Shown: piece after piece, positions 1 to 64,000 of the stretch
How positions within the stretch are numbered: position 1 is the stretch's first letter
Layout: every line of letters starts with the position of its first letter
From: Streptantibioticus cattleyicolor NRRL 8057 = DSM 46488
Lineage (GTDB): Bacteria > Actinomycetota > Actinomycetes > Streptomycetales > Streptomycetaceae
Direction: 5' to 3'
Length of the DNA: 64,000 nt
Assembly: GCF_000240165.1 (NCBI RefSeq)
Contig: NC_017585.1
Coordinates: 1,240,001 to 1,304,000, forward strand
Program-made: the position numbers and the translations under genes
Notes under the pieces: generated by a model
Database searches by the model: none
The model's input: the letters and a program-made list of their open reading frames with translations, nothing else
Told to the model about the DNA's origin: nothing

Positions 1-1
1 C

Positions 2-61
2 GACACCCCCCGCCACGAGGACGAGCACGCCCCCGCCGACGGGGACCGCATCGGTTCGTGA
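2..61 (+). CDS. C-terminal end of an unidentified gene (partial)
   Basis: The first bases hold an open frame that enters from the left edge and stops at TGA 59-61. The 19 visible codons nearly all end in G or C, as real genes do here, and the encoded tail is acidic and hydrophilic. It converges on the hemerythrin gene that ends at 104. Given the neighbouring cluster it could be a hydrogenase accessory gene (hypC, hypD, hypE and hypF are all missing from the window), but too little is visible to name it. Confidence 0.3.
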   Translation, partial: DTPRHEDEHAPADGDRIGS

Positions 62-103
62 CGGCGCCGGTACGCGCCCGTACCCGGCCGCGCCCGCCGG
101 GGC

Positions 104-667
104 TCAGCGCCTGCCGCGGCGGCCCAGGAGATCCCGCAGCCGGTCGGAGACGGCGGTACCCGGTGCCACCAGCTTGTTCACCGGAGGGGTGTCCGGGGCC
201 CCGGGGTGCGGGCGGGTGGGCGCGGTCCGCTTGGCGGAGCGCACCTTCTCGCCCAGCTCACGCAGCGTCCCGGGCGGGCAGACGGCCAGCAGCTTGGGGA
301 AGAGGCGCTGCTCCTCGTCGGTGGCGTGCTCGGTGACCTCGGTGACCAGGGTGAGCAGCAGCTCGTCGAAGTCCGGGTCGTCCGGCTCCCGGTGGGTCAG
401 CGCGTCGAGGACCCGCTCCACCCGCGCGTGGTCGGCCAGCTCCTTGTCGGCGAGGGCGGCCCCGCCGACCACGCGCTCGCGCACGGCGGGGTAGAGGTAT
501 TCGCGCTCCGCCTCGGAGTGGCGCACCAGCTCCACCGTGACCTCCGCGACCAGGTCGCCGCGCTCGGCGCTGCCCGGGGCGGCCGAACGGATCCGGTCGA
601 AGAGCCGCTGCACCCCGCGGTGGTCGGCCGACAGCTCCGCGATGACATCCGCCCGCTCACGCCCCAT
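104..667 (-). CDS. Hemerythrin (HHE cation-binding) domain protein
   Basis: Predicted 187-residue cytoplasmic protein. The N-terminal 140 residues show the HHE pattern of a four-helix diiron bundle: DHRGVQRLFDRI near residue 15, RHSEAEREYLYP near 50, a DHARVERVLDAL helix near 80 and HATDEEQRLFPKL near 113. Such domains bind O2 or sense redox state through a non-haem di-iron site. The tail contains TAPTRPHPGAPDTPP, which recurs almost unchanged in the hemerythrin at 5829-6374, so the two are paralogues bracketing the hydrogenase maturation genes. ATG 667 is preceded by GGAGGA. It is transcribed away from hypX. A role in oxygen handling around the hydrogenase is inference from position. Confidence 0.85.
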   Translation of the reverse strand: MGRERADVIAELSADHRGVQRLFDRIRSAAPGSAERGDLVAEVTVELVRHSEAEREYLYPAVRERVVGGAALADKELADHARVERVLDALTHREPDDPDFDELLLTLVTEVTEHATDEEQRLFPKLLAVCPPGTLRELGEKVRSAKRTAPTRPHPGAPDTPPVNKLVAPGTAVSDRLRDLLGRRGRR

Positions 668-895
668 CCGTTCCTCCCGACCGCCGTCCGCCCCGCCCGG
701 CCACGGGTACCCCGGCCGGGCCGCCCGACACGGCCGGGGTTCAGCCGCACGCCCCACCGCGTACCGGCGAATCGGGTGACCCGGCGGCCGGGGTGCGCCG
801 GGCCGCCCCGCGCGGCGGTGACCATGAGGGCCGACAGGCCGTGGCACGCGACGCCGGGCGCACGGCACCGGGCACCAGCGGACCGAAGGACGGCC

Positions 896-2641
896 ATGCG
901 CATCCTGCTCGTCGCGTCGGCGTTCAACAGCCTGACCCAACGGGTCTTCGCCGAGCTGAGGGATCTCGGCCACGAGGTGGCGGTGGAGCTGGCGCTCGGT
1001 GGTGACGCGCTGCTGGTCCGGGTGCCGCACCACGCGCCGGACCTGGTGATCGCGCCGATGCTGAAGGCCGCCCTGCCGCGCGAGATCTGGACGGCCTACC
1101 CGTGCTTCGTCGTCCACCCCGGACCGGTCGGCGACCGCGGCCCGTCGTCGCTGGACTGGGCGGTGCTGGAAGGGGCCACCGAATGGGGGGTCACCGTGCT
1201 CCAGGCCGAGGAGGAGATGGACGCCGGCCCGGTGTGGGCCTCGGTGCCCTGCCGGCTCCCCGAGACCGGCAAGAGCGACCTGTACCGCAACGAGATCGCC
1301 GACGCCGCGCTGGACGCCGTCCACCTCGCGGTACGGCGCTTCGAGGACGGCGGCCACCTCCCGGCCCCGCAACCGGACCGCGCGCCCACCGCCACCGGGC
1401 CGGCCCCGACGGTACGGGTCAGACCCGCGATGACCCAGGACGTACGCCGGATCGACTGGACCTCCGACCCCACGGAAACGGTTCTGCGCAAACTGAGGTC
1501 GGCCGATTCCCAACCCGGCGTCCTCGACGTCCTCCTCGGCCGGGAGGTCTTCCTGCACGGCGGACACCGCGCCGAGGCGCTGCGCGGACGCCCGGGGGAA
1601 CTGCTCGCCACCCGGGCCGGCGCGGTCTGCCGGGCCACCGTGGACGGCGCCGTGTGGCTGCCCAGGGCACGGCCGAGGCGACCACCCGGCGGCCCGCGTG
1701 CCGTCGCCCTGCCCACCGCCGCCGCGCTCGGCCCCCGGCTGCCCCCGCTCCCCGAGGCGCCCGAGCCGTCGCTGGACCGGCAGGCCGCCGGGGCCGTCCC
1801 CGACTGGTCCGAGATCCGCTACCGCGAGGCGGGCGAGGCCGGCTTCCTCACCTTCTCCTTCCCCGGCGGCGCGATGAGCACCGCCCAGTGCCGACGGCTG
1901 CTGCGCGCCTACCGGGCCGCCTGCGCCCGCCCCACCTCGGTGCTGGTCCTCGGCGGCCAACGCGACTTCTTCGGCAACGGCATCCACCTCGACGTCATCG
2001 AGGCCGCCCCCGACCCGGCCGCCGAGTCCTGGGCCAACATCGTCGCCATCGACGACCTGGTCGAAGCGGTGCTCACCACCACCGACCGGCTGGTCGTCGC
2101 CGCCCTGGGCGGCAACGCCGCGGCCGGCGGCTGCATGCTGGCCCTCGCCGCCGACGAGGTCTGGTGCCGCCACGGCGCCGTACTCAACCCCCACTACCGC
2201 CTCATGGGGCTCTACGGCTCCGAATACTGGACCTACACCCTGCCGCGCCGGGTGGGCGCCGCGGAGGCCGACCGGCTGACCCGCGAGGCGCTGCCGGTCA
2301 GCGCCCGCACCGCACAGGCCCTCGGACTCGTGGACCACGTGCTCACCTGCCCCCCGCGGGACTTCGCCGCCGAAGTCGCCCACCGCGCCGCCTCGTTGGC
2401 CGGCTCCGCGGCGGTACGCGGACGCATCGCCCGCAAGAAGACGGCGTACGACAGCGCGGAACGTACGGCGGCGCTGCGCCGCTGCCGTACGGACGAACTC
2501 GCCCGGATGCGCGTCGTCTTCGACGACCCCGACGCCCCCTACCACGCCCTGCGCCGCGCCTTCGTCCGCAAGGAACGCCCGCCGGCCACCCCGGGCCACC
2601 TGACGGCACCGCCCGCCGCCCGCCGGACGCCCCGGCCGTGA
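896..2641 (+). CDS. hypX: Hydrogenase maturation factor HypX/HoxX
   Basis: 581 residues with two fused domains. The N-terminal half is formyltransferase/hydrolase-like, with the HPGPVGDRGPSSLDWA motif around residue 75-90. The C-terminal half is a crotonase (enoyl-CoA hydratase) fold, with GGQRDFFGNGIHLD and LGGNAAAGGCMLALAADE as its active-site loops. HoxX of Ralstonia eutropha is known to make the active-site CO ligand of [NiFe]-hydrogenase from a formyl unit under aerobic conditions. It is the first gene of the plus-strand operon and its stop overlaps the GTG of the protease gene (GTGA at 2638). ATG 896 gives the family-typical MRILLVASAFNS start. This gene implies hydrogenase assembly in air. 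Confidence 0.93.
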   Translation: MRILLVASAFNSLTQRVFAELRDLGHEVAVELALGGDALLVRVPHHAPDLVIAPMLKAALPREIWTAYPCFVVHPGPVGDRGPSSLDWAVLEGATEWGVTVLQAEEEMDAGPVWASVPCRLPETGKSDLYRNEIADAALDAVHLAVRRFEDGGHLPAPQPDRAPTATGPAPTVRVRPAMTQDVRRIDWTSDPTETVLRKLRSADSQPGVLDVLLGREVFLHGGHRAEALRGRPGELLATRAGAVCRATVDGAVWLPRARPRRPPGGPRAVALPTAAALGPRLPPLPEAPEPSLDRQAAGAVPDWSEIRYREAGEAGFLTFSFPGGAMSTAQCRRLLRAYRAACARPTSVLVLGGQRDFFGNGIHLDVIEAAPDPAAESWANIVAIDDLVEAVLTTTDRLVVAALGGNAAAGGCMLALAADEVWCRHGAVLNPHYRLMGLYGSEYWTYTLPRRVGAAEADRLTREALPVSARTAQALGLVDHVLTCPPRDFAAEVAHRAASLAGSAAVRGRIARKKTAYDSAERTAALRRCRTDELARMRVVFDDPDAPYHALRRAFVRKERPPATPGHLTAPPAARRTPRP

Positions 2642-3168
2642 CCGGCCCGGCCCCCGCAGCGCGGGTCCTGGTCGCCGGGATCGGCAACGTCTTCCTCGGC
2701 GACGACGGCTTCGGCGTCGAGGTCGCGCGCACCCTCGCCGGCCGCCGACTGCCCGACGGCGTCGACCTGGTGAACACCGGCGTACGCGGCGTCCACCTCG
2801 CCTACCAACTCCTCGACGGCTACCACACCGCCGTCCTGGTGGACGTCACCCGGCGCGGCGGCCGGCCCGGCACCGTCTACCTGATCGAGACCCCGCGGGC
2901 CGGGCCGGCGACCCCCGAGGACGCGCTGATCGACGGCCACCGCATGACCCCGGACGCCGTGCTGGCGCTGCTCGGCACGCTCAGCGCCGGCACCGCTGCC
3001 GACCGGCCGCGACGGGTGGTCGTCGTCGGCTGCGAACCGGAACGGCTCGCCGAGGGCATCGGACTGAGCCCGCCGGTGGCCGCCGCCGTGGCCCCCGCCG
3101 CCGACCTGGCGCTCCAGGTCGCGGGCGAGGCGGCGGCAGCGGCCCCGGACCGGTGCGCGCGGCCCTGA
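2638..3168 (+). CDS. Hydrogenase maturation endopeptidase (HyaD/HupD family)
   Basis: 176 residues. The start contains the family signature VAGIGNVFLGDDGFGVEVA, in which a conserved acidic residue binds nickel of the immature large subunit, and the middle has the LVDVTRRGG acidic motif. The family clips the C-terminal tail of the hydrogenase large subunit after Ni insertion; here the likely substrate is the protein at 7506-9305, which still carries a 22-residue tail after its last nickel cysteine motif. The gene starts at GTG 2638 inside the hypX stop, so it is translationally coupled. A typical distal HxxxP-type histidine is not obvious; the family assignment rests mainly on the N-terminal motif and the context. 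Confidence 0.88.
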   Translation: MTGPAPAARVLVAGIGNVFLGDDGFGVEVARTLAGRRLPDGVDLVNTGVRGVHLAYQLLDGYHTAVLVDVTRRGGRPGTVYLIETPRAGPATPEDALIDGHRMTPDAVLALLGTLSAGTAADRPRRVVVVGCEPERLAEGIGLSPPVAAAVAPAADLALQVAGEAAAAAPDRCARP

Positions 3169-3201
3169 CCACGCGCCGCCGCCGCGACGCAGGGAGGACC
3201 G

Positions 3202-3582
3202 ATGCACGAGATGTCCATCGCCATGGCGGTGGTGGAACAGGTCGCCCGGGCCGCCCGGCCGCCGGAGCGCCACACCGTCACCTCGGTGCGGCTGCGCATC
3301 GGTGAACTGGCCGGGGTGGTCGACGAGGCGCTGCGGTTCTCCTTCGACCTCGCCTGCGAAGGCACCCCGCTGGCCGGGGCCCGGCTGGAGACCGAACCCG
3401 TCGCCGGCCGCGCCCGCTGCGCCGACTGCGCCGCGCGGTGGGCCACCGGAATGCCTCCCCACCTGTGGTGCCGGGAGTGCGGAAGCGCCCGCTGCGAACT
3501 GGTCGCCGGGCGGGAACTCGACATCGTGGACGTACGCTGGGCGCCGCGCCCCGCCGAGTCCCTTGCCGGAGAGGCGGGTTGA
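3202..3582 (+). CDS. hypA: Hydrogenase nickel incorporation protein HypA
   Basis: 126 residues. It begins MHEMSI, where His2 is the conserved nickel ligand of HypA. The zinc site is formed by two cysteine pairs, RCADC near residue 74 and WCRECGS near residue 94. HypA receives and delivers Ni2+ together with HypB for insertion into the large subunit. ATG 3202 is preceded by GGGAGG. The stop overlaps a possible TTG start of hypB (TTGA at 3579), so the two are coupled. Confidence 0.95.
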   Translation: MHEMSIAMAVVEQVARAARPPERHTVTSVRLRIGELAGVVDEALRFSFDLACEGTPLAGARLETEPVAGRARCADCAARWATGMPPHLWCRECGSARCELVAGRELDIVDVRWAPRPAESLAGEAG

Positions 3583-3587
3583 CCGAG

Positions 3588-4343
3588 ATGTGCCGAGCGG
3601 ACGAGGTACCACAAGACGTACCGCGGGCGGTGCTCGCGCGGAACGACGCCTACGCGCGGGAGTTGCGCGCCGACCTCGCCGGACGGGGCACCGTCGTGGT
3701 CAACCTGCTCTCCAGCCCCGGCAGCGGCAAGACCGCGCTGCTGGAGGCGGAACTCACCATCGCCCGGCGGCGCGGGGTACCGGTGGCCGCCCTCACCGCC
3801 GACCTCGCCACCGAGAACGACGCCCGCCGGCTCGCCCGCTCCGGCGCCCCCGTCAAACAGGTGCTCACCGACGGCCTGTGCCACCTGGAGGCGCGGATGC
3901 TGCGCGGGCACCTCGACGGCTGGCTGCCGAAGGCCACCCGGGTGCTCTTCGTGGAGAACGTCGGCAACCTGGTCTGCCCCGCCTCCTACGACCTGGGGGA
4001 GTCGCTGCGCGTGACGCTCGCCTCGGTCACCGAGGGCGAGGACAAACCGCTGAAGTACCCGAGCGCCTTCGGCCTCGCCCACCTCGTGCTGGTCACCAAG
4101 GCGGACCTCGCCGACGCCGCCGGGTTCGACGCGCGGGCGTTCACCGCCAACGTCCAGCAGGTCAACCCCGGCGTCGAGGTGGCGTACACCTCGGCCCGCA
4201 CCGGCGAGGGCACCGGCCTGCTGCTGGACCGCGCGCTGGCCGTGGCCGGCGGTGCCGCCGCGCACCGCCCCGTGATGTCCCGGCCGGCCCCGGCGGCGGA
4301 CACCACGGCCACCCGGACGGCCGCCACGACGAGCGGGCCGTGA
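3588..4343 (+). CDS. hypB: Hydrogenase nickel incorporation GTPase HypB
   Basis: 251 residues from ATG 3588. It is a SIMIBI-class GTPase: P-loop SSPGSGKTALLE near residue 42, a Cys-containing NLVCPASYDLGE segment near 126, and the nucleotide-specificity VTKADLAD near 165. HypB hydrolyses GTP to drive Ni2+ transfer with HypA. There is no long histidine-rich nickel-storage stretch at the N-terminus, only MCRADEV with the usual early cysteine. The last 30 residues are low-complexity Ala/Thr/Pro. An alternative TTG start at 3579 overlapping the hypA stop is also possible, since GGAGAGG lies just upstream. Confidence 0.95.
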   Translation: MCRADEVPQDVPRAVLARNDAYARELRADLAGRGTVVVNLLSSPGSGKTALLEAELTIARRRGVPVAALTADLATENDARRLARSGAPVKQVLTDGLCHLEARMLRGHLDGWLPKATRVLFVENVGNLVCPASYDLGESLRVTLASVTEGEDKPLKYPSAFGLAHLVLVTKADLADAAGFDARAFTANVQQVNPGVEVAYTSARTGEGTGLLLDRALAVAGGAAAHRPVMSRPAPAADTTATRTAATTSGP

Positions 4344-4423
4344 GCCCGTACCGCACCATCGAGGCGCGGGCCGGTGGCGTGCCGCTCCGCTCGGCAGACC
4401 CGGGTTCGCGGTGAGGAGACGGC

Positions 4424-5857
4424 ATGGTGGACGACCCGGCCCGCGAAGCCACGGCCACCGCGCCGTGCGACCCGTTCGCACCGCTGCGCGCGGTCGCCGA
4501 CGCGGTGCTCTACGAGGGGTACCTGCTCTACCCCTACCGCAGGTCCTCGCCGAAGAACCGGGTGCGCTGGCAGTTCGGCGTACTGGGACCGCGCGCCTGG
4601 GCCGAACGCAACGGACCCGTCACCGCGGGCGTGGCCGGCTCCGCCGAGTCCTGGTACCAGCAGACGCAAGTCGTGCTCCAGGCCGACCCCGACGCCGTGC
4701 TGCGGCTACGCCTCCGTTACCTGCACAGCCGGCACAAGAGCGTCGAGCGCCGCCACGCGGACGGCTCCCACCGGCCCGTGGCCTCCCTGGAGGCCGACGG
4801 CGAACTCCACCTCACCTTCGACGAAGCGCTGCCCCGCGAGACCGGCGCCGACATCCCGCTCGCCCAACTCCTCGCGGCGGAGCAGGCGTTCACCACCGGA
4901 TCACCCGGGGGAACGCAGACCTCGCCGATCGCCGACGGCACCGCGCGGGTGGTACGCCGCGGCCACCCGGTCCACGCGGTGACCACGGTACGGGCCCAAC
5001 CCGTCGACCCCGCCCGCCACGCCTACCGCCTCACCGTGCGCACCGAGAACACCGGCGAGCCGCCCGGCCCCGACGCGTCGCGCGACGAGATCCTGCGGCA
5101 CGCGCTGATCGCCACCCACACCCTCCTCGGCGGCACCGGCGTCGCGTTCGTCTCGCTGCTCGACCCGCCGGACTGGGCGGCGCCCCACGTCCGCGCCTGC
5201 CGCAACCTGCACACCTTCCCGGTGCTCGGCGGCGCCCCCGGCACCGGCGACCTGATGCTCTCCGCCCCCATCATCCTGCCCGACCACCCCCAGGTCGCCC
5301 CGGAGAGCCCCGGCGACCTGCACGACGCCGCGGAGATCGACGAGATCCTGTCGCTGCGCACCGCGCTCCTGACCGAGGAGGAGAAACGGGAGGCCCGGGC
5401 CACCGACGTCCGGGCCGCGCGGATCCTCGACCGGGTCGACACCATGCCGCCCGAGGTCTTCGCCCGGCTGCACGGCGCCATCCGCTCGCTGCGCCCCCGC
5501 CCGGCCGCCGCCTGGTGGGAGGAGGGCGGCGACGACGGACTCTGCCCGGCCACCGACAGCGTCCGGGTGGGCGAGGTGGCGGTGGCCCGGGGCAGCAGGG
5601 TGCGGCTGCGCCCCGGCGGACGCGGCGCCGACGCCCAGGACATGTTCCTCGCCGGCCGCGACGCCAAGGTGGCCGCCGTCCTCCACGACGTGGACGGCAC
5701 CCGGCACCTCGCCGTCACGCTGGAGGACGACCCCGGCGCCGAGCTGAACGCCTGGTACGGCCGCTACCTGTACTTCCGCCCGCACGAGATCGAGCCGCTG
5801 GCCACCACCGGCGACGAGGAAGGCCCGGATGGACGCCGTCGAGCTGTTGAAGCATGA
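4424..5857 (+). CDS. Conserved hydrogenase-cluster protein of unknown function
   Basis: 477 residues, no signal peptide and no obvious membrane segment. I do not recognise a characterised domain. Distinctive segments are YEGYLLYPYRRSSPKNRVRWQ near residue 30 and HTLLGGTGVAFVSLLDPPDWA near 230; the end (from residue 405) looks like a small beta-barrel, with MFLAGRDAKVAAVLHDVDG. It sits inside the operon between hypB and a hemerythrin, and its last 29 bases overlap the next gene in another frame, so it is made together with the hydrogenase. ATG 4424 has GAGGAGA upstream. A structural or assembly role for the hydrogenase is an inference from position. Confidence 0.85.
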   Translation: MVDDPAREATATAPCDPFAPLRAVADAVLYEGYLLYPYRRSSPKNRVRWQFGVLGPRAWAERNGPVTAGVAGSAESWYQQTQVVLQADPDAVLRLRLRYLHSRHKSVERRHADGSHRPVASLEADGELHLTFDEALPRETGADIPLAQLLAAEQAFTTGSPGGTQTSPIADGTARVVRRGHPVHAVTTVRAQPVDPARHAYRLTVRTENTGEPPGPDASRDEILRHALIATHTLLGGTGVAFVSLLDPPDWAAPHVRACRNLHTFPVLGGAPGTGDLMLSAPIILPDHPQVAPESPGDLHDAAEIDEILSLRTALLTEEEKREARATDVRAARILDRVDTMPPEVFARLHGAIRSLRPRPAAAWWEEGGDDGLCPATDSVRVGEVAVARGSRVRLRPGGRGADAQDMFLAGRDAKVAAVLHDVDGTRHLAVTLEDDPGAELNAWYGRYLYFRPHEIEPLATTGDEEGPDGRRRAVEA

Positions 5858-6374
5858 CCACCGCATGGTCGAGCAGCTGTTCCGCGACCACCACGCGGCG
5901 GCCTCCGACGAGCAGCGCCGCGCCGTGGTCGAACTCCTCGTCCGCGAACTGTCCAAGCACGCGGCCCTGGAGGAACTGCTGGTCTACCCGCTGGCCAGGC
6001 GGGTGACCCCGGACGGCGGGGCGGAGATCGACCGCCACCTGCTGGAACACCTGGACGTCAAACGCACCCTGTACGCCCTCGACCGCCTCCCGGTCGGCAG
6101 CGGCAAGGAGGAGGCGCTGATGTCCACCCTGCGCGGCGAGGTCGAGGAGCACGTGCGCGAGGAGGAATCCGTGCTGCTGCCACGGCTGGCCGACGCGCTC
6201 GGGCCCCAGGACCTGGACGACCTGGGCCAGGTGCTCGACAAGGCGAAGCAGACCGCGCCCACCCGTCCGCACCCGCACGCCCCCGACGAGCCGCCGGCGC
6301 TGACCCTGGCCGCTCCGGTGGCCGCGCTCTACGACCGGCTCCGCGACCGGCTGCAAGGGAGGCCCCGCACATGA
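5829..6374 (+). CDS. Hemerythrin (HHE) domain protein in hydrogenase operon
   Basis: 181 residues. HHE motifs are plain: LLKHDHRMVEQLFRDHH at residue 6, LSKHAALEELLVYPL near 41, EHLDVKRTLYALD near 77 and VEEHVREEESVLLPRL near 105. The C-terminal tail TAPTRPHPHAPDEPP matches that of the minus-strand hemerythrin at 104-667. It overlaps the preceding gene by 29 bases, and its stop overlaps the small-subunit ATG (ATGA at 6371), which implies tight translational coupling to the hydrogenase. Hemerythrin domains bind O2 at a di-iron centre; oxygen scavenging or sensing at the hydrogenase is inferred. Confidence 0.92.
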   Translation: MDAVELLKHDHRMVEQLFRDHHAAASDEQRRAVVELLVRELSKHAALEELLVYPLARRVTPDGGAEIDRHLLEHLDVKRTLYALDRLPVGSGKEEALMSTLRGEVEEHVREEESVLLPRLADALGPQDLDDLGQVLDKAKQTAPTRPHPHAPDEPPALTLAAPVAALYDRLRDRLQGRPRT

Positions 6375-7459
6375 CCACCGACGACATCTCCCCGCCCGGC
6401 GGCCGACCGCCGTCGGCCGGCGAACGCCGGGAGGGCTTCGACGAGATCGACATCCTGTGGATCTCCGAAGGCATGAGCTGCGACGGCGACACCGTCGCCA
6501 TGACCGCCTCCGGACAGCCCGCGATCGAGGACCTGGTACTCGGCCTCATCCCCGGGCTGCCCAAGGTCAACCTGCACAACAAGGTGCTCTCGCCCACCCT
6601 GGGCGGCGAGGAGTTCCTGGCCCCGTTCCGCGCCGCCGCCCGGGGCGAACTCTCCCCGTTCATCCTGGTCGTCGAAGGGTCGGTGCCCAACCAGAACATC
6701 ATCGAGGGCGACGGCTACTGGACCTCGTTCGGCAACGACCCGCGGACCGGCGAACCGCTCACCCTCAACTGGTGGCTCGACCGACTGGCGCCCCGGGCCT
6801 GGGCGGTGGTCGCCGCCGGCACCTGCGCGACCTTCGGCGGCATCCACGCCATGGCCGGCAACCCGACCGGTTCCATGGGCCTCGCCGACTACCTGGGATG
6901 GGACTTCAAGTCCGCGGGCGCCCTGCCGGTGGTCAACGTCCCCGGCTGCCCCATCCAGCCGGAGAACTTCATGGAGACCCTGACCTGGGTGCTCCAGCAC
7001 GCCGCCGGGGCCGCGCCGCCGCCCCCGCTGGACCACATGCTCAGACCGCAGTGGCTCTTCGGCAAGACGGTGCACGAGGGGTGCGACCGGGCCGCCTACT
7101 ACGAGCAGGCCGACTTCGCCAAGGACTACAACTCGCCCAAGTGCCAGGTGAAGGTGGGGTGTTGGGGACCGGTGGTCAACTGCAACGTCCCCAAACGCGG
7201 CTGGATGGGCGGCATCGGCGGCTGCCCCAACGTCGGCGGCATCTGCATCGGCTGCACCATGCCCGGCTTCCCCGACACCTTCATGCCGTTCATGGACGAA
7301 CCGGCCGGCGGCAGCCTGTCCTCGCTGCTGATCAAACCGTACGGGGCGTTCATCCGCCGGATGCGCGGCATCACCAACATCGCGGTCAACCGCGAACCCC
7401 GGTGGCGACACAACAAACCGGCGCTGACCAGCGGCTACGACCCCCACTGGCGCCCGTGA
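6371..7459 (+). CDS. hhyS: [NiFe]-hydrogenase small subunit, group 1h type
   Basis: 362 residues, Fe-S electron-transfer subunit. There is no twin-arginine signal, as expected for the cytoplasmic-facing high-affinity class. The usual proximal-cluster CxxC is replaced by C37-D-G-D40, that is Cys plus Asp, the substitution known in the actinobacterial-type hydrogenase of R. eutropha. Other cluster ligands are visible in GTCATFGG, VPGCPIQPENF, HEGCDRAAYYE and the Cys-rich stretch 255-300 (KVGCWGPVVNCN, IGGCPNVGGICIGCTMPGFPD). The large-subunit gene follows after 46 bases. Group assignment rests on the motifs and gene order; confident for hydrogenase, slightly less for the exact group. Confidence 0.95.
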   Translation: MTTDDISPPGGRPPSAGERREGFDEIDILWISEGMSCDGDTVAMTASGQPAIEDLVLGLIPGLPKVNLHNKVLSPTLGGEEFLAPFRAAARGELSPFILVVEGSVPNQNIIEGDGYWTSFGNDPRTGEPLTLNWWLDRLAPRAWAVVAAGTCATFGGIHAMAGNPTGSMGLADYLGWDFKSAGALPVVNVPGCPIQPENFMETLTWVLQHAAGAAPPPPLDHMLRPQWLFGKTVHEGCDRAAYYEQADFAKDYNSPKCQVKVGCWGPVVNCNVPKRGWMGGIGGCPNVGGICIGCTMPGFPDTFMPFMDEPAGGSLSSLLIKPYGAFIRRMRGITNIAVNREPRWRHNKPALTSGYDPHWRP

Positions 7460-7505
7460 CCCGCACCGCCGGCGCGGGCACACCACGAACGAGACAGGAA
7501 CCCAC

Positions 7506-9305
7506 ATGACGGCTACCGAGGACCGGGCCACCACCGGGGAGCGCAAGCCTCCCCAGATCGTCGACATGGCGTGGGACCCGATCACCCGGATCATCGGCAA
7601 CCTCGGCATCTACACCAAGATCGACTTCGCCAACCGGGAGGTGACCGAATGCCGCAGCACCTCCTCGCTCTTCCGCGGCTACTCGGTCTTCATGAAGGGC
7701 AAGGACCCCCGGGACGCCGGCTTCATCACCTCCCGCATCTGCGGCATCTGCGGTGACAACCACACCACCTGCTCCGACTACGCCCAGCAGATGGCGTACG
7801 GCATCAAACCGCCGCCGCTGGCCGAGGCCGTCGTCAACCTCGGCGAAGCCGCGGAGTACATGTTCGACCACACCATCTTCCAGGACAACATGGTCTTCGT
7901 GGACTTCTGCGAGGCCATGGTGAAGGCCACCAACCCCGGCGTGCTCGCCAGGGCGGAGAAGACACCGGCACCGCGCGGCGGCATCCACGGCTACCGCACC
8001 ATCGCCGACATCATGCGTGCCTTCAACCCCTTCGAGGGCGAGGTCTACAAGGAGGCCCTGAAGGTCTCCCGGGTCACCCGGGAGATGTTCTGCATCATGG
8101 AGGGACGCCACGTCCACCCCTCGACGCTCTACCCCGGCGGCGTGGGCACCATGCCCGAGCCCACCACCTTCACCGACTACCTCACCCGGCTGCTGCGCGT
8201 CCTCGACTTCGTCAAGCAGTCGGTCGCCCTCAACGACGACGTCTTCGACTTCTTCTACGAGGCGCTGCCCGGCTACGAGGAGGTGGGCCGCCGCCGCGTC
8301 CAACTCGGCTGCTGGGGCGCCTGGCAGGACTCCGACGTGTGCGACTACCGCTACGAGACGATGAGCGACTGGGGCCGCTCGATGTTCGTCACCCCCGGGG
8401 TCGTCGTCGACGGCAAGCTGGTCACCAACGACCTGGTGGAGATCAACCTCGGCCTGCGCGTGCTGCTCGGCAGCTCCTACTACGAGGACTGGGCGGACAC
8501 CGAACCCTTCGTCACCCACGACCCGCTCGGCAACCCCGTCGACATGCGCCACCCGTGGAACCAGACCACCGTCCCCGTCCCCCAGAAACGCGACTTCGAC
8601 GGCAACTACAGCTGGGTGATGAGCCCGCGCTGGTACGACCGGAACACCGGTGAGCACCTGGCGCTGGACACCGGCGGCGGACCGCTCGCCCGGCTGTGGT
8701 CGACCGCCCTCAACGGCCTCGTCGACACCCCCTACGTCAAGGCCACCGGCCACAGCGTGCGCATCTCGCTGCCGAAGAGCGAGAAACTCCCGGAGACCAC
8801 GCTGGAATGGCACATCCCCCGGTGGAGCAACACCATCGAACGCGACCGGGCGCGCTCGTACTTCGTGGCCTACTCCGCCGCCATGGCGCTGATGTTCCTG
8901 GAACGCGCGATGTCCCGGGTACGGGCCGGCGACACCAGGATCTTCACCGACTTCGAGGTGCCCGACGAGGCCATCGGCTGCGGCTTCCACGAGGCCGTCC
9001 GCGGGGTGCTCTCCCACCACCTGGTGATCCGCGACAAGAAGATCGCCAACTACCACCCCTACCCGCCCACCCCATGGAACGCCAGCCCCCGGGACAGCTA
9101 CGGCACCCCCGGCCCCTACGAGGACGCCGTCCAGGGCCAGCCGGTCTTCGAGGAGAACGGCCCCGACGACTTCAAGGGCGTCGACATCATGCGCACCGTC
9201 CGCAGCTTCGACCCGTGTCTGCCGTGTGGCGTCCACATGTACCTCGGCGGCGGCAGCGTGCTGAAGAAACTCCACTCCCCGATGTTCGGCGCCGGCCATG
9301 GCTGA
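7506..9305 (+). CDS. hhyL: [NiFe]-hydrogenase large subunit, group 1h type
   Basis: 599 residues carrying the Ni-Fe(CN)2CO active site. The L1 motif RICGICGDNHTTC has C79 and C82; the L2 motif FDPCLPCGVH has C571 and C574, with His577 at the expected protease cleavage point, leaving a 22-residue C-terminal tail. The enzyme oxidises H2; enzymes of this group in Streptomyces scavenge atmospheric hydrogen during starvation and sporulation. It starts at ATG 7506, with GAGACAGGA upstream, and its end overlaps the NifU-like gene by 8 bases. No membrane cytochrome b for the hydrogenase lies next to it. Confidence 0.97.
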   Translation: MTATEDRATTGERKPPQIVDMAWDPITRIIGNLGIYTKIDFANREVTECRSTSSLFRGYSVFMKGKDPRDAGFITSRICGICGDNHTTCSDYAQQMAYGIKPPPLAEAVVNLGEAAEYMFDHTIFQDNMVFVDFCEAMVKATNPGVLARAEKTPAPRGGIHGYRTIADIMRAFNPFEGEVYKEALKVSRVTREMFCIMEGRHVHPSTLYPGGVGTMPEPTTFTDYLTRLLRVLDFVKQSVALNDDVFDFFYEALPGYEEVGRRRVQLGCWGAWQDSDVCDYRYETMSDWGRSMFVTPGVVVDGKLVTNDLVEINLGLRVLLGSSYYEDWADTEPFVTHDPLGNPVDMRHPWNQTTVPVPQKRDFDGNYSWVMSPRWYDRNTGEHLALDTGGGPLARLWSTALNGLVDTPYVKATGHSVRISLPKSEKLPETTLEWHIPRWSNTIERDRARSYFVAYSAAMALMFLERAMSRVRAGDTRIFTDFEVPDEAIGCGFHEAVRGVLSHHLVIRDKKIANYHPYPPTPWNASPRDSYGTPGPYEDAVQGQPVFEENGPDDFKGVDIMRTVRSFDPCLPCGVHMYLGGGSVLKKLHSPMFGAGHG

Positions 9306-9840
9306 CCCGCGGCGCCTGGACGACACCGCGGTCGCCGAGCGCCTCGCCGCCCTCGACCCGCTGCTGGAACGCCTGGAGACCGCGACCGGCCCCACCGCCC
9401 GCACCGCGGTACGCGCGGTACGCGAACTCACCGCCGTCTACGGCGAGGCGCTGGCCCGCGTCCTCGACCACGCCGACCCGACCCTGCGGCGGCGCCTCGC
9501 GGACGACGAACTCCTCGGCCACCTGCTGGTGCTCCACGCCATCCACCCCGACCCGGTCGCCGACCGCGTCGGCCGCGCCGTCGAACGGCTCCGCCCGGCG
9601 CTGCGGGAACACGGCGCGGACGCCGAGTTCACCGGGGTCCACGACGGCGTGGCCGAGGTCCGTCTGACGGCCACCGGATGCGGCGCCGGCGCCGCCGGGG
9701 AGGCGGTACGCGACGCCGTGCTCGCCTGCGCGCCGGAGCTGTCCGAGGTGCGTCTGCTACCGGCCCGGGAGCGCGCGGCGGCCTTCGTCCCGCTCGCCAC
9801 CGTGACCCGGCGGCCGGTCCCGGCGCGGGACGGCACCTGA
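9298..9840 (+). CDS. NifU-like protein of the hydrogenase operon, degenerate Cys motif
   Basis: 180 residues. The N-terminal half is helical (LEATGPTARTAVRAVRELTAVYGEAL region). The C-terminal half from about residue 105 resembles the NifU C-terminal scaffold domain (VHDGVAEVRLTATGCGAGAAGEAVRDAVL), but where NifU has two cysteines in CxxC only one Cys is present. NifU domains assemble and hand over Fe-S clusters; with a single cysteine such a role would need dimerisation or has been lost. It overlaps the large-subunit gene by 8 bases, and its TGA overlaps the next ATG (TGATG at 9838). Assignment from fold pattern and operon position. Confidence 0.75.
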   Translation: MADPRRLDDTAVAERLAALDPLLERLETATGPTARTAVRAVRELTAVYGEALARVLDHADPTLRRRLADDELLGHLLVLHAIHPDPVADRVGRAVERLRPALREHGADAEFTGVHDGVAEVRLTATGCGAGAAGEAVRDAVLACAPELSEVRLLPARERAAAFVPLATVTRRPVPARDGT

Positions 9841-10427
9841 TGCCCGGCGCGCTCGCCCGGGCGATCCGCACGGCCGGTGCCGCCGCGCCGGAGGGGGCCG
9901 GGTGCGACCTGTGCGGTGAGCCCGCGCCCGTCGGACACCGCCATCTGCTCGACACGGAGCGCGCCGAGGTGATGTGCGCCTGCCGGGCGTGCGCGCTGCT
10001 CTTCGCCGGCCCCGGCACCGGTGCGGGGCACTACCGGCTGATCCCGCGCCGCCGGGTGCGGCTGCCGCCGGTGCCGACCGCGCCGCTGGGCGTCCCCGTC
10101 GGCCTCGCCTTCTTCGTACCCCGCGCCGACGGATCGGTGACCGCGCACTACCCGAGCCCGGCCGGCGCGACCCGCTGGGAGGTGGACGCCACCACATGGC
10201 GCCGCACCACCGCCGGCCACCCCGGCCTCGCCGGCCTGGCGAGCGACGTCGAGGCGCTGCTGGTCAACACCGCGCGCGGCCAGTGCCACCACTGGATCGT
10301 GCCCGTCGACGACTGCTTCCGCGTGGTGGCCGTCGTCCGGGCCGAGTGGGAAGGGCTCTCCGGTGGCACCCGGGTATGGCAGCGGGTCGAGCAGTTCTTC
10401 GCGGAACTGACCGGGACACCGGACTGA
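9840..10427 (+). CDS. DUF5947-like hydrogenase-cluster protein
   Basis: 195 residues. A zinc-binding look at the N-terminus: GCDLCGEP near residue 21 and CACRACALLF near 46. A beta-rich body follows, with LAFFVPRADGSVTAHYPSPAG near 88 and a conserved CHHWIVPVDDCFRVVAVVR near 147. It resembles the DUF5947 family that is recurrently found beside Streptomyces hydrogenases; the function is unknown. The start ATG is embedded in the preceding stop, so it is translated by coupling. Fe-S or metal handling for the hydrogenase would fit the cysteine pairs but is only a guess. Confidence 0.8.
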   Translation: MPGALARAIRTAGAAAPEGAGCDLCGEPAPVGHRHLLDTERAEVMCACRACALLFAGPGTGAGHYRLIPRRRVRLPPVPTAPLGVPVGLAFFVPRADGSVTAHYPSPAGATRWEVDATTWRRTTAGHPGLAGLASDVEALLVNTARGQCHHWIVPVDDCFRVVAVVRAEWEGLSGGTRVWQRVEQFFAELTGTPD

Positions 10428-10440
10428 GAAGGAGAACACC

Positions 10441-10647
10441 ATGGGCCGCATCCGCGTCGGAAAACCGCAGGTCAAGCCCGATACCCCCAGGCACGTCCGC
10501 GGCCTGCACGAAGGCAACTCGGGCCCGTACCACAAACAGCCCGGGCACCACGAGGACGGCACCGCGGACGCCCGCCGCTCCACCGGGGTCCACTGGAAGA
10601 AGCACAACGCCATCATGAAGATCATGCCGAACATCCCGCCCGGATGA
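10441..10647 (+). CDS. Small basic hydrogenase-cluster protein
   Basis: 68 residues, hydrophilic, rich in His, Lys and Gly; five of its eight histidines lie in the middle third (HVRGLHEGNSGPYHKQPGHH). A clear GAAGGAGA ribosome site precedes ATG 10441, 13 bases after the DUF5947-like stop. No known domain. Its place as the next operon gene and the His content suggest a metal- or subunit-binding partner of the hydrogenase, but nothing proves it. Confidence 0.7.
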   Translation: MGRIRVGKPQVKPDTPRHVRGLHEGNSGPYHKQPGHHEDGTADARRSTGVHWKKHNAIMKIMPNIPPG

Positions 10648-10714
10648 GGCGGCGCCGACACGGGCCGCGCGCCCGCCGATGACGCCGCGAGGGCCTGCAG
10701 GAAGGAGTCGTCAC

Positions 10715-10861
10715 ATGGCCAGACGCCTGCTGATCGCGCAAGCCGCCGTGCTCACCGCGCTCGGCCTGGGCATCTTCGTCAAGGAGATCCCCGGGCTGAT
10801 CAGGGAGATCCGGATCTGGCGGATGGTGGGTCTGCGGGGCGGGCCGCGCCGCCCGAGGTGA
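10715..10861 (+). CDS. Very small single-helix membrane protein (DUF6893-like)
   Basis: 48 residues from ATG 10715, which is preceded by GGAAGGAG. One membrane helix, residues 5-20 (LLIAQAAVLTALGLGIF), then EIPGLIREIRIWRMVG and a basic tail. It resembles the small DUF6893 proteins seen at the end of streptomycete hydrogenase operons. It could anchor the soluble hydrogenase near the membrane quinone pool; that is inference. An ATG at 10679 in the same frame is less likely because it lacks a ribosome site. Confidence 0.7.
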   Translation: MARRLLIAQAAVLTALGLGIFVKEIPGLIREIRIWRMVGLRGGPRRPR

Positions 10862-10903
10862 GGCCATCGGCGCGGTACCGCGGGTGGTGCCGCGCCGAGG
10901 GGT

Positions 10904-11467
10904 TCACGGCGGCGGGGTCAGCACCCGGTCGGTGATGTACAACTGGGCGTTTCCGGTACGGATGTTGCCGCACACCACCTTGGCGTCGCCGACCTGGTAG
11001 CCGCTGCCCGACCGCCGGGTGGTCAGCGTGCCCTTCGCCAGGGTGGTGAAGGAACCGTCGGGCAGCTCGGCGGGTGCGACGCGGTGTCCGACGATCTGGT
11101 AGGTGAGGATCTTCGAGACCTGGTCCTTGTCCTGGTAGATCTGGTGCAGTTGGTCCTTGGGCAGCCGGGCGAAGGCGGCGTTGTCGGGGGCGAAGACGGT
11201 CAGATGGTCCAGCCTGTCGAAGGTGGCGACCATGTCGGCCTCGTGCACGGCGTGCACCCACTCGGTGAGCATCGGCAGGTGGGAGGCGGCGGTCACCACG
11301 GGGTCCCCGGACATCTCCGCGAAGCTGCCCATCCCGGAGCGGGGCACCGCCGAGCAGCCCGGCCCGAACGGCGGGGCGCTGTCCGGCCGTTCGGGCGGAC
11401 CGGCGCACCCCGCGGCGAACCCCAGCGCCGCCACCGCGGCGGCCACCACACGAACGGTCCGATGCAC
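10904..11467 (-). CDS. Fasciclin (FAS1) domain lipoprotein
   Basis: 187 residues from GTG 11467. The N-terminal MHRTVRVVAAAVAALGFAAGC is a lipoprotein signal with lipobox AAGC. The mature part is a single FAS1 domain: LTVFAPDNAAFARLP near residue 99, ILTYQIVGHRVAPAEL near 128, and the closing GNAQLYITDRVLTPP. FAS1 domains mediate adhesion or protein contact outside the membrane. It converges on the hydrogenase operon (43 bases apart) and is divergent from the oxidase gene at 11730. Confidence 0.9.
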   Translation of the reverse strand: MHRTVRVVAAAVAALGFAAGCAGPPERPDSAPPFGPGCSAVPRSGMGSFAEMSGDPVVTAASHLPMLTEWVHAVHEADMVATFDRLDHLTVFAPDNAAFARLPKDQLHQIYQDKDQVSKILTYQIVGHRVAPAELPDGSFTTLAKGTLTTRRSGSGYQVGDAKVVCGNIRTGNAQLYITDRVLTPPP

Positions 11468-11729
11468 CAGGCGGCCTTTCTGCGGACGGCGACGGGCCGG
11501 GACACGCGCACCACCCGGTCCGGCGCCCCGGAATGCGGATAACCCCTGACCACGGCCGCCAAACGGGCCATCGGAGGCACCCTGCGGCCGGCCGTGGCGC
11601 ATACCGCGGCCGGCGGTAGGCCGGATGGTCGCGGGTGAGGTTTGTGCCGTGATCGCCGGGGCTAGACAGCAGGCGCGCGGGCGGACGCACGGGTCACGCG
11701 CGGCGCCGTATGGCCATCGGGAGGAGCCC

Positions 11730-13448
11730 ATGTCCCAGCTGGACACGCGTCGGCGTCCGGAGCCGGAGGACCCCGAGCAGAACCCCCGCGTCACCTTGGG
11801 CAAAAGGTTCCGGACCTATCTGACCACGACCGATCACAAGACGATCGGCAACATGTACCTGACCACCACGTTCGGGTTCTTTCTGCTGGCCGGTGTGCTC
11901 GCCATGCTGATGCGGGCGGAGCTGGCCCGGCCGGGCCTCCAGATCTTCAGCACGCAGCAGTACAACCAGCTGTTCACCATCCACGGCACCGTGATGATGC
12001 TGCTCTTCGCCACCCCGACGTTCGCCGGGTTCGCCAACGTGGTGATGCCGTTGCAGATCGGCGCCCCCGACGTCGCCTTCCCCCGGCTCAACGCCTTCAC
12101 CTACTGGCTCTTCCTGTTCGGCGGGCTCACCGTGGTCGCCGGGCTGGTGGTGCCGGACGGCGCGGCGAGCTTCGGGTGGTTCGCGTACGCGCCGCTCAAC
12201 GGCCCGGTGCGCTCGCCCGGGGCCGGCGGCGACCTGTGGGCGCTGGGCCTGGTCACCGCGGGGCTCAGCACGACGCTGGGATCGGTGAACTTCATCGCCA
12301 CCATCGTCTCGCTGCGGGCGCCCGGCATGACGATGTTCCGGATGCCGATCTTCACCTGGAACATCCTGTTCACCTCGATCCTCGCGCTGCTGGCGTTCCC
12401 GGTCTTCACCGCGATCCTGTTGTGTCTGGAGGCGGACCGGAAGTTCGGTGCCCATGTCTTCGACGCGGCCAACGGCGGGGCCATCCTGTGGCAGCACCTG
12501 TTCTGGTTCTTCGGCCACCCCGAGGTGTACATCGTCGCGCTGCCGTTCTTCGGGGTGGTCACCGAGATCGTGCCGGTCTTCAGCCGCAAGCCCGTCTTCG
12601 GCTACGTCGGGATGGTCGGCGCCACCATCGCCATCACCATGCTGTCGGCCACCGTGTGGGCCCACCACATGTTCGCCACCGGCATGGTGCTGCTGCCGTT
12701 CTTCTCGCTGATGTCCTTTCTCATCGCGGTGCCCACGGGGGTGAAGTTCTTCAACTGGATCGGCACCATGTGGAACGGCAGCGTGTCCTTCGAGACGCCC
12801 ATGGTGTGGGCCGTCGGCTTCCTGGTGACGTTCCTGCTCGGCGGGCTCAGCGGGGTGATGATCGCCTCCCCGCCACTGGACTTCCACGTCACCGACACCT
12901 ACTTCATCGTGGCCCACCTGCACTACGTGCTCTTCGGCACCATCGTGTTCGCGATGTTCGGCGGCTTCTACTTCTGGTGGCCGAAGATGACCGGGCGGAT
13001 GCTGGACGAACGCCTGGGGAAGATCCACTTCTGGACGCTCTTCACCGGCTTCCAGATGACGTTCCTGGTGATGCACTGGCTCGGCGAGGAAGGCATGCCG
13101 CGCCGGTACGCCGACTACCTGGCGGCCGACGGCTTCACGCTGCTCAACACCATCTCCTCGATCGGCGCGTTCCTGCTGGGCGCCTCCACGCTGCCGTTCC
13201 TGTACAACGTGTGGAAGACCGCCCGGTACGCGCCCAAGGTCGAGGTGGACGACCCGTGGGGCTTCGGGCGTTCCCTGGAGTGGGCCACCTCGTGCCCGCC
13301 GCCGCGCCACAACTTCCACGCGCTGCCACGGATCCGTTCCGACTCGCCCGCCTTCGACCTGCACCACCCGGAGTTCCTCGAACTGCCGCCGGGCGAACGG
13401 GGCACCACCGAGCCGACCCCCGACACCCTGGGAGAGCAGAGCGAATGA
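11730..13448 (+). CDS. ctaD: Cytochrome c oxidase subunit I (aa3 type)
   Basis: 572 residues with the usual 12 membrane helices. Haem and CuB ligands are recognisable: the low-spin haem His in [12 protein letters not shown], the CuB His and cross-linked Tyr in [14 protein letters not shown], the HH pair in VWAHHMF, and HLHYVLFG near the end for the haem ligands. It is the O2-reducing subunit of the terminal oxidase. ATG 11730 is preceded by GGGAGGAG. Its stop overlaps the subunit IV start (ATGA at 13445). Subunits II and III and the cytochrome c gene are absent here, so it is probably a second ctaD copy outside the main qcr-cta cluster. Confidence 0.96.
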
Positions 13449-13834
13449 AACACGAGGCATACCTGTTCGCCGGGGTCGCCGCATTCTTCCTGCTCACCGA
13501 CGCCGCCTACATCTGGTTCGCCCGCGAGCTGGCCGGCATCGCCGCGCTCACCGTCTCCTTCGTGATGGCCTCGATCATCTCGTTCTTCTTCACCATGAAC
13601 TACCGGCGCAAGGGGGAACGCCCCGAGGACCACGGCGACTCGGTGGTGCAGGACCGCTCCGGGCTGATCGACTTCTTCCCCCCGCACAGCGGCTACCCCC
13701 CGATGGCCGCCCTGGGCGTCGCGTTGATGGGGATCGGCATCGTGTACGGGCTGTGGCTCTTCCTGATCGCCTTCGGCATCATGATCACCGGGGTGGCCGG
13801 CATGGTCTTCCAGTTCGCCGGCCGCGACGACTGA
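13445..13834 (+). CDS. ctaF: Cytochrome c oxidase subunit IV
   Basis: 129 residues with four hydrophobic helices (starts at about residues 5, 34, 87 and 105) and the actinobacterial subunit IV segment [15 protein letters not shown] between helices two and three. This small subunit belongs to the actinomycete aa3 oxidase and interacts with subunit I and the bc complex. Translationally coupled to ctaD by ATGA. It converges on the cytochrome b gene 15 bases away. Confidence 0.9.
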
Positions 13835-13849
13835 CCGGCACCCCGTCGC

Positions 13850-15481
13850 TCACTCCTCGGGGCCCGCGACCGGGTCGGCGGTGCGGCCGGTGACCTGGAG
13901 GCGCTGCTCGGTGGTGGCCGGCATCTCGACGCGGTCGCGGTAGTACCAGGCGCTGAGCGCGGCACGGAGGCGGTGCCGGCGGGCGGCGTCCGGCCCCGGG
14001 ACGGGCAGCGGCCGGGGGATGTCGCGCACCAGCAGCCGGTAGCGGTGCTCGGCGGGGATCGGGCGGCTGGACTCGCCGATGCCGCCGGAGACGTCCTGGC
14101 TGACCTTGCCGGTTTCCACGCCCTCGGTCAGCAGCTCGCGGTCGTGGGCCTGGAGGGCCAGGCAGATCCGCTTGGTGACCCAGAACGCCAGCACCGGCCC
14201 GACGACCACGGCGACCCGGTAGATCCACGTCAGGGTGTTGACCGAGACCCGGAAGGCGAAGGCGGTCACGTCGTTGCCGCCGGCCAGCAGCAGCACCGCG
14301 TAGAAGACGATCGCGGCGACCCCGAGGCCGGTACGGGTCGGGCGGTCCCGGGGCCGGTCGCACAGGTGATGCTCCATCAGGTCGCCGGTGACCCAGCGCT
14401 CGAAGAAGGGGTAGAGGTACATCACCAGGAAGAGCAGGGCGGGGAGCACCACCGCGGGCAGGAAGACGTTCCACATCAGGGTGTGGCCGCCGGGCGCGTT
14501 CTCCCACGGCGGCATGATGCGCAGCGCGCCCTCCAGGAAGCCCACGTACCAGTCGGGCTGGGCGTCGGTGGCCACCTGGTCGGCCCGGAAAGGCCCGTAG
14601 TTCCAGATCGGGTTGATCTGCGCCACCGCGCCCAGCACCGTCAGAGCGCCGAAGATCATGAAGAAGAAGCCGGTGGACTTCGCGGTGAACTGCGGCACCA
14701 TCGGCTGCCCCACCACGTTCCGGTTGGTCTTGCCGCGCTCGGCCCACTGGGTGTGCTTGAGGTAGACCACCATGATCAGGTGGACGGCGATCAGCGCGAT
14801 CAGCAGTCCGGGGACGAAGAGCACGTGCACGATGTACAGCCGCGGGATGAGCGCGTGCCCGGGGAAGGGGCCGCGCCAGAAGAAGAAGCTCAGGTACGTG
14901 CCGACGACCGGGATCGACTGCACGATGGTGTTGGCCGTCCGCAGCCCGGTGCCGGAGAGCAGGTCGTCGGGGAGGGAGTAGCCGCAGAACCCCTCCAGCA
15001 GCGCGAGCAGGAAGAGCGTCACCCCCACGAACCAGTTGACCTCGCGCGGCCTGCGGAACGCGCCGGTGAAGAAGATCCGCAGCATGTGCACCCCGATGGC
15101 GGCCACGAAGACCAGCGCCGCCCAGTGGTGGATCTGCCGGATCAGCAGCCCGCCGCGCACGTCGAAGCTGATGTCCAGGGTGGAGGAGTAGGCGTCGGTG
15201 ACCCGCAGCCCGCGCAGCGGCGCGTAGGCGCCCTGGTAGACGTGCTCGGTCATCCCGGGGTCGAAGAAGAGCGTCAGATACGTACCGGTCAGCACCAGGA
15301 TGACGAAGCCGTACAGCGCGATCTCACCGAGCAGGAACGTCCAGTGGTCGGGGAACGCCTTGCGCAGCAGCTCCTTGGCCAGCTCAGAGACCGGCAGCCG
15401 CCGGTCCAGGGCGACGTACCCGGTCATCGCGGACTGCCGCGCCCGGGCCTCCATCCGCGCCTTGGTCTTCCGGAACAGCAT
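13850..15481 (-). CDS. qcrB: Cytochrome b subunit of the quinol:cytochrome c reductase
   Basis: 543 residues. The N-terminal half is cytochrome b6-like with the paired haem ligands in RQIHHWAALVFVAAIGVHMLRIF and LIALIAVHLIMVVYLKH, and FCGYSLPDDLLSGTG at the Qo site. The C-terminal half has WYVGFLEGALRIMPP and three more helices plus the long cytoplasmic tail typical of actinobacterial QcrB. ATG 15481 has GGGAG upstream. The Rieske (qcrA) and dihaem cytochrome c (qcrC) genes are not beside it, so this is likely a second qcrB copy. It is convergent with ctaD-ctaF, so the trio is not one operon. Coupling to the nearby hydrogenase is possible but unproven. Confidence 0.95.
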   Translation of the reverse strand: MLFRKTKARMEARARQSAMTGYVALDRRLPVSELAKELLRKAFPDHWTFLLGEIALYGFVILVLTGTYLTLFFDPGMTEHVYQGAYAPLRGLRVTDAYSSTLDISFDVRGGLLIRQIHHWAALVFVAAIGVHMLRIFFTGAFRRPREVNWFVGVTLFLLALLEGFCGYSLPDDLLSGTGLRTANTIVQSIPVVGTYLSFFFWRGPFPGHALIPRLYIVHVLFVPGLLIALIAVHLIMVVYLKHTQWAERGKTNRNVVGQPMVPQFTAKSTGFFFMIFGALTVLGAVAQINPIWNYGPFRADQVATDAQPDWYVGFLEGALRIMPPWENAPGGHTLMWNVFLPAVVLPALLFLVMYLYPFFERWVTGDLMEHHLCDRPRDRPTRTGLGVAAIVFYAVLLLAGGNDVTAFAFRVSVNTLTWIYRVAVVVGPVLAFWVTKRICLALQAHDRELLTEGVETGKVSQDVSGGIGESSRPIPAEHRYRLLVRDIPRPLPVPGPDAARRHRLRAALSAWYYRDRVEMPATTEQRLQVTGRTADPVAGPEE

Positions 15482-15839
15482 GCACCACGCTCCCTGCTCG
15501 CCGTCTCGCACCGTTCGCGCGGCTGATGAGTAACCGCTGGACCCTGGCTCAATCCTGGCGCGGGGCCTCACCCCCGGAGCGGTACCGGCGTGGCATTGCC
15601 CCGGGATGGGTCAGCGCGGAGGCGACCGCGCTGCGGCGTTCGGGCGAACCCCGGTACGGCCTCGGCGTGCCGTGCTCCGCCGCGGTGGACCTCGGAGCGG
15701 TGGCGCAAGCCCCGGCCCGTCGGCCCGGGACACGTCCCCGCACGGCCGCCGGATGTTCTACCGTGTTGTGCGCCGACTGATGGTGTCGGTCGGCGAGTTG
15801 GGGGTACCTGTGCGGCGACCGTAGGGGGAGGGAAGCGCG
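15482..15839. other. Divergent intergenic region between qcrB and zinc-ribbon ORFs
   Basis: 358 bases with no convincing gene: open frames here have poor codon-position bias. The right end carries a strong ribosome site (GGGGGAGGGAAG) for the ORF at 15840. An inverted repeat CGCCGAC (15771-15777) / GTCGGCG (15789-15795) lies about 45 bases before that start and could be an operator. I see no clear -35/-10 pair. Confidence 0.4.
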
Positions 15840-15923
15840 ATGAACTGTACGAACTGCGGTGCATCGGTTATACAGGGGCCGGACGGTCGTTGGTCGTGCG
15901 GCAATTGCGGGGCTTCTGGGTGA
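15840..15923 (+). CDS. 27-residue zinc-ribbon micro-ORF
   Basis: ATG 15840 to TGA 15923. The product has two cysteine pairs, CTNC and CGNC, spaced as in a minimal zinc ribbon (MNCTNCGASVIQGPDGRWSC is the first part). A very strong ribosome site, GGGGGAGGGAAG, precedes the ATG. Its stop is embedded in the GTG of the next ORF (GTGA at 15920), a classical coupling arrangement. It is too short for routine gene calling. A single GTG-to-sense event would not fuse the two frames, so it is not simply a frameshifted start of the next gene, although a sequencing error cannot be excluded. Confidence 0.6.
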   Translation: MNCTNCGASVIQGPDGRWSCGNCGASG

Positions 15924-16138
15924 CGGACGAACAGATCGGGGCCGGCGAGGGCAGGCGGTGCGAGAAGTGCCACCAGCCCGTCGTCGAGGGGCCCGAGGGC
16001 GGCTACGTGTGCGGCTTGTGCTTCCACCTGGTCGAGCCCGACGGCTACGCGGAACGGCGTGCGGCCGGGGTCGAGGCCGCCGCGGCGCAGCGGCGTGCCC
16101 GCACCCTCGACCGGCGCAGGCGCCGCCCCTCCGGGTGA
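15920..16138 (+). CDS. Small zinc-ribbon protein coupled to the micro-ORF
   Basis: 72 residues from GTG 15920. Cys pairs RCEKC near residue 14 and VCGLC near residue 31 form a zinc ribbon, followed by a basic, Arg/Ala-rich C-terminal helix (QRRARTLDRRRRRP). No enzyme domain. The start lies inside the stop of the 27-residue ORF, and there is no separate ribosome site, so translation probably depends on it. A strong hairpin follows 20 bases after the stop. Nucleic-acid or protein binding is plausible; the function is unknown. Confidence 0.65.
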   Translation: MTDEQIGAGEGRRCEKCHQPVVEGPEGGYVCGLCFHLVEPDGYAERRAAGVEAAAAQRRARTLDRRRRRPSG

Positions 16139-16157
16139 CATCCGTCCGAAGCCTCCT

Positions 16158-16184
16158 CGCCCCAGGGCGTTACGCCCTGGGGCG
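16158..16184 (+). terminator. Perfect hairpin after zinc-ribbon pair
   Basis: CGCCCCAGGGCG (16158-16169), loop TTA, then CGCCCTGGGGCG (16173-16184): a perfect 12-bp stem beginning 20 bases after the stop at 16138. No U-tract follows, as is usual for actinomycete terminators. Confidence 0.7.
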
Positions 16185-16220
16185 TTCACGTGCTGGGGCG
16201 TTCACGTGCTGGGGCGTGCT
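16179..16220. repeat. 16-bp tandem repeat with CACGTG core
   Basis: GGGGCGTTCACGTGCT occurs at 16179-16194 and 16195-16210, with a truncated third copy GGGGCGTGCT at 16211-16220. The first copy begins within the right arm of the terminator hairpin. Each full unit contains the palindrome CACGTG. It may be a by-product of slippage at the hairpin or a protein-binding array in front of the acyltransferase gene. Confidence 0.75.
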
Positions 16221-16426
16221 GCGTTGTCATGCCCATGATTACGACGGCTACGGGTCACCCTCTCCCGGATAGGGGAGCCGGGGGCGGCACAGGGGTGGTT
16301 CCGGGGTGTGGCCGTTCCCCGGCCCGCCCGTAGGTTTTCCGGCGTCGCATTCGCTCGGATGGAAAAGCACCGGTGAACACCGGACGCCGAGCGGTGGAAA
16401 CGCCGAAGGAAAACCGAGGGGGAATC

Positions 16427-17563
16427 ATGGAGGCCACGCCGAAGAGCGTGAATCCACTGGAACGGGGGCGGCTCCGGTCCCTGACCGGAATGCGTTTCCT
16501 CGCGGCTGCCATGGTGTTCTTCGGACATGCCTTCGCCGATCCGCTCAGCAAGGTGGATGCGCCGGGTCTCCTCGCCCTCGTGTGGTTCCGGGCGGGGTCG
16601 TTCGGCGTCTCCTTCTTCTTCGTCCTCAGCGGATTCGTCCTGACCTGGTCGGCCCGTCCGCACGACCGCCCGGCGCCCTTCCTCAGACGCCGGATCCTCA
16701 AGGTCTACCCCAACCACCTGGTCACCTTCGCCGGAACCGCCCTGCTGCTGTGGGCCGCCGGACAACGCCTCACCGGAGCCGTGCCCAACCTGCTGCTCCT
16801 CCAGTCCTGGCTGCCCGACGTCCGGATCGTCAACAGCGTCAACACGGTGAGCTGGACGCTCAGTTGCGAAATCCTGTTCTACGCCGCCTTCCCGCTGCTG
16901 GCGCGCTGGACCGGACGTATCCGGCCGGAACGGTTGTGGTACTGGGCGTCCGCGGTGGCGGCGGCCGTCGTTCTCGTACCGTGGTGCGCGCAGGTGCTTC
17001 CGGCCCGGCCCAGGGCCGCGCCGCCGCTCGATTTCTCGTTCCTGCAGTGGTGGTTCGTGAATTTCGCGCCGCCGGTGCGGGCGCTGGAATTCGTGCTGGG
17101 GATCCTGCTGGCCCGGCTCGTGCTGAGCGGGCGGTGGATCCGGCTGGGTCGCGGCTGGGCGGTGGCCCTGGTGGTCCTCGCCTACGCCGTGGCGTCGGTC
17201 GTCCCCTATCTGTTCGGGGTGGTCGCGGTGGGGGTCGTCCCGCTCGGTCTGCTGATCGCCGCCACCGCCGCGGCCGACACCGAGGGGCGCGGTGGACGGC
17301 TCGGCGGGCCCGTGATGACCTGGCTGGGGGAGATCTCGTTCGCCTTCTACCTGGTGCACCGTCCGCTGCTGATCGCGGCGTCCGGGGTGCTGGGCCGGGG
17401 AACGGCGGCCGGGGCGGCGACGGCGGCGGCGGTGTTCGCGGTGGCCGTGGCGGCGGCCTGGGCCCTGCACACGGGGGTCGAGCGGCCGGTGACGCGCCGC
17501 TGGAGCACACCACGGGCGATGCGGCGAGCGCGCGCGGGCGACGAGACCCCGCTGCGCGCCTGA
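16427..17563 (+). CDS. Acyltransferase 3 family membrane protein
   Basis: 378 residues from ATG 16427, preceded by GAGGGGGA. About ten membrane helices. The family signature is intact: RSLTGMRFLAAAMVFFGHAF at residue 17 (His in the active-site FFGHAF), FFVLSGFVLTWS near 70, and RRRILKVYPNHL near 93. The family O-acylates sugars, lipids or natural products at the cytoplasmic membrane. A P450 gene follows 35 bases later on the same strand, so the two probably form a small modification operon. An upstream GTG at 16373 is less likely. Confidence 0.9.
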   Translation: MEATPKSVNPLERGRLRSLTGMRFLAAAMVFFGHAFADPLSKVDAPGLLALVWFRAGSFGVSFFFVLSGFVLTWSARPHDRPAPFLRRRILKVYPNHLVTFAGTALLLWAAGQRLTGAVPNLLLLQSWLPDVRIVNSVNTVSWTLSCEILFYAAFPLLARWTGRIRPERLWYWASAVAAAVVLVPWCAQVLPARPRAAPPLDFSFLQWWFVNFAPPVRALEFVLGILLARLVLSGRWIRLGRGWAVALVVLAYAVASVVPYLFGVVAVGVVPLGLLIAATAAADTEGRGGRLGGPVMTWLGEISFAFYLVHRPLLIAASGVLGRGTAAGAATAAAVFAVAVAAAWALHTGVERPVTRRWSTPRAMRRARAGDETPLRA

Positions 17564-17598
17564 CCCCAAGACACCTTGAGACGAAGGGAGTCCCCTGA

Positions 17599-18852
17599 GT
17601 GGACCCCGTGCCGCCGGCCCGCCAAGCGCCCGCACCCTCCGGGACCGCGCGAGCCGCCGCCCCGCCGGTGCTGCCCGCGCCCGGCTCGATGCCCCGCAGC
17701 TGCCCGCTGGGCCCGCCGGACGCCTACCGGCACGCCCTGGAAACCCCCGGCTTCAGCCGCGTCACCCTCCAGTACGGCAGATACGGCACGCTGCTGACCC
17801 GGTACGAGGACGTGCGCGCCGCGCTGCGCGACGAACGGATCGGCTCCGCGCTGCACCAGTTGCCGCCGGTACTGGACGGACAGTCGCCGCCCGGCTGGTT
17901 CTTCGGCCTGGACGGACCCGAACACGCCCGCTACCGACGGGTGTTGGCCAAGATGTTCTCCGTCACCCGGACGCGGCGCTTCGAACCGGTGATCCGGGCG
18001 ATCACCGACGAACTGCTGGACGCCCTCGAACCCCACGCCACCGGGGCGGACCGGGCCGTCGACCTCATGGCGGGGCTGGCCTGGCCGCTGGCGGTGCGGG
18101 TGCCCTGCGCCCTGCTCGGGATCTCCGGCGACGACCAGGCCACGTTCAAACGACAGGTCGACACGTTGATCGCCCCCGGGGTGACCCGCGAGGAGATCAC
18201 CGAGGTCTACCGCGCCATGTGGTGGCGGATGCGCGGCCTGGTCGACGCCGAGCGGTCCGGAACCGGCGGCCAGGGACTGTTCGCCGAACTCGTCGCCGAC
18301 CAGTCCGGCCCGGACGCCTTCGACGACGACGAGATCGCCTCCATCGGGCTGTCGCTGCGCATCGCGGGGCTCGACCCCATCGCCCATCTGCTGGGCCTCG
18401 GCCTGTTCGCCCTGCTGTGCCACCCCGAGCAGCTCGCCCTGGTCCGCGCGGCGGGGGCCGACGCCGTCGAGGAGCTGCTGCGTTTCGTACCGTTCAACAA
18501 CATGGGGGCGGTACGCGTGGCGGTCCAGGACACCGTGGTGGACGGCGAACCGGTCGCGCAGGGCGAGGTGGTGGTCGCCTCGCTCACCGCCGCCAACCGC
18601 GACGCGACGGTCTTCGCCGACCCCGACACCCTCGACGTGACCCGTCACAACGCCGCCGCCCACCTGGCGTTCGGCCACGGCCCGCACCGTTGCCTCGGCC
18701 GGCACCTGGCCGGCCAGGTGGTCACCGTCGTCCTCGACCGGCTCCTCGGACGCTTCCCCGGGCTGCGGCTCGCGGTGGCCGCCGAGCGGGTGCCGCCGTT
18801 CGAGTCGGCGGGCTTCTACGGGGTCGCCGAGCTGCCGGTACACCTGACATAA
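17599..18852 (+). CDS. Cytochrome P450 with atypical I-helix
   Basis: 417 residues from GTG 17599. The haem loop FGHGPHRCLGRHLA (near residue 358) and K-helix EELLR are canonical. The oxygen-activation segment of the I-helix reads RIAGLDPIAHLL where P450s normally have AGxETT, so the acid is kept (Asp) but the Thr is Pro. Such replacements occur in P450s that use substrate-assisted catalysis. A proline-rich leader of about 35 residues precedes the P450 fold. It is downstream of and probably co-transcribed with the acyltransferase, and ends 2 bases before the convergent sigma-factor gene. Confidence 0.93.
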   Translation: MDPVPPARQAPAPSGTARAAAPPVLPAPGSMPRSCPLGPPDAYRHALETPGFSRVTLQYGRYGTLLTRYEDVRAALRDERIGSALHQLPPVLDGQSPPGWFFGLDGPEHARYRRVLAKMFSVTRTRRFEPVIRAITDELLDALEPHATGADRAVDLMAGLAWPLAVRVPCALLGISGDDQATFKRQVDTLIAPGVTREEITEVYRAMWWRMRGLVDAERSGTGGQGLFAELVADQSGPDAFDDDEIASIGLSLRIAGLDPIAHLLGLGLFALLCHPEQLALVRAAGADAVEELLRFVPFNNMGAVRVAVQDTVVDGEPVAQGEVVVASLTAANRDATVFADPDTLDVTRHNAAAHLAFGHGPHRCLGRHLAGQVVTVVLDRLLGRFPGLRLAVAAERVPPFESAGFYGVAELPVHLT

Positions 18853-18854
18853 CG

Positions 18855-19781
18855 TCAGCGACGGGCTTCCCGGCGGGCCCGCCGCACCTCGCGGTGGATC
18901 GCCCAGGCGTCGGCGACCGGCCCGAGGTGGCCGAGCTTGTCGGGGTTGATCACCACGCGGATGTGCTGGACCCGCCCCTCGCGCACCTGAAGCACCATGG
19001 CCTGGAGGACCCGGCCGGCGCGGTCCCGGAAGACCGCGCCGGGCTCCCCGTTGACCTCGGCCGGCTCGAACCGGACGCCGACCCGGGGCAGCCAGGGGAA
19101 GACCACGCCCAGCAGCCTGGCCACGTTCCACGCGCCCGTCACGGCCCGGGCCAGCTGCGGGGTCCTGCCGCCGCCGTCGCCCGTCAACTGCGCGTCGGCG
19201 GCGAGCAGTTCCCGCAAGCCCCCCACGTCACCCTCGCGCAACGCGTCGAAGAACCGCGTCGCCAGCTCCCGCCGCTCCCGCCGGTCCGCCTCGAACCGCG
19301 GGCGCCCCGCCTCCATGTGCCGCCGCGCCCGCACCAGCAACTGCCGGCACGCCGGCTCCGAACGCCCCACCGCCGCCGCGACCTCGTCGAACCCGAAGGC
19401 GAACACCTCACGCAGCACGAACACCGCCCGCTCCAGCGGACTGAGCCGCTCCAGCAGCACCAGCGCCGCCATCGACACCGAGTCCGCCAACTCCGCCGCC
19501 CGCGCCGGATCCTGGTACGGATCGTTCAGCAACGGCTCGGGGAACCACGGGCCCACGTACGCCTCACGTCGCACCCGCGCGGAACGCAGCACGTCGATCG
19601 AGATCCGGGTCACCGTGGTGGACAGGAACGCCCTGGCCGACGCGGGCCGGGTCGCCGAGCCGGCGAAACGCAGCCACGTCTCCTGCACCGCGTCCTCGGC
19701 CTCGCCCACACTGCCCAGGATCCGGTAGGCGATCGAGAACAGCAGCGGTCGCAACTCCTCGAACTCCTCGGCCTCTCCCAC
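18855..19781 (-). CDS. ECF41-family RNA polymerase sigma factor with SnoaL-like domain
   Basis: 308 residues from GTG 19781 (GGAGGAGAG upstream). Region 2 covers LRPLLFSIAYRILGSVGEAED, region 4 LSPLERAVFVLREVFAFGFDEVA, and a C-terminal SnoaL-like extension of about 110 residues follows. The three ECF41 hallmark motifs are present: WFPEPL in the linker, DGGGR and NPDKL in the extension. In this family the extension controls activity in place of an anti-sigma factor, and the target is the adjacent oxidoreductase or CMD gene. Here the CMD gene lies just upstream on the same strand with a matching promoter. Confidence 0.95.
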   Translation of the reverse strand: MGEAEEFEELRPLLFSIAYRILGSVGEAEDAVQETWLRFAGSATRPASARAFLSTTVTRISIDVLRSARVRREAYVGPWFPEPLLNDPYQDPARAAELADSVSMAALVLLERLSPLERAVFVLREVFAFGFDEVAAAVGRSEPACRQLLVRARRHMEAGRPRFEADRRERRELATRFFDALREGDVGGLRELLAADAQLTGDGGGRTPQLARAVTGAWNVARLLGVVFPWLPRVGVRFEPAEVNGEPGAVFRDRAGRVLQAMVLQVREGRVQHIRVVINPDKLGHLGPVADAWAIHREVRRARREARR

Positions 19782-19900
19782 GCCGGCTCTCCTCCCCCTG
19801 GACCCCTGCCACCCGGCCGTACGCGCGAACGCGGGCGGCCCGCCGGTGATCGGCCGGATCACCGGCAGGCCAGGGTAACGCCCCCGCGCCCCGCGCCGGT

Positions 19901-20374
19901 TCAGTGGAGTCGGCCCGGCTCGTAGCCGCCGGCCGGCTGCCGGGTGACGACGTTGAGCCGGTTGACCATGTTCATGAACGAGATCAGCACCACCAGAGCG
20001 GTCAACTGCGCCTCGTCGTAGTGCTCGGCGGCGCGTGCCCACACCTCGTCGCCGACCCCGCCCGCCCCGTCGGCGATCCGGGTCGCCTGCTCCGCCAGCT
20101 CCAGCGCCGCGCGTTCGGCCTCGGTGAAGACCGTGGCCTCCCGCCACACCGCCACCAGATGCAGCCGCACCGCGCTCTCCCCGGCCGCGGCGGCCTCCTT
20201 GGTGTGCATGTCGACGCAGGCACCGCACCCGTTGACCTGGCTGACCCGCAGCGCCACCAACTCCTGCGTCGCCGCCGGCAGCGACGACTCCTTGATCGCC
20301 TTGCCCGCCGCCATCAGATGCTTGATCGCCTTGCCGGCCGTCGCGTCGGCGAAGAAATCCAGTCGCGCGTCCAT
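19901..20374 (-). CDS. Carboxymuconolactone decarboxylase / AhpD-like protein
   Basis: 157 residues. The AhpD-type active site is QVNGCGACVDMHTKEA (CxxC followed by His, near residue 48), so it is likely a small redox or peroxidase-like enzyme. ATG 20374 with a GGGGAGA ribosome site. It precedes the ECF41 sigma gene by 119 bases and has an ECF41-type promoter 40 bases upstream, the standard ECF41 arrangement in which this gene is the sigma factor's target. Confidence 0.93.
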   Translation of the reverse strand: MDARLDFFADATAGKAIKHLMAAGKAIKESSLPAATQELVALRVSQVNGCGACVDMHTKEAAAAGESAVRLHLVAVWREATVFTEAERAALELAEQATRIADGAGGVGDEVWARAAEHYDEAQLTALVVLISFMNMVNRLNVVTRQPAGGYEPGRLH

Positions 20375-20413
20375 CGCGTTCTCCCCGGTGTCCGTCGGTG
20401 CGTACACCCTTGG

Positions 20414-20440
20414 GACGAGACGGCCCGGCCCGCTGTGACA
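20414..20440 (-). promoter_or_regulatory. ECF41-type promoter of the CMD gene
   Basis: Read on the minus strand: TGTCACA (20440-20434), 16 bases, CGTC (20417-20414). This equals the published ECF41 consensus TGTCACA-n16-CGTC in sequence and spacing. The -10 element lies 40 bases before the ATG at 20374. Confidence 0.88.
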
Positions 20441-20484
20441 TCGCCGGGTGTGACGTGCGTCGTTCCGCGTCCCGGCGTGACCGC

Positions 20485-20955
20485 TCAGCCGCGACAGCCC
20501 GGCGACGCGGTGAGGAAATGCCGGATGCCGGCGGCCAGGGCCGACATCTGCTCCCCGGCTTCGAGCCACGTCGTCACCGAGGCGCCCCATCCGCCCGCGG
20601 CGTTCCGCCAGGGGCGCAGCGTCCAGGTGAGGCCGACGTGGCCGCCGGAGCGGAACACGGCGGAGACGGCCAGGTCCCGGTTGTCGGTCCGCCAACGGCG
20701 TTCGCCCCGCCATCCCCGGTAGTCGGCGGCCAGGCTCTCCAGGAACGGGGCGAGGTCGGGGTCCGTGAACCAGGCCACCACCTCGTCCACGCGCGCGGTG
20801 AGGCCGGGGGCCCACGCTTCGACGGTGTAGCGCGCGGAGTCCTGGTCGTCGCGGAAGCGGTCGCGGAACCGCACGCCGACGGACGGGTTGTCGCGGCAGC
20901 GGACGACGACGTCCGCCGGTTCGTGGGGCGGGCTGTCGCCGTGCGGGGAGGTCAT
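20485..20955 (-). CDS. DUF6228-like protein
   Basis: 156 residues from ATG 20955. Contains VRCRDNPSVGVRFRDR, VEAWAPGLTARVDEVVAWF and SAVFRSGGHVGLTWTLRPW, which match my memory of the DUF6228 family common in Streptomyces. No signal or membrane segment; the function is unknown. It lies 50 bases downstream of the EamA transporter on the same strand and could be co-transcribed. Confidence 0.75.
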   Translation of the reverse strand: MTSPHGDSPPHEPADVVVRCRDNPSVGVRFRDRFRDDQDSARYTVEAWAPGLTARVDEVVAWFTDPDLAPFLESLAADYRGWRGERRWRTDNRDLAVSAVFRSGGHVGLTWTLRPWRNAAGGWGASVTTWLEAGEQMSALAAGIRHFLTASPGCRG

Positions 20956-21005
20956 GAGCGGGACGGTACGCGGTACCGCGTACGCCGTCATCCGGGTTCC
21001 GCGCG

Positions 21006-21893
21006 TCAGGTGCGTTGCGTCACCGCCACGCAGACCAGCACGGCGACCGCGGCCGGGATGGTCGCCGTGCTCAGGTGCTCGCCGAGCAGGGACCAGGACC
21101 AGGCCAACGTCAGCAGGGGCTGGGCTAGTTGGAACTGGCTGGCGCGGGCGACGCCGACCAGGGCCATGCCGCGGTACCAGAGCGCGAGGCCCACCGTCTG
21201 CGAGCCGACGGCCAGGTAGAGCAGGCCGGCGACCGGGAGGGCGGTGAGGTGGACGGGTTCGGCGCGCAGCGCGAGGACGGCACCGGGCAGGGTGACGGGG
21301 AGCGAGGCGACCAGGGCCCAGCTGATGACCTGCCAGCCGGGCATGACACCGGCCAGCCGTCCGCCGGCCACGTACCCGGCGGCGCACACCACCAGTGAGG
21401 CGAACAGCAGCAGATCGGCACCGGTCGGGGTGCCGCTGCTCTGCGCGAGCGTGAAGACGATCACCACCGCGGTACCGGCCGAGGCCGCGATCCAGAACGC
21501 GCGGGAGTGCCGGGAGCCGGTGACCGCGGCGCCGAGCGCGGCGGTGGCCAGCGGCAGCGCGCCGACCACCACCGCGGCGTGCGAGGTCTGCGTGGTGCGC
21601 AGGGCGAGCGTGGTCAGCAACGGGAAGCCGACGACCACCCCGAGGCCCACCACGGCGAGCGCGGGCCAGTGCCGCCGGGCCGGCGGGCGCACCCGGCCGG
21701 CCAGCAGCGCCGCCCCGCCCAGCGCGGCGGCGAGCACGGCCCGCACGGTGACCGTCGTCCACGGGCCGAAACCGCCGAGCGCCCAGTGGGTGGCCGGGAA
21801 GGTGAAGGAGAACATCAGGACGCCGAGGCCGGCCAGGAGGGCGCCGTGCGGGGTGCGCCGGACGGACGGCGCGGTGGCTCCGCCGGACGTCAC
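21006..21893 (-). CDS. EamA/DMT-family transporter
   Basis: 295 residues from GTG 21893; about ten membrane helices in two EamA halves (LLAGLGVLMFSFTFPATHWAL at the first, LLYLAVGSQTVGLALWYRGMA in the second). Such proteins export metabolites or amino acids. The frame stays open upstream to ATG 21980, but that start would overlap the start codon of the divergent regulator (CATG at 21978-21981) and adds 29 residues of polar sequence before the first helix, so the internal GTG is preferred. Divergent from a MocR regulator, a common pairing. Confidence 0.85.
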   Translation of the reverse strand: MTSGGATAPSVRRTPHGALLAGLGVLMFSFTFPATHWALGGFGPWTTVTVRAVLAAALGGAALLAGRVRPPARRHWPALAVVGLGVVVGFPLLTTLALRTTQTSHAAVVVGALPLATAALGAAVTGSRHSRAFWIAASAGTAVVIVFTLAQSSGTPTGADLLLFASLVVCAAGYVAGGRLAGVMPGWQVISWALVASLPVTLPGAVLALRAEPVHLTALPVAGLLYLAVGSQTVGLALWYRGMALVGVARASQFQLAQPLLTLAWSWSLLGEHLSTATIPAAVAVLVCVAVTQRT

Positions 21894-21921
21894 GTCGGGG
21901 TCCGCGGCGGACCCCGAGGGT

Positions 21922-21953
21922 CGAACCGCTGTCCGAACCGCTATCCGACGCTC
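21922..21953. repeat. 12-bp direct repeats in regulator/transporter intergenic region
   Basis: CGAACCGCTGTC (21922-21933), CGAACCGCTATC (21934-21945) and a partial CGACGCTC (21946-21953) are head to tail. They lie just upstream of TATTCT (21965-21970), a plausible -10 placed so that transcription of the regulator would begin at or next to its ATG 21979. MocR regulators typically bind direct repeats, so this is a candidate operator. Confidence 0.55.
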
Positions 21954-21978
21954 TTCAGTAGCGCTATTCTCAATCCTC

Positions 21979-23421
21979 ATGAACAACGGTATCAGTTACC
22001 GGAAGCTCGCCGAAGACCTGCGAAGTGACCTGGAGCGCTACTCGCCGGGCGAGCGGCTACCGTCCAGCCGTGCGCTGGTCGAGCGCTTCGCGGTGTCGCC
22101 GGTGACCGTCTCCCGGGCGCTGTCCGTGCTGGCCGCCGAGGGGCTGGTGGTGACCAGGCCGGGCGCCGGGACGTTCCGGGCGCGGCGGCCGTCCGGCCCG
22201 GCCACCGGCGCGCGGCCCGCCGACACCTCGTGGCAGCAGATCGCGCTCAGCGCGCAGGACCACGGCGACGCGGCGCCCCGCGCGGTGGACGACTCCGGCG
22301 TGCTGGCCACCCTCGCCTCACCGCCGCCCGGCGTGATCCCGTTCAACACCGGTTATCTGCACCCGTCCCTCCAGCCGGAGCGGGCGCTCGCCGCCGCGCT
22401 GGCCCGGGCCGCGCGCCGGCCCGGCGTCTGGGACCGGCCGCCGGCGGAGGGGGTGACCCCGCTGCGGGCGTGGTTCGCCAGGGAGGCCGGCGGCGCCCTC
22501 GGCCCGTCCAACGTCCTGATCACCGCGGGTGGACAGGCCGCGCTCACCACCGCGCTGCACGCGCTGGCCGCGCCCGGCTCGGCCGTGCTGGTCGAATCGC
22601 CCACCTATCCGGGGCTGTTGGCGGTCGCCCGGGCGGCGGGGCTGCGTCCGGTGCCGGTGCCGGTGGACGCCGACGGGGTGCGCCCGGATCTGCTCGCCGA
22701 CGCCTTCGCCGCCACCGGCGCCCGGGTCTTCTTCTGCCAGCCGCTCTTCCAGAACCCGACCGGGACCGTGCTCACCGCCGAGCGCCGCGCCCAGGTGGTG
22801 GCGACCGCGCGGGCGGCCGGGGCCTTCGTGATCGAGGACGACTTCGCGCGCCGCCTGTCGCACGGCGGACCGCTCGGCCCGACGATGGTCGCCGACGACG
22901 CCGAGGGCACCGTGGTCCACGTCACCTCGCTGACCAAGGCCACCTCGCCGAGTCTGCGGGTGGGCGCGCTGATCGCCCGCGGTCCGGTGCTGATGCGGCT
23001 GCGCGCCATCCAGGTGGTCGACAGCTTCTTCGTACCGCGTCCGCTCCAGGAGGCCGCCCTGGAACTCGTCGGCGCCCCGGCCTGGCCGCGTCATCTGCGC
23101 ACCGTCGCCGCCGAGTTGCGTACCCGGCGCGACGCGCTGGTGGCCGCGTTGCGCGGGGCGCTGCCGCGACTCGTCCCGGACCGGCTGCCCGACGGCGGCG
23201 GCCACCTGTGGCTGCGCCTGCCCGACGGCGCGGACGAGTACGCGCTCGCCACCGCCGCGTTGCGGCACGGTGTCGCGGTGGCCCCGGGCCGCCCGTACTA
23301 CGCCGCCGAAGCCCCGGCCCCGCACATCCGCGTCAGCTACGCCGACACCGCGGGCCCCGAGGAGATCGCCGACGGGGTCGCCCGGCTGGCGGCGGCGTGC
23401 GCGGAGGCCGGGGTGTGCTGA
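21979..23421 (+). CDS. MocR-type GntR/aminotransferase-like transcriptional regulator
   Basis: 480 residues. The N-terminal GntR winged helix is residues 1-70 (LPSSRALVERFAVSPVTVSRAL and PGAGTFRARRP). The C-terminal part is an aminotransferase class I fold with the PLP lysine in SLTKATSPSLRVG near residue 317 and FFCQPLFQNPTGTVL near 253. MocR proteins sense PLP and amine ligands; some control vitamin B6 genes, others transporters. ATG 21979 fits the domain start exactly and lacks a ribosome site, so a leaderless transcript is likely. Ends 4 bases before the convergent crotonase gene. Confidence 0.93.
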   Translation: MNNGISYRKLAEDLRSDLERYSPGERLPSSRALVERFAVSPVTVSRALSVLAAEGLVVTRPGAGTFRARRPSGPATGARPADTSWQQIALSAQDHGDAAPRAVDDSGVLATLASPPPGVIPFNTGYLHPSLQPERALAAALARAARRPGVWDRPPAEGVTPLRAWFAREAGGALGPSNVLITAGGQAALTTALHALAAPGSAVLVESPTYPGLLAVARAAGLRPVPVPVDADGVRPDLLADAFAATGARVFFCQPLFQNPTGTVLTAERRAQVVATARAAGAFVIEDDFARRLSHGGPLGPTMVADDAEGTVVHVTSLTKATSPSLRVGALIARGPVLMRLRAIQVVDSFFVPRPLQEAALELVGAPAWPRHLRTVAAELRTRRDALVAALRGALPRLVPDRLPDGGGHLWLRLPDGADEYALATAALRHGVAVAPGRPYYAAEAPAPHIRVSYADTAGPEEIADGVARLAAACAEAGVC

Positions 23422-23425
23422 GCCG

Positions 23426-24241
23426 TCAGTCGGTGCCGAGGCGGTGGACGTCGGCGCCGCGGCGGGTGTAGTGGGCGGCGGCGAGGACGGAGGCCATCAA
23501 CTCGGAGTCGAGGGCCGAGGGGTCGGCGAGCCGGGTGGCCGCGGCGTAGGAGTTGAGCAGCGCCTTGGTCACCCGCAGCGCCGCCGGCGAACGGCGCAGG
23601 ACGGGCTTGACCCAGGCGGCGACCGCGGCGTCCAGTTCCTCCTCGGGGACCACCTTCTGCAGCACCGACAGGCCGTGGGCCTCGGCGGCGCCGAACGCCC
23701 GGCCGGTGAGGACGAGTTCGCGGACCCGGGCGGCGCCCACCTCGTGCAGCAGGCGGGGGAGGAGCCCGCCCCAGGCGGTGGGGAGCCCCAGCGCGAGTTC
23801 GGGGAGGCGGAAGCTCGCGGTGTCCGCGCCCACCCGCAGGTCGCAGGCGAGGGCCAGCGCGAGGCCGGCGCCGATCGCCCGGCCCTGCACCCGGGCGACG
23901 GTGACCGCCGGACTGGCGGTGAGCGCCTCGCAGACCCGGCGGGCCTTGGTCCCCGAGACACGGATGCCCGACCCGGTGGGGTCCTCGGCCAGGTGGGCCG
24001 CGAACTCCCGCCGGTCGCCGCCGAGACAGAAGTCCCGGCCGGCGCCGGACAGGACGATCACGCGTATCTCCGGGTGCGGATCGTCCAGCACGTGCAGCAA
24101 CTCGTCGAGCATGGCGTCGGTGACGACGTTCCCGGCCGTCGGACAGGCCAACTCCACGTAAAGAGCGGCGCCTTGGCGCTCCACCCGCAGCGTGGTCGGC
24201 CGGGGGGAGGCGTAGGCGGCGGAATGCTGGGCGGTGTTCAC
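23426..24241 (-). CDS. Enoyl-CoA hydratase/isomerase (crotonase) family protein
   Basis: 271 residues. Crotonase features: VIVLSGAGRDFCLGGDRREF near residue 61 (first oxyanion-hole loop), VQGRAIGAGLALALACDLRVG near 117 (second loop) and FRLPELALGLPTAWGGLLPRLL near 142. Family members hydrate, isomerise or hydrolyse acyl-CoA thioesters. The ATG overlaps the stop of the upstream P450 gene by 4 bases, so it is co-translated with the conservon-linked P450. That makes it an unusual last member of the conservon transcription unit. Confidence 0.9.
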   Translation of the reverse strand: MNTAQHSAAYASPRPTTLRVERQGAALYVELACPTAGNVVTDAMLDELLHVLDDPHPEIRVIVLSGAGRDFCLGGDRREFAAHLAEDPTGSGIRVSGTKARRVCEALTASPAVTVARVQGRAIGAGLALALACDLRVGADTASFRLPELALGLPTAWGGLLPRLLHEVGAARVRELVLTGRAFGAAEAHGLSVLQKVVPEEELDAAVAAWVKPVLRRSPAALRVTKALLNSYAAATRLADPSALDSELMASVLAAAHYTRRGADVHRLGTD

Positions 24242-25494
24242 GCGGTCACCCTAAGCGAGGTCAGGCGGTGGAAGACCATGCGGGGTGCGTACTCGGGTGG
24301 CGCGACCGCGCGCAGGGCGGGGAAGCGCTGGAGCATCCGGGTCAGCAGGGTACGGGCCTCCAGCCGGCCCAGGGCCGCGCCGAGGCAGTAGTGGGCACCG
24401 CCGCCGAAGGTCAGGTGGATGCCGCGGCGCAGGATGTCGAAGACATGGGGATCGGGGTTGCGGCGCGGATCGTGGTTGGCCGCCCCGTACATCACGTGGA
24501 CCATCTCGTCCTTGCGGATCGGGACCCCGGCCAGTTCGGTGTCCTCGGCGGCGACCCGGCTGTTGAGCCGGACGGGCGGGTCGTAGCGCAGGGTCTCCTC
24601 GACGGCGTCCGCGACGTGCTGGAGGTTCTCCCGCAGCCAGTCCCAGCGGGCGGGCCGGCGCAGCAGGTGCCACACCATGGAGGAGAGGAGCGTCGCCGTG
24701 GTCTCCAGCGAGGCGATGGTGATGAACATGGTGAGCCGGTAGACGATCTCGTCCACCGCGGCGCGGTCCGGCTCCATGGCGTCCCAGGTGCGGATCCAGT
24801 GGGACACCGGGTCGTCCCCCGGCGCGCGGCGCCGCTGCCGCACCAGGTCCGTGAAGTACGCCCGCAGTTGGACGGTGGCCCTCGCGGACTGTTCCAACTC
24901 GCTTTTGCGGGGCAGGAGTTCCTGGGCGTGCACCTGGTTGTGGGTGAACTGAAGGACGTGCCGGTGGTCGGCCACCGGTATGCCCAGCCATCCGCCGACG
25001 GTCAGCAGCGGTAACCGTTCGCTCACCTCGGTGACCAGGTCGGCCGTGCCGTCCGCGCGCAGCCGCCGTTCCAGCCCGTCGAGCAGGCCGGCGACGTGCC
25101 GTTCGACGTGCGGGGTCAGGGCGGTGAGGGTGGCGCGGTCGAAGAGGTTGCCGAGGCTGCGCCGTTGGCAGGTGTGGACCGGGGGGTTGAGCCGCGAGAG
25201 GGTCCCAGTCATCTCCCGGGTGGCCGGCGCCTGCCAGCGGGCGGGGTCGGGCTGCCGTTCCTGCCAGGCGAAGTCGGGGACCAGCCAGGTCCTGGAGCGC
25301 AGGACCTGGCTGCACGTCTGGAAACCGGTGACGAAGTACCCGCCCCAGGGAGCGGGGACCACATCGCCCAACGAGCGCAACTCGTCGTACAGCGGTGCGG
25401 GGTCCGCGAGCCCCTGGGCCGAGCGCAGACGTCCGAGCACGGAGACAACCGCTCTTCTGCCGGCCGATCCCCCCGGATCACCCATGACGGACAC
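24238..25494 (-). CDS. Cytochrome P450 linked to conservon
   Basis: 418 residues from GTG 25494, preceded by AAGGAG at good spacing. K-helix EETLR and haem loop FGGGAHYCLGAALGRLEAR are canonical; the I-helix reads FITIASLETTATL, so the acid-alcohol pair is intact while Gly of AGxET is Ser. It lies 122 bases after the CYP157-like P450 on the same strand and overlaps the crotonase gene. Paired P450s (CYP157 plus CYP154 or CYP156) at conservons are known in Streptomyces; this is the catalytically orthodox partner. Confidence 0.92.
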   Translation of the reverse strand: MSVMGDPGGSAGRRAVVSVLGRLRSAQGLADPAPLYDELRSLGDVVPAPWGGYFVTGFQTCSQVLRSRTWLVPDFAWQERQPDPARWQAPATREMTGTLSRLNPPVHTCQRRSLGNLFDRATLTALTPHVERHVAGLLDGLERRLRADGTADLVTEVSERLPLLTVGGWLGIPVADHRHVLQFTHNQVHAQELLPRKSELEQSARATVQLRAYFTDLVRQRRRAPGDDPVSHWIRTWDAMEPDRAAVDEIVYRLTMFITIASLETTATLLSSMVWHLLRRPARWDWLRENLQHVADAVEETLRYDPPVRLNSRVAAEDTELAGVPIRKDEMVHVMYGAANHDPRRNPDPHVFDILRRGIHLTFGGGAHYCLGAALGRLEARTLLTRMLQRFPALRAVAPPEYAPRMVFHRLTSLRVTA

Positions 25495-25616
25495 GCGACG
25501 CTCCTTCGGCTGGTACACGGGCCTACCCTTTGCCGGAAGGCGATCTACCCTCTCCCACCCCTTGGTATGCGCATGCTGATGTTGTCGGTGTCACATGCCC
25601 GGCGCTCGCGCACGCC

Positions 25617-27008
25617 TCAGAGCCGGAAGACGTCGAGGAACGAACTCCACCAGCCCTTCTGCTTGGCCGGGGCGGTGCCGCCGGAGGACGAGGCGGTCTG
25701 CGTCCGGGCCGGCGGGACCGTGGCCGGCTGCGACGCCGTCACCGGCCGGGCCGCGGCCGTACGCAGCCCCGGCGTCGGGGAGAACCGCACCGGCAACGCC
25801 ACCAGGGCGCGGTGGAACGGTCCGGGCCGCCACCGCAAGGACCCCTGCGGAACGGCGAGCGTCAGATCCGGCAGCGCGTTGAGCAGCCGCTCGATCGCCG
25901 TCAGCGCGATCAACTGCGCCGGGTCCTTCGCCGGGCACGCGTGCGGACCGGCCCCCCAGGCCAGATGGGCGCCCTTGCTCAGCACCTGGTGCGCCTCGGT
26001 GAGCGCCGGATCGGTGTTGGCGCCGGCGAAACTGATCACCACCGGGGTGTCGGCGGGCAACGGCACGCCGCCCAGCTCGACGTCCTGCACCGGGAAGTGC
26101 GTCGCGTAGTTGGCGATCGGCGGGTTGTTCCACAGCACCTGGTCGATGGCGTCCTCCACCCGCATCCCGGAGCGCCCGGTCGAGGAGTCGGCGGACAGCA
26201 ACAGCAGCAGGGCGTTGCCGATGAGGTTGCGCTCGGGCTCCACCCCGGCCCCCATCAACATCACCAACTGGTCCTTCAGCTCCTCGTCGTTGAGCCCGGA
26301 GGGGTGCTCGACCAGCCAGGAGGTGATGTCGTTGCCGGGCTGCCGGCGCTTGAGGGCGACCAGCTCCATCAGGCAGGCGGTCAGCTCCTCGTTGGCGCGC
26401 ATCACGTCCTGGCCGTCGAAGATGGCGGCCATGTTGGCGGTGAGCCGGTCGCCGATGCCGGCCGGGCAGCCGAAGAGCTGGTTGAACAGCAGCAGCGGCA
26501 GGAGCTTGGCGTAGTCGTTGAGCAGATCGGCCATGCCGCGCTCGCTGAACTGGTCCAGCAGGTAGTCGGCGATCCGCTCGACGTCCCGGCCCAGCCGGTT
26601 GACGTTGAGCCGGCCCAGGCTGTCGGTGACCGCCTTGCGCAGCCGCAGGTGCTCGGTGCCGTCGGTGAACAGGCAGTTGGGCCGGTAGACCATCATCGGC
26701 AGGACGGGGCTGTCGAGCGCCACGCGCCCCTCGGCCAGCGCCTTCCACCGCCGCGAGTCCCGGGCGAAGAGCGCCGGGCTCTGCAACACCCGCAGCGCCG
26801 ACTCGTGCTCGGTCACCAGCGTGGCCTCCACGCCGGGGGCCAGCTCGACCGGCGCGGCCGGACCGTACGCGCGCAACCGGTCGTAGACCGCGCCCGGATC
26901 GGCCGCGAACTCCTCGCCGTACAGCGGCATGCGCGCGGCCTGGGTGGTGTGGTGCGCCGGGCACCCCACGGGCGTGGCCGGCGGGATGGGCCCTTGCCGA
27001 GAATCCAT
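25617..27008 (-). CDS. cvnE: CYP157-like cytochrome P450 of the conservon, no ExxR
   Basis: 463 residues. The haem loop is WGAGPHACPAKDPAQL, with Trp for the usual Phe and Pro after the Cys+1 position. The K-helix, normally ExxR, reads AIDQVLWNNPP, so the invariant Arg is missing; I-helix GAGVEPERN also lacks the Thr. The CYP157 family of Streptomyces is known to lack ExxR and to sit in conservons, so this is a natural family feature, not a broken gene. The C-terminus adds about 50 low-complexity residues (Ala/Pro/Thr/Ser). It follows cvnD by 67 bases. Confidence 0.9.
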   Translation of the reverse strand: MDSRQGPIPPATPVGCPAHHTTQAARMPLYGEEFAADPGAVYDRLRAYGPAAPVELAPGVEATLVTEHESALRVLQSPALFARDSRRWKALAEGRVALDSPVLPMMVYRPNCLFTDGTEHLRLRKAVTDSLGRLNVNRLGRDVERIADYLLDQFSERGMADLLNDYAKLLPLLLFNQLFGCPAGIGDRLTANMAAIFDGQDVMRANEELTACLMELVALKRRQPGNDITSWLVEHPSGLNDEELKDQLVMLMGAGVEPERNLIGNALLLLLSADSSTGRSGMRVEDAIDQVLWNNPPIANYATHFPVQDVELGGVPLPADTPVVISFAGANTDPALTEAHQVLSKGAHLAWGAGPHACPAKDPAQLIALTAIERLLNALPDLTLAVPQGSLRWRPGPFHRALVALPVRFSPTPGLRTAAARPVTASQPATVPPARTQTASSSGGTAPAKQKGWWSSFLDVFRL

Positions 27009-27075
27009 GCGTATTTCCTTGGTGAGATCCGGGACGCGTACGGCCCGGCAGCGGGAGGGGAAAGGGGGAACAGGG

Positions 27076-27666
27076 TCAGGAGACGCGCTGGAGGAGGTGG
27101 CGGACGAGGGTGATCAGCGCCCCGGACGAGGTCTTCGCGTCCCGTGCGTCGCAGAACACCACCGGGGTGTGCGGCAGCAGGTCCAGCGCCTCACGCAGTT
27201 CGTCCTCGGCGAACCGGGGCTGGGCCGCGAAGGAGTTGACCGCCACGCAGTATTCGAGGCCGTACTTCTCGACCAGGTCGATGACGGGGAAGGACTCGGC
27301 GAGCCGGGAGGGGTCGACCAGCAGCAGCGCGCCGAGCGCGCCGCGGGCCATGTCCTCCCACACCTGCATGAATCGCTGCTGACCGGGGGTGCCGAACAGG
27401 TACAGCACCAGGTCCTCGCCGAGCGTGAGCCGGCCGAAGTCCAGGGCGACCGTCGTGGTCTCCTTGTCGGGGACCCCCCGCAGGTCGTCGATGTGCGCCG
27501 AGGCCTGCGTCATCCGCTCCTCGGTGCGCAGCGGCGTGATCTCCGACAGGGTGCCGATGAGCGTCGTCTTGCCGACCGCGAAGTGCCCCACGACCAGGAT
27601 CTTGACGGCGGTCGTCACCGCGTCCGGGACGTAGCGCCGCTCAGCCGAATCGACGTTCGAGTCCAT
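27076..27666 (-). CDS. cvnD: Conservon GTPase CvnD
   Basis: 196 residues. Ras-like/MglA-type small GTPase: P-loop VVGHFAVGKTTLIGTL near residue 25, switch II LFGTPGQQRFMQVW near 90, and VVFCDARDAKTSSGALITLV at the end. In S. coelicolor conservons, CvnD binds GTP and interacts with CvnA-C as a membrane-associated switch reminiscent of eukaryotic G-protein systems. Its first 26 bases overlap the end of cvnC, so expression is coupled. Confidence 0.95.
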   Translation of the reverse strand: MDSNVDSAERRYVPDAVTTAVKILVVGHFAVGKTTLIGTLSEITPLRTEERMTQASAHIDDLRGVPDKETTTVALDFGRLTLGEDLVLYLFGTPGQQRFMQVWEDMARGALGALLLVDPSRLAESFPVIDLVEKYGLEYCVAVNSFAAQPRFAEDELREALDLLPHTPVVFCDARDAKTSSGALITLVRHLLQRVS

Positions 27667-28015
27667 GCAACACCTTCTCGATGATTGTCCTGTCGACGGC
27701 TTGAGCGGGCGGTGGCGGTGCGCGGTGGAGTAAGTGGCCCTGTTCGTGTAAGTCGGTCAGCAGCAGCCGTACCACGCCCACCGGCAGCTCCAGGTGGGCT
27801 GCGACCTCGGCCACCGACAGGTAGCCGCCGGAGCACAACTCCCAGATGGCGCGGGCCTCCGGGCCCAGCCGGGGCGGCTCCTCCCGGTCGGGTGCGACGG
27901 TGACCAGGGTGACGAGGGAGAACGCGTCCGCGGCGGGCAGCGAACGCCCGCCGGTGATGACGTAGGAGCGGACGAAACCCCCGGTGACCGGCTGCTCCTC
28001 GCCGGAGTCGGTCAT
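27641..28015 (-). CDS. cvnC: Conservon DUF742 protein CvnC
   Basis: 124 residues. DUF742: FVRSYVITGGRS near residue 14, then a winged-helix-like GGYLSVAEVAAHLELPVGVV near 63 and LLTDLHEQGHLLHR near 85. In conservons it bridges the kinase-like protein and the roadblock protein. Start overlaps the cvnB stop by 4 bases. Confidence 0.95.
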   Translation of the reverse strand: MTDSGEEQPVTGGFVRSYVITGGRSLPAADAFSLVTLVTVAPDREEPPRLGPEARAIWELCSGGYLSVAEVAAHLELPVGVVRLLLTDLHEQGHLLHRAPPPPAQAVDRTIIEKVLHGLERRFG

Positions 28016-28425
28016 GAGCCGATACCGGGGTTGCGGCGCACCGGGCTGGTCATGGCCTTCCCCAGCGCGCTCACCTGCTGCTGCATCCGGAACGACATCG
28101 CCTCCATGTCCACGTCCGGCGCCGCCGACACGGCCAGATAGGCGCCGCTGCCGGCCGCGATCAGGAAGACCCAGCCGTGGTCGTACTCCACCAGCGTCTG
28201 GCGCCAGTTGCCGAATTCACCGCTGCTCTTGCCCTCGACGAACGGGGCGACGGCCCGGCTCAGCGACTGCATCGAGCTCATCGCGGCGGCGTTGGTCTCC
28301 GCCGCGTCCCGGCCGATGTCGCTGGAGCGTTCCATCAGCAGCCCGTCGGCCGAGACGAGGATGGCGTGCCGGGCACCGGGGACCTGGAGCACGTCGTTGA
28401 GCACCCACGAGAGATCGGGTTTCAC
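28012..28425 (-). CDS. cvnB: Conservon roadblock/LC7 protein CvnB
   Basis: 137 residues, one roadblock/LC7 domain: LNDVLQVPGARHAILVSADG at residue 9 and DHGWVFLIAAGSGAYLAVSA near 82. Roadblock proteins dimerise and regulate the Ras-like partner (here CvnD), probably influencing nucleotide state. Four-base overlap with cvnA upstream and with cvnC downstream. Confidence 0.95.
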   Translation of the reverse strand: MKPDLSWVLNDVLQVPGARHAILVSADGLLMERSSDIGRDAAETNAAAMSSMQSLSRAVAPFVEGKSSGEFGNWRQTLVEYDHGWVFLIAAGSGAYLAVSAAPDVDMEAMSFRMQQQVSALGKAMTSPVRRNPGIGS

Positions 28426-29645
28426 TGGAGTTCGGATCCTTCCTCGGCAGACATGTCACGTCCGGACAGCGTTCCGCGCTGGAACGCGCCGAGCCGCGAC
28501 GGGGTGTCCTCGACCCCCCGTGGCGGCTCGCCGAGCCGTATCGGGCCGGCGGAGACCGACTGCGGCTGCGGGACGACCGAGACCGGGCTCTTGCGGCGGC
28601 GCTTGGGCAGCCCGCCCGCCGTCGTCCCGGCGCGCTCCGGCGCCGGTGCCGCGTCGGCCACCGGGGCGAGCCGCTGGGGGGCGGGCTCCGGCTCGCTCCC
28701 CTCGGCGGCCGGCACCTCGACCGGCGGGGGCGGCGCGACGTCGTTGGTGAGCAGTTCGGACGGGAGGAGAACCACCGCGCGTACCCCCCCGTAGGGCGAG
28801 ACGGAGTCGACGGAGACGCTGAAGCCGTACCGGGCGGCCAGCATGCCGCAGACGGCGAAGCCGAACTTGGGCGGGTTGCCCAGGCTGGTGATGCTGATCG
28901 GCGAGCGCGGACGGAGCAGTTCGGACGCCCGCTCCTTCTCCTCCTGGCTCATCCCGAGCCCGGCGTCGTCGACGATCAGGCAGACGCCCTTGGGCACCGA
29001 CTGGATGTTGATCTCGACCGGGGCGCCGGGGGCGGAGTAGTTGGTGGCGTTGGCCAGCAGCTCCGCCAGCACCACGGCGACCGGCTCGACGGCCTTGCTG
29101 GCCACCGAGACGCTCAACTGCGCGTGGATGCGGACCCGGTCGAAGTGGCGGATCCGGCCCTGGGCGCTGCGGGCCACGTCGTAGATGGAGGCCACCTCCT
29201 CCCGGCGGCCCAGCCAGCCGCCGCACAGCACCGCGATGCCCTGCGCCCGGCGCCCGAACTGGCTGTTGGTGTGGTCGACCATCATCAGGTCGGCCAGGAT
29301 CTGCGGGTCGTCGCCGTACTTCTTCTGCACCTTGTCGATGACGACCTGCTGCTCGTCGGCGAGCACCTGGAGGGTGCGCATCGCCGCCTTGAGCACCGCC
29401 TTGGTGTCCTCCTCCGCGTCGTTGCGGACCTCGGTGAGCGCGACGGCGTGCTGCTCGCGCATCCGCGAGACCACCGCGTCCAGCTCGTCGTGCCGGCGTT
29501 GCAGCCGCTGGCGTTCCTCCTCCAGCTCCGCGTTGCCCCTGCGCAGACGGAGGTTGATCCGGCGGCTGCGGGGAAAGGCGACGGCGACGACTAACAGGAC
29601 GAAGAGCAAGGCCCAGAAGAAGGGATCTTTCACCAATGACGTCAT
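28422..29645 (-). CDS. cvnA: Conservon sensor histidine-kinase-like protein CvnA
   Basis: 407 residues from ATG 29645. One N-terminal membrane helix (PFFWALLFVLLVVAVAF), then a coiled coil (about residues 35-85, RGNAELEEERQRLQRRHDEL), and an HATPase_c domain with N-box ELLANATNYSAPG, G-box DDAGLGMS and GFAVCGMLAARYG. No classical HisKA H-box is seen, as in other CvnA. The last 110 residues are Pro-rich and probably disordered. ATG 29666 in the same frame lacks a ribosome site, whereas GGAAAAGAG precedes 29645. First gene of the conservon; divergent from the profilin-like gene. Confidence 0.93.
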   Translation of the reverse strand: MTSLVKDPFFWALLFVLLVVAVAFPRSRRINLRLRRGNAELEEERQRLQRRHDELDAVVSRMREQHAVALTEVRNDAEEDTKAVLKAAMRTLQVLADEQQVVIDKVQKKYGDDPQILADLMMVDHTNSQFGRRAQGIAVLCGGWLGRREEVASIYDVARSAQGRIRHFDRVRIHAQLSVSVASKAVEPVAVVLAELLANATNYSAPGAPVEINIQSVPKGVCLIVDDAGLGMSQEEKERASELLRPRSPISITSLGNPPKFGFAVCGMLAARYGFSVSVDSVSPYGGVRAVVLLPSELLTNDVAPPPPVEVPAAEGSEPEPAPQRLAPVADAAPAPERAGTTAGGLPKRRRKSPVSVVPQPQSVSAGPIRLGEPPRGVEDTPSRLGAFQRGTLSGRDMSAEEGSELQ

Positions 29646-30071
29646 GAGACTCTTTTCCAGTGGCATTCCGACGGGCGAAACGCCGCCCCGTCACCGGCCC
29701 GTGGTCGTCGGCGGCCCCCACCGCGTCTGCCCCACCAGGCTGGTAACGCCCCCCGGTAGCAACGCATAACGCTGCGGCAGCGTACTAGACCCTGGCACCG
29801 GAGATCGACCCCCGTCATGGCCCCGGGACCACCCGCCGGAGCACACCCCCATCCGCGCGCCCCGCCCCCGCGCCGCCGGTTGCCCCCCAGGTCAAGCCAC
29901 CCTGTCCGAAAGGGAGTTGGCGCGCGCGCCCGTTCCTTGGGACCCGTCACGGCCACCCGGCCCCGCCGTTCACCCGATGCGTGGACAAGGGCACGGAGAC
30001 CGTCACACGGGGTTCATCCGAGGCCGCAGACTGGTCGCCGACAGCTCTCGACGGTGAGGGGACGCGGCGGG
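29646..30071. promoter_or_regulatory. Divergent promoter region of conservon and profilin-like gene
   Basis: 426 bases without a credible gene. It must hold the conservon promoter on the minus strand and that of the profilin-like gene on the plus strand. A perfect palindrome CGCTGCGGCAGCG lies at 29770-29782. A ribosome site GAGGGG lies before ATG 30072. I cannot assign a -35/-10 pair with confidence. Confidence 0.4.
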
Positions 30072-30455
30072 ATGAACACGGTGTGGCAGCAGTACGTGGA
30101 CCGGCATCTGGTGGGCACCAGGCAGATGCGGCACGGGGCGATCCTGGGGCTCAACGGGAGTACGTGGGGCGCGTCGGCCGGGTTCGCCGTCCGGCCGGAC
30201 GAGGGACGTTCGCTCGCCCTGCTCCTCGGTGAACGCTCCATCGCCGGACGGGTGTTCACCGTGGGCGGCGCCCGGTACACCGCCGGCCGCTGCGACCCGC
30301 ACGTGGTGCACGGCACCAACAGCGACAGCGGCCTGGTCGCCCTCCAGGCCCGTGGAGCGCTGGTCGTCGGCGTCTACGACGGCCGGGACGTGCCCGAGCG
30401 CGCCAGGGAGGCCGTCGAGAAACTGGCCCGGCGCCTCCTCGACGACCGGGGCTGA
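30072..30455 (+). CDS. Profilin-like protein
   Basis: 127 residues, the length of a profilin (about 125-135). The sequence follows the profilin fold from end to end: WQQYVDRHLVG at residue 5 (profilin N-terminal helix W-x-x-Y-V-D-x-x-L), GAILGLNGSTWGASAGF at 22 (the G-x-D-G-x-x-W-A strand), FTVGGARYTAG near 62, GALVVGVYDGRDVPERAREA near 94 (the ALVIGIYDE strand) and a final helix VEKLARRLLDDRG. In eukaryotes profilins bind actin monomers, poly-proline and phosphoinositides. No signal peptide. It lies divergent from a conservon, and convergent by 6 bases with a phosphatase gene. Homology to profilin is my reading by eye; actin or MreB binding is not implied by what I can see. Confidence 0.8.
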   Translation: MNTVWQQYVDRHLVGTRQMRHGAILGLNGSTWGASAGFAVRPDEGRSLALLLGERSIAGRVFTVGGARYTAGRCDPHVVHGTNSDSGLVALQARGALVVGVYDGRDVPERAREAVEKLARRLLDDRG

Positions 30456-30461
30456 CCCCGC

Positions 30462-31550
30462 TCAGCCGGGGCACCGCGTGACGGCGAGCACCGCCATGTC
30501 GTCGTCGCGCGGCCCGCCGGTCCACTGCGTCACGTCCCGCACCAGCGCCTCCACCACGTCCTCCGGCCCCCGGGACGGGCCCCGGCCGGCGAGCCGGTCC
30601 ACCGGTTCGTAGAAGACCCCGTGGCGGTCGCGGGCCTCCGTCACCCCGTCGGTGACCAGCAGCAGCGTGCCGCCGACCGGGAACGGCCGGCTCTCGGCGG
30701 GCGCCTGCGCCGCCCCCAGCACGCTCATCCCCAGCGGCAGCCCCGGCTCGTCCGGCTCCAGCGCCGTCACCGTGCCGCCGTGGAGGAGGTACGGCGCGGG
30801 GTGGCCGCAGTTGAGCAGCCACACCTCCGCCGCGTCCGGGGGGACTTCGGCCAGCACCGCCGTGACGAACCCCTCCAGCCGCACGTCCTCCTCGCGCCGG
30901 GCCGCCTCCCTCAGCAACGCTGCCTCCAGGTGTCCGGCGAGCGTCCCCAGATCCGGCGCCTGCTCCGCCGCCTCCCGGAACGTGCCGAGCAGCACGGAGA
31001 CCACCCCCACCGCGCCCAGCCCCTTTCCCCGCACGTCCGCGATGAGCAGCCGGATGCCGTACGGCGTGTCCTGGACGGCGTAGGCGTCGCCGCCGATCTG
31101 CGCCTCGTCCTGCGCCGCCTGGTAGACCGCGGCCACCGCCAGCGGACCCACCCGGGACGGCGGCACCGGCAGCACCGCGCGCTGCGCCGCCTCCGCGACC
31201 GAACGCACCACGGCCAGCCGCCGCCCGTGCCGGGCGATCACCCGGTTCACCCCCAGGCCCACGAGCGCCGCGAAGACCGCGTTGGCCAACTGCACCGCGC
31301 CGGCCGGGTGCCCGAGGTAACCGTCCTTCGCCACCAGCGCGACCTCGCCCAGCACCACCGCCGCCCCGGCCGCGACGGTATGGCGCAGCGAACACAACGC
31401 CCCCGCCACCACCACGGAGGCGGCCAGCATCGGATCACCCCAGTAGTCCTGCGGCGACAGCACGTTCCAGACGATCCCGCCGGCGATCAGCGCGGCCGGC
31501 GCGAACGACACGTACCGGGGCCACCCCGTCCCCGAGGAGAGTGGGTCCAT
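30462..31550 (-). CDS. SpoIIE-type PP2C phosphatase, membrane-anchored
   Basis: 362 residues from ATG 31550 (ATG 31595 also possible). Four to five hydrophobic N-terminal helices (residues 12-110) carry the protein in the membrane, then a PP2C SpoIIE domain: YQAAQDEAQIGGDAYAV near 150, LLIADVRGKGLGAV near 174 and LLLVTDGVTEARDRHGVFYE near 297, giving the metal-binding Asp residues. The family dephosphorylates anti-anti-sigma factors in partner-switching, a process that in Streptomyces feeds SigB-type factors such as the one at 35476. A paralogue lies at 50738. Confidence 0.9.
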   Translation of the reverse strand: MDPLSSGTGWPRYVSFAPAALIAGGIVWNVLSPQDYWGDPMLAASVVVAGALCSLRHTVAAGAAVVLGEVALVAKDGYLGHPAGAVQLANAVFAALVGLGVNRVIARHGRRLAVVRSVAEAAQRAVLPVPPSRVGPLAVAAVYQAAQDEAQIGGDAYAVQDTPYGIRLLIADVRGKGLGAVGVVSVLLGTFREAAEQAPDLGTLAGHLEAALLREAARREEDVRLEGFVTAVLAEVPPDAAEVWLLNCGHPAPYLLHGGTVTALEPDEPGLPLGMSVLGAAQAPAESRPFPVGGTLLLVTDGVTEARDRHGVFYEPVDRLAGRGPSRGPEDVVEALVRDVTQWTGGPRDDDMAVLAVTRCPG

Positions 31551-31841
31551 CCGCGCCCCGATCCCGCGTCCGACCGGCCATGCCCGGACCGTCATGCTAC
31601 GGACCCGCCCGCGCCCGCCGTACCGCGCACCGCCGAGACCGCACCCGGACGGCCGCGGGGGGCGGTCACGTCATCCGGCGGCTGCCCACCGGGGCGACGG
31701 GGCGGGGTGACGCTCGCGCGCAGGCGCTGACCCCGGGGCGGATCCGCTGTCGCGCCGGGTGTCCGTGGTGGCGTGGATAATGCGTTGGCCGCCGCGTCGC
31801 GCCCGGCCCGGCGGCTCCGCCCGACGACCCACGGAGACACG

Positions 31842-34226
<2,385 letters not shown>

Positions 34227-34240
34227 CCGTCACCGGCGCG

Positions 34241-35410
34241 TCAGCCCGGCACCGCGCCGCCGTCCGCCCCCTCGGGCGACAGTCGGCGCAGTTCGCCGAG
34301 GATGCGTTCGGCCTCGGTGAGCAGGGTGCCGTGCAGCGGCCAGGTCGGGGAGGTGGGCCGCCGGTCGCGGTGCCGGTCGGCCAGGGTGCGGCAGTGCCGC
34401 GCGCCCTGGTGGATCGCCTCGGTGAGGTCGGGCCCCGGGCACCGGTCCTCGGGCGCGCACAGCCGCAGCGCGGTGGCGACGTGGCCGAGGAGATCGCCGT
34501 AGGCGTGCAGGAAACGGCGGTGGGTGGTGTCGTGGCCGGCGTCGGCGTCCGGTGCCGTGGCCGACAGGGCGCGGGTGATGGACCGCACGTGGGCGACGAC
34601 GTGGTCCAGGGCGTCCACGAGCGCGCGGGAGGCGGACAGGTCCGGAGGTGCCGTGGTCGGCCCGCCACGCGGGTTGAGCTTGGCGTTCTCCTCCTCGCGG
34701 TGGATCACGGCCCGTACGCCGCCGATCCGGGCGGCCAGTTCGTCGCAGCGGCGGGCCCACGCGCGGGCCTGCCCGGCGTCGGCCGGTCCGTCGGCCAGCG
34801 CCGGCGCGATGTCGGCGAGGAGCGCGTGCACCGCGGCGCACACCTCGCCGGCCTGCTGCCGGGCGGTGGCGGTGTGCGTCCGCGGGGCCGGCGCGAGGTG
34901 GGCGGCGAGCCCGCAGACGACACCGATGGCGACGGCGGCCACCAGGTGACCGATGTAGGCCCACCGGCCCTGGCCCGAGGCGAACGCGAACAGCGCGGTG
35001 ACCGGCACCTGCATGCGCTGCCCGCCCAGCGACGGCGTCTTCGCCACCGCCAGCGCCAGCAGCGTCACCAGCCCCAGGCTCCACGCGTGCACCCCGGCCG
35101 TGGTGCCGAACGCCCCGGCCAGCGCGGTGCCCACCGCCATCGCCACCAGGTAGCGCGACGCCTCCCACACCGAGCGGTAGAGCGTCTGCTGGAGCGCGAG
35201 CAGAGCGGTGAACGGGGCGAACGTGCGCACCTGCGCGGGCAGCAGCCACGAGGCCACCGACCAGGCGGCCACCGCAGCCGCCACCGCCTTCAGTTGCAGC
35301 AGGAGGTCGTTGCGGGCCGGCCCCGGACGGCGGACGGCCTCGGTCAGCCCCCGCCGGGTACGGTCCACGGCACCGCGCAGACGCGATGCCGCCCGGGCCG
35401 CTGCGGGCAT
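34241..35410 (-). CDS. FUSC-family (aromatic acid exporter-like) membrane protein
   Basis: 389 residues, ATG 35410 after GGGAGGAAG. Six hydrophobic helices in the first 180 residues (LKAVAAAVAAWSVASWLLPA, FAPFTALLALQQTLYRS, LVAAVAIGVVCGLAAHL), then a long helical cytoplasmic region with a Glu/Asn-rich turn (HREEENAKLNPRGGP). This is the FUSC/ArAE layout of small aromatic acid exporters. The last gene of a minus-strand series running from the sigma factor. Confidence 0.85.
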   Translation of the reverse strand: MPAAARAASRLRGAVDRTRRGLTEAVRRPGPARNDLLLQLKAVAAAVAAWSVASWLLPAQVRTFAPFTALLALQQTLYRSVWEASRYLVAMAVGTALAGAFGTTAGVHAWSLGLVTLLALAVAKTPSLGGQRMQVPVTALFAFASGQGRWAYIGHLVAAVAIGVVCGLAAHLAPAPRTHTATARQQAGEVCAAVHALLADIAPALADGPADAGQARAWARRCDELAARIGGVRAVIHREEENAKLNPRGGPTTAPPDLSASRALVDALDHVVAHVRSITRALSATAPDADAGHDTTHRRFLHAYGDLLGHVATALRLCAPEDRCPGPDLTEAIHQGARHCRTLADRHRDRRPTSPTWPLHGTLLTEAERILGELRRLSPEGADGGAVPG

Positions 35411-35475
35411 GGTGGCTCTTCCTCCCGGTCGCCTTGGTGGGCTTCGCCGTGGTGATCGATGTGCGGGGGCGGGGC

Positions 35476-36315
35476 TCAGGGCTCGGCGAGGAGTTGTTCG
35501 CGCAGCGTGGCGAGGGTGCGGGTGAGCAGGCGGGAGATGTGCATCTGGGACAGGCCCAGCCGGCGGCCGATCTCGCGCTGGGTCAGCCCGGAGCCGAACC
35601 GCAGGGCGAGGATGGCGCGTTCGCGCTCCGGCAGCCGTGCGATCAGCGGGCGCAGCGCGGTCAGGTTCTCCACCCGTTCCAGCGCCGGGTCGTCCCCGCC
35701 GAGGTGGTGGGACCAGGCACTGCCTTCGTCGGCGTCCTCGTCCCGGGTGCGGGCGTCCAGCGAGGAGGCGTTGTAGGCGCCCAGCGCGGTGCGCGCCTCA
35801 CGCACCTCGTCCTCGCCGATCCCCAGGTGCGCGGCGAGCTCGGCGGCCGTGGGGTCGCGGTCCAGTTCCACCGCGAGGACGTCGGTGGCCTTCGCCAGCT
35901 CGATCCGCAGCTCCTGGAGCCGGCGCGGGACGCGTACCGCCCAGCTGGTGTCACGGAAGAACCGCTTCATCTCCCCGGTGATGGTGGGCAGCGCGAAGCT
36001 GACGAACTCGGTGCCGTAGCCGGGGTCGTAGCGGTCCACCGCCTTGATCAGGCCGATCAGCCCCACTTGCAGGATGTCGTCCATCTGCTCGGCCCGCTGG
36101 GAGAACCGCCTGGCCGCGAACCGTACCAGCGCGGTGTTCAGCTCGATCAGCGAGTTTCGGACGTACTGGTACTCCTCGGTGCCTTCCTCCAGCGTCGCCA
36201 GACGGGCGAACATCACCCGGGACATCTCCCGGATCTCCGCCGTACCGGCGTCCCGCGCCGGTTCCCGTGCGCTCCTCGTGGTGGCGGCGACCTGTGCCTG
36301 CGGCTGGGCCGGCAT
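35476..36315 (-). CDS. SigB/SigF-family stress RNA polymerase sigma factor
   Basis: 279 residues from ATG 36315 (GGGAGGGAA upstream). It has the SigB layout: region 2 NTALVRFAARRFSQRAEQMDDILQVGLIGLI split over residues 57-90, FVSFALPTITGEMKRFFRD near 103, region 3 DRDPTAAELAAHLGIGEDEV near 151 and region 4 LPERERAILALRFGSGLTQREIG near 230. These factors are controlled by partner switching with anti-sigma and anti-anti-sigma proteins. No such partner is adjacent, but two SpoIIE phosphatases are in the window. A GTG at 36363 could give a longer form. Confidence 0.95.
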   Translation of the reverse strand: MPAQPQAQVAATTRSAREPARDAGTAEIREMSRVMFARLATLEEGTEEYQYVRNSLIELNTALVRFAARRFSQRAEQMDDILQVGLIGLIKAVDRYDPGYGTEFVSFALPTITGEMKRFFRDTSWAVRVPRRLQELRIELAKATDVLAVELDRDPTAAELAAHLGIGEDEVREARTALGAYNASSLDARTRDEDADEGSAWSHHLGGDDPALERVENLTALRPLIARLPERERAILALRFGSGLTQREIGRRLGLSQMHISRLLTRTLATLREQLLAEP

Positions 36316-36370
36316 TGCCTGTTCCCTCCCGGATGGTGTCGGTTCTCCCAGATGGGACGACACCCCCGAC

Positions 36371-36394
36371 TAACCCGGTGGGCGCAGGGTAAAC
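36371..36394 (-). promoter_or_regulatory. SigB-type promoter of the sigma-factor gene
   Basis: Minus strand: GTTT (36394-36391), 14 bases, GGGTTA (36376-36371), fitting the Streptomyces SigB consensus GNNT-N14-16-GGGTA. It would start transcription near 36364, giving a leader of about 49 bases to ATG 36315, so the sigma factor may activate its own gene. A short inverted repeat CTGAC-N5-GTCAG lies just upstream (36401-36415). Confidence 0.6.
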
Positions 36395-36425
36395 CTCAAG
36401 CTGACGAGTTGTCAGAAAAAACCCG

Positions 36426-36602
36426 TCACACCAGGACGATGGCGAAGATGATGATCACGATCGCCACGATGGCCACCACGACCCAGATGCCGCGGCGGCT
36501 GCGTCTCCCGGCGGGGGTCCAGTCCTCCGGCCCGCCGCCACGCGGGCGGTCGTCGGGCAGGCCGGAGTCGTCCCGCCCCTCGCCTCGTCCCGGATCAGAC
36601 AC
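36426..36602 (-). CDS. Small single-pass membrane protein
   Basis: 58 residues from GTG 36602, which is preceded by GGAGG at 6-base spacing. The N-terminal 37 residues are hydrophilic, rich in Gly/Asp/Arg/Pro; residues 39-58 are a C-terminal membrane helix (IWVVVAIVAIVIIIFAIVLV). Tail-anchored layout. Located just upstream of the sigma-factor gene on the same strand, so possibly part of the same stress response. Function unknown. Confidence 0.7.
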   Translation of the reverse strand: MSDPGRGEGRDDSGLPDDRPRGGGPEDWTPAGRRSRRGIWVVVAIVAIVIIIFAIVLV

Positions 36603-36738
36603 GTTCCGCCTCCAGCAGTCTTGAGCACCGGGTTGGTCGTCGCGGACACCGTTACCGTGCGTTCGCCGCTGTTAAACCACCGCGGCCCCGGGCCGGGGAG
36701 GCGGGGACGATCGGCCGGGAACCGACGGTTCGCCGCGC

Positions 36739-37845
36739 TCACCGGGGGAAACGGCGAGATACCGCACGTCGATCGCGAGGAGGTTCCCGATGAGCCGTCT
36801 GCCCCGTCCCGGCGCCACGATCGCCGCCTTCGGCGCGGTGGCCGTGATGAGCCTGCTGTGCGCCTGGCTCGTCGTCGTGCTGCTCGCCCCCGCGGCCGGG
36901 AACGGCGGCGCCGGGTGACCCGTTACCGCACTCCGAGCCGGCCGGGGCGCCGGCCAGCACCGCGTTGAACTGGGCACCCACCACCAGCGCCAGGTTGGAC
37001 AACCACAGCCACAACAGGAAGACGACGGTCCCGGCGAGCGAACCGTACAGCCGGCTGTAGGAGTTGACGTGCGCCGCGTAGAAGGCGACACCGAACGACG
37101 ACAGCAGCCACAACGCCACCGCGAGGGCGCCGCCGGGCAGCGTACGCCACGGGGAACGGGCGGCGGCCGGGCCGGTACGGAAGACCACCAGCACCAGCAC
37201 CACCGCCAGCACCAGCATGACCGGCCACTGCAGGACACCCCAGACGGCCACCGCGGTGCCGCCGAGCCTCAGCAGCCGTCCGACGCTCCCGGCCGCCGTG
37301 CCGCTGAGCGAGAGCGCCGCCGTGCTGGAGATCAGCACGGCCAGCACGGCGAGCGCCGTCAGCACGATCCGCGGCGCCTTCCGCCAGGCCGGCCGGCAGT
37401 CCGCCACTCCGTACAGGGAGTGCAGCATCCGGCGGAAGACACTGAGGTAGCTGGAGGCCGACCACATCGCGCTGACCGTGCCGAACACGATCAGCAGCCA
37501 CGCCCCGGACGACTGCCCCAGCGCCCGCCCCAGCGAATCGCGCAGCACCGGACGCACCGCCGCCGGCACCACCTCGTCCAGGCGCCCGATCACCTCGTCC
37601 GGCGCCCCGGGCAGCGCCAGCCCCACCACCGAGACGGTGACCAGCAGCATGGGGAAGATCGCGAGCACCGCGTAGTAGGTCAGCGCCGCCGCCTCGTCCG
37701 TGCGGCTGTCGTTCCACACCGCGGCCAGGGTGCGCCACAGCGCCGTACGGTACGTCCGCGCCCTCGCCGCGACGGAGCCGGGGCGCCCGCCGCGCACCGC
37801 CTCCGGCCACGGAGCTGACGTCGGCGCCACGTGCCGATGACCCAC
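36739..37845 (-). CDS. YihY/BrkB-family inner membrane protein with an odd C-terminal tail
   Basis: 368 residues from GTG 37845 (GGGAGGAAACC upstream). Six-helix YihY core: EAAALTYYAVLAIFPMLLV near 50, FGTVSAMWSASSYLSVFRRML near 121, and RLYGSLAGTVVFLLWLWLSNLALVVGAQFNAVL near 263-296 split over the last helix. Often annotated ribonuclease BN, wrongly; the function is unclear. After AGAPAG at about residue 303 the remaining 65 residues look unlike the family and lose the G/C third-position bias; this part runs antisense through the small gene at 36790-36918. The native stop has probably been lost. Confidence 0.88.
   Translation of the reverse strand: MGHRHVAPTSAPWPEAVRGGRPGSVAARARTYRTALWRTLAAVWNDSRTDEAAALTYYAVLAIFPMLLVTVSVVGLALPGAPDEVIGRLDEVVPAAVRPVLRDSLGRALGQSSGAWLLIVFGTVSAMWSASSYLSVFRRMLHSLYGVADCRPAWRKAPRIVLTALAVLAVLISSTAALSLSGTAAGSVGRLLRLGGTAVAVWGVLQWPVMLVLAVVLVLVVFRTGPAAARSPWRTLPGGALAVALWLLSSFGVAFYAAHVNSYSRLYGSLAGTVVFLLWLWLSNLALVVGAQFNAVLAGAPAGSECGNGSPGAAVPGRGGEQHDDEPGAQQAHHGHRAEGGDRGAGTGQTAHREPPRDRRAVSRRFPR
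36790..36918 (+). CDS. 42-residue membrane micro-protein
   Basis: ATG 36790 to TGA 36918, with AGGAGG 8 bases upstream, the strongest kind of ribosome site. One membrane helix spans residues 10-35 (IAAFGAVAVMSLLCAWLVVV plus LLAP), with a basic start and Gly-rich end. Third-position G/C use is high in this frame and low in the overlapping antisense frame, which supports this strand as the coding one. Divergent from the 58-residue membrane protein. Confidence 0.65.
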   Translation: MSRLPRPGATIAAFGAVAVMSLLCAWLVVVLLAPAAGNGGAG

Positions 37846-37946
37846 GGTTTCCTCCCGCCGCCGGATCCCGCGGCCGAAGGCAACCGCCGTCCGCCGCCCT
37901 GGTCTTGCGGATACCCAGGCGGCGGCCGGCTACCCCGGGATGGTGA

Positions 37947-39884
37947 CTACAGTGTGTTTTCCAGCCGCTGCGCCACCAGCTTGATGAAGCGCGACGGGTC
38001 GGTCAGCTCGCCGCCCTCGGCCAACAGGGCCATGCCGTGCAGGAGTTCGGCCGTCTCCGCCAGGGCGGGGTCGTCCGAGCGTTCGGCGTGCGCCTTGTTG
38101 AGCCCGCTCACCAGCGGGTGGCCGGGGTTGAGCTCCAGGATGCGCTTGACGTGCGGCACCTCCTGGCCCATGGCGCGGTACATCTGCTCCAGCGCCGGGG
38201 TGACGTCGTGGGTGTCGGAGACCACACAGGCCGGCGAGACGGTCAGGCGCGAGGAGAGGCGCACCTCCTTGACGTGCTCGCCGAGCAGCTCGGACATCCA
38301 GGTCAGCAGGGCCGCGTACTCCTCCTGGCGCTTCTCGCGCTCGTCCGCCGCCTCCTTCTTCTCCTCCTCGGTGCCCAGGTCCACCTCGCCCTTGGCGATG
38401 GACCGCAGCTGCTTGCCCTCGAACCCGGGGACCGCGTCCACCCACACCTCGTCCACCGGGTCGGTGAGCAGCAGCACCTCGATGCCCTTGGCGCGGAACG
38501 CCTCCATGTGCGGGGAGTTCTCGATCGCCTGCCGGGACTCGCCGGTCAGGTAGTAGATGTGCTCCTGGCCCTCCTTCATCCGCTCCACGTAGGCCTGGAG
38601 GGTGGTCAGCTCCTCCTTGTCGTGCGTGGAGGCGAACGAGGAGACCGCGAGGATGGCGTCCCGGTTCTCGAAGTCGCTCAGCAACCCTTCCTTGAGCACC
38701 CGGCCGAACTCCCGCCAGAACGTGGCGTACCGCTCCGGGGAGCCGGTCATCATGTCCTTGACGGTGGAGAGCACCTTCTTGGCCAGGCGCCGGTGCATCA
38801 GCTGGATCTGCCGGTCCTGCTGGAGGATCTCCCGGGAGACGTTGAGCGACAGGTCCTGCGCGTCCACCACGCCCTTGACGAAGCGCAGGTAGGGCGGCAT
38901 CAGCTCCTCGCAGTCGTCCATGATGAAGACGCGCTTGACGTAGAGCTGGACACCGCGCTTGTACCCCTGCATGAACAGGTCGTGCGGCGCGTGGAACGGG
39001 ATGAACAGCAGCGCCTGGTACTCGAAGGTGCCCTCCGCCTGGAGCCGGACGATCTCCAGCGGGTCGCTCCAGTCGTGGCTGATGTGCTTGTACAGCTCGT
39101 GGTACTCCTCGTCGGAGACCTCGTCCCGGGGGCGCGCCCACAGCGCCTTCATGGAGTTGAGGGTCTCCGGCTCGCGCGGCCCGGCCTCCTGCCCCTCCGA
39201 GGCTTCTTCGTCGGCGCCGGTGTCGCTGTCGGCCGCGGTCACCATCCTGATCGGCCAGGTGATGAAGTCCGAGTACCGCTTGACGATCTCCTTGATCTTC
39301 CACGGAGAGGTGTAGTCGTACAGCTTGTCCTCGGCGTCCGCCGGCTTCAGGCGCAGGGTGACGGAGGTGCCCTGGGGCGCGTCCGGGGCCGTGTCGATGG
39401 TGTACGTGCCCTCGCCGCTCGACGTCCAGCGGGTGCCCTTGCTCTCCCCGGCCCGCCGGGTCACCAGCGTGACCTCGTCGGCCACCATGAAGCTGGCGTA
39501 GAAGCCCACGCCGAACTGGCCGATCAGGTCCTCGGCGGTGGCGGAGTCCTTGGCCTCCTTCAGCTCCCGCACGAACTTCGCGGTGCCGGAGTTGGCGATG
39601 GTGCCGATGAGCTGGACCACCTCGTCGTGCGACATCCCGATGCCGTTGTCCCGCACCGTCAGCGTGCGGGCCTCCTTGTCGGCCTCGATCTCGATGTGGA
39701 GGTCGGACACGTCCGCGCCGAGGGTGTCGTCGCGGAGCGCCTCGATGCGCAACTTGTCGAGCGCGTCGGAGGCGTTGGAGACGAGCTCCCGCAGGAACAC
39801 GTCCTTGTTCGAGTAGATTGAGTGGATCATCAGCTGGAGCAGCTGACGTGCCTCTACCTGGAACTCGAACGTCTCGGTCGGCAT
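37947..39884 (-). CDS. htpG: Molecular chaperone HtpG (Hsp90)
   Basis: 645 residues, full length. GHKL ATPase N-domain: [14 protein letters not shown] near residue 34, [11 protein letters not shown] near 79, and [16 protein letters not shown] near 122; middle domain with [15 protein letters not shown] near 348; C-terminal dimerisation domain. A cytosolic ATP-dependent chaperone. ATG 39884 has GAAGGAAA upstream. The 199-base upstream region has an inverted repeat GTCACC-G-GGTGAC (39905-39917) but no HAIR or CIRCE element that I can see, so the control differs from HspR or HrcA regulation. Confidence 0.97.
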
Positions 39885-40083
39885 GATTCGCGTTTCCTTC
39901 TCAGGTCACCGGGTGACATGGACGATCACAGCACTTTAAATCACCCGGCGGGGCGCGCGCCCTCGCCCGTTCGCAGTACGCGCGGGCAGTGGTCCTTTCC
40001 CGGACCTACAGGTCTGTGCGGTGATGGAGCGGGGTAACCGAGCTGTCCCAGCACTTGTCGATCAAGAAAGACCCGTTCCGTTG

Positions 40084-40419
40084 ATGACCAGCACCAGCAA
40101 GCCCGCGTTAACGGCCGAGCGCGCCCGGCACGTCCACCGCCGCCGGGTCGGCCCCCGCCGCCCCGGCGGCGTCTACACCAGCGGCACCGACGGCGAGACG
40201 TACGTCGTCCTCGCCGTGCACTACGGGGCGGACGCCCGGGCGGCCCTGGGCCACCCGATGGGGTGGGCCGTCACGGTGCGCACCGCCGACGGCCGCGAGC
40301 GCACGCACTGCACCCCGTGGGACCCCAGGCGCGACCGGGTCCGGGGCGACCTGTGCCCACGGTGCCTGGGCCCGCTGCGCCGCCACCCGCCGGGCGGCCC
40401 CTGCCCCGCCCGGGTCTGA
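40084..40419 (+). CDS. Small hypothetical protein with CxxC
   Basis: 111 residues from ATG 40084. Arg-rich N-terminus (ARHVHRRRVGPRRPGG), central YVVLAVHYGADARAALGHPM, and a C-terminal CPRC pair near residue 96. No family recognised. Codon bias supports coding. The start lacks a clear ribosome site. Confidence 0.55.
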   Translation: MTSTSKPALTAERARHVHRRRVGPRRPGGVYTSGTDGETYVVLAVHYGADARAALGHPMGWAVTVRTADGRERTHCTPWDPRRDRVRGDLCPRCLGPLRRHPPGGPCPARV

Positions 40420-40568
40420 GGCACCCCGCCACGGGCGGGAACCACGTTGCCCCGGCCGGGTGGTGTGGCGGGCGCCGGGCGGGGGTACACACTTGCGGAG
40501 GCCGTACGGGCGGCCTTCGGACTCGCGCCCCGCGGGGGCCGGCCGGCAGTGGAGCAAAGGAATAACGC

Positions 40569-40772
40569 ATGGCCAGCGGTACGGTGAAGTGGTTCAACTC
40601 CGAAAAGGGCTACGGATTCATCGCCCAGGACGGAGGCGGGCCCGACGTCTTCGCCCACTACTCCAACATCTCCGGCAACGGTTACCGCGAACTCCTCGAG
40701 GGCGAGACGGTGACCTTCGACATCACCCAGGGAGCCAAGGGCCCGCAGGCCGAGAACATCGTGCGCGCCTGA
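40569..40772 (+). CDS. Cold-shock protein (CspA family)
   Basis: 67 residues, complete [23 protein letters not shown] (RNP1 KGYGFI) and DVFAHYSNI (RNP2-type FAHY). Binds single-stranded RNA/DNA as an RNA chaperone. ATG 40569, with AAAGGAA upstream, and a strong hairpin 19 bases after the stop. Single-gene transcript. Confidence 0.97.
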
Positions 40773-40790
40773 CACCGCGGGGACACCCGG

Positions 40791-40823
40791 CCCGGGGCCG
40801 CCACCACCGGTGGCGGCCCCGGG
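40791..40823 (+). terminator. Terminator of the cold-shock gene
   Basis: CCCGGGGCCGCCACC (40791-40805), loop ACC, GGTGGCGGCCCCGGG (40809-40823): perfect 15-bp stem, 19 bases past the stop. Confidence 0.85.
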
Positions 40824-41287
40824 CCTCGGGCGTGAAAGGGCGCCCGTAAGGGTGAACCTCGTCGGGCCCCGGCGCGGGAGAACCCGGCGCGGTGTCACCT
40901 GCGCCACCGGCGCCCACATCACGCCCGCGCGGCCACGGCGGCCGGGCGGACGCCCGCCGGCCGGTCCGACCCCGACCCGGTGATCCGCACCAGCGGTGAG
41001 CAGCCCCGCCGAATCTCCCTCCCCGGCAGAGCGCCTACTCCGAGCCGCACTTCTGCGAGGCATACTGGCCGACGTTCCGCCAGATCGACTTCCCACGGGC
41101 CCCGCGCGGCTGCGGTGCGTCGACGCCGCTCCGGCGGCCGACCGTTCACGGGGTGCCGCGAGCGGTCGCCGGGTACGCCGGGCCGGGGACCCGCTACGGC
41201 TCCCGGGCGCGCCCGACCGGCCCGGGGACGGCCGCGGTGTGAGACTGGGCGCCGGGGGCCCGGGGCGGCACTGCGGTGAGGAGCGGC
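40824..41287. other. Intergenic region with a possible gene remnant
   Basis: 464 bases with no complete gene. One plus-strand frame, open from 41000 to TGA about 41240, has G/C-rich third positions and a protein-like stretch (YSEPHFCEAYWPTFRQIDFP) but no start codon after the TGA at 40997, so it may be a decayed gene fragment. I recognise no family. The ribosome site of the next gene (GAGGAG) is at the right end. Confidence 0.3.
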
Positions 41288-41827
41288 ATGGGGCTGTTGG
41301 CCAGACGCGGGCACGGTGAGCGGCGCGACCCCGGGCGGCCGGGCCTGGGCAGCCGGCTGAAGGACGCGTACGGTGACCACGTCGGCCCCGCCGAGCAGTC
41401 GGTGCTGATGGCCTGGTCGGCGTTTACCGCGACGTTCGGCGTCACCCGCGCGCTGACGTACTGGATCAGGGGCGGCCACGGCCCGTCCGGCGGGGGGATC
41501 CGGCTCGGCGGGCGCCACTTCCACCACTACAACATCGGCATCGCGCTGCTGTGCGGGGTGGGCGCGGTGGCCCTGCGCGGCCAGGAACGCCACCGCCGCC
41601 ACCCGCTGACCGCCATCGCCTACGGCAGCGCGAACGCTCTCATCGTCGACGAGTTGATGCTCCTGCTCGACCTGGAGGACGTCTACTGGGCCAAGGAGGG
41701 GCGCACCAGCGTCGACGTCGCCGTCGGGCTGATCGGGGCCGGCGGGATCTACTTCGCCTCCACCGGCTTCTGGCACCGCGCCACCCGCGAGGTCGCCACC
41801 TCCCTCACCCCGCGCCGCACCGGCTGA
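41288..41827 (+). CDS. Conserved integral membrane protein
   Basis: 179 residues from ATG 41288 after GAGGAGCGGC. Three to four membrane segments (around residues 40, 80, 105 and 145) and a histidine cluster GGRHFHHYNIGIALL between the first two, typical of a conserved actinobacterial membrane family without assigned function. IVDELMLLLDLEDVYW follows a third helix. The His and Asp residues could bind metal. Stand-alone. Confidence 0.75.
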   Translation: MGLLARRGHGERRDPGRPGLGSRLKDAYGDHVGPAEQSVLMAWSAFTATFGVTRALTYWIRGGHGPSGGGIRLGGRHFHHYNIGIALLCGVGAVALRGQERHRRHPLTAIAYGSANALIVDELMLLLDLEDVYWAKEGRTSVDVAVGLIGAGGIYFASTGFWHRATREVATSLTPRRTG

Positions 41828-41868
41828 CCCTCGGTCCGGCACGTTCCCGGACGGCTGTTCACCCGGCG

Positions 41869-41900
41869 GTATACATGACGCGTATACCCGATGTGTATAG
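41869..41900. promoter_or_regulatory. Three phased GTATAC repeats before ABC gene
   Basis: GTATAC at 41869, GTATAC at 41882 and GTATAG at 41895, each exactly 13 bases apart, in an A/T-richer patch 74 bases before the ABC gene start. TATAGT at 41896-41901 could be a -10 element. A likely regulator-binding array; the regulator is unknown and not in the neighbourhood. Confidence 0.6.
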
Positions 41901-41973
41901 TCGTCGGCATGCTGTTCCACCGTGATCCGCCCCCGTGCCCCGCCCGTCCCGGCCCGTGCCCGTGGGGCGTCCG

Positions 41974-42687
41974 ATGCAGGTGAGCACGAGGCTGTGCCAG
42001 GCCGGCTCGCCGCCGTCCCGGCCGCCGAGGGTGGTGCTGGCCGCGTTCGGGGTCCGCAAGTCCTTCGGCCCGTACGTGGCGCTGGACGGGGCCTCGCTGG
42101 CGATACGTCCCGGTGAGGCCGTCGTGGTGCGCGGCGAGCCGGGCGCGGGCAAGTCGACGCTGCTGATGTGCCTGGCCAACCACTTGCGGGCGGACGCCGG
42201 ACTCGTGGTCTACCAGGGCGTCCGGCTCGGCGTCGAACGCACCTCGGGCGGCCCCGCGTTGCTGACCGGGGCCGCGATGCTGCGCCCCGATCTGACCTGC
42301 GCGGAGAACGTCGCCCGGCCGCTGCGGCGGATGGGGCTGCGCCGCCGGGCCGCCCGCCGGGTGGCCACCGCGTGGCTGGACCGGCTCGGCGCCCCCGGCT
42401 GCGGCCGGCGCTACCCGGGCGAACTGTCCTGCGGCCAGTCCCACCGCGTGGCCGCCGCCACCGTACTGGCCACCGCGCCCCGGGTGGTGCTGGCCGACGA
42501 CCCGGCCGAGTTGATGGACCGGGGCGAGGCGTTGGACGTCACCCGCTCGGTGCTGGAGGCCGCCCGTGCCGTCGGCGCGGCGCTGGTGCTGGCGGCCCGT
42601 GACGCGTCGGTCGCCGCGGACGCCGACCGGCAGGTGCTGCTGCGCGAGGGCCGCGTCGTCGGCGGAAGGGAGATACCGGGATGGTGA
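41974..42687 (+). CDS. ABC transporter-like ATP-binding protein, degenerate motifs
   Basis: 237 residues from ATG 41974 (start uncertain; no strong ribosome site). Walker A GEPGAGKSTLLM is intact, the signature reads LSCGQSHRVA where LSGGQ is usual, and Walker B VVLADDPAEL has Asp for the catalytic Glu. The H-loop position is AARDAS without His. ATP binding is likely, fast hydrolysis doubtful. No permease is adjacent; instead the stop lies 7 bases into the membrane glycosyltransferase-like gene, which may be its partner. Confidence 0.8.
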   Translation: MQVSTRLCQAGSPPSRPPRVVLAAFGVRKSFGPYVALDGASLAIRPGEAVVVRGEPGAGKSTLLMCLANHLRADAGLVVYQGVRLGVERTSGGPALLTGAAMLRPDLTCAENVARPLRRMGLRRRAARRVATAWLDRLGAPGCGRRYPGELSCGQSHRVAAATVLATAPRVVLADDPAELMDRGEALDVTRSVLEAARAVGAALVLAARDASVAADADRQVLLREGRVVGGREIPGW

Positions 42688-43940
42688 CGACGACGGGGGT
42701 CCGGCGGACGGCCGCGCTGTGGCGTGCCGCGTCCCGCCTCGCCGCCCGGCCCGCCTTCGAAGTCGTGGTGCTGGCCGGCTGCGCGGTGGCCGCGCTGGCG
42801 GTGGGGGTCGCCTCGCCCGCCGGCACCGCCCAGGAGACGTGGGGCCTGGCGGCGGCCGGGGGATACGGCGCCGCCTGCCTGGTGGCCGCCGGCTCCCGGG
42901 TGCGGTGGGGGAGCGGAGCGGCGGCCGTGGCGGTGGCGGGGGCCGTCGTCGTACCGCTGGTGCGATTGGTGGTGGCCGGCAAGGCGCAGATGGAGGTCGG
43001 GGTGATCGAACGCGGCGCCGCGACGCTGCTGTCCTCCGGCACGCCCTACCTCCAACAGCCGCGCTGCGTACCGGAGTTCAACCCCTACCTGCCCGGCATG
43101 TCGGTCTTCGGGCTGCCGCACGCGCTCTTCGGCGACCATCTGCTGACCAGTGCCCGGTTGTGGATGACGGTGGCGTTCCTGGCGGCGATGGCGGCGGCCG
43201 TACGGATGTCCGGTGCCGGTGGACGGGGGTTGTTGTGGCTGACCGCCTGTCCGGTGCTGGCGCTGCCGTTGGTGATCGGCGGCGTGGATCCGCCGGTCGT
43301 CGGGCTGTTGTGTCTGGCGCTCTCCGGTGCCCGGGCCGGTCGTCCGGTGGCCGCCGGGCTGGCGGTGGGGGCCGCGGCGGCGTTGAAGTGGACGGCGTGG
43401 CCGGCCCTCGCCGTACTGCCGGTGCTCGTCGCGGTGTGCCGTGGACGCCGTGCGGCGGGCCGGTGCGCGGTGGCGATGGCGGGGGTCGCCCTGGTGTGCA
43501 CGCTGCCGGCCGCGGTGGTGGACGCGGACGCCTTCGTGACCAATGTCGTCCTCTACCCCTCCGGGCTCGCCCGGACGGTGTCCACCGCGGCCAGCCCGTT
43601 GCCGGGACGGCTGATCGCGGATCTGCTGCCGGACGGCAAGGCGGTCACCATGGTGCTGCTGGGCCTGGCGGCGGCGGCCGTCGGGGTCTCGCTGCTCGTC
43701 CGCCCGCCGCGTGGCGTCGTGGCGGCGGGGGACCGGCTGGCGCTCGGCCTGACGATCGCCGTCCTGCTGATGCCCGCCACCCGCGTCGGCTCCGCCGTCT
43801 ACCCCGTGGCGCTGATGGTCTGGCCCCGCCTGATCGCCGCCGTCCACCGCCGTACCGCAACGGTGACGGTGACCCGGCGCACCGCCCCGGTGCCCGTTGG
43901 GCGGGCGGTACCGGCGCGGCGGGAGGAGGCGCGGGTGTAG
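42681..43940 (+). CDS. GT87-like polyprenol-dependent glycosyltransferase/membrane protein
   Basis: 419 residues, about ten membrane helices. LLSSGTPYLQQPRCVPEFNPYLPGM near residue 115-138 and the short loops are typical of actinobacterial GT87 (DUF2029) mannosyltransferases, which use polyprenyl-phosphate-linked sugar outside the membrane. The conserved Asp expected in the first loop is not obvious. Overlaps the ABC ATPase gene by 7 bases. Convergent with the serine hydrolase gene. Confidence 0.75.
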   Translation: MVTTTGVRRTAALWRAASRLAARPAFEVVVLAGCAVAALAVGVASPAGTAQETWGLAAAGGYGAACLVAAGSRVRWGSGAAAVAVAGAVVVPLVRLVVAGKAQMEVGVIERGAATLLSSGTPYLQQPRCVPEFNPYLPGMSVFGLPHALFGDHLLTSARLWMTVAFLAAMAAAVRMSGAGGRGLLWLTACPVLALPLVIGGVDPPVVGLLCLALSGARAGRPVAAGLAVGAAAALKWTAWPALAVLPVLVAVCRGRRAAGRCAVAMAGVALVCTLPAAVVDADAFVTNVVLYPSGLARTVSTAASPLPGRLIADLLPDGKAVTMVLLGLAAAAVGVSLLVRPPRGVVAAGDRLALGLTIAVLLMPATRVGSAVYPVALMVWPRLIAAVHRRTATVTVTRRTAPVPVGRAVPARREEARV

Positions 43941-43986
43941 CGCCACGGCCGGCGATGCCCTCGCGCGGCCGCGCACCGGCGGCGGG

Positions 43987-45129
43987 TCAGCACACGGGGA
44001 CGTCGGGGAGTTCGTTCCCCGGGTAGTCCAGGTAGATGTTGGTGATCCAGCCGCCGTACAGCGGCAGATAGGCCCACCAGTCGTTGACGTAGGAGCCGAC
44101 GGTCACCGTCTGACCCTGCTTCTGGCAGGAGACCAGCGTCTCCACCCCGGAGGGGAGCGCGGTCAGCACGGTGGAGTCGGTGGTGGTGGCGGCGCGTACG
44201 TGGACGCCGGTTCCCCAGGTGCCGTACCAGCCGCCGGCCGGATGGGTACCGCCGGGGACGTTCAGCGAACGCACCAGGCGGTCGAGGTTGGTGTACGCGG
44301 CGCCGAAGGTGGTGTCGGTGGGCTGGAGGGTGAAGACGGCGATGATGGAGCGGTCGCCGGCGCCGACCGTGCCGGTGGTGTGGAGCGCGCGCCGGGTGAG
44401 GTCGACGCCGGCCGGCCGTGCGGAACGTGGCGCGGCGGCCTCGTTGCCGGTGCAGTCACCGGAGCTGCCGAAGCCGGACCAGCCCTGCTTGACCGCCCAC
44501 GGGCGCTCGAACGACGCGGGGATGCCGAAGCGCTGGTCGAAGCCGTCCTTGCCGCAGCGGGTGGAGGCCCGCAGGTCGCCCATGACCAGGTCGCGTACCG
44601 GGGCCGGCGCGGTGTCGAGCAGGTAGCGGTAGATCGTGACGGTGTCGGCGGCGGACAGCGCCGTGTACCCCCAGTACCCCGGGTAGCCCGCCGGAGGTCC
44701 GGCGGTGTCGGTCAGCCCGAGCCGCGCGGTCATCCGGTCGACGATGGCGCTGCCGCCCTCCCGCGACCAGTAGAAGGAGGCCGCGTCGTCGTCGCTGCTG
44801 CGCAGCATCGAGTCCAGCCGGGCGCGGTCGTCCGGCGGCAGGTCGTAGTCGGGGCCGCGGTCCCACAGGTGGTCCAGCGCGATGAGCAGCTTGACGACCG
44901 AGGCCGAACGGAACTGGGCGTGCGCGTCGAGCTGTTCGGTGAACGTACCGGTCTGCCGGTCGAAGACCGCCACCCCGGCCGTCACCCCCGGCGGAACGAC
45001 GACGCCCGCCCGTGGTGGTCCGGCCGCCCGCGCCGGGGAGACCGCCCAGCCGAGCAGGAGAGCCGTCACGACGAGCCAGCCGGACGCGACCGCCGACGCG
45101 CGGCGGGTGAGCCTCATGGATGAAGACAA
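43987..45129 (-). CDS. Secreted beta-lactamase-fold serine hydrolase with SH3-like end
   Basis: 380 residues from TTG 45129 (GGAGG 8 bases upstream) or 376 from ATG 45117. N-terminal signal peptide (RRASAVASGWLVVTALLLG, cleavage near ARAAGP). The mature part begins like a class A beta-lactamase/DD-peptidase with SxxK in FRSASVVKLL near residue 74 and DDDAASFYW near 110; no clear KTG is visible. The last 75 residues resemble a bacterial SH3 domain (GTGVHVRAATTTDSTVLTALP), a wall-binding module. Probably peptidoglycan-related; not a proven lactamase. Confidence 0.8.
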   Translation of the reverse strand: MSSSMRLTRRASAVASGWLVVTALLLGWAVSPARAAGPPRAGVVVPPGVTAGVAVFDRQTGTFTEQLDAHAQFRSASVVKLLIALDHLWDRGPDYDLPPDDRARLDSMLRSSDDDAASFYWSREGGSAIVDRMTARLGLTDTAGPPAGYPGYWGYTALSAADTVTIYRYLLDTAPAPVRDLVMGDLRASTRCGKDGFDQRFGIPASFERPWAVKQGWSGFGSSGDCTGNEAAAPRSARPAGVDLTRRALHTTGTVGAGDRSIIAVFTLQPTDTTFGAAYTNLDRLVRSLNVPGGTHPAGGWYGTWGTGVHVRAATTTDSTVLTALPSGVETLVSCQKQGQTVTVGSYVNDWWAYLPLYGGWITNIYLDYPGNELPDVPVC

Positions 45130-45313
45130 CCGAACATCCTCCGTGGTCGAGAGCCGGCGGTCGCGCGGACGCCACCTCCGCGGCGCCCGTGGCCGGGCGG
45201 CGGGTCCCCGGACCACCGCGCGACCCCCATCGTGCCGTGGCCCGGGGCACGGTGAGAAAACTAGGAGCGCGGGCCGGGCGCGGCATTGGAGAAATGCGAA
45301 CGCCGAGGGCGCG

Positions 45314-46222
45314 TCACGGGTGCGGGCGGGCGTCGAGCAGTTGGGTGGGGGTGCGTCCGGCGAGGAGGCGGAAGTCCCGGTTGAGATGGGCCTGGTCGGT
45401 GTAACCGCAGGCGTGGGCGATGTCGGCCCAGGGCCGGCCGGGCGCGGCGAGGAGCAGGTGGGCGGCGTGCTGGAAGCGCCAGACGCGGGCCACGGTCTTG
45501 GGTGACAGGCCGACCTGTTCGGCGAACTTCTTCTCCAGGTGGCGTCGGCTGCACCCGAGTTCGTCCGCGATCCGGCCGATGCCCGTCCCGCCCCGGGAGG
45601 TCGCTATGCGCTGCCAGGCCCGCACCAGGGTGCCGTCCGGCACCGGTCCCGCCGACAGCCAGCGGGTCAGGGTGCGGTCGAGGACGGTGAAGCGTGCGCG
45701 CCAGGTCGGGCAGAGCGCGAGCTGTTCGGCCAGGACGGCGGCGCGGCGGCCCACCAGATCGGCGAGCGGGAGGTGGGTGTTGGCGAGTTCGCCCATGCCG
45801 ACTCCGAAGAGCGCGAAGGCACTTGGCGGTGCCAGCGCCACCAGCACCGCGGCGCCGGTGATGCCGGGCCCGATCCGGTAGAAGCGGTCGTAGAGGCCGG
45901 CGACGCCCAGCGCGGGCACGGCGGCCGGACACCGTGCCGTGAACAACCGCCCCCGGCAGGCCCCCGACAGCCAGATGGTCAGCATGACGGCACACTCGGG
46001 CGGAACGCGCTGGACCGTCGCCACCGCCACGTCGGCGCCGTCGATCCCCGCGTAGCTGAGCACATGCCCGCGCAGCCGGGGATGCGGCTGCCCGATCACC
46101 ACCCCGTGCGCCCCACCGACCGGCACGATCCGGGTGCCCGGGTCGGCGAGGCTGGGCCACCAGTGCTCGCCCGCCCCTGCCACGGCCCCCGGATCCGTCC
46201 CCGCCAGCCCCTCCACGGTCAT
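45314..46222 (-). CDS. AraC-family transcriptional regulator
   Basis: 302 residues from ATG 46222. The C-terminal AraC/XylS DNA-binding domain has two helix-turn-helices: GIGRIADELGCSRRHLEKKF near residue 215 and DIAHACGYTDQAHLNRDFRL near 265. The N-terminal part is an unspecified ligand-binding domain (AVMLTIWLSGACRGRLF). Divergent from the chitinase gene by 314 bases, so it may regulate it, though the chitinase also has a DasR-like site. Confidence 0.92.
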   Translation of the reverse strand: MTVEGLAGTDPGAVAGAGEHWWPSLADPGTRIVPVGGAHGVVIGQPHPRLRGHVLSYAGIDGADVAVATVQRVPPECAVMLTIWLSGACRGRLFTARCPAAVPALGVAGLYDRFYRIGPGITGAAVLVALAPPSAFALFGVGMGELANTHLPLADLVGRRAAVLAEQLALCPTWRARFTVLDRTLTRWLSAGPVPDGTLVRAWQRIATSRGGTGIGRIADELGCSRRHLEKKFAEQVGLSPKTVARVWRFQHAAHLLLAAPGRPWADIAHACGYTDQAHLNRDFRLLAGRTPTQLLDARPHP

Positions 46223-46436
46223 GGTCCCGCCCCTTCCACCCGGTTCGGCCGATGGTGATGATGATCCCGAAGACGGGTGAATAACCGATAAACGGGCGAT
46301 ACGCGTCCAAGACGGTTGAGCGCACTCGCCGCCGGCCCGTCCGCCGGACGCGGACCCGTTCCGGCCAAGGGCGTCGGAGCCCCCGACTCCGGCCCGGCGT
46401 CCGGCCGTTACCCGTTCGCACCCCTTGACGCCGTGC

Positions 46437-46452
46437 TTTGGTCTGGACCATC
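46437..46452 (+). promoter_or_regulatory. DasR-responsive element (dre) before the chitinase gene
   Basis: TTTGGTCTGGACCATC contains TGGTCTGGACCA (46439-46450), one base from the core of the dre consensus A(G/C)TGGTCTAGACCA(G/C)T. It overlaps the space after a TTGACG -35 box (46425-46430), a position suited to repression. DasR is the N-acetylglucosamine-responsive repressor that controls chitinase genes in Streptomyces. Confidence 0.8.
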
Positions 46453-46536
46453 TTGGGGTGGCCGCGCGGTGGATCGGCCCTACAGCTCGGTGGCGCGGCC
46501 GTGCCCTCGCCACCCTCTCCTACGGGGAGGCTCGCC

Positions 46537-48156
46537 ATGAGGCGTGTCGTCGTGCCCTTCGTCACCGCTACCGCCCTGCTGGTAACACCCCTGGTCACGG
46601 CGCACGCCGCCACCGGGACGACCGGCCTGGTCGCCACCTGGTCGGTCGCCCAGAGCTGGCAGACCGGCTTCGAGGGCGACTACACCATCACCAACAACAC
46701 CAAGGCCACCGTCCCCACCTGGTCCCTCTCCTTCGACCTGCCCTCCGGCGAGACCATCAGCAGCGTGTGGAACGCCACCCTGACCTCCACCACCACCGCG
46801 GGCGGCACCCACTACACGCTCACCTCACCGAGCTGGGCCACCCCGCTCGCCCCCGGCGCCACCGCACCCGTGGTCGGCTTCGACGTCAGCACCGGCACCG
46901 CCGGCCAGAACGCCCCGGCCAACTGCACCATCAACAACGCGCCCTGTGCCGGCCTGCCCCCGGACACCACCCCGCCGACCACCCCCACCGGGCTGGCGGT
47001 CACCGCCACCGGACCCGGCAGCATCTCCCTGAGCTGGAAGGCCTCCACCGACGACCAGGGCGTCGCCGGATACCACGTGCGTGACAACGGCGCCGTCGTC
47101 GCCACCGTCACCGGCACCTCCGCCACCCTCACCGGGCTCCTCCCCGGCAGCAGTCACACCATCACCGTCTCCGCCTTCGACGCCACGGGCAACGAATCGC
47201 CCGCCTCCGCCCCCGTGACCGCCACCGCCGGCAGCGGAACGGCCCCGGGCGCGGCGGCCCCCTACGTGGACCTGGGCGCCTACCCCACCCCGAGCCTGCC
47301 CGCGCTCGCCCAGGCGTCCGGCATCAAGCAGTTCTCCCTCGCCTTCGTCATCAACGGCGGCACACCGTGCACCGCGAGCTGGTTCGGCGCCTACGACCCG
47401 GCCACCGGATGGGACAAGGACGACATCGACGCCCTGCGCGCGGCCGGCGGTGACGTACGGGTGTCGTTCGGCGGCGCCAACGGCACCGAACTCGCCCAGT
47501 CCTGCACCTCGGTGTCGGCCCTCGCGGCCCAGTACCAGAAGGTGGTCGACGTCTACGGCCTCGACCGCGTCGACTTCGACATCGAAGGCACCGCCGTCAC
47601 CGACCAGGCGTCCGTCGACCGCCGCTCGGCCGCCCTCGCCCAGGTCCAGGCCGCGCAACGGGCCAAGGGCCGCGACCTCAAGGTCAGCCTGACGCTGCCC
47701 GTGCTGCCCACCGGACTCACCTCCGACGGCCTGTACAACCTGCAGTCGGCGAAGAACGCGGGCCTCGCCGTCGACGTGGTCAACGTCATGGCGATGGACT
47801 ACGGCGACGCCACCGCGCCCGACCCGAGCGGCAGGATGGGCGCCTACGCCATCCAGGCCGCCCAGTCCACCTGGAAGCAGGTGCTGTCGGTGTGGCCCAC
47901 CCTCACCGACGACCAGGCGTGGGCCATGATCGGGGTCACCCCGATGCTCGGCCAGAACGACAACGCCTCCGAGGTCTTCGGGCTGTCCGACGCCTCCCAA
48001 CTGGTCGCCTTCGCCCAGCAGAACCACCTCGGCGAGCTGGCATTCTGGGAGATGACCCGGGACGCCAACGCCTGCACCGGATCGCTGTCCAAGTGCACCA
48101 ACATCCCGCAGAAGCCGTACGACTTCTCCAAGATCTTCGCCGGCTTCACCGGCTGA
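46537..48156 (+). CDS. Secreted chitinase: CBM2 - FnIII - GH18
   Basis: 539 residues from ATG 46537 (GGGGAGG upstream). Signal peptide RRVVVPFVTATALLVTPLVTAHA; cellulose/chitin-binding CBM2 domain from about 28 to 130 (VATWSVAQSWQTGFEGDYTI, ending NCTINNAPC); fibronectin III domain 145-230 (PPTTPTGLAVTATGPGSISL); GH18 catalytic domain from 247, with the active-site line LDRVDFDIEG near 345 (DxxDxDxE; Glu is the acid). Hydrolyses chitin extracellularly. The missing Trp in the usual DxDWE motif is replaced by Ile, as in some GH18 subfamilies. A dre site lies upstream, so GlcNAc/DasR control is likely. Confidence 0.95.
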   Translation: MRRVVVPFVTATALLVTPLVTAHAATGTTGLVATWSVAQSWQTGFEGDYTITNNTKATVPTWSLSFDLPSGETISSVWNATLTSTTTAGGTHYTLTSPSWATPLAPGATAPVVGFDVSTGTAGQNAPANCTINNAPCAGLPPDTTPPTTPTGLAVTATGPGSISLSWKASTDDQGVAGYHVRDNGAVVATVTGTSATLTGLLPGSSHTITVSAFDATGNESPASAPVTATAGSGTAPGAAAPYVDLGAYPTPSLPALAQASGIKQFSLAFVINGGTPCTASWFGAYDPATGWDKDDIDALRAAGGDVRVSFGGANGTELAQSCTSVSALAAQYQKVVDVYGLDRVDFDIEGTAVTDQASVDRRSAALAQVQAAQRAKGRDLKVSLTLPVLPTGLTSDGLYNLQSAKNAGLAVDVVNVMAMDYGDATAPDPSGRMGAYAIQAAQSTWKQVLSVWPTLTDDQAWAMIGVTPMLGQNDNASEVFGLSDASQLVAFAQQNHLGELAFWEMTRDANACTGSLSKCTNIPQKPYDFSKIFAGFTG

Positions 48157-48190
48157 ACCGCCGCCTCCCGCCCGACCGGCCGCGCCCCGC

Positions 48191-48679
48191 TCACACCGGC
48201 GCCGGCCGGTCCGAGGCGGGCCACACGTACGGCAGGTCGGGCGGGACGCCGGGGAACCGGGGCCCGTAGTGATCGGGGTCCTTGCGCACCAGCGCCGACT
48301 GATGACTGCGGTGGAACGCGGGCAGGCCCAGCCACGGCGGCAGCTCACCGGCCGACGCCAACTCCGCCTGACCGCGCGGCTCCGGATCCGTGGCCGCCCC
48401 CGCGCCGAGCCCCGCCACCAAGGAGACCGCGCAGGTGTCCCGGCGCCCGGCCGCCGTCCACACCCGGCAGACCTCCAGCCCGTAGGCGACCAGCGCCTCC
48501 TCGTACCCCGCCCACATCCGCACCGCCGGATGGTGCCGCCAGCCGTACCCCGGCACCGTCAGCCCGCGCAGGATCTGCAACGCCTCCACCCGCTGCTTGC
48601 CCAGCCGCCGGGCGTCGAGGACGGCCGCCGACGCCGAGAAGTCCGGATAGGGCAGAAACGTCTGCACGACCCCCATCAT
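48191..48679 (-). CDS. MSMEG_6728-family protein (pyrimidine-dimer glycosylase-like)
   Basis: 162 residues from ATG 48679 (ATG 48676 and GTG 48664 also possible). MQTFLPYPDF-type start (VVQTFLPYPDFSASAAVLDA), then RLGKQRVEALQILRGL, YGWRHHPAVRMWAGYEEAL and CRVWTAAGRRDTC. The family name comes from the mycobacterial prototype; resemblance to T4 endonuclease V-like glycosylases is at fold level. Function unproven. Confidence 0.8.
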   Translation of the reverse strand: MMGVVQTFLPYPDFSASAAVLDARRLGKQRVEALQILRGLTVPGYGWRHHPAVRMWAGYEEALVAYGLEVCRVWTAAGRRDTCAVSLVAGLGAGAATDPEPRGQAELASAGELPPWLGLPAFHRSHQSALVRKDPDHYGPRFPGVPPDLPYVWPASDRPAPV

Positions 48680-48744
48680 GCCCCGCACCGCACACCACGC
48701 GCCCACCGCCGTTGCGCCGGGCGGGTGGGCGGCGGCCACCACCG

Positions 48745-49602
48745 TCACCGGTCGTCCAGCACCGCCCGCGCCCGCCACGCCGCCACGGCGGCGGCCGGAT
48801 CCTCGGCGTACCAGTGGAAGACCCGGGCCTCGGCCGGTCTGCCCAACGGCCGTACGAAGCCGACCGGTCGCGTCAGCTCCACGGTCACCGTCGTCTGGCC
48901 GCCCACGCCCAGACGCGTGACGCCGTCCGCGTCCACCGCCCCCATCCGGCCACCGGAGAACCGGCGGTCGACGCGCACCGAGGCCACGTACCGGGCCGGT
49001 ATGCGGACGTCCACCAGCACCCCGTACCGCAGCCGCAGCGACCCGTCGGCGCCCACCACGTGCGGACGCACCACGCACGACAGCTGCAGGGCGAACACGA
49101 AGTACACCGCCCACACGTCGACGACCAGGGTGACGGCGTGCACCACCGGATCCGGGACCAGCCAGGCCAGCGCCACCGCCTCCACGACGGAGACGAACCC
49201 CAGGCCGTACATCACGTCCCGCTGCGCGGCGGCGTACGGCACCGCCGCGTCGCCCTCGCCCACCCCGTGCGGTCCACGGCCGGAGAAGCGGCGCAACACG
49301 CTGGTGAACAGGGCGAGTTCATGGGACAGCAGTCTGCGCGCGAGCGCCGGGACGGTGTCGGCGACGGCGGCGCGCAGCGCCGCGCGCCGGTCCGGGCGGT
49401 CCCGGTGGTGGCGCCGGTAGTCGAGCGCGAAGAGCGTCATCGCGGCCACCACGACGGCGCACACCAGCGACTCCACGACGACCCGCACCACCGGCGTCAC
49501 CCGCGCCCCGCTCAGCAGGCACACCACCAGCACCGCCTCGCCGGGCAGCGTCACGGCGAACGACCACCGCACCGCCTTGCGCAGTACCCGCACCGCGCTC
49601 AC
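48745..49602 (-). CDS. Membrane protein co-transcribed with MerR regulator
   Basis: 285 residues from GTG 49602, which overlaps the merR stop (GTGA). Four membrane helices (residues 10-30, 40-62, 133-150, 155-176), then a beta-rich soluble C-terminal domain with YVASVRVDRRFSGGRMGAVD and VTVELTRPVGFVRPLG. No name recognised. The tight coupling to the MerR regulator suggests that it is the regulator's effector gene, for example a drug- or stress-responsive membrane protein. Confidence 0.8.
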   Translation of the reverse strand: MSAVRVLRKAVRWSFAVTLPGEAVLVVCLLSGARVTPVVRVVVESLVCAVVVAAMTLFALDYRRHHRDRPDRRAALRAAVADTVPALARRLLSHELALFTSVLRRFSGRGPHGVGEGDAAVPYAAAQRDVMYGLGFVSVVEAVALAWLVPDPVVHAVTLVVDVWAVYFVFALQLSCVVRPHVVGADGSLRLRYGVLVDVRIPARYVASVRVDRRFSGGRMGAVDADGVTRLGVGGQTTVTVELTRPVGFVRPLGRPAEARVFHWYAEDPAAAVAAWRARAVLDDR

Positions 49603-50402
49603 CGGTTCCGCTCCCGCAGCAGCCGCATCGCCGAGGTCACCGCGGCGGCCTGCGCCGGGGCGAAGTCGGCCAGGAACGCCTCGGCGAAACCACCGCCGGC
49701 CTGGTCGTCCACGTCCTCGGTGGCGGGCGGGGCGAGCGCGGAGAGCACCTCGTCGGGGATGCTCCCGACGATGGCGCGCGCCGTCCGCTCCACCCGGGGG
49801 TCGTCCTCGGGCACGTCGGCCAGCTCGTCGAGCTGGGCGTAGACCGCGTAGGCCCGCGTAACGGCGTCGGGGTGGGAACGCAGCGCCGCCGTCAGCCCGT
49901 CGAGCCACGTCCGGTCGCCGCCGGGGGAGCCGGTCTCCAGCAGGGCGAGCAGTTCGCGTTCCCGGGCCGCCATCGCCGGTTCGGGGCCGGGCAGCCGGGC
50001 GGCGACGCGTGCCATCTCGTCGAAGAGCGCGGCCAGTTCGGGGGAGACCGGGGCCTGGGCGGGCAGCGCGCCGCCAGCCCCGGCCTGCCCCAGCAGCTGC
50101 GCCAGCCGTGCCCGGCGCTGCCGGATGTCCTCCTCCTGGCGGGCCAGGTCGGCGTCGAGCTCGGCGAGGACCTCGGCCAGCTCCTTGTCCGCGTCCTCGG
50201 CCAGCACGTCGCGGACTTCCTCCAGGCTGAGCCCCAGCTCGGTCAGCCGGCGGATCCGCGCCAGCTCGACGGCGTCACGCAGCGAGTACTCCCGGTAGCC
50301 GTTGGGCTGCCGCGCGGGCTCGGCCAGCAGGCCGATGCGATGGTAGTGCCGTACCGCGCGTGTGGTGACGCCGACGAGGCCGGCGAGCTCTCCGATCCGC
50401 AT
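49599..50402 (-). CDS. MerR-family transcriptional regulator
   Basis: 267 residues. The N-terminal MerR domain: MRIGELAGLVGVTTRAVRHY (winged helix) and LGLSLEEVRDVLAED, then a long coiled-coil dimer helix (residues 85-115) and a C-terminal domain of 150 residues (PGPEPAMAARERELLALLE) presumed to bind a ligand. Starts at ATG 50402 without a ribosome site; its promoter would initiate at that base, so the transcript is probably leaderless. Coupled to the membrane gene downstream. Confidence 0.93.
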   Translation of the reverse strand: MRIGELAGLVGVTTRAVRHYHRIGLLAEPARQPNGYREYSLRDAVELARIRRLTELGLSLEEVRDVLAEDADKELAEVLAELDADLARQEEDIRQRRARLAQLLGQAGAGGALPAQAPVSPELAALFDEMARVAARLPGPEPAMAARERELLALLETGSPGGDRTWLDGLTAALRSHPDAVTRAYAVYAQLDELADVPEDDPRVERTARAIVGSIPDEVLSALAPPATEDVDDQAGGGFAEAFLADFAPAQAAAVTSAMRLLRERNR

Positions 50403-50408
50403 GCCACC

Positions 50409-50440
50409 AGTAGAGACGTTGACGCTGCGACAAGGTCAAC
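50409..50440 (-). promoter_or_regulatory. MerR-type promoter/operator with 19-bp spacer
   Basis: Minus strand: -35 TTGACC (50439-50434), 19-base spacer, -10 TCTACT (50414-50409). The spacer carries the inverted repeat GTTGAC-N11-GTCAAC (50418-50440). A 19-bp spacer with an internal dyad is the hallmark of promoters activated by MerR proteins; +1 falls on the ATG at 50402, implying leaderless autoregulation. Confidence 0.82.
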
Positions 50441-50737
50441 CCGGCGCGTCCGGTTCGCGCCAACCGGCGTCTCCGGCGGGTGGGTTGGGGATGGACGGCG
50501 TGGCGGGCCGGGCCGGCCGGGGCGGATCTGACATGCCCAGGCTGGAGCAATGGCCGGTGCGGGCCCCCGGCCGCATTACGCTGAGCGCATCGACCAAGCC
50601 CCGCCGGGAGTTCTTGTGTCCAGGACGTGTCAGCGGATCCACGAGGGCTCCCCCGGGGGCCCAGGGCGTCCCACGGTGTCCCCGCCCGGCCGTCCGGGGG
50701 ACCCGCCCGCGTCGCCGTGCCGCCGTCGGAGCCGGTG

Positions 50738-51928
50738 GTGAGGTGGCCCGGGCGGCGGGTCGACGGGGCGGCCGGTCCGGGCATCGGGGCGCCGGCCCGG
50801 CCCGCCTGGATCCGCTGGCTGCCGGCGCTCTACGTCGCCGCGGTGCTGGCGCTGGAACCGGTCACCCCGGTGCAGTGGCCGGTCAGCTTCCTGCTCATCG
50901 CCCTCCCGGTGGCGGCGGCCTTCGCCCACGGGCCGGTCACGGTCGCCGCCCTCACCCTCTTCGCCATCGGCTTCCAGGCCCTGCTGGCCGGCACCCCGTG
51001 CTGCGCCGGCCGCTCGGTGGGGTACGTGGGCGAGCGCCACTACGTGGCCGCCTACATCTCCACCGCCCTGGTCGGCGTGCTCGGCACCATCCTCGCCGCC
51101 CACCAGGAACGCCGGGAACGCACCCTGGCCACCGTGCGCTCCGTCGCCGAGACCGCGCAGCGCGTACTGCTGCGTCCGGTACCGGGCCGCCTCGGCCGGA
51201 TCGCCGTGGAGACGCTCTACCTGTCGGCCGCCGCCGAGGCGCGGATCGGCGGCGACCTGTACGAGGCGGTGCCCACCGCGTACGGGGTACGCCTGCTCAT
51301 CGGTGACGTGCGGGGCAAGGGGCTGGTCGCGGTGGAGACGGCCGCGCTGCTGCTCGGTGCCTTCCGGGAGGCCGCCCACGACGAGCCCGACCTGGCCCGG
51401 GTCGCCCACCGGGCCGAGCGCAGCATGCGCCGCAGGGCCGCCCAACTGCCCGGCAGCGATGTCGCCGAACGCTTCGTCACCGCGGTCTTCGCCGAGGTCC
51501 CCGACGACGAACCCGTGGTGCGCATCGTCAACTGCGGTCACCCGCCGCCCCTGCTCATCAGCGGCGGATCGGTCACCGAACTGCATTCGACCGACCCCGC
51601 GCCGCCCCTCAACCTCGGCGTCCTCTTCGGCGACGACTACCAGGTGGACACCGAGCCGTTCCGGGCCGGCGACCAACTGCTGCTGTACACCGACGGCGTG
51701 ACCGAGACCCGCGACCGCGCCGGTGCCTTCTATCCCCTGCTGGAACGCGTCGGCCGGTGGACCGCCCTGCCGCCCCGGGAACTCCTCGACCGCCTCCACG
51801 AGGACCTGCTCACCTACAGCGAGGCCAGGCTGGACGACGACACCGCCGCTCTCGCCGCCTACCGGCTCCCCGAGGAGCCGGGCGGCCCACCGCACCCTCA
51901 CGGGGACCGCCCGGCCGGTCAGAACTGA
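50738..51928 (+). CDS. SpoIIE-type PP2C phosphatase, membrane-anchored (paralogue)
   Basis: 396 residues from GTG 50738 (GGAG 6 bases upstream; earlier in-frame starts exist). Three or four N-terminal membrane helices, then a SpoIIE PP2C domain: EARIGGDLYEAV near 170, LLIGDVRGKGLVAVETAALLL near 187, and LLLYTDGVTETRDRAGAFYPL near 312. Same layout and strong similarity to the protein at 30462, including RGKGL and NCGHPxP(Y/P)LL. A partner-switching phosphatase is inferred. The 335 bases before it hold the MerR promoter at the left and nothing else I can name. Confidence 0.88.
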   Translation: MRWPGRRVDGAAGPGIGAPARPAWIRWLPALYVAAVLALEPVTPVQWPVSFLLIALPVAAAFAHGPVTVAALTLFAIGFQALLAGTPCCAGRSVGYVGERHYVAAYISTALVGVLGTILAAHQERRERTLATVRSVAETAQRVLLRPVPGRLGRIAVETLYLSAAAEARIGGDLYEAVPTAYGVRLLIGDVRGKGLVAVETAALLLGAFREAAHDEPDLARVAHRAERSMRRRAAQLPGSDVAERFVTAVFAEVPDDEPVVRIVNCGHPPPLLISGGSVTELHSTDPAPPLNLGVLFGDDYQVDTEPFRAGDQLLLYTDGVTETRDRAGAFYPLLERVGRWTALPPRELLDRLHEDLLTYSEARLDDDTAALAAYRLPEEPGGPPHPHGDRPAGQN

Positions 51929-51935
51929 CGTTTTG

Positions 51936-52835
51936 TCAGCGACACGCCTGGTAGACCGAGTTGTCGAGGTCCTTGGCGAAGAAGACACCGTTGAAGTCGT
52001 TGGCGTTGTCCTTGGGGCAGAACAGCGACGGGGTCATCAGCGGCTTGGAGGGGTCGTTGTCGACGTGGTCGCCCTGGTACTCGGCGTTGAAGACCGGCTT
52101 GCCGGCGTTCACGTACTGGTCGAGTCCGTAGGCGCCGTTGTCGTCGGTGGTGCACTCGGAGAACTGGTTGCATTCCTCGTTGAGGGCGGCGTCGAAGTAC
52201 GGCAGGAGCTTGGGGATCTGCTCGTTGTCGTTCTTCTGGAGCACGCTCATGCCGCGCTGGTGGGTGTCGTTGGCGAGCGTGCTGTTGAAGTAGAGCTGGT
52301 CGTCCTTGGTGATCTTGAACGAGGTGTTGTTGGCGTACCCGTCGATGTTGTCCAGCTCGACCGCGTCGAACCCCTTCTGCCGGCACATGTCCAGCCGGGC
52401 GTCCATGATCTTGCGCAGCGCGCTGTCGGACTTCTGGATCTCCCGGACGTCAAGCCACTTCTCCCCCTTCCAGCCGTTGGAGTTGCCCAGTACGGCGGCG
52501 GGGAACTGCTTGGCGTCCGGACGCCAGTCCTCGTAGGAGCCGGCCGAGATGTAGCAGACCGCCTTGGTGCCCTGGGCGTGCAGCTTGGCGACCGTGTCCG
52601 CCGGGGTGTTGAAGCCGTCGACGTCGTACATGTCGACCTTGCGGAACGTGGTGGGCACCGAGCGCAGCACCCAGTCCCACGATGTCTTCACGTCGGGGTG
52701 CCAACACCCCGCGCAGGCGACGGGCTTGGGCATGGCCGGGGTGGCCGCCGACGCGTGCGGGGCCAGCGATATCGCCAGCAGGGCCGCGGTGGCGCCCGCG
52801 GTCAGCAGCCGGCCGGTACGACGGGAAACGGACAT
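51936..52835 (-). CDS. Secreted GH114 endo-alpha-1,4-polygalactosaminidase
   Basis: 299 residues from ATG 52835 (GGAGGT upstream). Signal peptide SRRTGRLLTAGATAALLAIS, cleavage near SAATPA. The mature part is a GH114 barrel: VDMYDVDGFNTPADTVAKLH near residue 68, KAVCYISAGSYEDWRPDAKQ near 91, GEKWLDVREIQKSDSALRKI near 123, and DMCRQKGFDAVELDNIDGY near 149, with the acidic catalytic residues. Enzymes of this family cut alpha-1,4-galactosamine polymers such as those in Aspergillus galactosaminogalactan. It lies at the end of the aldolase/SIS transcription unit of a sugar-utilisation locus, giving that locus a likely polymer substrate. Confidence 0.9.
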   Translation of the reverse strand: MSVSRRTGRLLTAGATAALLAISLAPHASAATPAMPKPVACAGCWHPDVKTSWDWVLRSVPTTFRKVDMYDVDGFNTPADTVAKLHAQGTKAVCYISAGSYEDWRPDAKQFPAAVLGNSNGWKGEKWLDVREIQKSDSALRKIMDARLDMCRQKGFDAVELDNIDGYANNTSFKITKDDQLYFNSTLANDTHQRGMSVLQKNDNEQIPKLLPYFDAALNEECNQFSECTTDDNGAYGLDQYVNAGKPVFNAEYQGDHVDNDPSKPLMTPSLFCPKDNANDFNGVFFAKDLDNSVYQACR

Positions 52836-52926
52836 GGGATACCTCCGATGGGTCGGGACGAGCGCGCGCGAGCGCGCACGCACCACGGGGCGGAAACCGC
52901 CACGGGTACGGGCCTGGGGGGTGGGT

Positions 52927-53895
52927 TCAGTCGAGGGCGCCGGAGCGTCGGCGGGCGGCTTCCCCGGTGATGGTGCCGTGGTGCGGGCCCCGCGTCGACG
53001 TGTGGTGTCCGGACGGACAGGAAACTCTGCCTTCACGTCGCAGCAGCGCGTCGGCGCTGCCGGCGGCCCCCAGCACACCGAGGATCCGGGCCACCTCCTC
53101 GTCCATCGCCGCCCGCGCCGGTGCCAGGTAGCGGCGCGGATCGACCATGGCGGGCGCGTCCGCCAGCGCGGCGCGCACGGCGGCGGAGAAGACGCGGTTG
53201 AGGTGGGTGGAGAGGTTGACCTTGGTCATGCCGTTGCGCACCGCGTCGGCGATCATCGCGTCCGGCACCCCGGAGGAGCCGTGCAGCACCAGCGGAACGG
53301 GCACCACGGAGCCGAGGGTGGCGATCAGCTCCAGGTCCAGTACGGCGTCGCGCGAGGTCATGGCGTGCGAGGAGCCGACCGCGACGGCGAGCGCGTCGAC
53401 CCCGGTGCCGGAGACGAACCGCGGCGCCTCGTCGGGGTCGGTGCGCACCCCGGGTGCGTGCGCGCCGTCCTTCCCGCCGATCTCCCCGAGTTCGGCCTCC
53501 ACCCACACCCCGCGCTCCTGGCACCACGCGGTGATCTCCCGGGTGGTCTCCATGTTCTCCCGCCACGGCAGCCGCGAGCCGTCGTACATCACCGAGCTGA
53601 ACCCCAGCGCCACGGCCTCCTTGACCAGCTCGGTGTCGGTGGCGTGGTCCAGGTGGAGCGCGGCGGGGGCCGGGCCCGCCTCGGCCGCCGCCAGCACCGC
53701 CTCGGCCAGCGGCGCCAGCGCCCCGTGGTACCGCACGGCGTTCTCGCTGATCTGCACGATCACCGCCGAGCCGGCCCGGGCGGCACCGGCCAGCACCGCC
53801 TCGGCCTGCTCCAGCAACGCCACGTTGAAGGCACCGGCGCCGTGGCCGTCGCGTACCGCGGCGGAGACGATCGTCGCGGTCGGGATCAGGGGCAT
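52927..53895 (-). CDS. Class II aldolase (tagatose/fructose-bisphosphate type)
   Basis: 322 residues from ATG 53895 (AGGAG upstream). Zn-dependent class II aldolase: AGAFNVALLEQAEAVLAGA at residue 20, the metal site HLDHATDTELVKEAV near 80, YDGSRLPWREN near 104, EAELGEIGGKDGA near 133, and LHGSSGVPDAMI near 208. GatY/KbaY/AgaY-type enzymes cleave tagatose-1,6-bisphosphate to DHAP and glyceraldehyde-3-phosphate. The last 30 residues (from GRVSCPS) are unusual for the family. Member of the polygalactosamine locus; downstream of the SIS gene. Confidence 0.9.
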   Translation of the reverse strand: MPLIPTATIVSAAVRDGHGAGAFNVALLEQAEAVLAGAARAGSAVIVQISENAVRYHGALAPLAEAVLAAAEAGPAPAALHLDHATDTELVKEAVALGFSSVMYDGSRLPWRENMETTREITAWCQERGVWVEAELGEIGGKDGAHAPGVRTDPDEAPRFVSGTGVDALAVAVGSSHAMTSRDAVLDLELIATLGSVVPVPLVLHGSSGVPDAMIADAVRNGMTKVNLSTHLNRVFSAAVRAALADAPAMVDPRRYLAPARAAMDEEVARILGVLGAAGSADALLRREGRVSCPSGHHTSTRGPHHGTITGEAARRRSGALD

Positions 53896-53983
53896 GAGGA
53901 CTCCTCATGGTGGGCGTCCGGCCGGGGAGGGCGCCCCGGACGGACACGGTGGCGGGTGGGGCCGGCCGCGTCGGGCGCGGGCG

Positions 53984-54874
53984 TCACTCGGCGCTCTCCA
54001 GGATCACCGAGCGGGTGAGGTTCGGCGGGTTGTCGACGTCCCGGTCGACGGAACGGGCCAGTTCGACCGCGACCCGCTGCGCCTTGATCAGCTCGGCCAG
54101 CGGGTCCAGGGTGCCGACCACCAAGTGGGCGCCGGTGCGCAGGATCTGCCGGTCCAGGCCCTCCGGGAGTGGGCCGAAGCTCCACACCGCGCGCCCCGCC
54201 GCGGCGACGCCGATCGGCCCGTGCCGGTATTCCATGGGCGGGTACGCCTCGGTCCACCAGGCGGCGGCCTCGCGGACCTTCAACGCGGCCTCCAGCGCGA
54301 CCCCGCCCGCCCATCCCTCGCCGAGGAAGGTGATCTGGCCGGCCGAGCAGAGCATCGGGTCGAGTTCGTCCCGTACCGCGAACTCGGCGTCGGCCACGGC
54401 CGCCGACAGGTCCTCGCCGAGGTGGGCGCGGAGCAGCACGAGCTGGGTGGTGGGGAAGCGGGTCTGCACCACGGACTGCTCGTCGGCGTAGGTCAGTTCC
54501 ACCACGTCGTCGGCGAACCGGGCGGCGGGCGAGCCGGTGACCGCGGTGATGACGGTGGTGCGCGCGTTGCCCTGGACCTTCTCCAGGGCGTCGATCACCT
54601 CGGTGGTGGTGCCGGAACGGGTCAGCGCGACCACCCGGTCGAAAGTGCGGGAGGACGGCAGCGGCTGGGACGCCGGGAACGCCTCGGTGTGGCCGGCGCC
54701 GGCCGCCTCACGCAGCGCCGCGTACGACTGGGCCATGAACCACGAGGTGCCGCAGCCGATCACCGCGACCCGCTCACCGGGTGCGGGCAGCGCCGGTGCG
54801 TGCTTCGGCAGTTCGTCGAGTACCCGTCGCCAGCACTCGGGCTGGGACGCGATCTCCTGGGCGGTGCGGGACAT
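53984..54874 (-). CDS. SIS-domain sugar isomerase/deaminase (AgaS/GlmS-like)
   Basis: 296 residues from ATG 54874 (AAGGAG upstream). Two SIS domains: VAVIGCGTSWFMAQSYAALR near residue 37 and VVALTRSGTTTEVIDALEK near 81; the second domain carries EGWAGGVALEAALKVREAAA. The closest known activities are AgaS galactosamine-6-phosphate deaminase/isomerase and GlmS-type isomerases. Divergent from the ABC importer and upstream of the aldolase, consistent with turning GalN-6-P into tagatose-6-P. Confidence 0.9.
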   Translation of the reverse strand: MSRTAQEIASQPECWRRVLDELPKHAPALPAPGERVAVIGCGTSWFMAQSYAALREAAGAGHTEAFPASQPLPSSRTFDRVVALTRSGTTTEVIDALEKVQGNARTTVITAVTGSPAARFADDVVELTYADEQSVVQTRFPTTQLVLLRAHLGEDLSAAVADAEFAVRDELDPMLCSAGQITFLGEGWAGGVALEAALKVREAAAWWTEAYPPMEYRHGPIGVAAAGRAVWSFGPLPEGLDRQILRTGAHLVVGTLDPLAELIKAQRVAVELARSVDRDVDNPPNLTRSVILESAE

Positions 54875-55206
54875 GGGATGACTCCTTCTACTGCACGGGC
54901 TGCTCACTTGTGCTCAACTTTGCGCGTCAACGTAGCAGAGATGAGCAACGCAGGGCAGTGGTCGCGGCGTAGCGGATCTCTCCCGTCGGGTGACAGCCCG
55001 GACGCAAGCCGTGAAAACAACAGACGGTTGCCGGAAGCTCTCAATCGAATGCTTGTTATTGAGCAGTTCATTTGCTAGACATACGGCCATCCGATCAACC
55101 TCGATCAGTCGGCCGCGACGCGGAGGGGCTGCCGCCGCCCGCCCGGCCCGGCGTCTTCGCGCCCCACCGCGCGCGACCTCCCCGACGGTCTGCAAGGAGT
55201 CCGCCC
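54875..55206. promoter_or_regulatory. Divergent control region of sugar locus
   Basis: 332 bases between the SIS gene and the binding-protein gene. A plus-strand promoter is likely: TTGTTA (55053-55058), 17 bases, TAGACA (55076-55081). The motif TTGAGCA or its near-variant recurs at 54911-54917 (reverse), 54942-54948 (TGAGCAA) and 55059-55065, within the promoter. CTTTGCGCG (54918-54926) also occurs before the deoR gene (60808-60816). These are candidate sites for the DeoR regulator. Confidence 0.6.
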
Positions 55207-56541
55207 ATGGCCCATACGCGAGGTGCACCCGTTGGACCCGCGCGGCGCGACGTGCTGCGTCTCGGCGCTTCCGCCGCCGTCGCGGCGGGGCTGACCGCCA
55301 CGGTGAGCGGCTGCTCCGCCGCCATGGACGACGGGGTGGGCCCGGACGGCCGGGTCACCATCGAGCTGTGGCACGGCCAGGTCGACTCCTCCAAGGTGGC
55401 CGTCGAGGCGATGGTGCGCGAATTCAACCGCACCCACCCGAAGATCCGCGTCGACGCCGGCGGGGGAGGGGCGGTCGCCGACGACATGCTGCAGAAGGTC
55501 ACCGCCGCGCTCGCGGCCGGCGCCTACCCGGACGTCGCCTACATCTACGGCTCCGACCTGCCCAACATCGCCCGCAGCCCACAGGTGGTCGACCTCACCT
55601 CATGGACCGGGCACGGCGCCACCCCCTGGCAGCAGTACTGGCCGGCCGCCCGCGAGGCGGTCACCGTCAACAAGCACGTCCGCGCCCTGCCCGCGCTGAT
55701 CGACTCGCTCGCCGTCGTCTACAACAAGAAGCTCTTCCGGCAGGCCGGCGTCCCTTACCCCAAGGCGGGCTGGACCTGGGACGAGTTCGTGGAGACCGCC
55801 CGCCGGCTCACCGACCCCGGGCACGGTGTCTTCGGCACCGGCTGGCCGGGGGCCGGCGACGAGGACACCACCTGGCGGCTGTGGCCGATGATCTGGGACC
55901 TCGGCGGGGAGATCGTCGGCCCCGACGGACGCAGCATCGGCTTCGCCGACCAAGGCGTCCGCGCCCTGCAGACCCTCGCCGACCTCACCCGCGACCACTG
56001 CGTCTACATCGACTCCAAACCCGGCGGCGAGCTGATGTACCAGGTCTTCACCGGCGGCCGGCTCGCCATGGTGGCCACCGGCCCGTGGAAGCTCCCCGAC
56101 ATCATCGACGCCAAGGTCGACTACGGCGTCGTACCGCTGCCCACCTACAGCGGACGTCCGCTGACCATCTCCGGCCCCGACACCTGGACGATCTTCGACA
56201 ACGGTCCGGCCCGTTCCCGGGCCGCCAAGGAGTTCGTCAGCTGGCTCATCCAGCCCGACCAGGACGTACGCCTGGACCTCACGGCCGGCACCCTGCCGCT
56301 CAGCCGGATCAGCGCCGCCCGGCCCGCCTGGCTGCGCGAGGTGGAGAGGACGACGGGCCTGGAGGTGTTCACCAAGGCACTCGACACCGCCCGGGTACGC
56401 CCGGTCATACCGGCCTACCCGCAGATATCCCAGGCGCTCGGCCAGGCGATCATCTCCGTGCTGATCGGCAGCCGCACCCCGGCCCAGGCCATCCGGGCCT
56501 GCGCCTCGACCGCCAACGCGGCCCTGCGGATACCGAGATGA
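55207..56541 (+). CDS. ABC sugar transporter binding lipoprotein
   Basis: 444 residues from ATG 55207 (AAGGAG upstream). Tat/lipoprotein-like signal: RRDVLRLGASAAVAAGLTATV, lipobox VSGC at residue 34-37. Extracellular solute-binding family 1: TIELWHGQVDSSKVAVEAMV, TVNKHVRALPALIDSLAVVYN and GRLAMVATGPWKLPDI. It would capture the oligosaccharide released outside. First gene of the plus-strand operon (spacing 11 bases to the first permease). Confidence 0.93.
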   Translation: MAHTRGAPVGPARRDVLRLGASAAVAAGLTATVSGCSAAMDDGVGPDGRVTIELWHGQVDSSKVAVEAMVREFNRTHPKIRVDAGGGGAVADDMLQKVTAALAAGAYPDVAYIYGSDLPNIARSPQVVDLTSWTGHGATPWQQYWPAAREAVTVNKHVRALPALIDSLAVVYNKKLFRQAGVPYPKAGWTWDEFVETARRLTDPGHGVFGTGWPGAGDEDTTWRLWPMIWDLGGEIVGPDGRSIGFADQGVRALQTLADLTRDHCVYIDSKPGGELMYQVFTGGRLAMVATGPWKLPDIIDAKVDYGVVPLPTYSGRPLTISGPDTWTIFDNGPARSRAAKEFVSWLIQPDQDVRLDLTAGTLPLSRISAARPAWLREVERTTGLEVFTKALDTARVRPVIPAYPQISQALGQAIISVLIGSRTPAQAIRACASTANAALRIPR

Positions 56542-56552
56542 GGAGGACAACC

Positions 56553-57500
56553 GTGTCCCAACGCCCCCGGTCGTTCGCCCCCCGGCCCGAGGTGGTCACG
56601 GCCGCCGCCAACCGGCGCCGGGCCCGCCGGGAGTCGGCCACCGCCTGGGCCTTCCTCAGCCCCTCGGTCCTGATCATCATCGGTCTCGGCGTCGTCCCCA
56701 TCATCTGGTCGATGCTGCTCTCCTTCAAGGCCGACGACCTGGTCACCCCCAGCCGCTGGGTGGGGCTGGACAACTACCGGGCGCTGGTCTCCGACCCCAA
56801 CTTCCACCAGGCGGTGGAGCACACCCTGGTGTACACCGCGCTCTACGTCCCGCTGAGCATCGTGGTGGGGCTGGCGATCGCCCTCGCGCTCAACCGCCGC
56901 ATCCGGCTGATCGGCGTCTACCGCACGCTGATGTTCGTCCCCTTCGTCATCTCCGCCGCCGCCCAGGGCGTGCTGTTCTCCTTCATCCTCGATCCGCAGT
57001 TCGGCGCCGCCAACTCCCTGCTGCACCGGCTCGGTCTGCCCGCCCAAGGGTTCTTCGGCAGCCCGCACCAGGCGCTCTACCTGCTGGTCGCCATCTCGCT
57101 GTGGAGCGGCACGGGCTTCTGCATCGTCATCTACCTCGCCGCCCTCCAGGACGTGCCCGCCGAACTCGTGGAGGCTGCCAGGCTGGACGGGGCCCGCGGA
57201 CCCACCATCCTGCGCCACGTCACCTGGCCGGCCATCACCCCGGTCACCGTCTTCCTGGTCCTGTGGCAGCTCATCCAATCGCTCCAGGTCTTCGACCTGG
57301 TGTACGTGACCACCAAGGGCGGCCCGCTGCAGTCGACCACGGTCGTCGTCTACTTCGTGTGGCAGCAGGCGTTCCAGGCGTTCACCGCGGGCTACGGAGC
57401 CGCCGCGGCCTACGTCCTGGCAGCCGCGCTGTTCGTGGTCGGCGGCCTGCTGCACCTGTTCCAGCGGCTGCGCAACCGGGCCGAAGGAGCCACCCGATGA
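56553..57500 (+). CDS. ABC sugar permease (MalF type)
   Basis: 315 residues from GTG 56553, 6 bases after AGGAGG (an ATG at 56538 overlapping the previous stop is a weaker choice). Six membrane helices; the EAA loop reads ELVEAARLDGARGPTILRHV near residue 209. One half of the importer pore; its stop overlaps the next start (ATGA at 57497). No ATPase is encoded here: Streptomyces sugar importers of this class share the MsiK ATPase. Confidence 0.93.
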   Translation: MSQRPRSFAPRPEVVTAAANRRRARRESATAWAFLSPSVLIIIGLGVVPIIWSMLLSFKADDLVTPSRWVGLDNYRALVSDPNFHQAVEHTLVYTALYVPLSIVVGLAIALALNRRIRLIGVYRTLMFVPFVISAAAQGVLFSFILDPQFGAANSLLHRLGLPAQGFFGSPHQALYLLVAISLWSGTGFCIVIYLAALQDVPAELVEAARLDGARGPTILRHVTWPAITPVTVFLVLWQLIQSLQVFDLVYVTTKGGPLQSTTVVVYFVWQQAFQAFTAGYGAAAAYVLAAALFVVGGLLHLFQRLRNRAEGATR

Positions 57501-58387
57501 CCGTCCAGACCGTGCGTTCCGTGACGCGGCGGGCCGCCGCCACCGACGTGCCGGCGCCCGGCCGGCGCCGCTTCAAGCTGCCGTTCAGCCCGTGGCACCT
57601 GCTGCTGGCGCCGCTCTCGCTGGGCTTCGCCGTCCCGTTGCTGTGGCTGGTGCTCAGCTCGTTCATGAGCAACTCGGAGATCAACCGGTTCCCGCCGGCG
57701 CTCTTCCCGCACGGCCTCCACCTCGGCGGCTACCGCTACGTGCTGGGCAACGCGATGTTCCCGCGCTGGTTCGCCAACTCCCTGATCGTCTCGGCGGTCG
57801 CGGTCCTGGGCAACCTGGTGCTCGGCTCGCTGGGCGGATACGCCTTCGCGCGGATGCGGTTCTTCGGCTCCCGGGCGCTGATGGGTCTGATGCTCGCCAC
57901 CATGGCGGTGCCGTTCCAGCTCACCATGATCCCGACGTTCCTGGTGATGAAGCAGTTCGGGCTGATCGACACCCTCGGCGCCCTGATCGTCCCGTCCCTG
58001 GTGACACCGTTCTCCGTCTTCCTGCTGCGCCAGTTCTTCCAGTCGCTCCCGCGTGAGCTGGAGGAGGCCGCCTGGATCGACGGGTGCTCGCGGCTGCGGG
58101 TGCTGGTCTCGGTGATCCTGCCGCTGGCCCGCCCGGCGCTGAGCACGGTGGCGGTGCTGACGTTCCTGAGCACCTGGAACGACCTGACCTGGCCGCTGAT
58201 CGCGGTCAACCACGACACCCAGTACACCCTGCAACTCGGGCTGACCACGTTCCAGGGCCAGCACCACACCCAGTGGGCCGCGGTGATGGCCGGGAACGTC
58301 ATCACCGTGCTGCCGGTCCTGCTGGCCTTCCTGCTGGCGCAGAAGGCGTTCATCCAGTCGCTGACCACCACCGGGCTCAAGGGGTAG
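57497..58387 (+). CDS. ABC sugar permease (MalG type)
   Basis: 296 residues. Six membrane helices; EAA loop ELEEAAWIDGCSRLRVLVSV near residue 188, and a C-terminal WPLIAVNHDTQYTLQLGL. Second half of the importer pore. Coupled by ATGA to the MalF-type gene; an 88-base gap with imperfect repeats separates it from the kinase gene. Confidence 0.95.
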   Translation: MTVQTVRSVTRRAAATDVPAPGRRRFKLPFSPWHLLLAPLSLGFAVPLLWLVLSSFMSNSEINRFPPALFPHGLHLGGYRYVLGNAMFPRWFANSLIVSAVAVLGNLVLGSLGGYAFARMRFFGSRALMGLMLATMAVPFQLTMIPTFLVMKQFGLIDTLGALIVPSLVTPFSVFLLRQFFQSLPRELEEAAWIDGCSRLRVLVSVILPLARPALSTVAVLTFLSTWNDLTWPLIAVNHDTQYTLQLGLTTFQGQHHTQWAAVMAGNVITVLPVLLAFLLAQKAFIQSLTTTGLKG

Positions 58388-58405
58388 CCGGCCCGCCCGG
58401 CACCG

Positions 58406-58460
58406 CCGCCCTGTCCGACACCGCCTTCCCGTCCGACACCGCCGTCCGCCCGATACCGCC
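58406..58460. repeat. Imperfect CCGCC-N-GTCCGACA repeats
   Basis: Three imperfect units of 15-18 bases, each beginning CCGCC and ending in (G)TCCGACA or CCGATA (58406-58420, 58421-58438, 58439-58455), plus CCGCC at 58456. They fill the gap between the MalG-type permease and the kinase; probably slippage, possibly an RNA structure. Confidence 0.5.
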
Positions 58461-58475
58461 GTGAGAGAAGACACC

Positions 58476-59456
58476 ATGTCCCCAGCCTTCGACCTCCTCG
58501 TGGTAGGCGACGTCAACCCTGATGTCGTCGTCGGCCCGCTGTCCGGTGAACTCGCCTTCGGGCAGCGGGAACAACTCGTCGACTCCGGCAGTCTGCTGCT
58601 CGGCGGATCGGCCGCCATCATGGCCTGCGGTGCCGCCCGGCTCGGGCTGCGGGTGGCGTTCGTCGGCCGGGTCGGTGACGACGCCGCCGGCGCGTTCGTC
58701 CGGGAACGCCTCGTCGAACGCGGCGTCGACGTCAGCGCGCTCACCGTCGACCCGTCGCTGCCGACACCGCTGACCACCATCGTGACCCGCGGTGCCGACC
58801 GGGCCATCCTCACCGCGCCGGGCTGCCTGCTGGCCACCGGGCCGCAGGACGTGCCGCCCGCACTGGTCGCCGACTGCCGCCATGTGCACGCCGCCTCGCT
58901 CTTCCTCATGCCGCACCTGGCCGGCGCGCTGGCCGGGCTCTTCCGCACCGCGCGGGAGCACGGCGCGACCACCTCGCTGGACACCAACGACGATCCCAGC
59001 GGCCGTTGGGACCCGTTGCTGCTGCGTGCGCTGCTGGAGGTCACCGACGTGCTGCTGCCCAACGCGGCCGAGGCCCGGGCCATCGCCGGCTCGCTGCGCG
59101 GTGTGACGGGACAGGACGCCCCTGCTGACCTGGCGGAGGTCTCCCGCGAACTGACCCGGCGCGGCCCGCTCGTCGTCATCAAGGACGGGGCCGACGGGGC
59201 GCTGGCGGACGACGGCACCGGGCCGATCCGTACCCCCGCCGACCGGATCGAGCCGGTGGACACCGTCGGCGCCGGGGACAGCTTCGACGCCGGTTTCATC
59301 GCGGCGATGCTGCGCGGTCTGGGCCTGCCGCGCGCGCTCGCCTTCGCCACCGCCTGCGGGTCGCTGTCCACCCGCGCCGCCGGTGGCACCACAGCGCAGG
59401 CCGACTGGGCCGAGGCGGCACTGGCCGCCGACACCACCGGAAGGAAAACCGCATGA
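58476..59456 (+). CDS. PfkB-family sugar kinase
   Basis: 326 residues from ATG 58476. PfkB features: LLVVGDVNPDVVVGPLSG at the start, LLGGSAAIMACGAARLGLRV near residue 45 (sugar site), and DTVGAGDSFDAGFIAAMLRG near 265 (ATP site with the catalytic Asp in GAGDSFD). Substrate specificity cannot be read from sequence. In this locus it could phosphorylate galactosamine at C6 or tagatose-6-phosphate at C1. Stop overlaps the GH4 start (ATGA at 59453). Confidence 0.93.
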   Translation: MSPAFDLLVVGDVNPDVVVGPLSGELAFGQREQLVDSGSLLLGGSAAIMACGAARLGLRVAFVGRVGDDAAGAFVRERLVERGVDVSALTVDPSLPTPLTTIVTRGADRAILTAPGCLLATGPQDVPPALVADCRHVHAASLFLMPHLAGALAGLFRTAREHGATTSLDTNDDPSGRWDPLLLRALLEVTDVLLPNAAEARAIAGSLRGVTGQDAPADLAEVSRELTRRGPLVVIKDGADGALADDGTGPIRTPADRIEPVDTVGAGDSFDAGFIAAMLRGLGLPRALAFATACGSLSTRAAGGTTAQADWAEAALAADTTGRKTA

Positions 59457-60763
59457 CCCACCCGAAGATCACCTTCATCGGGGCCGGCAGCGTCGTCTTC
59501 ACCCAAGGACTGCTCGCCGACATCTTCGCCTTCCCCGAACTCGGCGGCTGCCACGTCGCGTTGCACGACATCGACGCCGAACGCCTCAGCACGGCCGAGG
59601 CCGCCGCCCGCCGCATCGCCGAGTCCCGCGGCGTCAAGCCGGTGATCACCGCCCACCTGGACCGGCGGGCGGCGCTCGACGGTGCCGACTTCGTCGTCAA
59701 CATGGTGCAGGTCGGCATGAACGAGGCCACCCGCACCGACTTCGAGATCCCCGCCTCCTTCGGGCTGCGCCAGACCATCGGCGACACCCTCGGCGTCGGA
59801 GGCATCTTCCGCGCGCTGCGCACCTTCCCGCTGCTGCACGGGCTCGGCCACGACATGGCCGAGGTCTGCCCGGACGCCTGGCTGCTGAACTACACCAACC
59901 CGATGGTGATGAACGTCGGCTACCTGACCGCGGCCACCCCGCTGCGCCGGGTGGTCGGACTGTGCCACTCGGTGTACTGGACGATGCACGACCTGTCCGC
60001 GCTGGTCGGCGTACCCTTCGAGGAGGTCTCCTACCTCGCCGCCGGGGTCAACCACCAGTCGTGGGTGCTGCGTTTCGAAAGGGCCGGGCAGGACCTCTAC
60101 CCGCTGCTGGACCAGGCCATCGAGAAGGACCCGGAACTGCGCCGCCGGGTACGGGTCGACATGTACCGCCGGCTCGGCCACTACCCCACCGAGACCAGCG
60201 AGCACTCCTCCGAGTATGTCCCGTGGTACCTCCACCACGACAGCGAGGTGGAACGGCTGCGGCTGCCGATCGGGGAGTACCTGCGCATCGTCGAGGAGAA
60301 CCTCGCCCAGTACCACGCGACCCGTGACGCGCTCGACGCCGGCCACCCGCTGCCGGTCGAAGGCAGCATGGAGTACGCCCCGCAGATCATCCACAGCATC
60401 GTCACCGGCACCCCGCGCACCGTCTACGGCAACGTGCCCAACCGCGGTCTGGTGGACAACCTGCCGTCGGACGGCGTGGTGGAGGTGCCGTGCCTGGTCG
60501 ACTCGCTCGGCGTCCAGCCGACCCGGGTCGGCTCGCTGCCCCCGCAGTGTGCCGCGCTCAACCGCAACTACCTCGGGGTGACCGACCTGGTGGTGCGGGC
60601 GGCGGTGGAGGACGACCCGCGGCACATCAGGCACGCCGCCATGGCGGACCCGGCGACCGCCGCCACGCTGACCGTGGAGCAGATCTGGGAGTTGTGCGAC
60701 GCGATGGTGCGTGCCCACGGCGAGCGGCTCCAGCCGGGGCTGCGCGCGGTGCTGGGCCATTGA
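59453..60763 (+). CDS. GH4-family glycosidase (alpha-galactosidase MelA-like)
   Basis: 436 residues, NAD+- and Mn-dependent GH4 enzyme: Rossmann start ITFIGAGSVVFTQGLLADIF, LLNYTNPMVMNVGYL near residue 145, metal/catalytic motif VGLCHSVYWTMHDL near 169, and AGVNHQSWVLRFER near 199. GH4 hydrolyses by oxidation-elimination and accepts alpha-galactosides or phosphoglucosides. In the present locus the likely substrate is an alpha-galactosaminide oligomer; that is inference. Ends 89 bases before deoR. Confidence 0.93.
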   Translation: MTHPKITFIGAGSVVFTQGLLADIFAFPELGGCHVALHDIDAERLSTAEAAARRIAESRGVKPVITAHLDRRAALDGADFVVNMVQVGMNEATRTDFEIPASFGLRQTIGDTLGVGGIFRALRTFPLLHGLGHDMAEVCPDAWLLNYTNPMVMNVGYLTAATPLRRVVGLCHSVYWTMHDLSALVGVPFEEVSYLAAGVNHQSWVLRFERAGQDLYPLLDQAIEKDPELRRRVRVDMYRRLGHYPTETSEHSSEYVPWYLHHDSEVERLRLPIGEYLRIVEENLAQYHATRDALDAGHPLPVEGSMEYAPQIIHSIVTGTPRTVYGNVPNRGLVDNLPSDGVVEVPCLVDSLGVQPTRVGSLPPQCAALNRNYLGVTDLVVRAAVEDDPRHIRHAAMADPATAATLTVEQIWELCDAMVRAHGERLQPGLRAVLGH

Positions 60764-60810
60764 GCCACCCCCGGGCCACCCCCCGTCCCACCATGGCAAT
60801 TGTCCCTCTT

Positions 60811-60846
60811 TGCGCGAGTGATGCTCGCTCGCGCACGTTCTAGACT
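60811..60846 (+). promoter_or_regulatory. Candidate operator and leaderless promoter of deoR
   Basis: Inverted repeat TGCGCGAG (60811-60818) / CTCGCGCA (60828-60835), 9-base spacer, with a nested GCGAG-TGATG-CTCGC dyad. TAGACT at 60841-60846 is a -10 candidate that would start transcription at the ATG 60853, so the mRNA may be leaderless. Its upstream flank shares CTTTGCGCG with the 54875-55206 region. Confidence 0.6.
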
Positions 60847-60852
60847 GGCAAC

Positions 60853-61611
60853 ATGCTCAAAGCTGATCGACTAGCCCGTCTCCTCGAACACGTGGCCACT
60901 GAAGGCAGCGCGAACGTGCACGAGCTGGCTGATCTCCTCCAGGTCTCCAGCGCCACCGTCCGCCGTGACCTGCACGTCCTGCACGAGCAGGGTCTGGTGC
61001 GACGCACCCACGGCGGCGCGGTGACCGGAGCCCTCAGTCTGGAACTCCCGGTCCGGCACCGGCTCGGCACCCGCCAGGCCGAGAAGAGCCGGATCGCCGC
61101 CAAGGCCGCCGCCCTCGTCCCCGACGGGGCGGTCGTCGGGATGACCGGAGGCACCACGGTGACCGAGGTCGCCAGGGCCCTGAGCGACCGCACCGGCATC
61201 ACCGTGGTGACCAACGCCGTCAACATCGCCGCCGACCTGGTCATGCGGCGCGACATCCACCTCGTGGTGATCGGCGGCAACGCCCGCTCACAGAGCTACG
61301 AACTCGTCGGCCCCATCGCCGAACGCACCCTGGCCAACTACCACATCGACATCAGCTTCATCGGCGTCGACGGACTCAGCCCCGGCCAGGGATGCACCAC
61401 CCACGACGAGATGGAGGCCCACACCGACCGCGCGTTCCTGAGCAACAGCGACCGCACCGTCGTCGTGGCCGACAGCTCCAAGATCGGCAAGGCCACCTTC
61501 GCCCGCATCTGCCCGCTGAACGAGATCGACACCCTGGTGACCGACGACGGCGCCGACCCGGCCCAGCTGGAGGCGCTGCGCACCATGGGCATCGACGTCA
61601 TCGCCACCTGA
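60853..61611 (+). CDS. DeoR-family transcriptional regulator of the sugar locus
   Basis: 252 residues. N-terminal DeoR HTH: LADLLQVSSATVRRDLHVLH and RRTHGGAV, then the sugar-phosphate-sensing domain with MTGGTTVTEVARAL near 98 and IGGNARSQSYELVGPIAE near 142. AgaR and GatR of the galactosamine/galactitol pathways belong to the same family. Likely represses the divergent operons until a phosphosugar binds. Confidence 0.93.
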   Translation: MLKADRLARLLEHVATEGSANVHELADLLQVSSATVRRDLHVLHEQGLVRRTHGGAVTGALSLELPVRHRLGTRQAEKSRIAAKAAALVPDGAVVGMTGGTTVTEVARALSDRTGITVVTNAVNIAADLVMRRDIHLVVIGGNARSQSYELVGPIAERTLANYHIDISFIGVDGLSPGQGCTTHDEMEAHTDRAFLSNSDRTVVVADSSKIGKATFARICPLNEIDTLVTDDGADPAQLEALRTMGIDVIAT

Positions 61612-61626
61612 CCCACCCGCCTCTTC

Positions 61627-61661
61627 CCCGCCCCCGGCCGCCCCGCGCGGCCGGGGGCGGG
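61627..61661 (+). terminator. Terminator after deoR
   Basis: A GC-rich hairpin with 15-bp stem (61627-61641 and 61647-61661) and loop CCCGC, 15 bases after the deoR stop. Confidence 0.85.
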
Positions 61662-61762
61662 CGCCGCGCATCGCACCCACCCCGCCGACCGGCGTGACGA
61701 CCGTCACAGCGATTCCTCGCGACCGGTGTCGACCGGATGCCCCGCGCCGGGCGTATACCCGG

Positions 61763-62443
61763 ATGAAGGAAGAGATCCGGGAGTGGCTGTTGACCGTCGA
61801 GGAGTTCGAAGAGTTCTACGCCCAGACGGTCGCTCGTCTCACGGGACAGCTGTACGTCATGCTCGGCGACCTGCACGAGGCGCAGGACGTCGTGCAGGAA
61901 GCGTTCGTCAGGGGCTGGAGCCGGCGACGCCGCCTCCAGCGGGACGGCCAGCCCGAGGCGTGGATCCGTACCGTCGCCTGGCGGCTCGCGGTGAGCCGGT
62001 GGCGGTTCCGGCGGCGCACGGCTGACGCCTGGAAGCGCAGCGGTGCACCGCCGCTCCACGTCGAGGCGCCCGGCCCGGAACGGGTGGCGCTGGTGGACGC
62101 GTTGCGCGGACTCCCCGCCCAGCAGCGCCGCACGCTCACCCTGCACTACCTGTGCGACCTCACCGTCGAGCAGATCGCCGGTGAGACGGGCCTGTCCGCC
62201 AGCACCGTCAAGACACACCTGGCCCGCGGACGGACCGCGCTCGCCGACCGCCTGCACGACCCGCGCATCGAGGAGGCCCCCCGATGTCTGAGCCCCAGGA
62301 TCCCCTGCGGTCCCTGTTCCACCAGGCCGGCGCCGTGGGGCAGGCGCGCGCCGCCGCGCCACCGGTGGCACGGATCGCCGCCCGCGGACGTCGGGCGTAC
62401 CGCCGCCGGATGGCCGTGCTGGCGGCGGGTGCCTGCCTGGTGA
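61763..62443 (+). CDS. ECF sigma factor with over-long C-terminus
   Basis: 226 residues from ATG 61763 (a TTG at 61790 after GGGAG is an alternative). Region 2: YVMLGDLHEAQDVVQEAFVRGW near residue 32 and AWIRTVAWRLAVSRW; region 4: LRGLPAQQRRTLTLHYLCDLT near 114 and SASTVKTHLARGRTAL. A typical SigE-like factor would end at about residue 173 (HDPRIEEAP). Instead the frame stays open another 53 codons, overlapping the next gene by 160 bases. This tail is Arg/Pro/Trp-rich and probably not native. No membrane anti-sigma is certain. Confidence 0.85.
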   Translation: MKEEIREWLLTVEEFEEFYAQTVARLTGQLYVMLGDLHEAQDVVQEAFVRGWSRRRRLQRDGQPEAWIRTVAWRLAVSRWRFRRRTADAWKRSGAPPLHVEAPGPERVALVDALRGLPAQQRRTLTLHYLCDLTVEQIAGETGLSASTVKTHLARGRTALADRLHDPRIEEAPRCLSPRIPCGPCSTRPAPWGRRAPPRHRWHGSPPADVGRTAAGWPCWRRVPAW

Positions 62444-62694
62444 TCGCCGCCGGCGGCACCGCCGTGGCCGCCTTGCTGCCGGGGCGCCCTGTGACCGTCG
62501 CCCCGGCCGGCCCCCCGTCCCTCCGCCTCGGCCCCTCCTCGACCAGCCCGCCGCCGATGCGGGACCTCCCGTTGCCCGGCCGGACCACCCTCGGCGCCCC
62601 CACGATGCCGAGCGGGGGATCCCTCGAATCGACATATCCGCCCACCACGCAGCCCCCCAGCTATCCGACCCGCACCTCCCCCTCCTCGCCCTGA
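62284..62694 (+). CDS. Single-pass membrane protein, possible anti-sigma partner
   Basis: 136 residues from ATG 62284, after GAGGAGG 9 bases upstream. Cytoplasmic N-terminus (DPLRSLFHQAGAVGQARAAA), a membrane helix near residue 43-64 (MAVLAAGACLVIAAGGTAVA), and a Pro/Ser/Thr-rich outer part of 70 residues. The place and layout match many anti-sigma partners of actinomycete ECF factors; a zinc HxxxCxxC motif is absent. Confidence 0.75.
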   Translation: MSEPQDPLRSLFHQAGAVGQARAAAPPVARIAARGRRAYRRRMAVLAAGACLVIAAGGTAVAALLPGRPVTVAPAGPPSLRLGPSSTSPPPMRDLPLPGRTTLGAPTMPSGGSLESTYPPTTQPPSYPTRTSPSSP

Positions 62695-62760
62695 TCCGTT
62701 CCGCACCGCCACCGTGCCTGCCCGGACATCCGCCCGCGCCCGAAAGATCCGTCCACACCC

Positions 62761-63993
62761 ATGCCTTCCTCCGAGCTGCGTCACCGTCCGCCCGAGTCGG
62801 CGAGACCCTCCGCACAGCATCCGCCGCCCCGGCCCCGCATCGCCCTCGCGGGACGCCTCGCCGCCCGCCTCGACCCGGCCGACCGCGCGGTGCTGGGGCT
62901 GTATCTGCTCACCCGGATATCCATCTGGGTCACCGCGTACGGCGTCCGTTACCTCTTCCCCGGCGACGCCGACTCCCACCGCGCCACCTCCCTCCTCGCC
63001 CCCTTCCAGCAGTGGGACTGGGAGCACTATCTGCACATCGCGCGGGACGGCTACTTCCCCGCGCGGACCGGCCCGTGGCTGCCCGGCTGGGACAACCGCG
63101 AAGCGTTCTTCCCCGGCTTCCCCTTCCTGCTGCGTGCCGTGCACACCGTCGTCCCGGACTGGACCGCGGCCGGGCTGCTGATCTCCCTGGTCGCCGGGGC
63201 CGTCGCCGTCCTGGCGTTGGCCCGGATCGCCCGGCTCCACCTGCCCGGCACCGACGCGGGCCGGCGCGCCGTGCTGTTCTTCCTCCTCTCGCCGTGCGCG
63301 ATCTTCCTGGCCGTCGGCTACACCGAGGCGCTCTTCCTCGCGTTCGGGCTGCCCGCCTGGCTCGCGGCCCAGCGGTACAAGTGGGCCCTCGCGGCCACGC
63401 TCACGGCGCTCGCCACCACCGTGCGCGTCAGCGGGCTCTTCGTCGCCGCCGCCATCGCCGTGCACTTCCTCGTCACCGCCCGCGCCCGCGCGCACTGGCG
63501 TCCGCTGCCATGGCTGGCGCTGCCCGCCGTCCCCGCGGCGCTCTACAGCTGGTACCTGCACGCGCACACCGGCGACTGGATGGCCTGGAAACATGCCCAG
63601 GAACGCGGGTGGTACCGCACCTTCCACACCCCTTGGGACGCCTGGGCCAACACCTGGCGCGCCGCCTTCGAGGGCTCCCAGGCCACCGGGTACGCCATCA
63701 TGTTCCGCGCCGAACTCCTCGCGGCGCTCGTCGGACTCCTCCTGCTCGTCGTCCTGCTGCGGCGGCGCCGCTGGGCCGAGGCCGTCTACATCGCCGTCAG
63801 CATGTGGGCACTGACCACCTCCTACTGGTTCATGTCCATCCCGCGCGCCACCCTGCTGTGGTGGCCGCTGTGGATCGGCCTCGCTGCCTGGAGCCTGCGC
63901 AGACCCCAGGTCAAGGCCGTCTACCTCTGCCTCGCCGCCCCCCTGACGACCGTCGTCGCCGTCACCTTCCTGTCGGGACGGTGGGCCGGCTGA
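62761..63993 (+). CDS. PIG-V-type membrane mannosyltransferase
   Basis: 410 residues, about eight to ten membrane helices. PIG-V/GPI mannosyltransferase II features: WDWEHYLHIARDGYF near residue 80, FFPGFPFLLRAVHTV near 112, SPCAIFLAVGYTEALFLAFG near 178 and TVRVSGLFVAAAIA near 220. In actinobacteria such proteins transfer mannose from polyprenyl phosphate onto cell-envelope or secreted molecules. Follows the ECF sigma/anti-sigma pair by 66 bases on the same strand; it ends 7 bases before the window. Confidence 0.88.
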   Translation: MPSSELRHRPPESARPSAQHPPPRPRIALAGRLAARLDPADRAVLGLYLLTRISIWVTAYGVRYLFPGDADSHRATSLLAPFQQWDWEHYLHIARDGYFPARTGPWLPGWDNREAFFPGFPFLLRAVHTVVPDWTAAGLLISLVAGAVAVLALARIARLHLPGTDAGRRAVLFFLLSPCAIFLAVGYTEALFLAFGLPAWLAAQRYKWALAATLTALATTVRVSGLFVAAAIAVHFLVTARARAHWRPLPWLALPAVPAALYSWYLHAHTGDWMAWKHAQERGWYRTFHTPWDAWANTWRAAFEGSQATGYAIMFRAELLAALVGLLLLVVLLRRRRWAEAVYIAVSMWALTTSYWFMSIPRATLLWWPLWIGLAAWSLRRPQVKAVYLCLAAPLTTVVAVTFLSGRWAG

Positions 63994-64000
63994 CGTCGGG

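Follow-up and report, generated by a model that had tools for sequence, protein, structure and literature searches.

A putative galactosamine-polymer utilization locus in Streptantibioticus cattleyicolor and a candidate regulatory RNA in the leaders of its sister operons

Aspergillus fumigatus and Pseudomonas aeruginosa both build galactosamine polymers into their biofilms, and the characterised members of the GH114 family cleave such polymers. One of these is Aspergillus Ega3 (CAZy GH114; PDB 6oj1, 6ojb), a fungal enzyme that is bound to the membrane and takes part in maturing the polymer. Among bacterial GH114 proteins, the polygalactosaminidase of Pseudomonas sp. 881 displays endo-activity on galactosamine polymer as the native enzyme and, as far as the account in PMC12054363 extends, is not linked to a transport or catabolic operon, unlike the enzyme described here. 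An endo-alpha-1,4-galactosaminidase is likewise secreted by a streptomycete, Streptomyces griseus (Reissig et al. 1975; PMC12054363, PMC7229062), but, in the relevant parts of these sources, it comes without an available sequence (PMC12054363) and with no operon or pathway tied to it. The attempts to produce soluble recombinant bacterial GH114 that are reported in PMC12054363 were unsuccessful, and the recombinant enzyme is portrayed as elusive in the same source. The Aga pathway, as outlined in portions of PMC4694137 and PMC5583593, has in common with the locus described below the AgaS step to tagatose-6-phosphate, a class II aldolase and a DeoR/AgaR regulator; agaS without agaA is given there as a sign of the use of GalN, not GalNAc (PMC5583593). 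In the open-licence literature that we searched, no bacterial operon that consumes galactosamine polymers was described.

Here we analyse a 64,000-nucleotide stretch of the genome of the soil actinomycete Streptantibioticus cattleyicolor (hereinafter, the window) which contains a gene cluster (Table 1) that is probably a pair of operons for the catabolism of galactosamine polymers with alpha-1,4 linkages, be it galactosaminogalactan from fungi, a Pel-like polymer from bacteria or something similar. In the proposed pathway, the secreted GH114 would cut the polymer outside the cell, and the binding protein with the two permeases would import the oligomers, powered by an ATPase that is presumably encoded elsewhere. 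The cytosolic GH4 would then remove alpha-galactosaminyl and/or alpha-galactosyl units; the PfkB protein would convert galactosamine to GalN-6-P, which the SIS protein would deaminate and isomerise to tagatose-6-phosphate. The second phosphate would come from an unlinked phosphofructokinase-type enzyme, and the resulting tagatose-1,6-bisphosphate would be split by the class II aldolase. The AgaR-like repressor of the DeoR family would act on TTGAGCA sites and, in the sister operons, a leader RNA would provide a second, probably translational, layer of control. Aspergillus galactosaminogalactan, bacterial Pel and a polymer made by the organism itself would fit equally well as the target.

Table 1. 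Features of the locus, with positions in the window
Feature	Coordinates	Strand	Basis and remarks
GH114, proposed secreted endo-alpha-1,4-galactosaminidase, clade A, 299 aa	51936..52835	-	Pfam, Ega3 alignment, tree
Class II ketose-bisphosphate aldolase, proposed tagatose-1,6-bisphosphate aldolase	52927..53895	-	Profile models
SIS-domain protein, proposed galactosamine-6-phosphate deaminase/isomerase	53984..54874	-	Profile models; ORF may begin upstream, at 54907
Divergent intergenic region	54875..55206	.	TGCTCAA at 54911 and TTGAGCA at 55059, proposed DeoR operators
ABC importer extracellular sugar-binding protein	55207..56541	+	Pfam; longer ORF from 55072
ABC permease 1	56538..57500	+	Pfam
ABC permease 2	57497..58387	+	Pfam
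PfkB-family kinase, proposed galactosamine 6-kinase	58461..59456	+	Pfam, models; without the GGKGVN of 1-PFK/LacC-subfamily kinases
GH4 of alpha-galactosidase type, CHSV motif; proposed cytosolic alpha-galactosaminidase/alpha-galactosidase acting on imported oligomers	59453..60763	+	
DeoR-family regulator	60853..61611	+	Profile models; best model AgaR, under cut-off

Gene content and conservation of the locus

Every component of the gene set that had been proposed in a sequence-only reading was recovered by Pfam, namely, GH114 (E = 3e-80), class II aldolase (1.3e-82), SIS (2.7e-14), SBP_bac_1 (1e-38), BPD_transp_1 in both permeases, PfkB (9.5e-49), GH4 (5.2e-56, with the C-terminal domain also matched) and the DeoR C-terminal domain (1.3e-50); the boundaries, 51936-61611, agree with the open reading frames, and the gap of 91 bases between aldolase and GH114 is correct. 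The GH114 protein, which starts with MSVSRR at 52835 and has a signal peptide as judged by eye, scores 269.2 bits with PF03537 (cut-off 27) and aligns with Ega3 at E = 2.1e-44, so that Asp162, Glu220 and Trp122 correspond to Ega3 Asp189, Glu247 and Trp154. Thus, both catalytic residues of Ega3, the nucleophile Asp and the acid/base Glu, and the loop Trp are conserved, and we propose, by family and catalytic residues, that this protein is an endo-alpha-1,4-galactosaminidase.

No glycosyltransferase or deacetylase domain was detected by Pfam among the proteins of 51936-61611. The earlier claim that a deacetylase is missing applies to the locus, by both Pfam and profile models, but not to the genome, which encodes NagA elsewhere. 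A PIG-V-type mannosyltransferase domain is encoded at 62761-63990, about 1.1 kb past the DeoR gene. Conceivably, this could be a biosynthetic or remodelling locus in which GH114 acts on a galactosamine exopolymer made by the organism itself, in the manner of Ega3 in Aspergillus and of the bacterial Agd3-GH114 operons, with the remaining genes engaged in salvage. Bacterial operons with an Agd3 deacetylase, a glycosyltransferase and GH114 are indeed known, and galactosamine polysaccharides have been reported from Streptomyces walls (both in the relevant part of PMC7229062); the PIG-V-type domain would fit as well. Nevertheless, with an importer, a cytosolic-type glycosidase and a kinase in the locus, and neither biosynthetic domain mentioned above, we consider remodelling highly improbable.

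We then defined as complete those loci that retained the binding protein, the two permeases and GH4 (at least 74% identity), 45 in all with the window included. GH114 is present within 9 kb of GH4 in 43 of these and, in 41, immediately precedes the binding-protein gene in the same orientation; the two complete operons that lack it are L088 and L113. Given that the GH114-bearing Streptomycetaceae genomes (252 of 297), with sizes of 5-12 Mb, mostly possess one or two copies of GH114, and at most five, the linkage in 43 of 45 loci is beyond chance. The connection between GH114, the ABC importer and GH4 is thus strongly conserved, which answers in the affirmative the comparative check that the sequence-only reading had set. 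In the tree (85 rows, with 29 of 42 operon copies retained by ORF extraction), the window GH114 belongs to clade A, whereas the conserved GH114 of the operons belongs to clade B, and it is located at the aldolase end rather than in the position before the binding protein that is usual in the relatives. From the different clade and position, the window GH114 looks like a local replacement of the original enzyme of the operon. No operon gene was found near GH114 in 17 other clade A contexts, so the link of clade A to the operon comes from the position in one genome.

The SIS and aldolase genes are not constant members either: among the 37 complete loci retrieved through GH4 only, window included, both are found alongside in two, the window and L114. 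Of the 44 other complete loci, only 18 yielded a DeoR gene. The chitinase that had been viewed as an antifungal companion is not conserved, with no match at E<=1e-12 in loci L001-L224; a looser search yielded one 30% match beside L114 and one in L214, a protein that has CBM2 and fn3 domains in common with the window chitinase. Altogether, the original interpretation is supported in part: the evidence favours the link between GH114, importer and GH4 and, as discussed below, the galactosamine branch, whereas the chitinase finds no support as a conserved companion and PfkB more likely has another role than the one first assigned to it.

The proposed galactosamine branch and the alternative substrates

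Taken by itself, the window SIS protein is not a typical AgaS: it scores 30 bits with the AgaS model TIGR02815, far under the cut-off of 529.2, and the nearest models are GlmS/GlmD. Likewise, the aldolase does not reach the cut-off of the tagatose-bisphosphate aldolase model TIGR01858 (203.6 against 443.55) and, among the models listed, passes only the general ketose-bisphosphate aldolase model TIGR00167 (225.4 against 215.6). The SIS gene is present in 274 of 297 Streptomycetaceae genomes, most of which lack the operon, so it serves more than the use of galactosamine polymers.

The case for a galactosamine branch comes from the relatives. In 9 of the 74 other SIS loci (L009-L082), this SIS family is accompanied by a ROK kinase, a 1-PFK/LacC-subfamily kinase, a class II aldolase and NagA. 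In genome G274 (locus L118), where both the SIS protein of this family and the PfkB kinase are absent at E<=1e-60, an AgaS-like protein (483 bits, just under the AgaS cut-off) and a NagK-like kinase adjoin the GH114-binding protein-permeases-GH4 array, which points to galactosamine-6-phosphate. Genome G093, also without the window-type PfkB, encodes a 73% relative of the NagK-like kinase, with GH114 next door, and the leader RNA precedes this kinase gene.

The presence of a NagK-like kinase in a relative that lacks this SIS and PfkB suggests that PfkB is a galactosamine kinase. Across 40 genomes with GH4 at 75% identity or more, SIS is present in all 27 with PfkB and the 7 without SIS are all without PfkB, an association inflated by the relatedness of these genomes. 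The earlier observation of a single kinase for two phosphorylations is correct; its assignment to tagatose-6-phosphate is not the one we favour. It is true that LacC belongs to the PfkB-family kinases, and that a ROK kinase 55% identical to that of the SIS clusters adjoins NagA elsewhere in the source genome, where it might serve as an unlinked hexosamine kinase acting on galactosamine. However, the window PfkB contains GGSAAIMA where the 1-PFK/LacC-subfamily kinases have GGKGVNVA, scores 73.6 with the model of this subfamily (TIGR03168, cut-off 216.4), with the best scores for ribokinase-like models and LacC not among the models listed. By contrast, two kinases of the 1-PFK/LacC subfamily that belong to other SIS clusters pass TIGR03168 and reach 108 and 173 bits with LacC, under its cut-off of 409.55; moreover, in both loci where another kinase was seen in place of PfkB, it is a NagK-like hexosamine kinase. 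We therefore regard a tagatose-6-phosphate kinase as fairly unlikely and a galactosamine kinase as the more likely function of PfkB; the kinase missing from the locus would then probably be the second one, for tagatose-6-phosphate, encoded at an unlinked site.

The GH4 protein passes the alpha-galactosidase model NF011657 (586.5, cut-off 486), and all 47 operon GH4 proteins contain the CHSV motif, which we take to mark alpha-galactosidases; because this model is passed, alpha-galactosides such as melibiose are also candidate substrates. The locus might then be an uptake operon for melibiose/raffinose-type sugars, with GH4 a plain alpha-galactosidase and GH114 trimming a galactose-containing polymer to free such units, and fungal galactosaminogalactan does include galactose. 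This scenario appears rather improbable, considering the location of GH114 immediately before the binding protein in most of the complete loci, the AgaS-like protein and NagK-like kinase that flank one sister operon, the occurrence of SIS together with aldolase in nine loci, and the failure of Pfam to detect a galactokinase among the window locus proteins.

A leader RNA and operator-like sites in the sister operons

A conserved RNA of about 95 nt is present in each of the 44 other complete operons, in the leader of GH114 or of the binding protein. It is located shortly upstream of the Shine-Dalgarno sequence, with near-fixed spacing, and is preceded at a near-fixed distance by a promoter in 67 of 71 copies; the promoter pattern and the TTGAGCA pattern considered below were chosen after inspection of the sequences. 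Three operons have two copies; elsewhere, one copy lies ahead of a kinase gene. The alignment of 31 model copies, picked by an 11-base pattern, has 47 invariant columns, about 11 of which are fixed by construction through that pattern. The outer P2 stem, examined by script in 65 of 70 distinct sequences (the other 5 being unparsable and dropped) since MAFFT left it unaligned, clearly covaries. The outer P3 stem is weaker (the observed value is reached in 5 of 500 swaps with fixed ends and in 0 of 500 with free ends), and the inner stems, with their low variation, say little as 26 of 500 shuffles reach the observed number of double-change pairs. When five leaders were folded singly, the z values were -3.38, -2.36, -0.73, -2.07 and -2.54; the third of these, from L099, is no better than shuffles, and the consensus fold is the minimum-energy structure in only one (L005). 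A hidden reading frame was rejected as an explanation, the lengths varying regardless of multiples of three.

Neither the window nor any of five loci bearing the RNA matched one of the 4227 Rfam families at gathering score, and two leaders compared with Rfam gave weak matches only, far under the gathering scores (best E 0.28). No copy was found in the window (best 11.6 bits, E 1.6, filters off) or in the source genome; sub-threshold matches numbered one (19 bits) in 71 general SIS loci and two (19.2 and 18.5 bits) in 17 clade A GH114 loci. Outside the operons, the RNA was detected in 1 of 20 clade B GH114 loci picked from operon-free genomes (L182), and L123, of the source genome, has none. 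A family search revealed further lone clade B GH114 genes that carry it, so the RNA is not bound to the operon. A class-level search of 394 genomes detected it in 5, which belong to a single genus and had already emerged from the family search; an Amycolatopsis copy at L013 was found separately.

On these grounds, the leader RNA is a candidate amino-sugar riboswitch. Specifically, it could represent a novel class of riboswitch, one sensing a metabolite of the galactosamine pathway (GalN, GalN-6-P or something closely related) and thereby governing how the hydrolase, the importer and the galactosamine kinase are translated; the window lineage would have lost it together with the original GH114 and recruited another GH114. 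We put this forward tentatively, as a possibility somewhat short of even. About as likely, by a slight margin the more so, is that the RNA instead binds a protein or plays a purely structural part in the 5' UTR. The inner stems, with their low variation, and the single-sequence folds are compatible with the latter, and the DeoR regulator with the TTGAGCA sites may already provide control; the invariant columns (in part set by the search pattern), the covariation of P2, the near-constant distances to the promoter and to the Shine-Dalgarno sequence, the duplication in three operons and the copy before a kinase gene argue for the riboswitch.

As for the regulator itself, the AgaR repressor model NF040755 is the best among the models listed (211, cut-off 260). 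Of the 47 operon RNAs, 17 have TTGAGCA in the 300 nt that precede them, compared to 84 of 2350 random stretches; among the 24 non-operon RNAs, the upstream site is found for only 2. We propose that these sites are operators, presumably those of the DeoR protein. A simple search of the window locus for promoters and terminators detected nothing.

Comparison with known systems

Compared to the Aga pathway, in the portions of PMC4694137 and PMC5583593 that cover it, the locus adds ABC import, the polymer-cutting GH114 and GH4; furthermore, its SIS protein is far from the AgaS model, its PfkB is of another subtype, and the AgaA/NagA deacetylase is absent from the locus. The conserved operon names a likely enzyme set, in which the galactosamine kinase, the alpha-galactosaminidase and the importer each have a candidate, and offers some forty orthologues to try for soluble protein. 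Ega3 belongs to the same family, with the loop Trp and with catalytic Asp and Glu 58 residues apart in both proteins, but the neighbours of the window GH114 are import and catabolic genes. PelA (GH166), for which the substrate, Pel, is likewise an alpha-1,4 GalN/GalNAc polymer, is, by the relevant part of PMC9135694, a component of synthesis, again unlike the import and catabolic genes here. The leader RNA raises the question whether bacteria sense galactosamine by RNA. It joins the dauA, livJ, pntA and asfR motifs, which, in the part of PMC11109978 that describes them, are also candidate cis-regulatory structured RNAs found (mostly) in Streptomyces, although associated with other genes, those for a STAS protein, a LIV-binding protein, pntA and asfR.

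Organization and conservation of the operon

Each gene that the sequence-only reading had named was found in its place at 51936-61611 of the window, which is 1240001-1304000 of contig 1 of G000, an 8.1 Mb genome and the sole one returned by the genus-level genome search for the window's genus. The genes for the binding protein and permease 1, permeases 1 and 2, and PfkB and GH4, which form the right arm, overlap by 4 bases each, as in a translationally coupled operon; the left arm, which consists of SIS (the proposed galactosamine-6-phosphate deaminase/isomerase), aldolase and GH114, runs in the opposite direction, its genes separated by 88 and 91 bases. The GH18 chitinase, once put forward as an antifungal companion of the system, has no match at E<=1e-12 in the fetched loci L001-L224 and, therefore, is not part of the conserved system. 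The PIG-V-type protein contains the sole glycosyltransferase domain seen near the locus.

Among the 297 Streptomycetaceae genomes searched, 252 encode GH114, and 40, the window's included, encode a GH4 with 75% identity or more. Neighbourhoods were fetched for the other 39 and for one genome with a 63% GH4, and eight further loci were added from an SIS protein search; GH4 is present at 74% or more in 48 loci, of which L087, L106 and L115 run into a contig edge, leaving 45 complete ones, among which no GH4 pair reaches 98% identity. The predicted linkage of GH114 to the operon is borne out in 43 of the 45, with GH114 within 9 kb; in 41 of these, it directly precedes the binding protein gene on the same strand, in L104 it lies immediately past GH4 on the opposite strand, and in the window, unlike those 41, it lies at the aldolase end. 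Two complete operons, L088 and L113, have no GH114 within 9 kb. SIS and aldolase share the locus in nine cases (window, L003, L004, L005, L006, L008, L019, L048 and L114), seven of which came from the SIS query; of the 37 loci found through GH4, only two, including the window, have them alongside. DeoR occurs in 18 of the 44 non-window complete loci, always divergent and at the front. By the counts in the 45 complete loci, the constant core is GH114, the binding protein, two permeases and GH4, with PfkB usually added, so that of the gene set originally proposed, GH114, importer and GH4 are conserved whereas SIS and aldolase are minority partners. The L113 operon is an operon in decay.

In a tree of 85 GH114 proteins, two clades were recovered with full support: clade A, comprising the window GH114 together with the 17 others retrieved as its top matches, and clade B, which includes all 29 operon copies in the tree as well as the second GH114 of G000, standing alone at 540 kb.

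Features at the window locus and in related loci
Feature	Locus	Position	Strand	Remark
GH18 protein with CBM2 and fibronectin-III domains	window	46438-48156	+	domain search
ORF with pyrimidine dimer DNA glycosylase domain	window	48194-49114	-	
SpoIIE-type phosphatase	window	50627-51928	+	converges on GH114 gene
PIG-V-type mannosyltransferase domain protein	window	62761-63993	+	beyond the locus
Second GH114 of G000, clade B, lipoprotein-like	L123	9302-10747	-	without leader RNA; DeoR regulator (36% to the window DeoR) and an alcohol dehydrogenase-like ORF (by eye) nearby
GH114 fused to fibronectin-III and CBM2 domains	L214	4274-5992	+	leader RNA in front; a further clade B GH114 lies about 1.2 kb downstream
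Leader RNA	L209	8570-8662	-	leads directly into GH4 C-terminal remnant
Leader RNA, weak (42.7 bits)	L220	4281-4377	+	followed by GH4 C-terminal remnant-like letters by eye
Amidohydro_2 protein	L004 (Streptomyces gossypii)	11790-12863	+	after SIS-aldolase
PfkB with large internal deletion	L113	10466-10963	-	genome without SIS; operon without GH114

A leader RNA and its absence from the window

Comparison of the DNA before the clade B GH114 genes revealed one stretch conserved above its flanks, which RNAalifold folds into a three-way junction of P1 (GGUACGCCC/GGGG-CGUACC), P2 (CCGG/CCGG, whose outer hairpin is variable) and P3 (CGCC-GGA/UCC-GGCG). A covariance model built on 31 copies detects this leader RNA in every one of the 44 complete operons other than the window's; of the 47 copies, which score 56-98 bits, 16 were outside the model-building set. 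L104, L117 and L118 have two copies each, one ahead of GH114 and one ahead of the binding protein, and the GH114-less L088 and L113 a single copy, ahead of the binding protein. The RNA is present in all 39 non-window GH4-bearing genomes, compared with 10 of the 257 others. The 72 gathered copies precede GH114 (63), the binding protein (5), a NagK-like kinase (1), a GH4 remnant (1) or nothing recognised (2; of these, one is degenerate and one lies at a contig end). The L209 and L220 RNAs, which have no intact partner, are perhaps scars of lost operons. GGAG follows 6-13 nt after 69 of the 72 copies, and the pattern TTGAC-N16-19-TNNNNT lies 55-68 nt upstream of 67 of 71, whereas 7 of 1420 random stretches contain it. 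It resembles the -35 and -10 elements that PMC8780764 reports in S. avermitilis, so the RNA probably lies near the transcript start.

The outer P2 hairpin, analysed in the 65 of 70 sequences that could be parsed, forms a mean of 4.29 of 5 pairs, compared with 3.60 +/- 0.08 when halves were swapped between species. None of 500 swaps reached the observed mean, with stem ends optimised in the same way for real and swapped sequences and no correction for relatedness; pair 2 of the hairpin is CG in 37, GC in 16 and UA in 6 sequences, and pair 4 GC in 46 and AU in 15. The inner stems are nearly invariant (99.7% of cells paired), with double changes in two pairs, a count matched by 26 of 500 shuffles. 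When five leaders were folded singly, the consensus fold was the minimum in L005 only, with z-scores from -3.38 to -0.73. The element could instead be a reading frame, but its lengths cover all three residues modulo 3, which argues against this.

The window operon is an exception. With every position scored, it lacks the leader RNA, and it also lacks a clade B GH114; its DeoR is at the far end, and the GH114 found behind its aldolase belongs to clade A. The closest relative of this GH114 (66%, in G057) stands elsewhere, away from any operon genes. The simplest account would be that the window lost the GH114-RNA front end and recruited another GH114 beside SIS and aldolase; TTGAGCA-type motifs are still found between SIS and the binding protein gene.

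The likely sugar and its kinases

The window-type SIS family is near-universal (274 of the 297 genomes), and aldolase accompanies it in each of the 32 SIS loci retrieved from G078 and the operon-bearing genomes (L142-L173). In 9 of the 74 SIS-search loci (L009-L082; some on short contigs, the L067 aldolase on the other strand, families checked on samples), SIS clusters with a ROK kinase, a PfkB of the 1-PFK/LacC subfamily, aldolase and NagA, as would be expected of an N-acetylgalactosamine pathway. L118 of G274, a genome in which window-type SIS and PfkB are both unmatched at E<=1e-60, gives the strongest single hint on the sugar: here, GH114, the binding protein, both permeases and GH4 have beside them an AgaS-like protein, at 483 bits below the AgaS model's cut-off of 529.2, and a NagK-like kinase (BcrAD_BadFG). 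In G093, the leader RNA precedes the gene for a 73% relative of this kinase, and GH114 lies next door. That two differing enzyme pairs would serve the same operon points to galactosamine and its 6-phosphate; substrates and direction of flow we infer throughout from families and neighbourhoods. The polymer met in nature may be fungal galactosaminogalactan, Pel or another. The conserved GH4 is, by family, a putative alpha-galactosidase, which the galactose units of galactosaminogalactan would also suit.

The window PfkB lacks the GGKGVN motif present in kinases of other SIS clusters, and its top-scoring models are ribokinase-like. Across the 40 GH4 genomes, whose relatedness makes the counts non-independent, all 27 PfkB-positive genomes carry SIS and all seven SIS-lacking ones are without PfkB (in G245, one of the seven, PfkB has an internal deletion); six more lack PfkB but have SIS, although the PfkB negative of G037 is a fragment at a contig edge. 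Along with the NagK-like kinase, these features favour PfkB as the galactosamine kinase, in which case tagatose-6-phosphate would be phosphorylated by an unlinked enzyme.

Comparison with known RNAs and with Ega3

In five loci bearing the leader RNA, no Rfam 15 family matched at gathering score, and two leaders searched at E<=10 gave weak matches only; among open-licence papers, none on a galactosamine riboswitch was found. The Streptomyces motifs dauA, livJ, pntA and asfR (PMC11109978) precede other genes than the leader RNA does. The window GH114 matches Ega3 of Aspergillus (6oj1) with E 2.1e-44. The nucleophile, acid/base and mobile-loop tryptophan of Ega3 are Asp189, Glu247 and Trp154 (PMC12054363); with this numbering placed through the 58-residue Asp-Glu spacing, Asp162, Glu220 and Trp122 of the window protein align with them, so that, like Ega3, it keeps all three residues.
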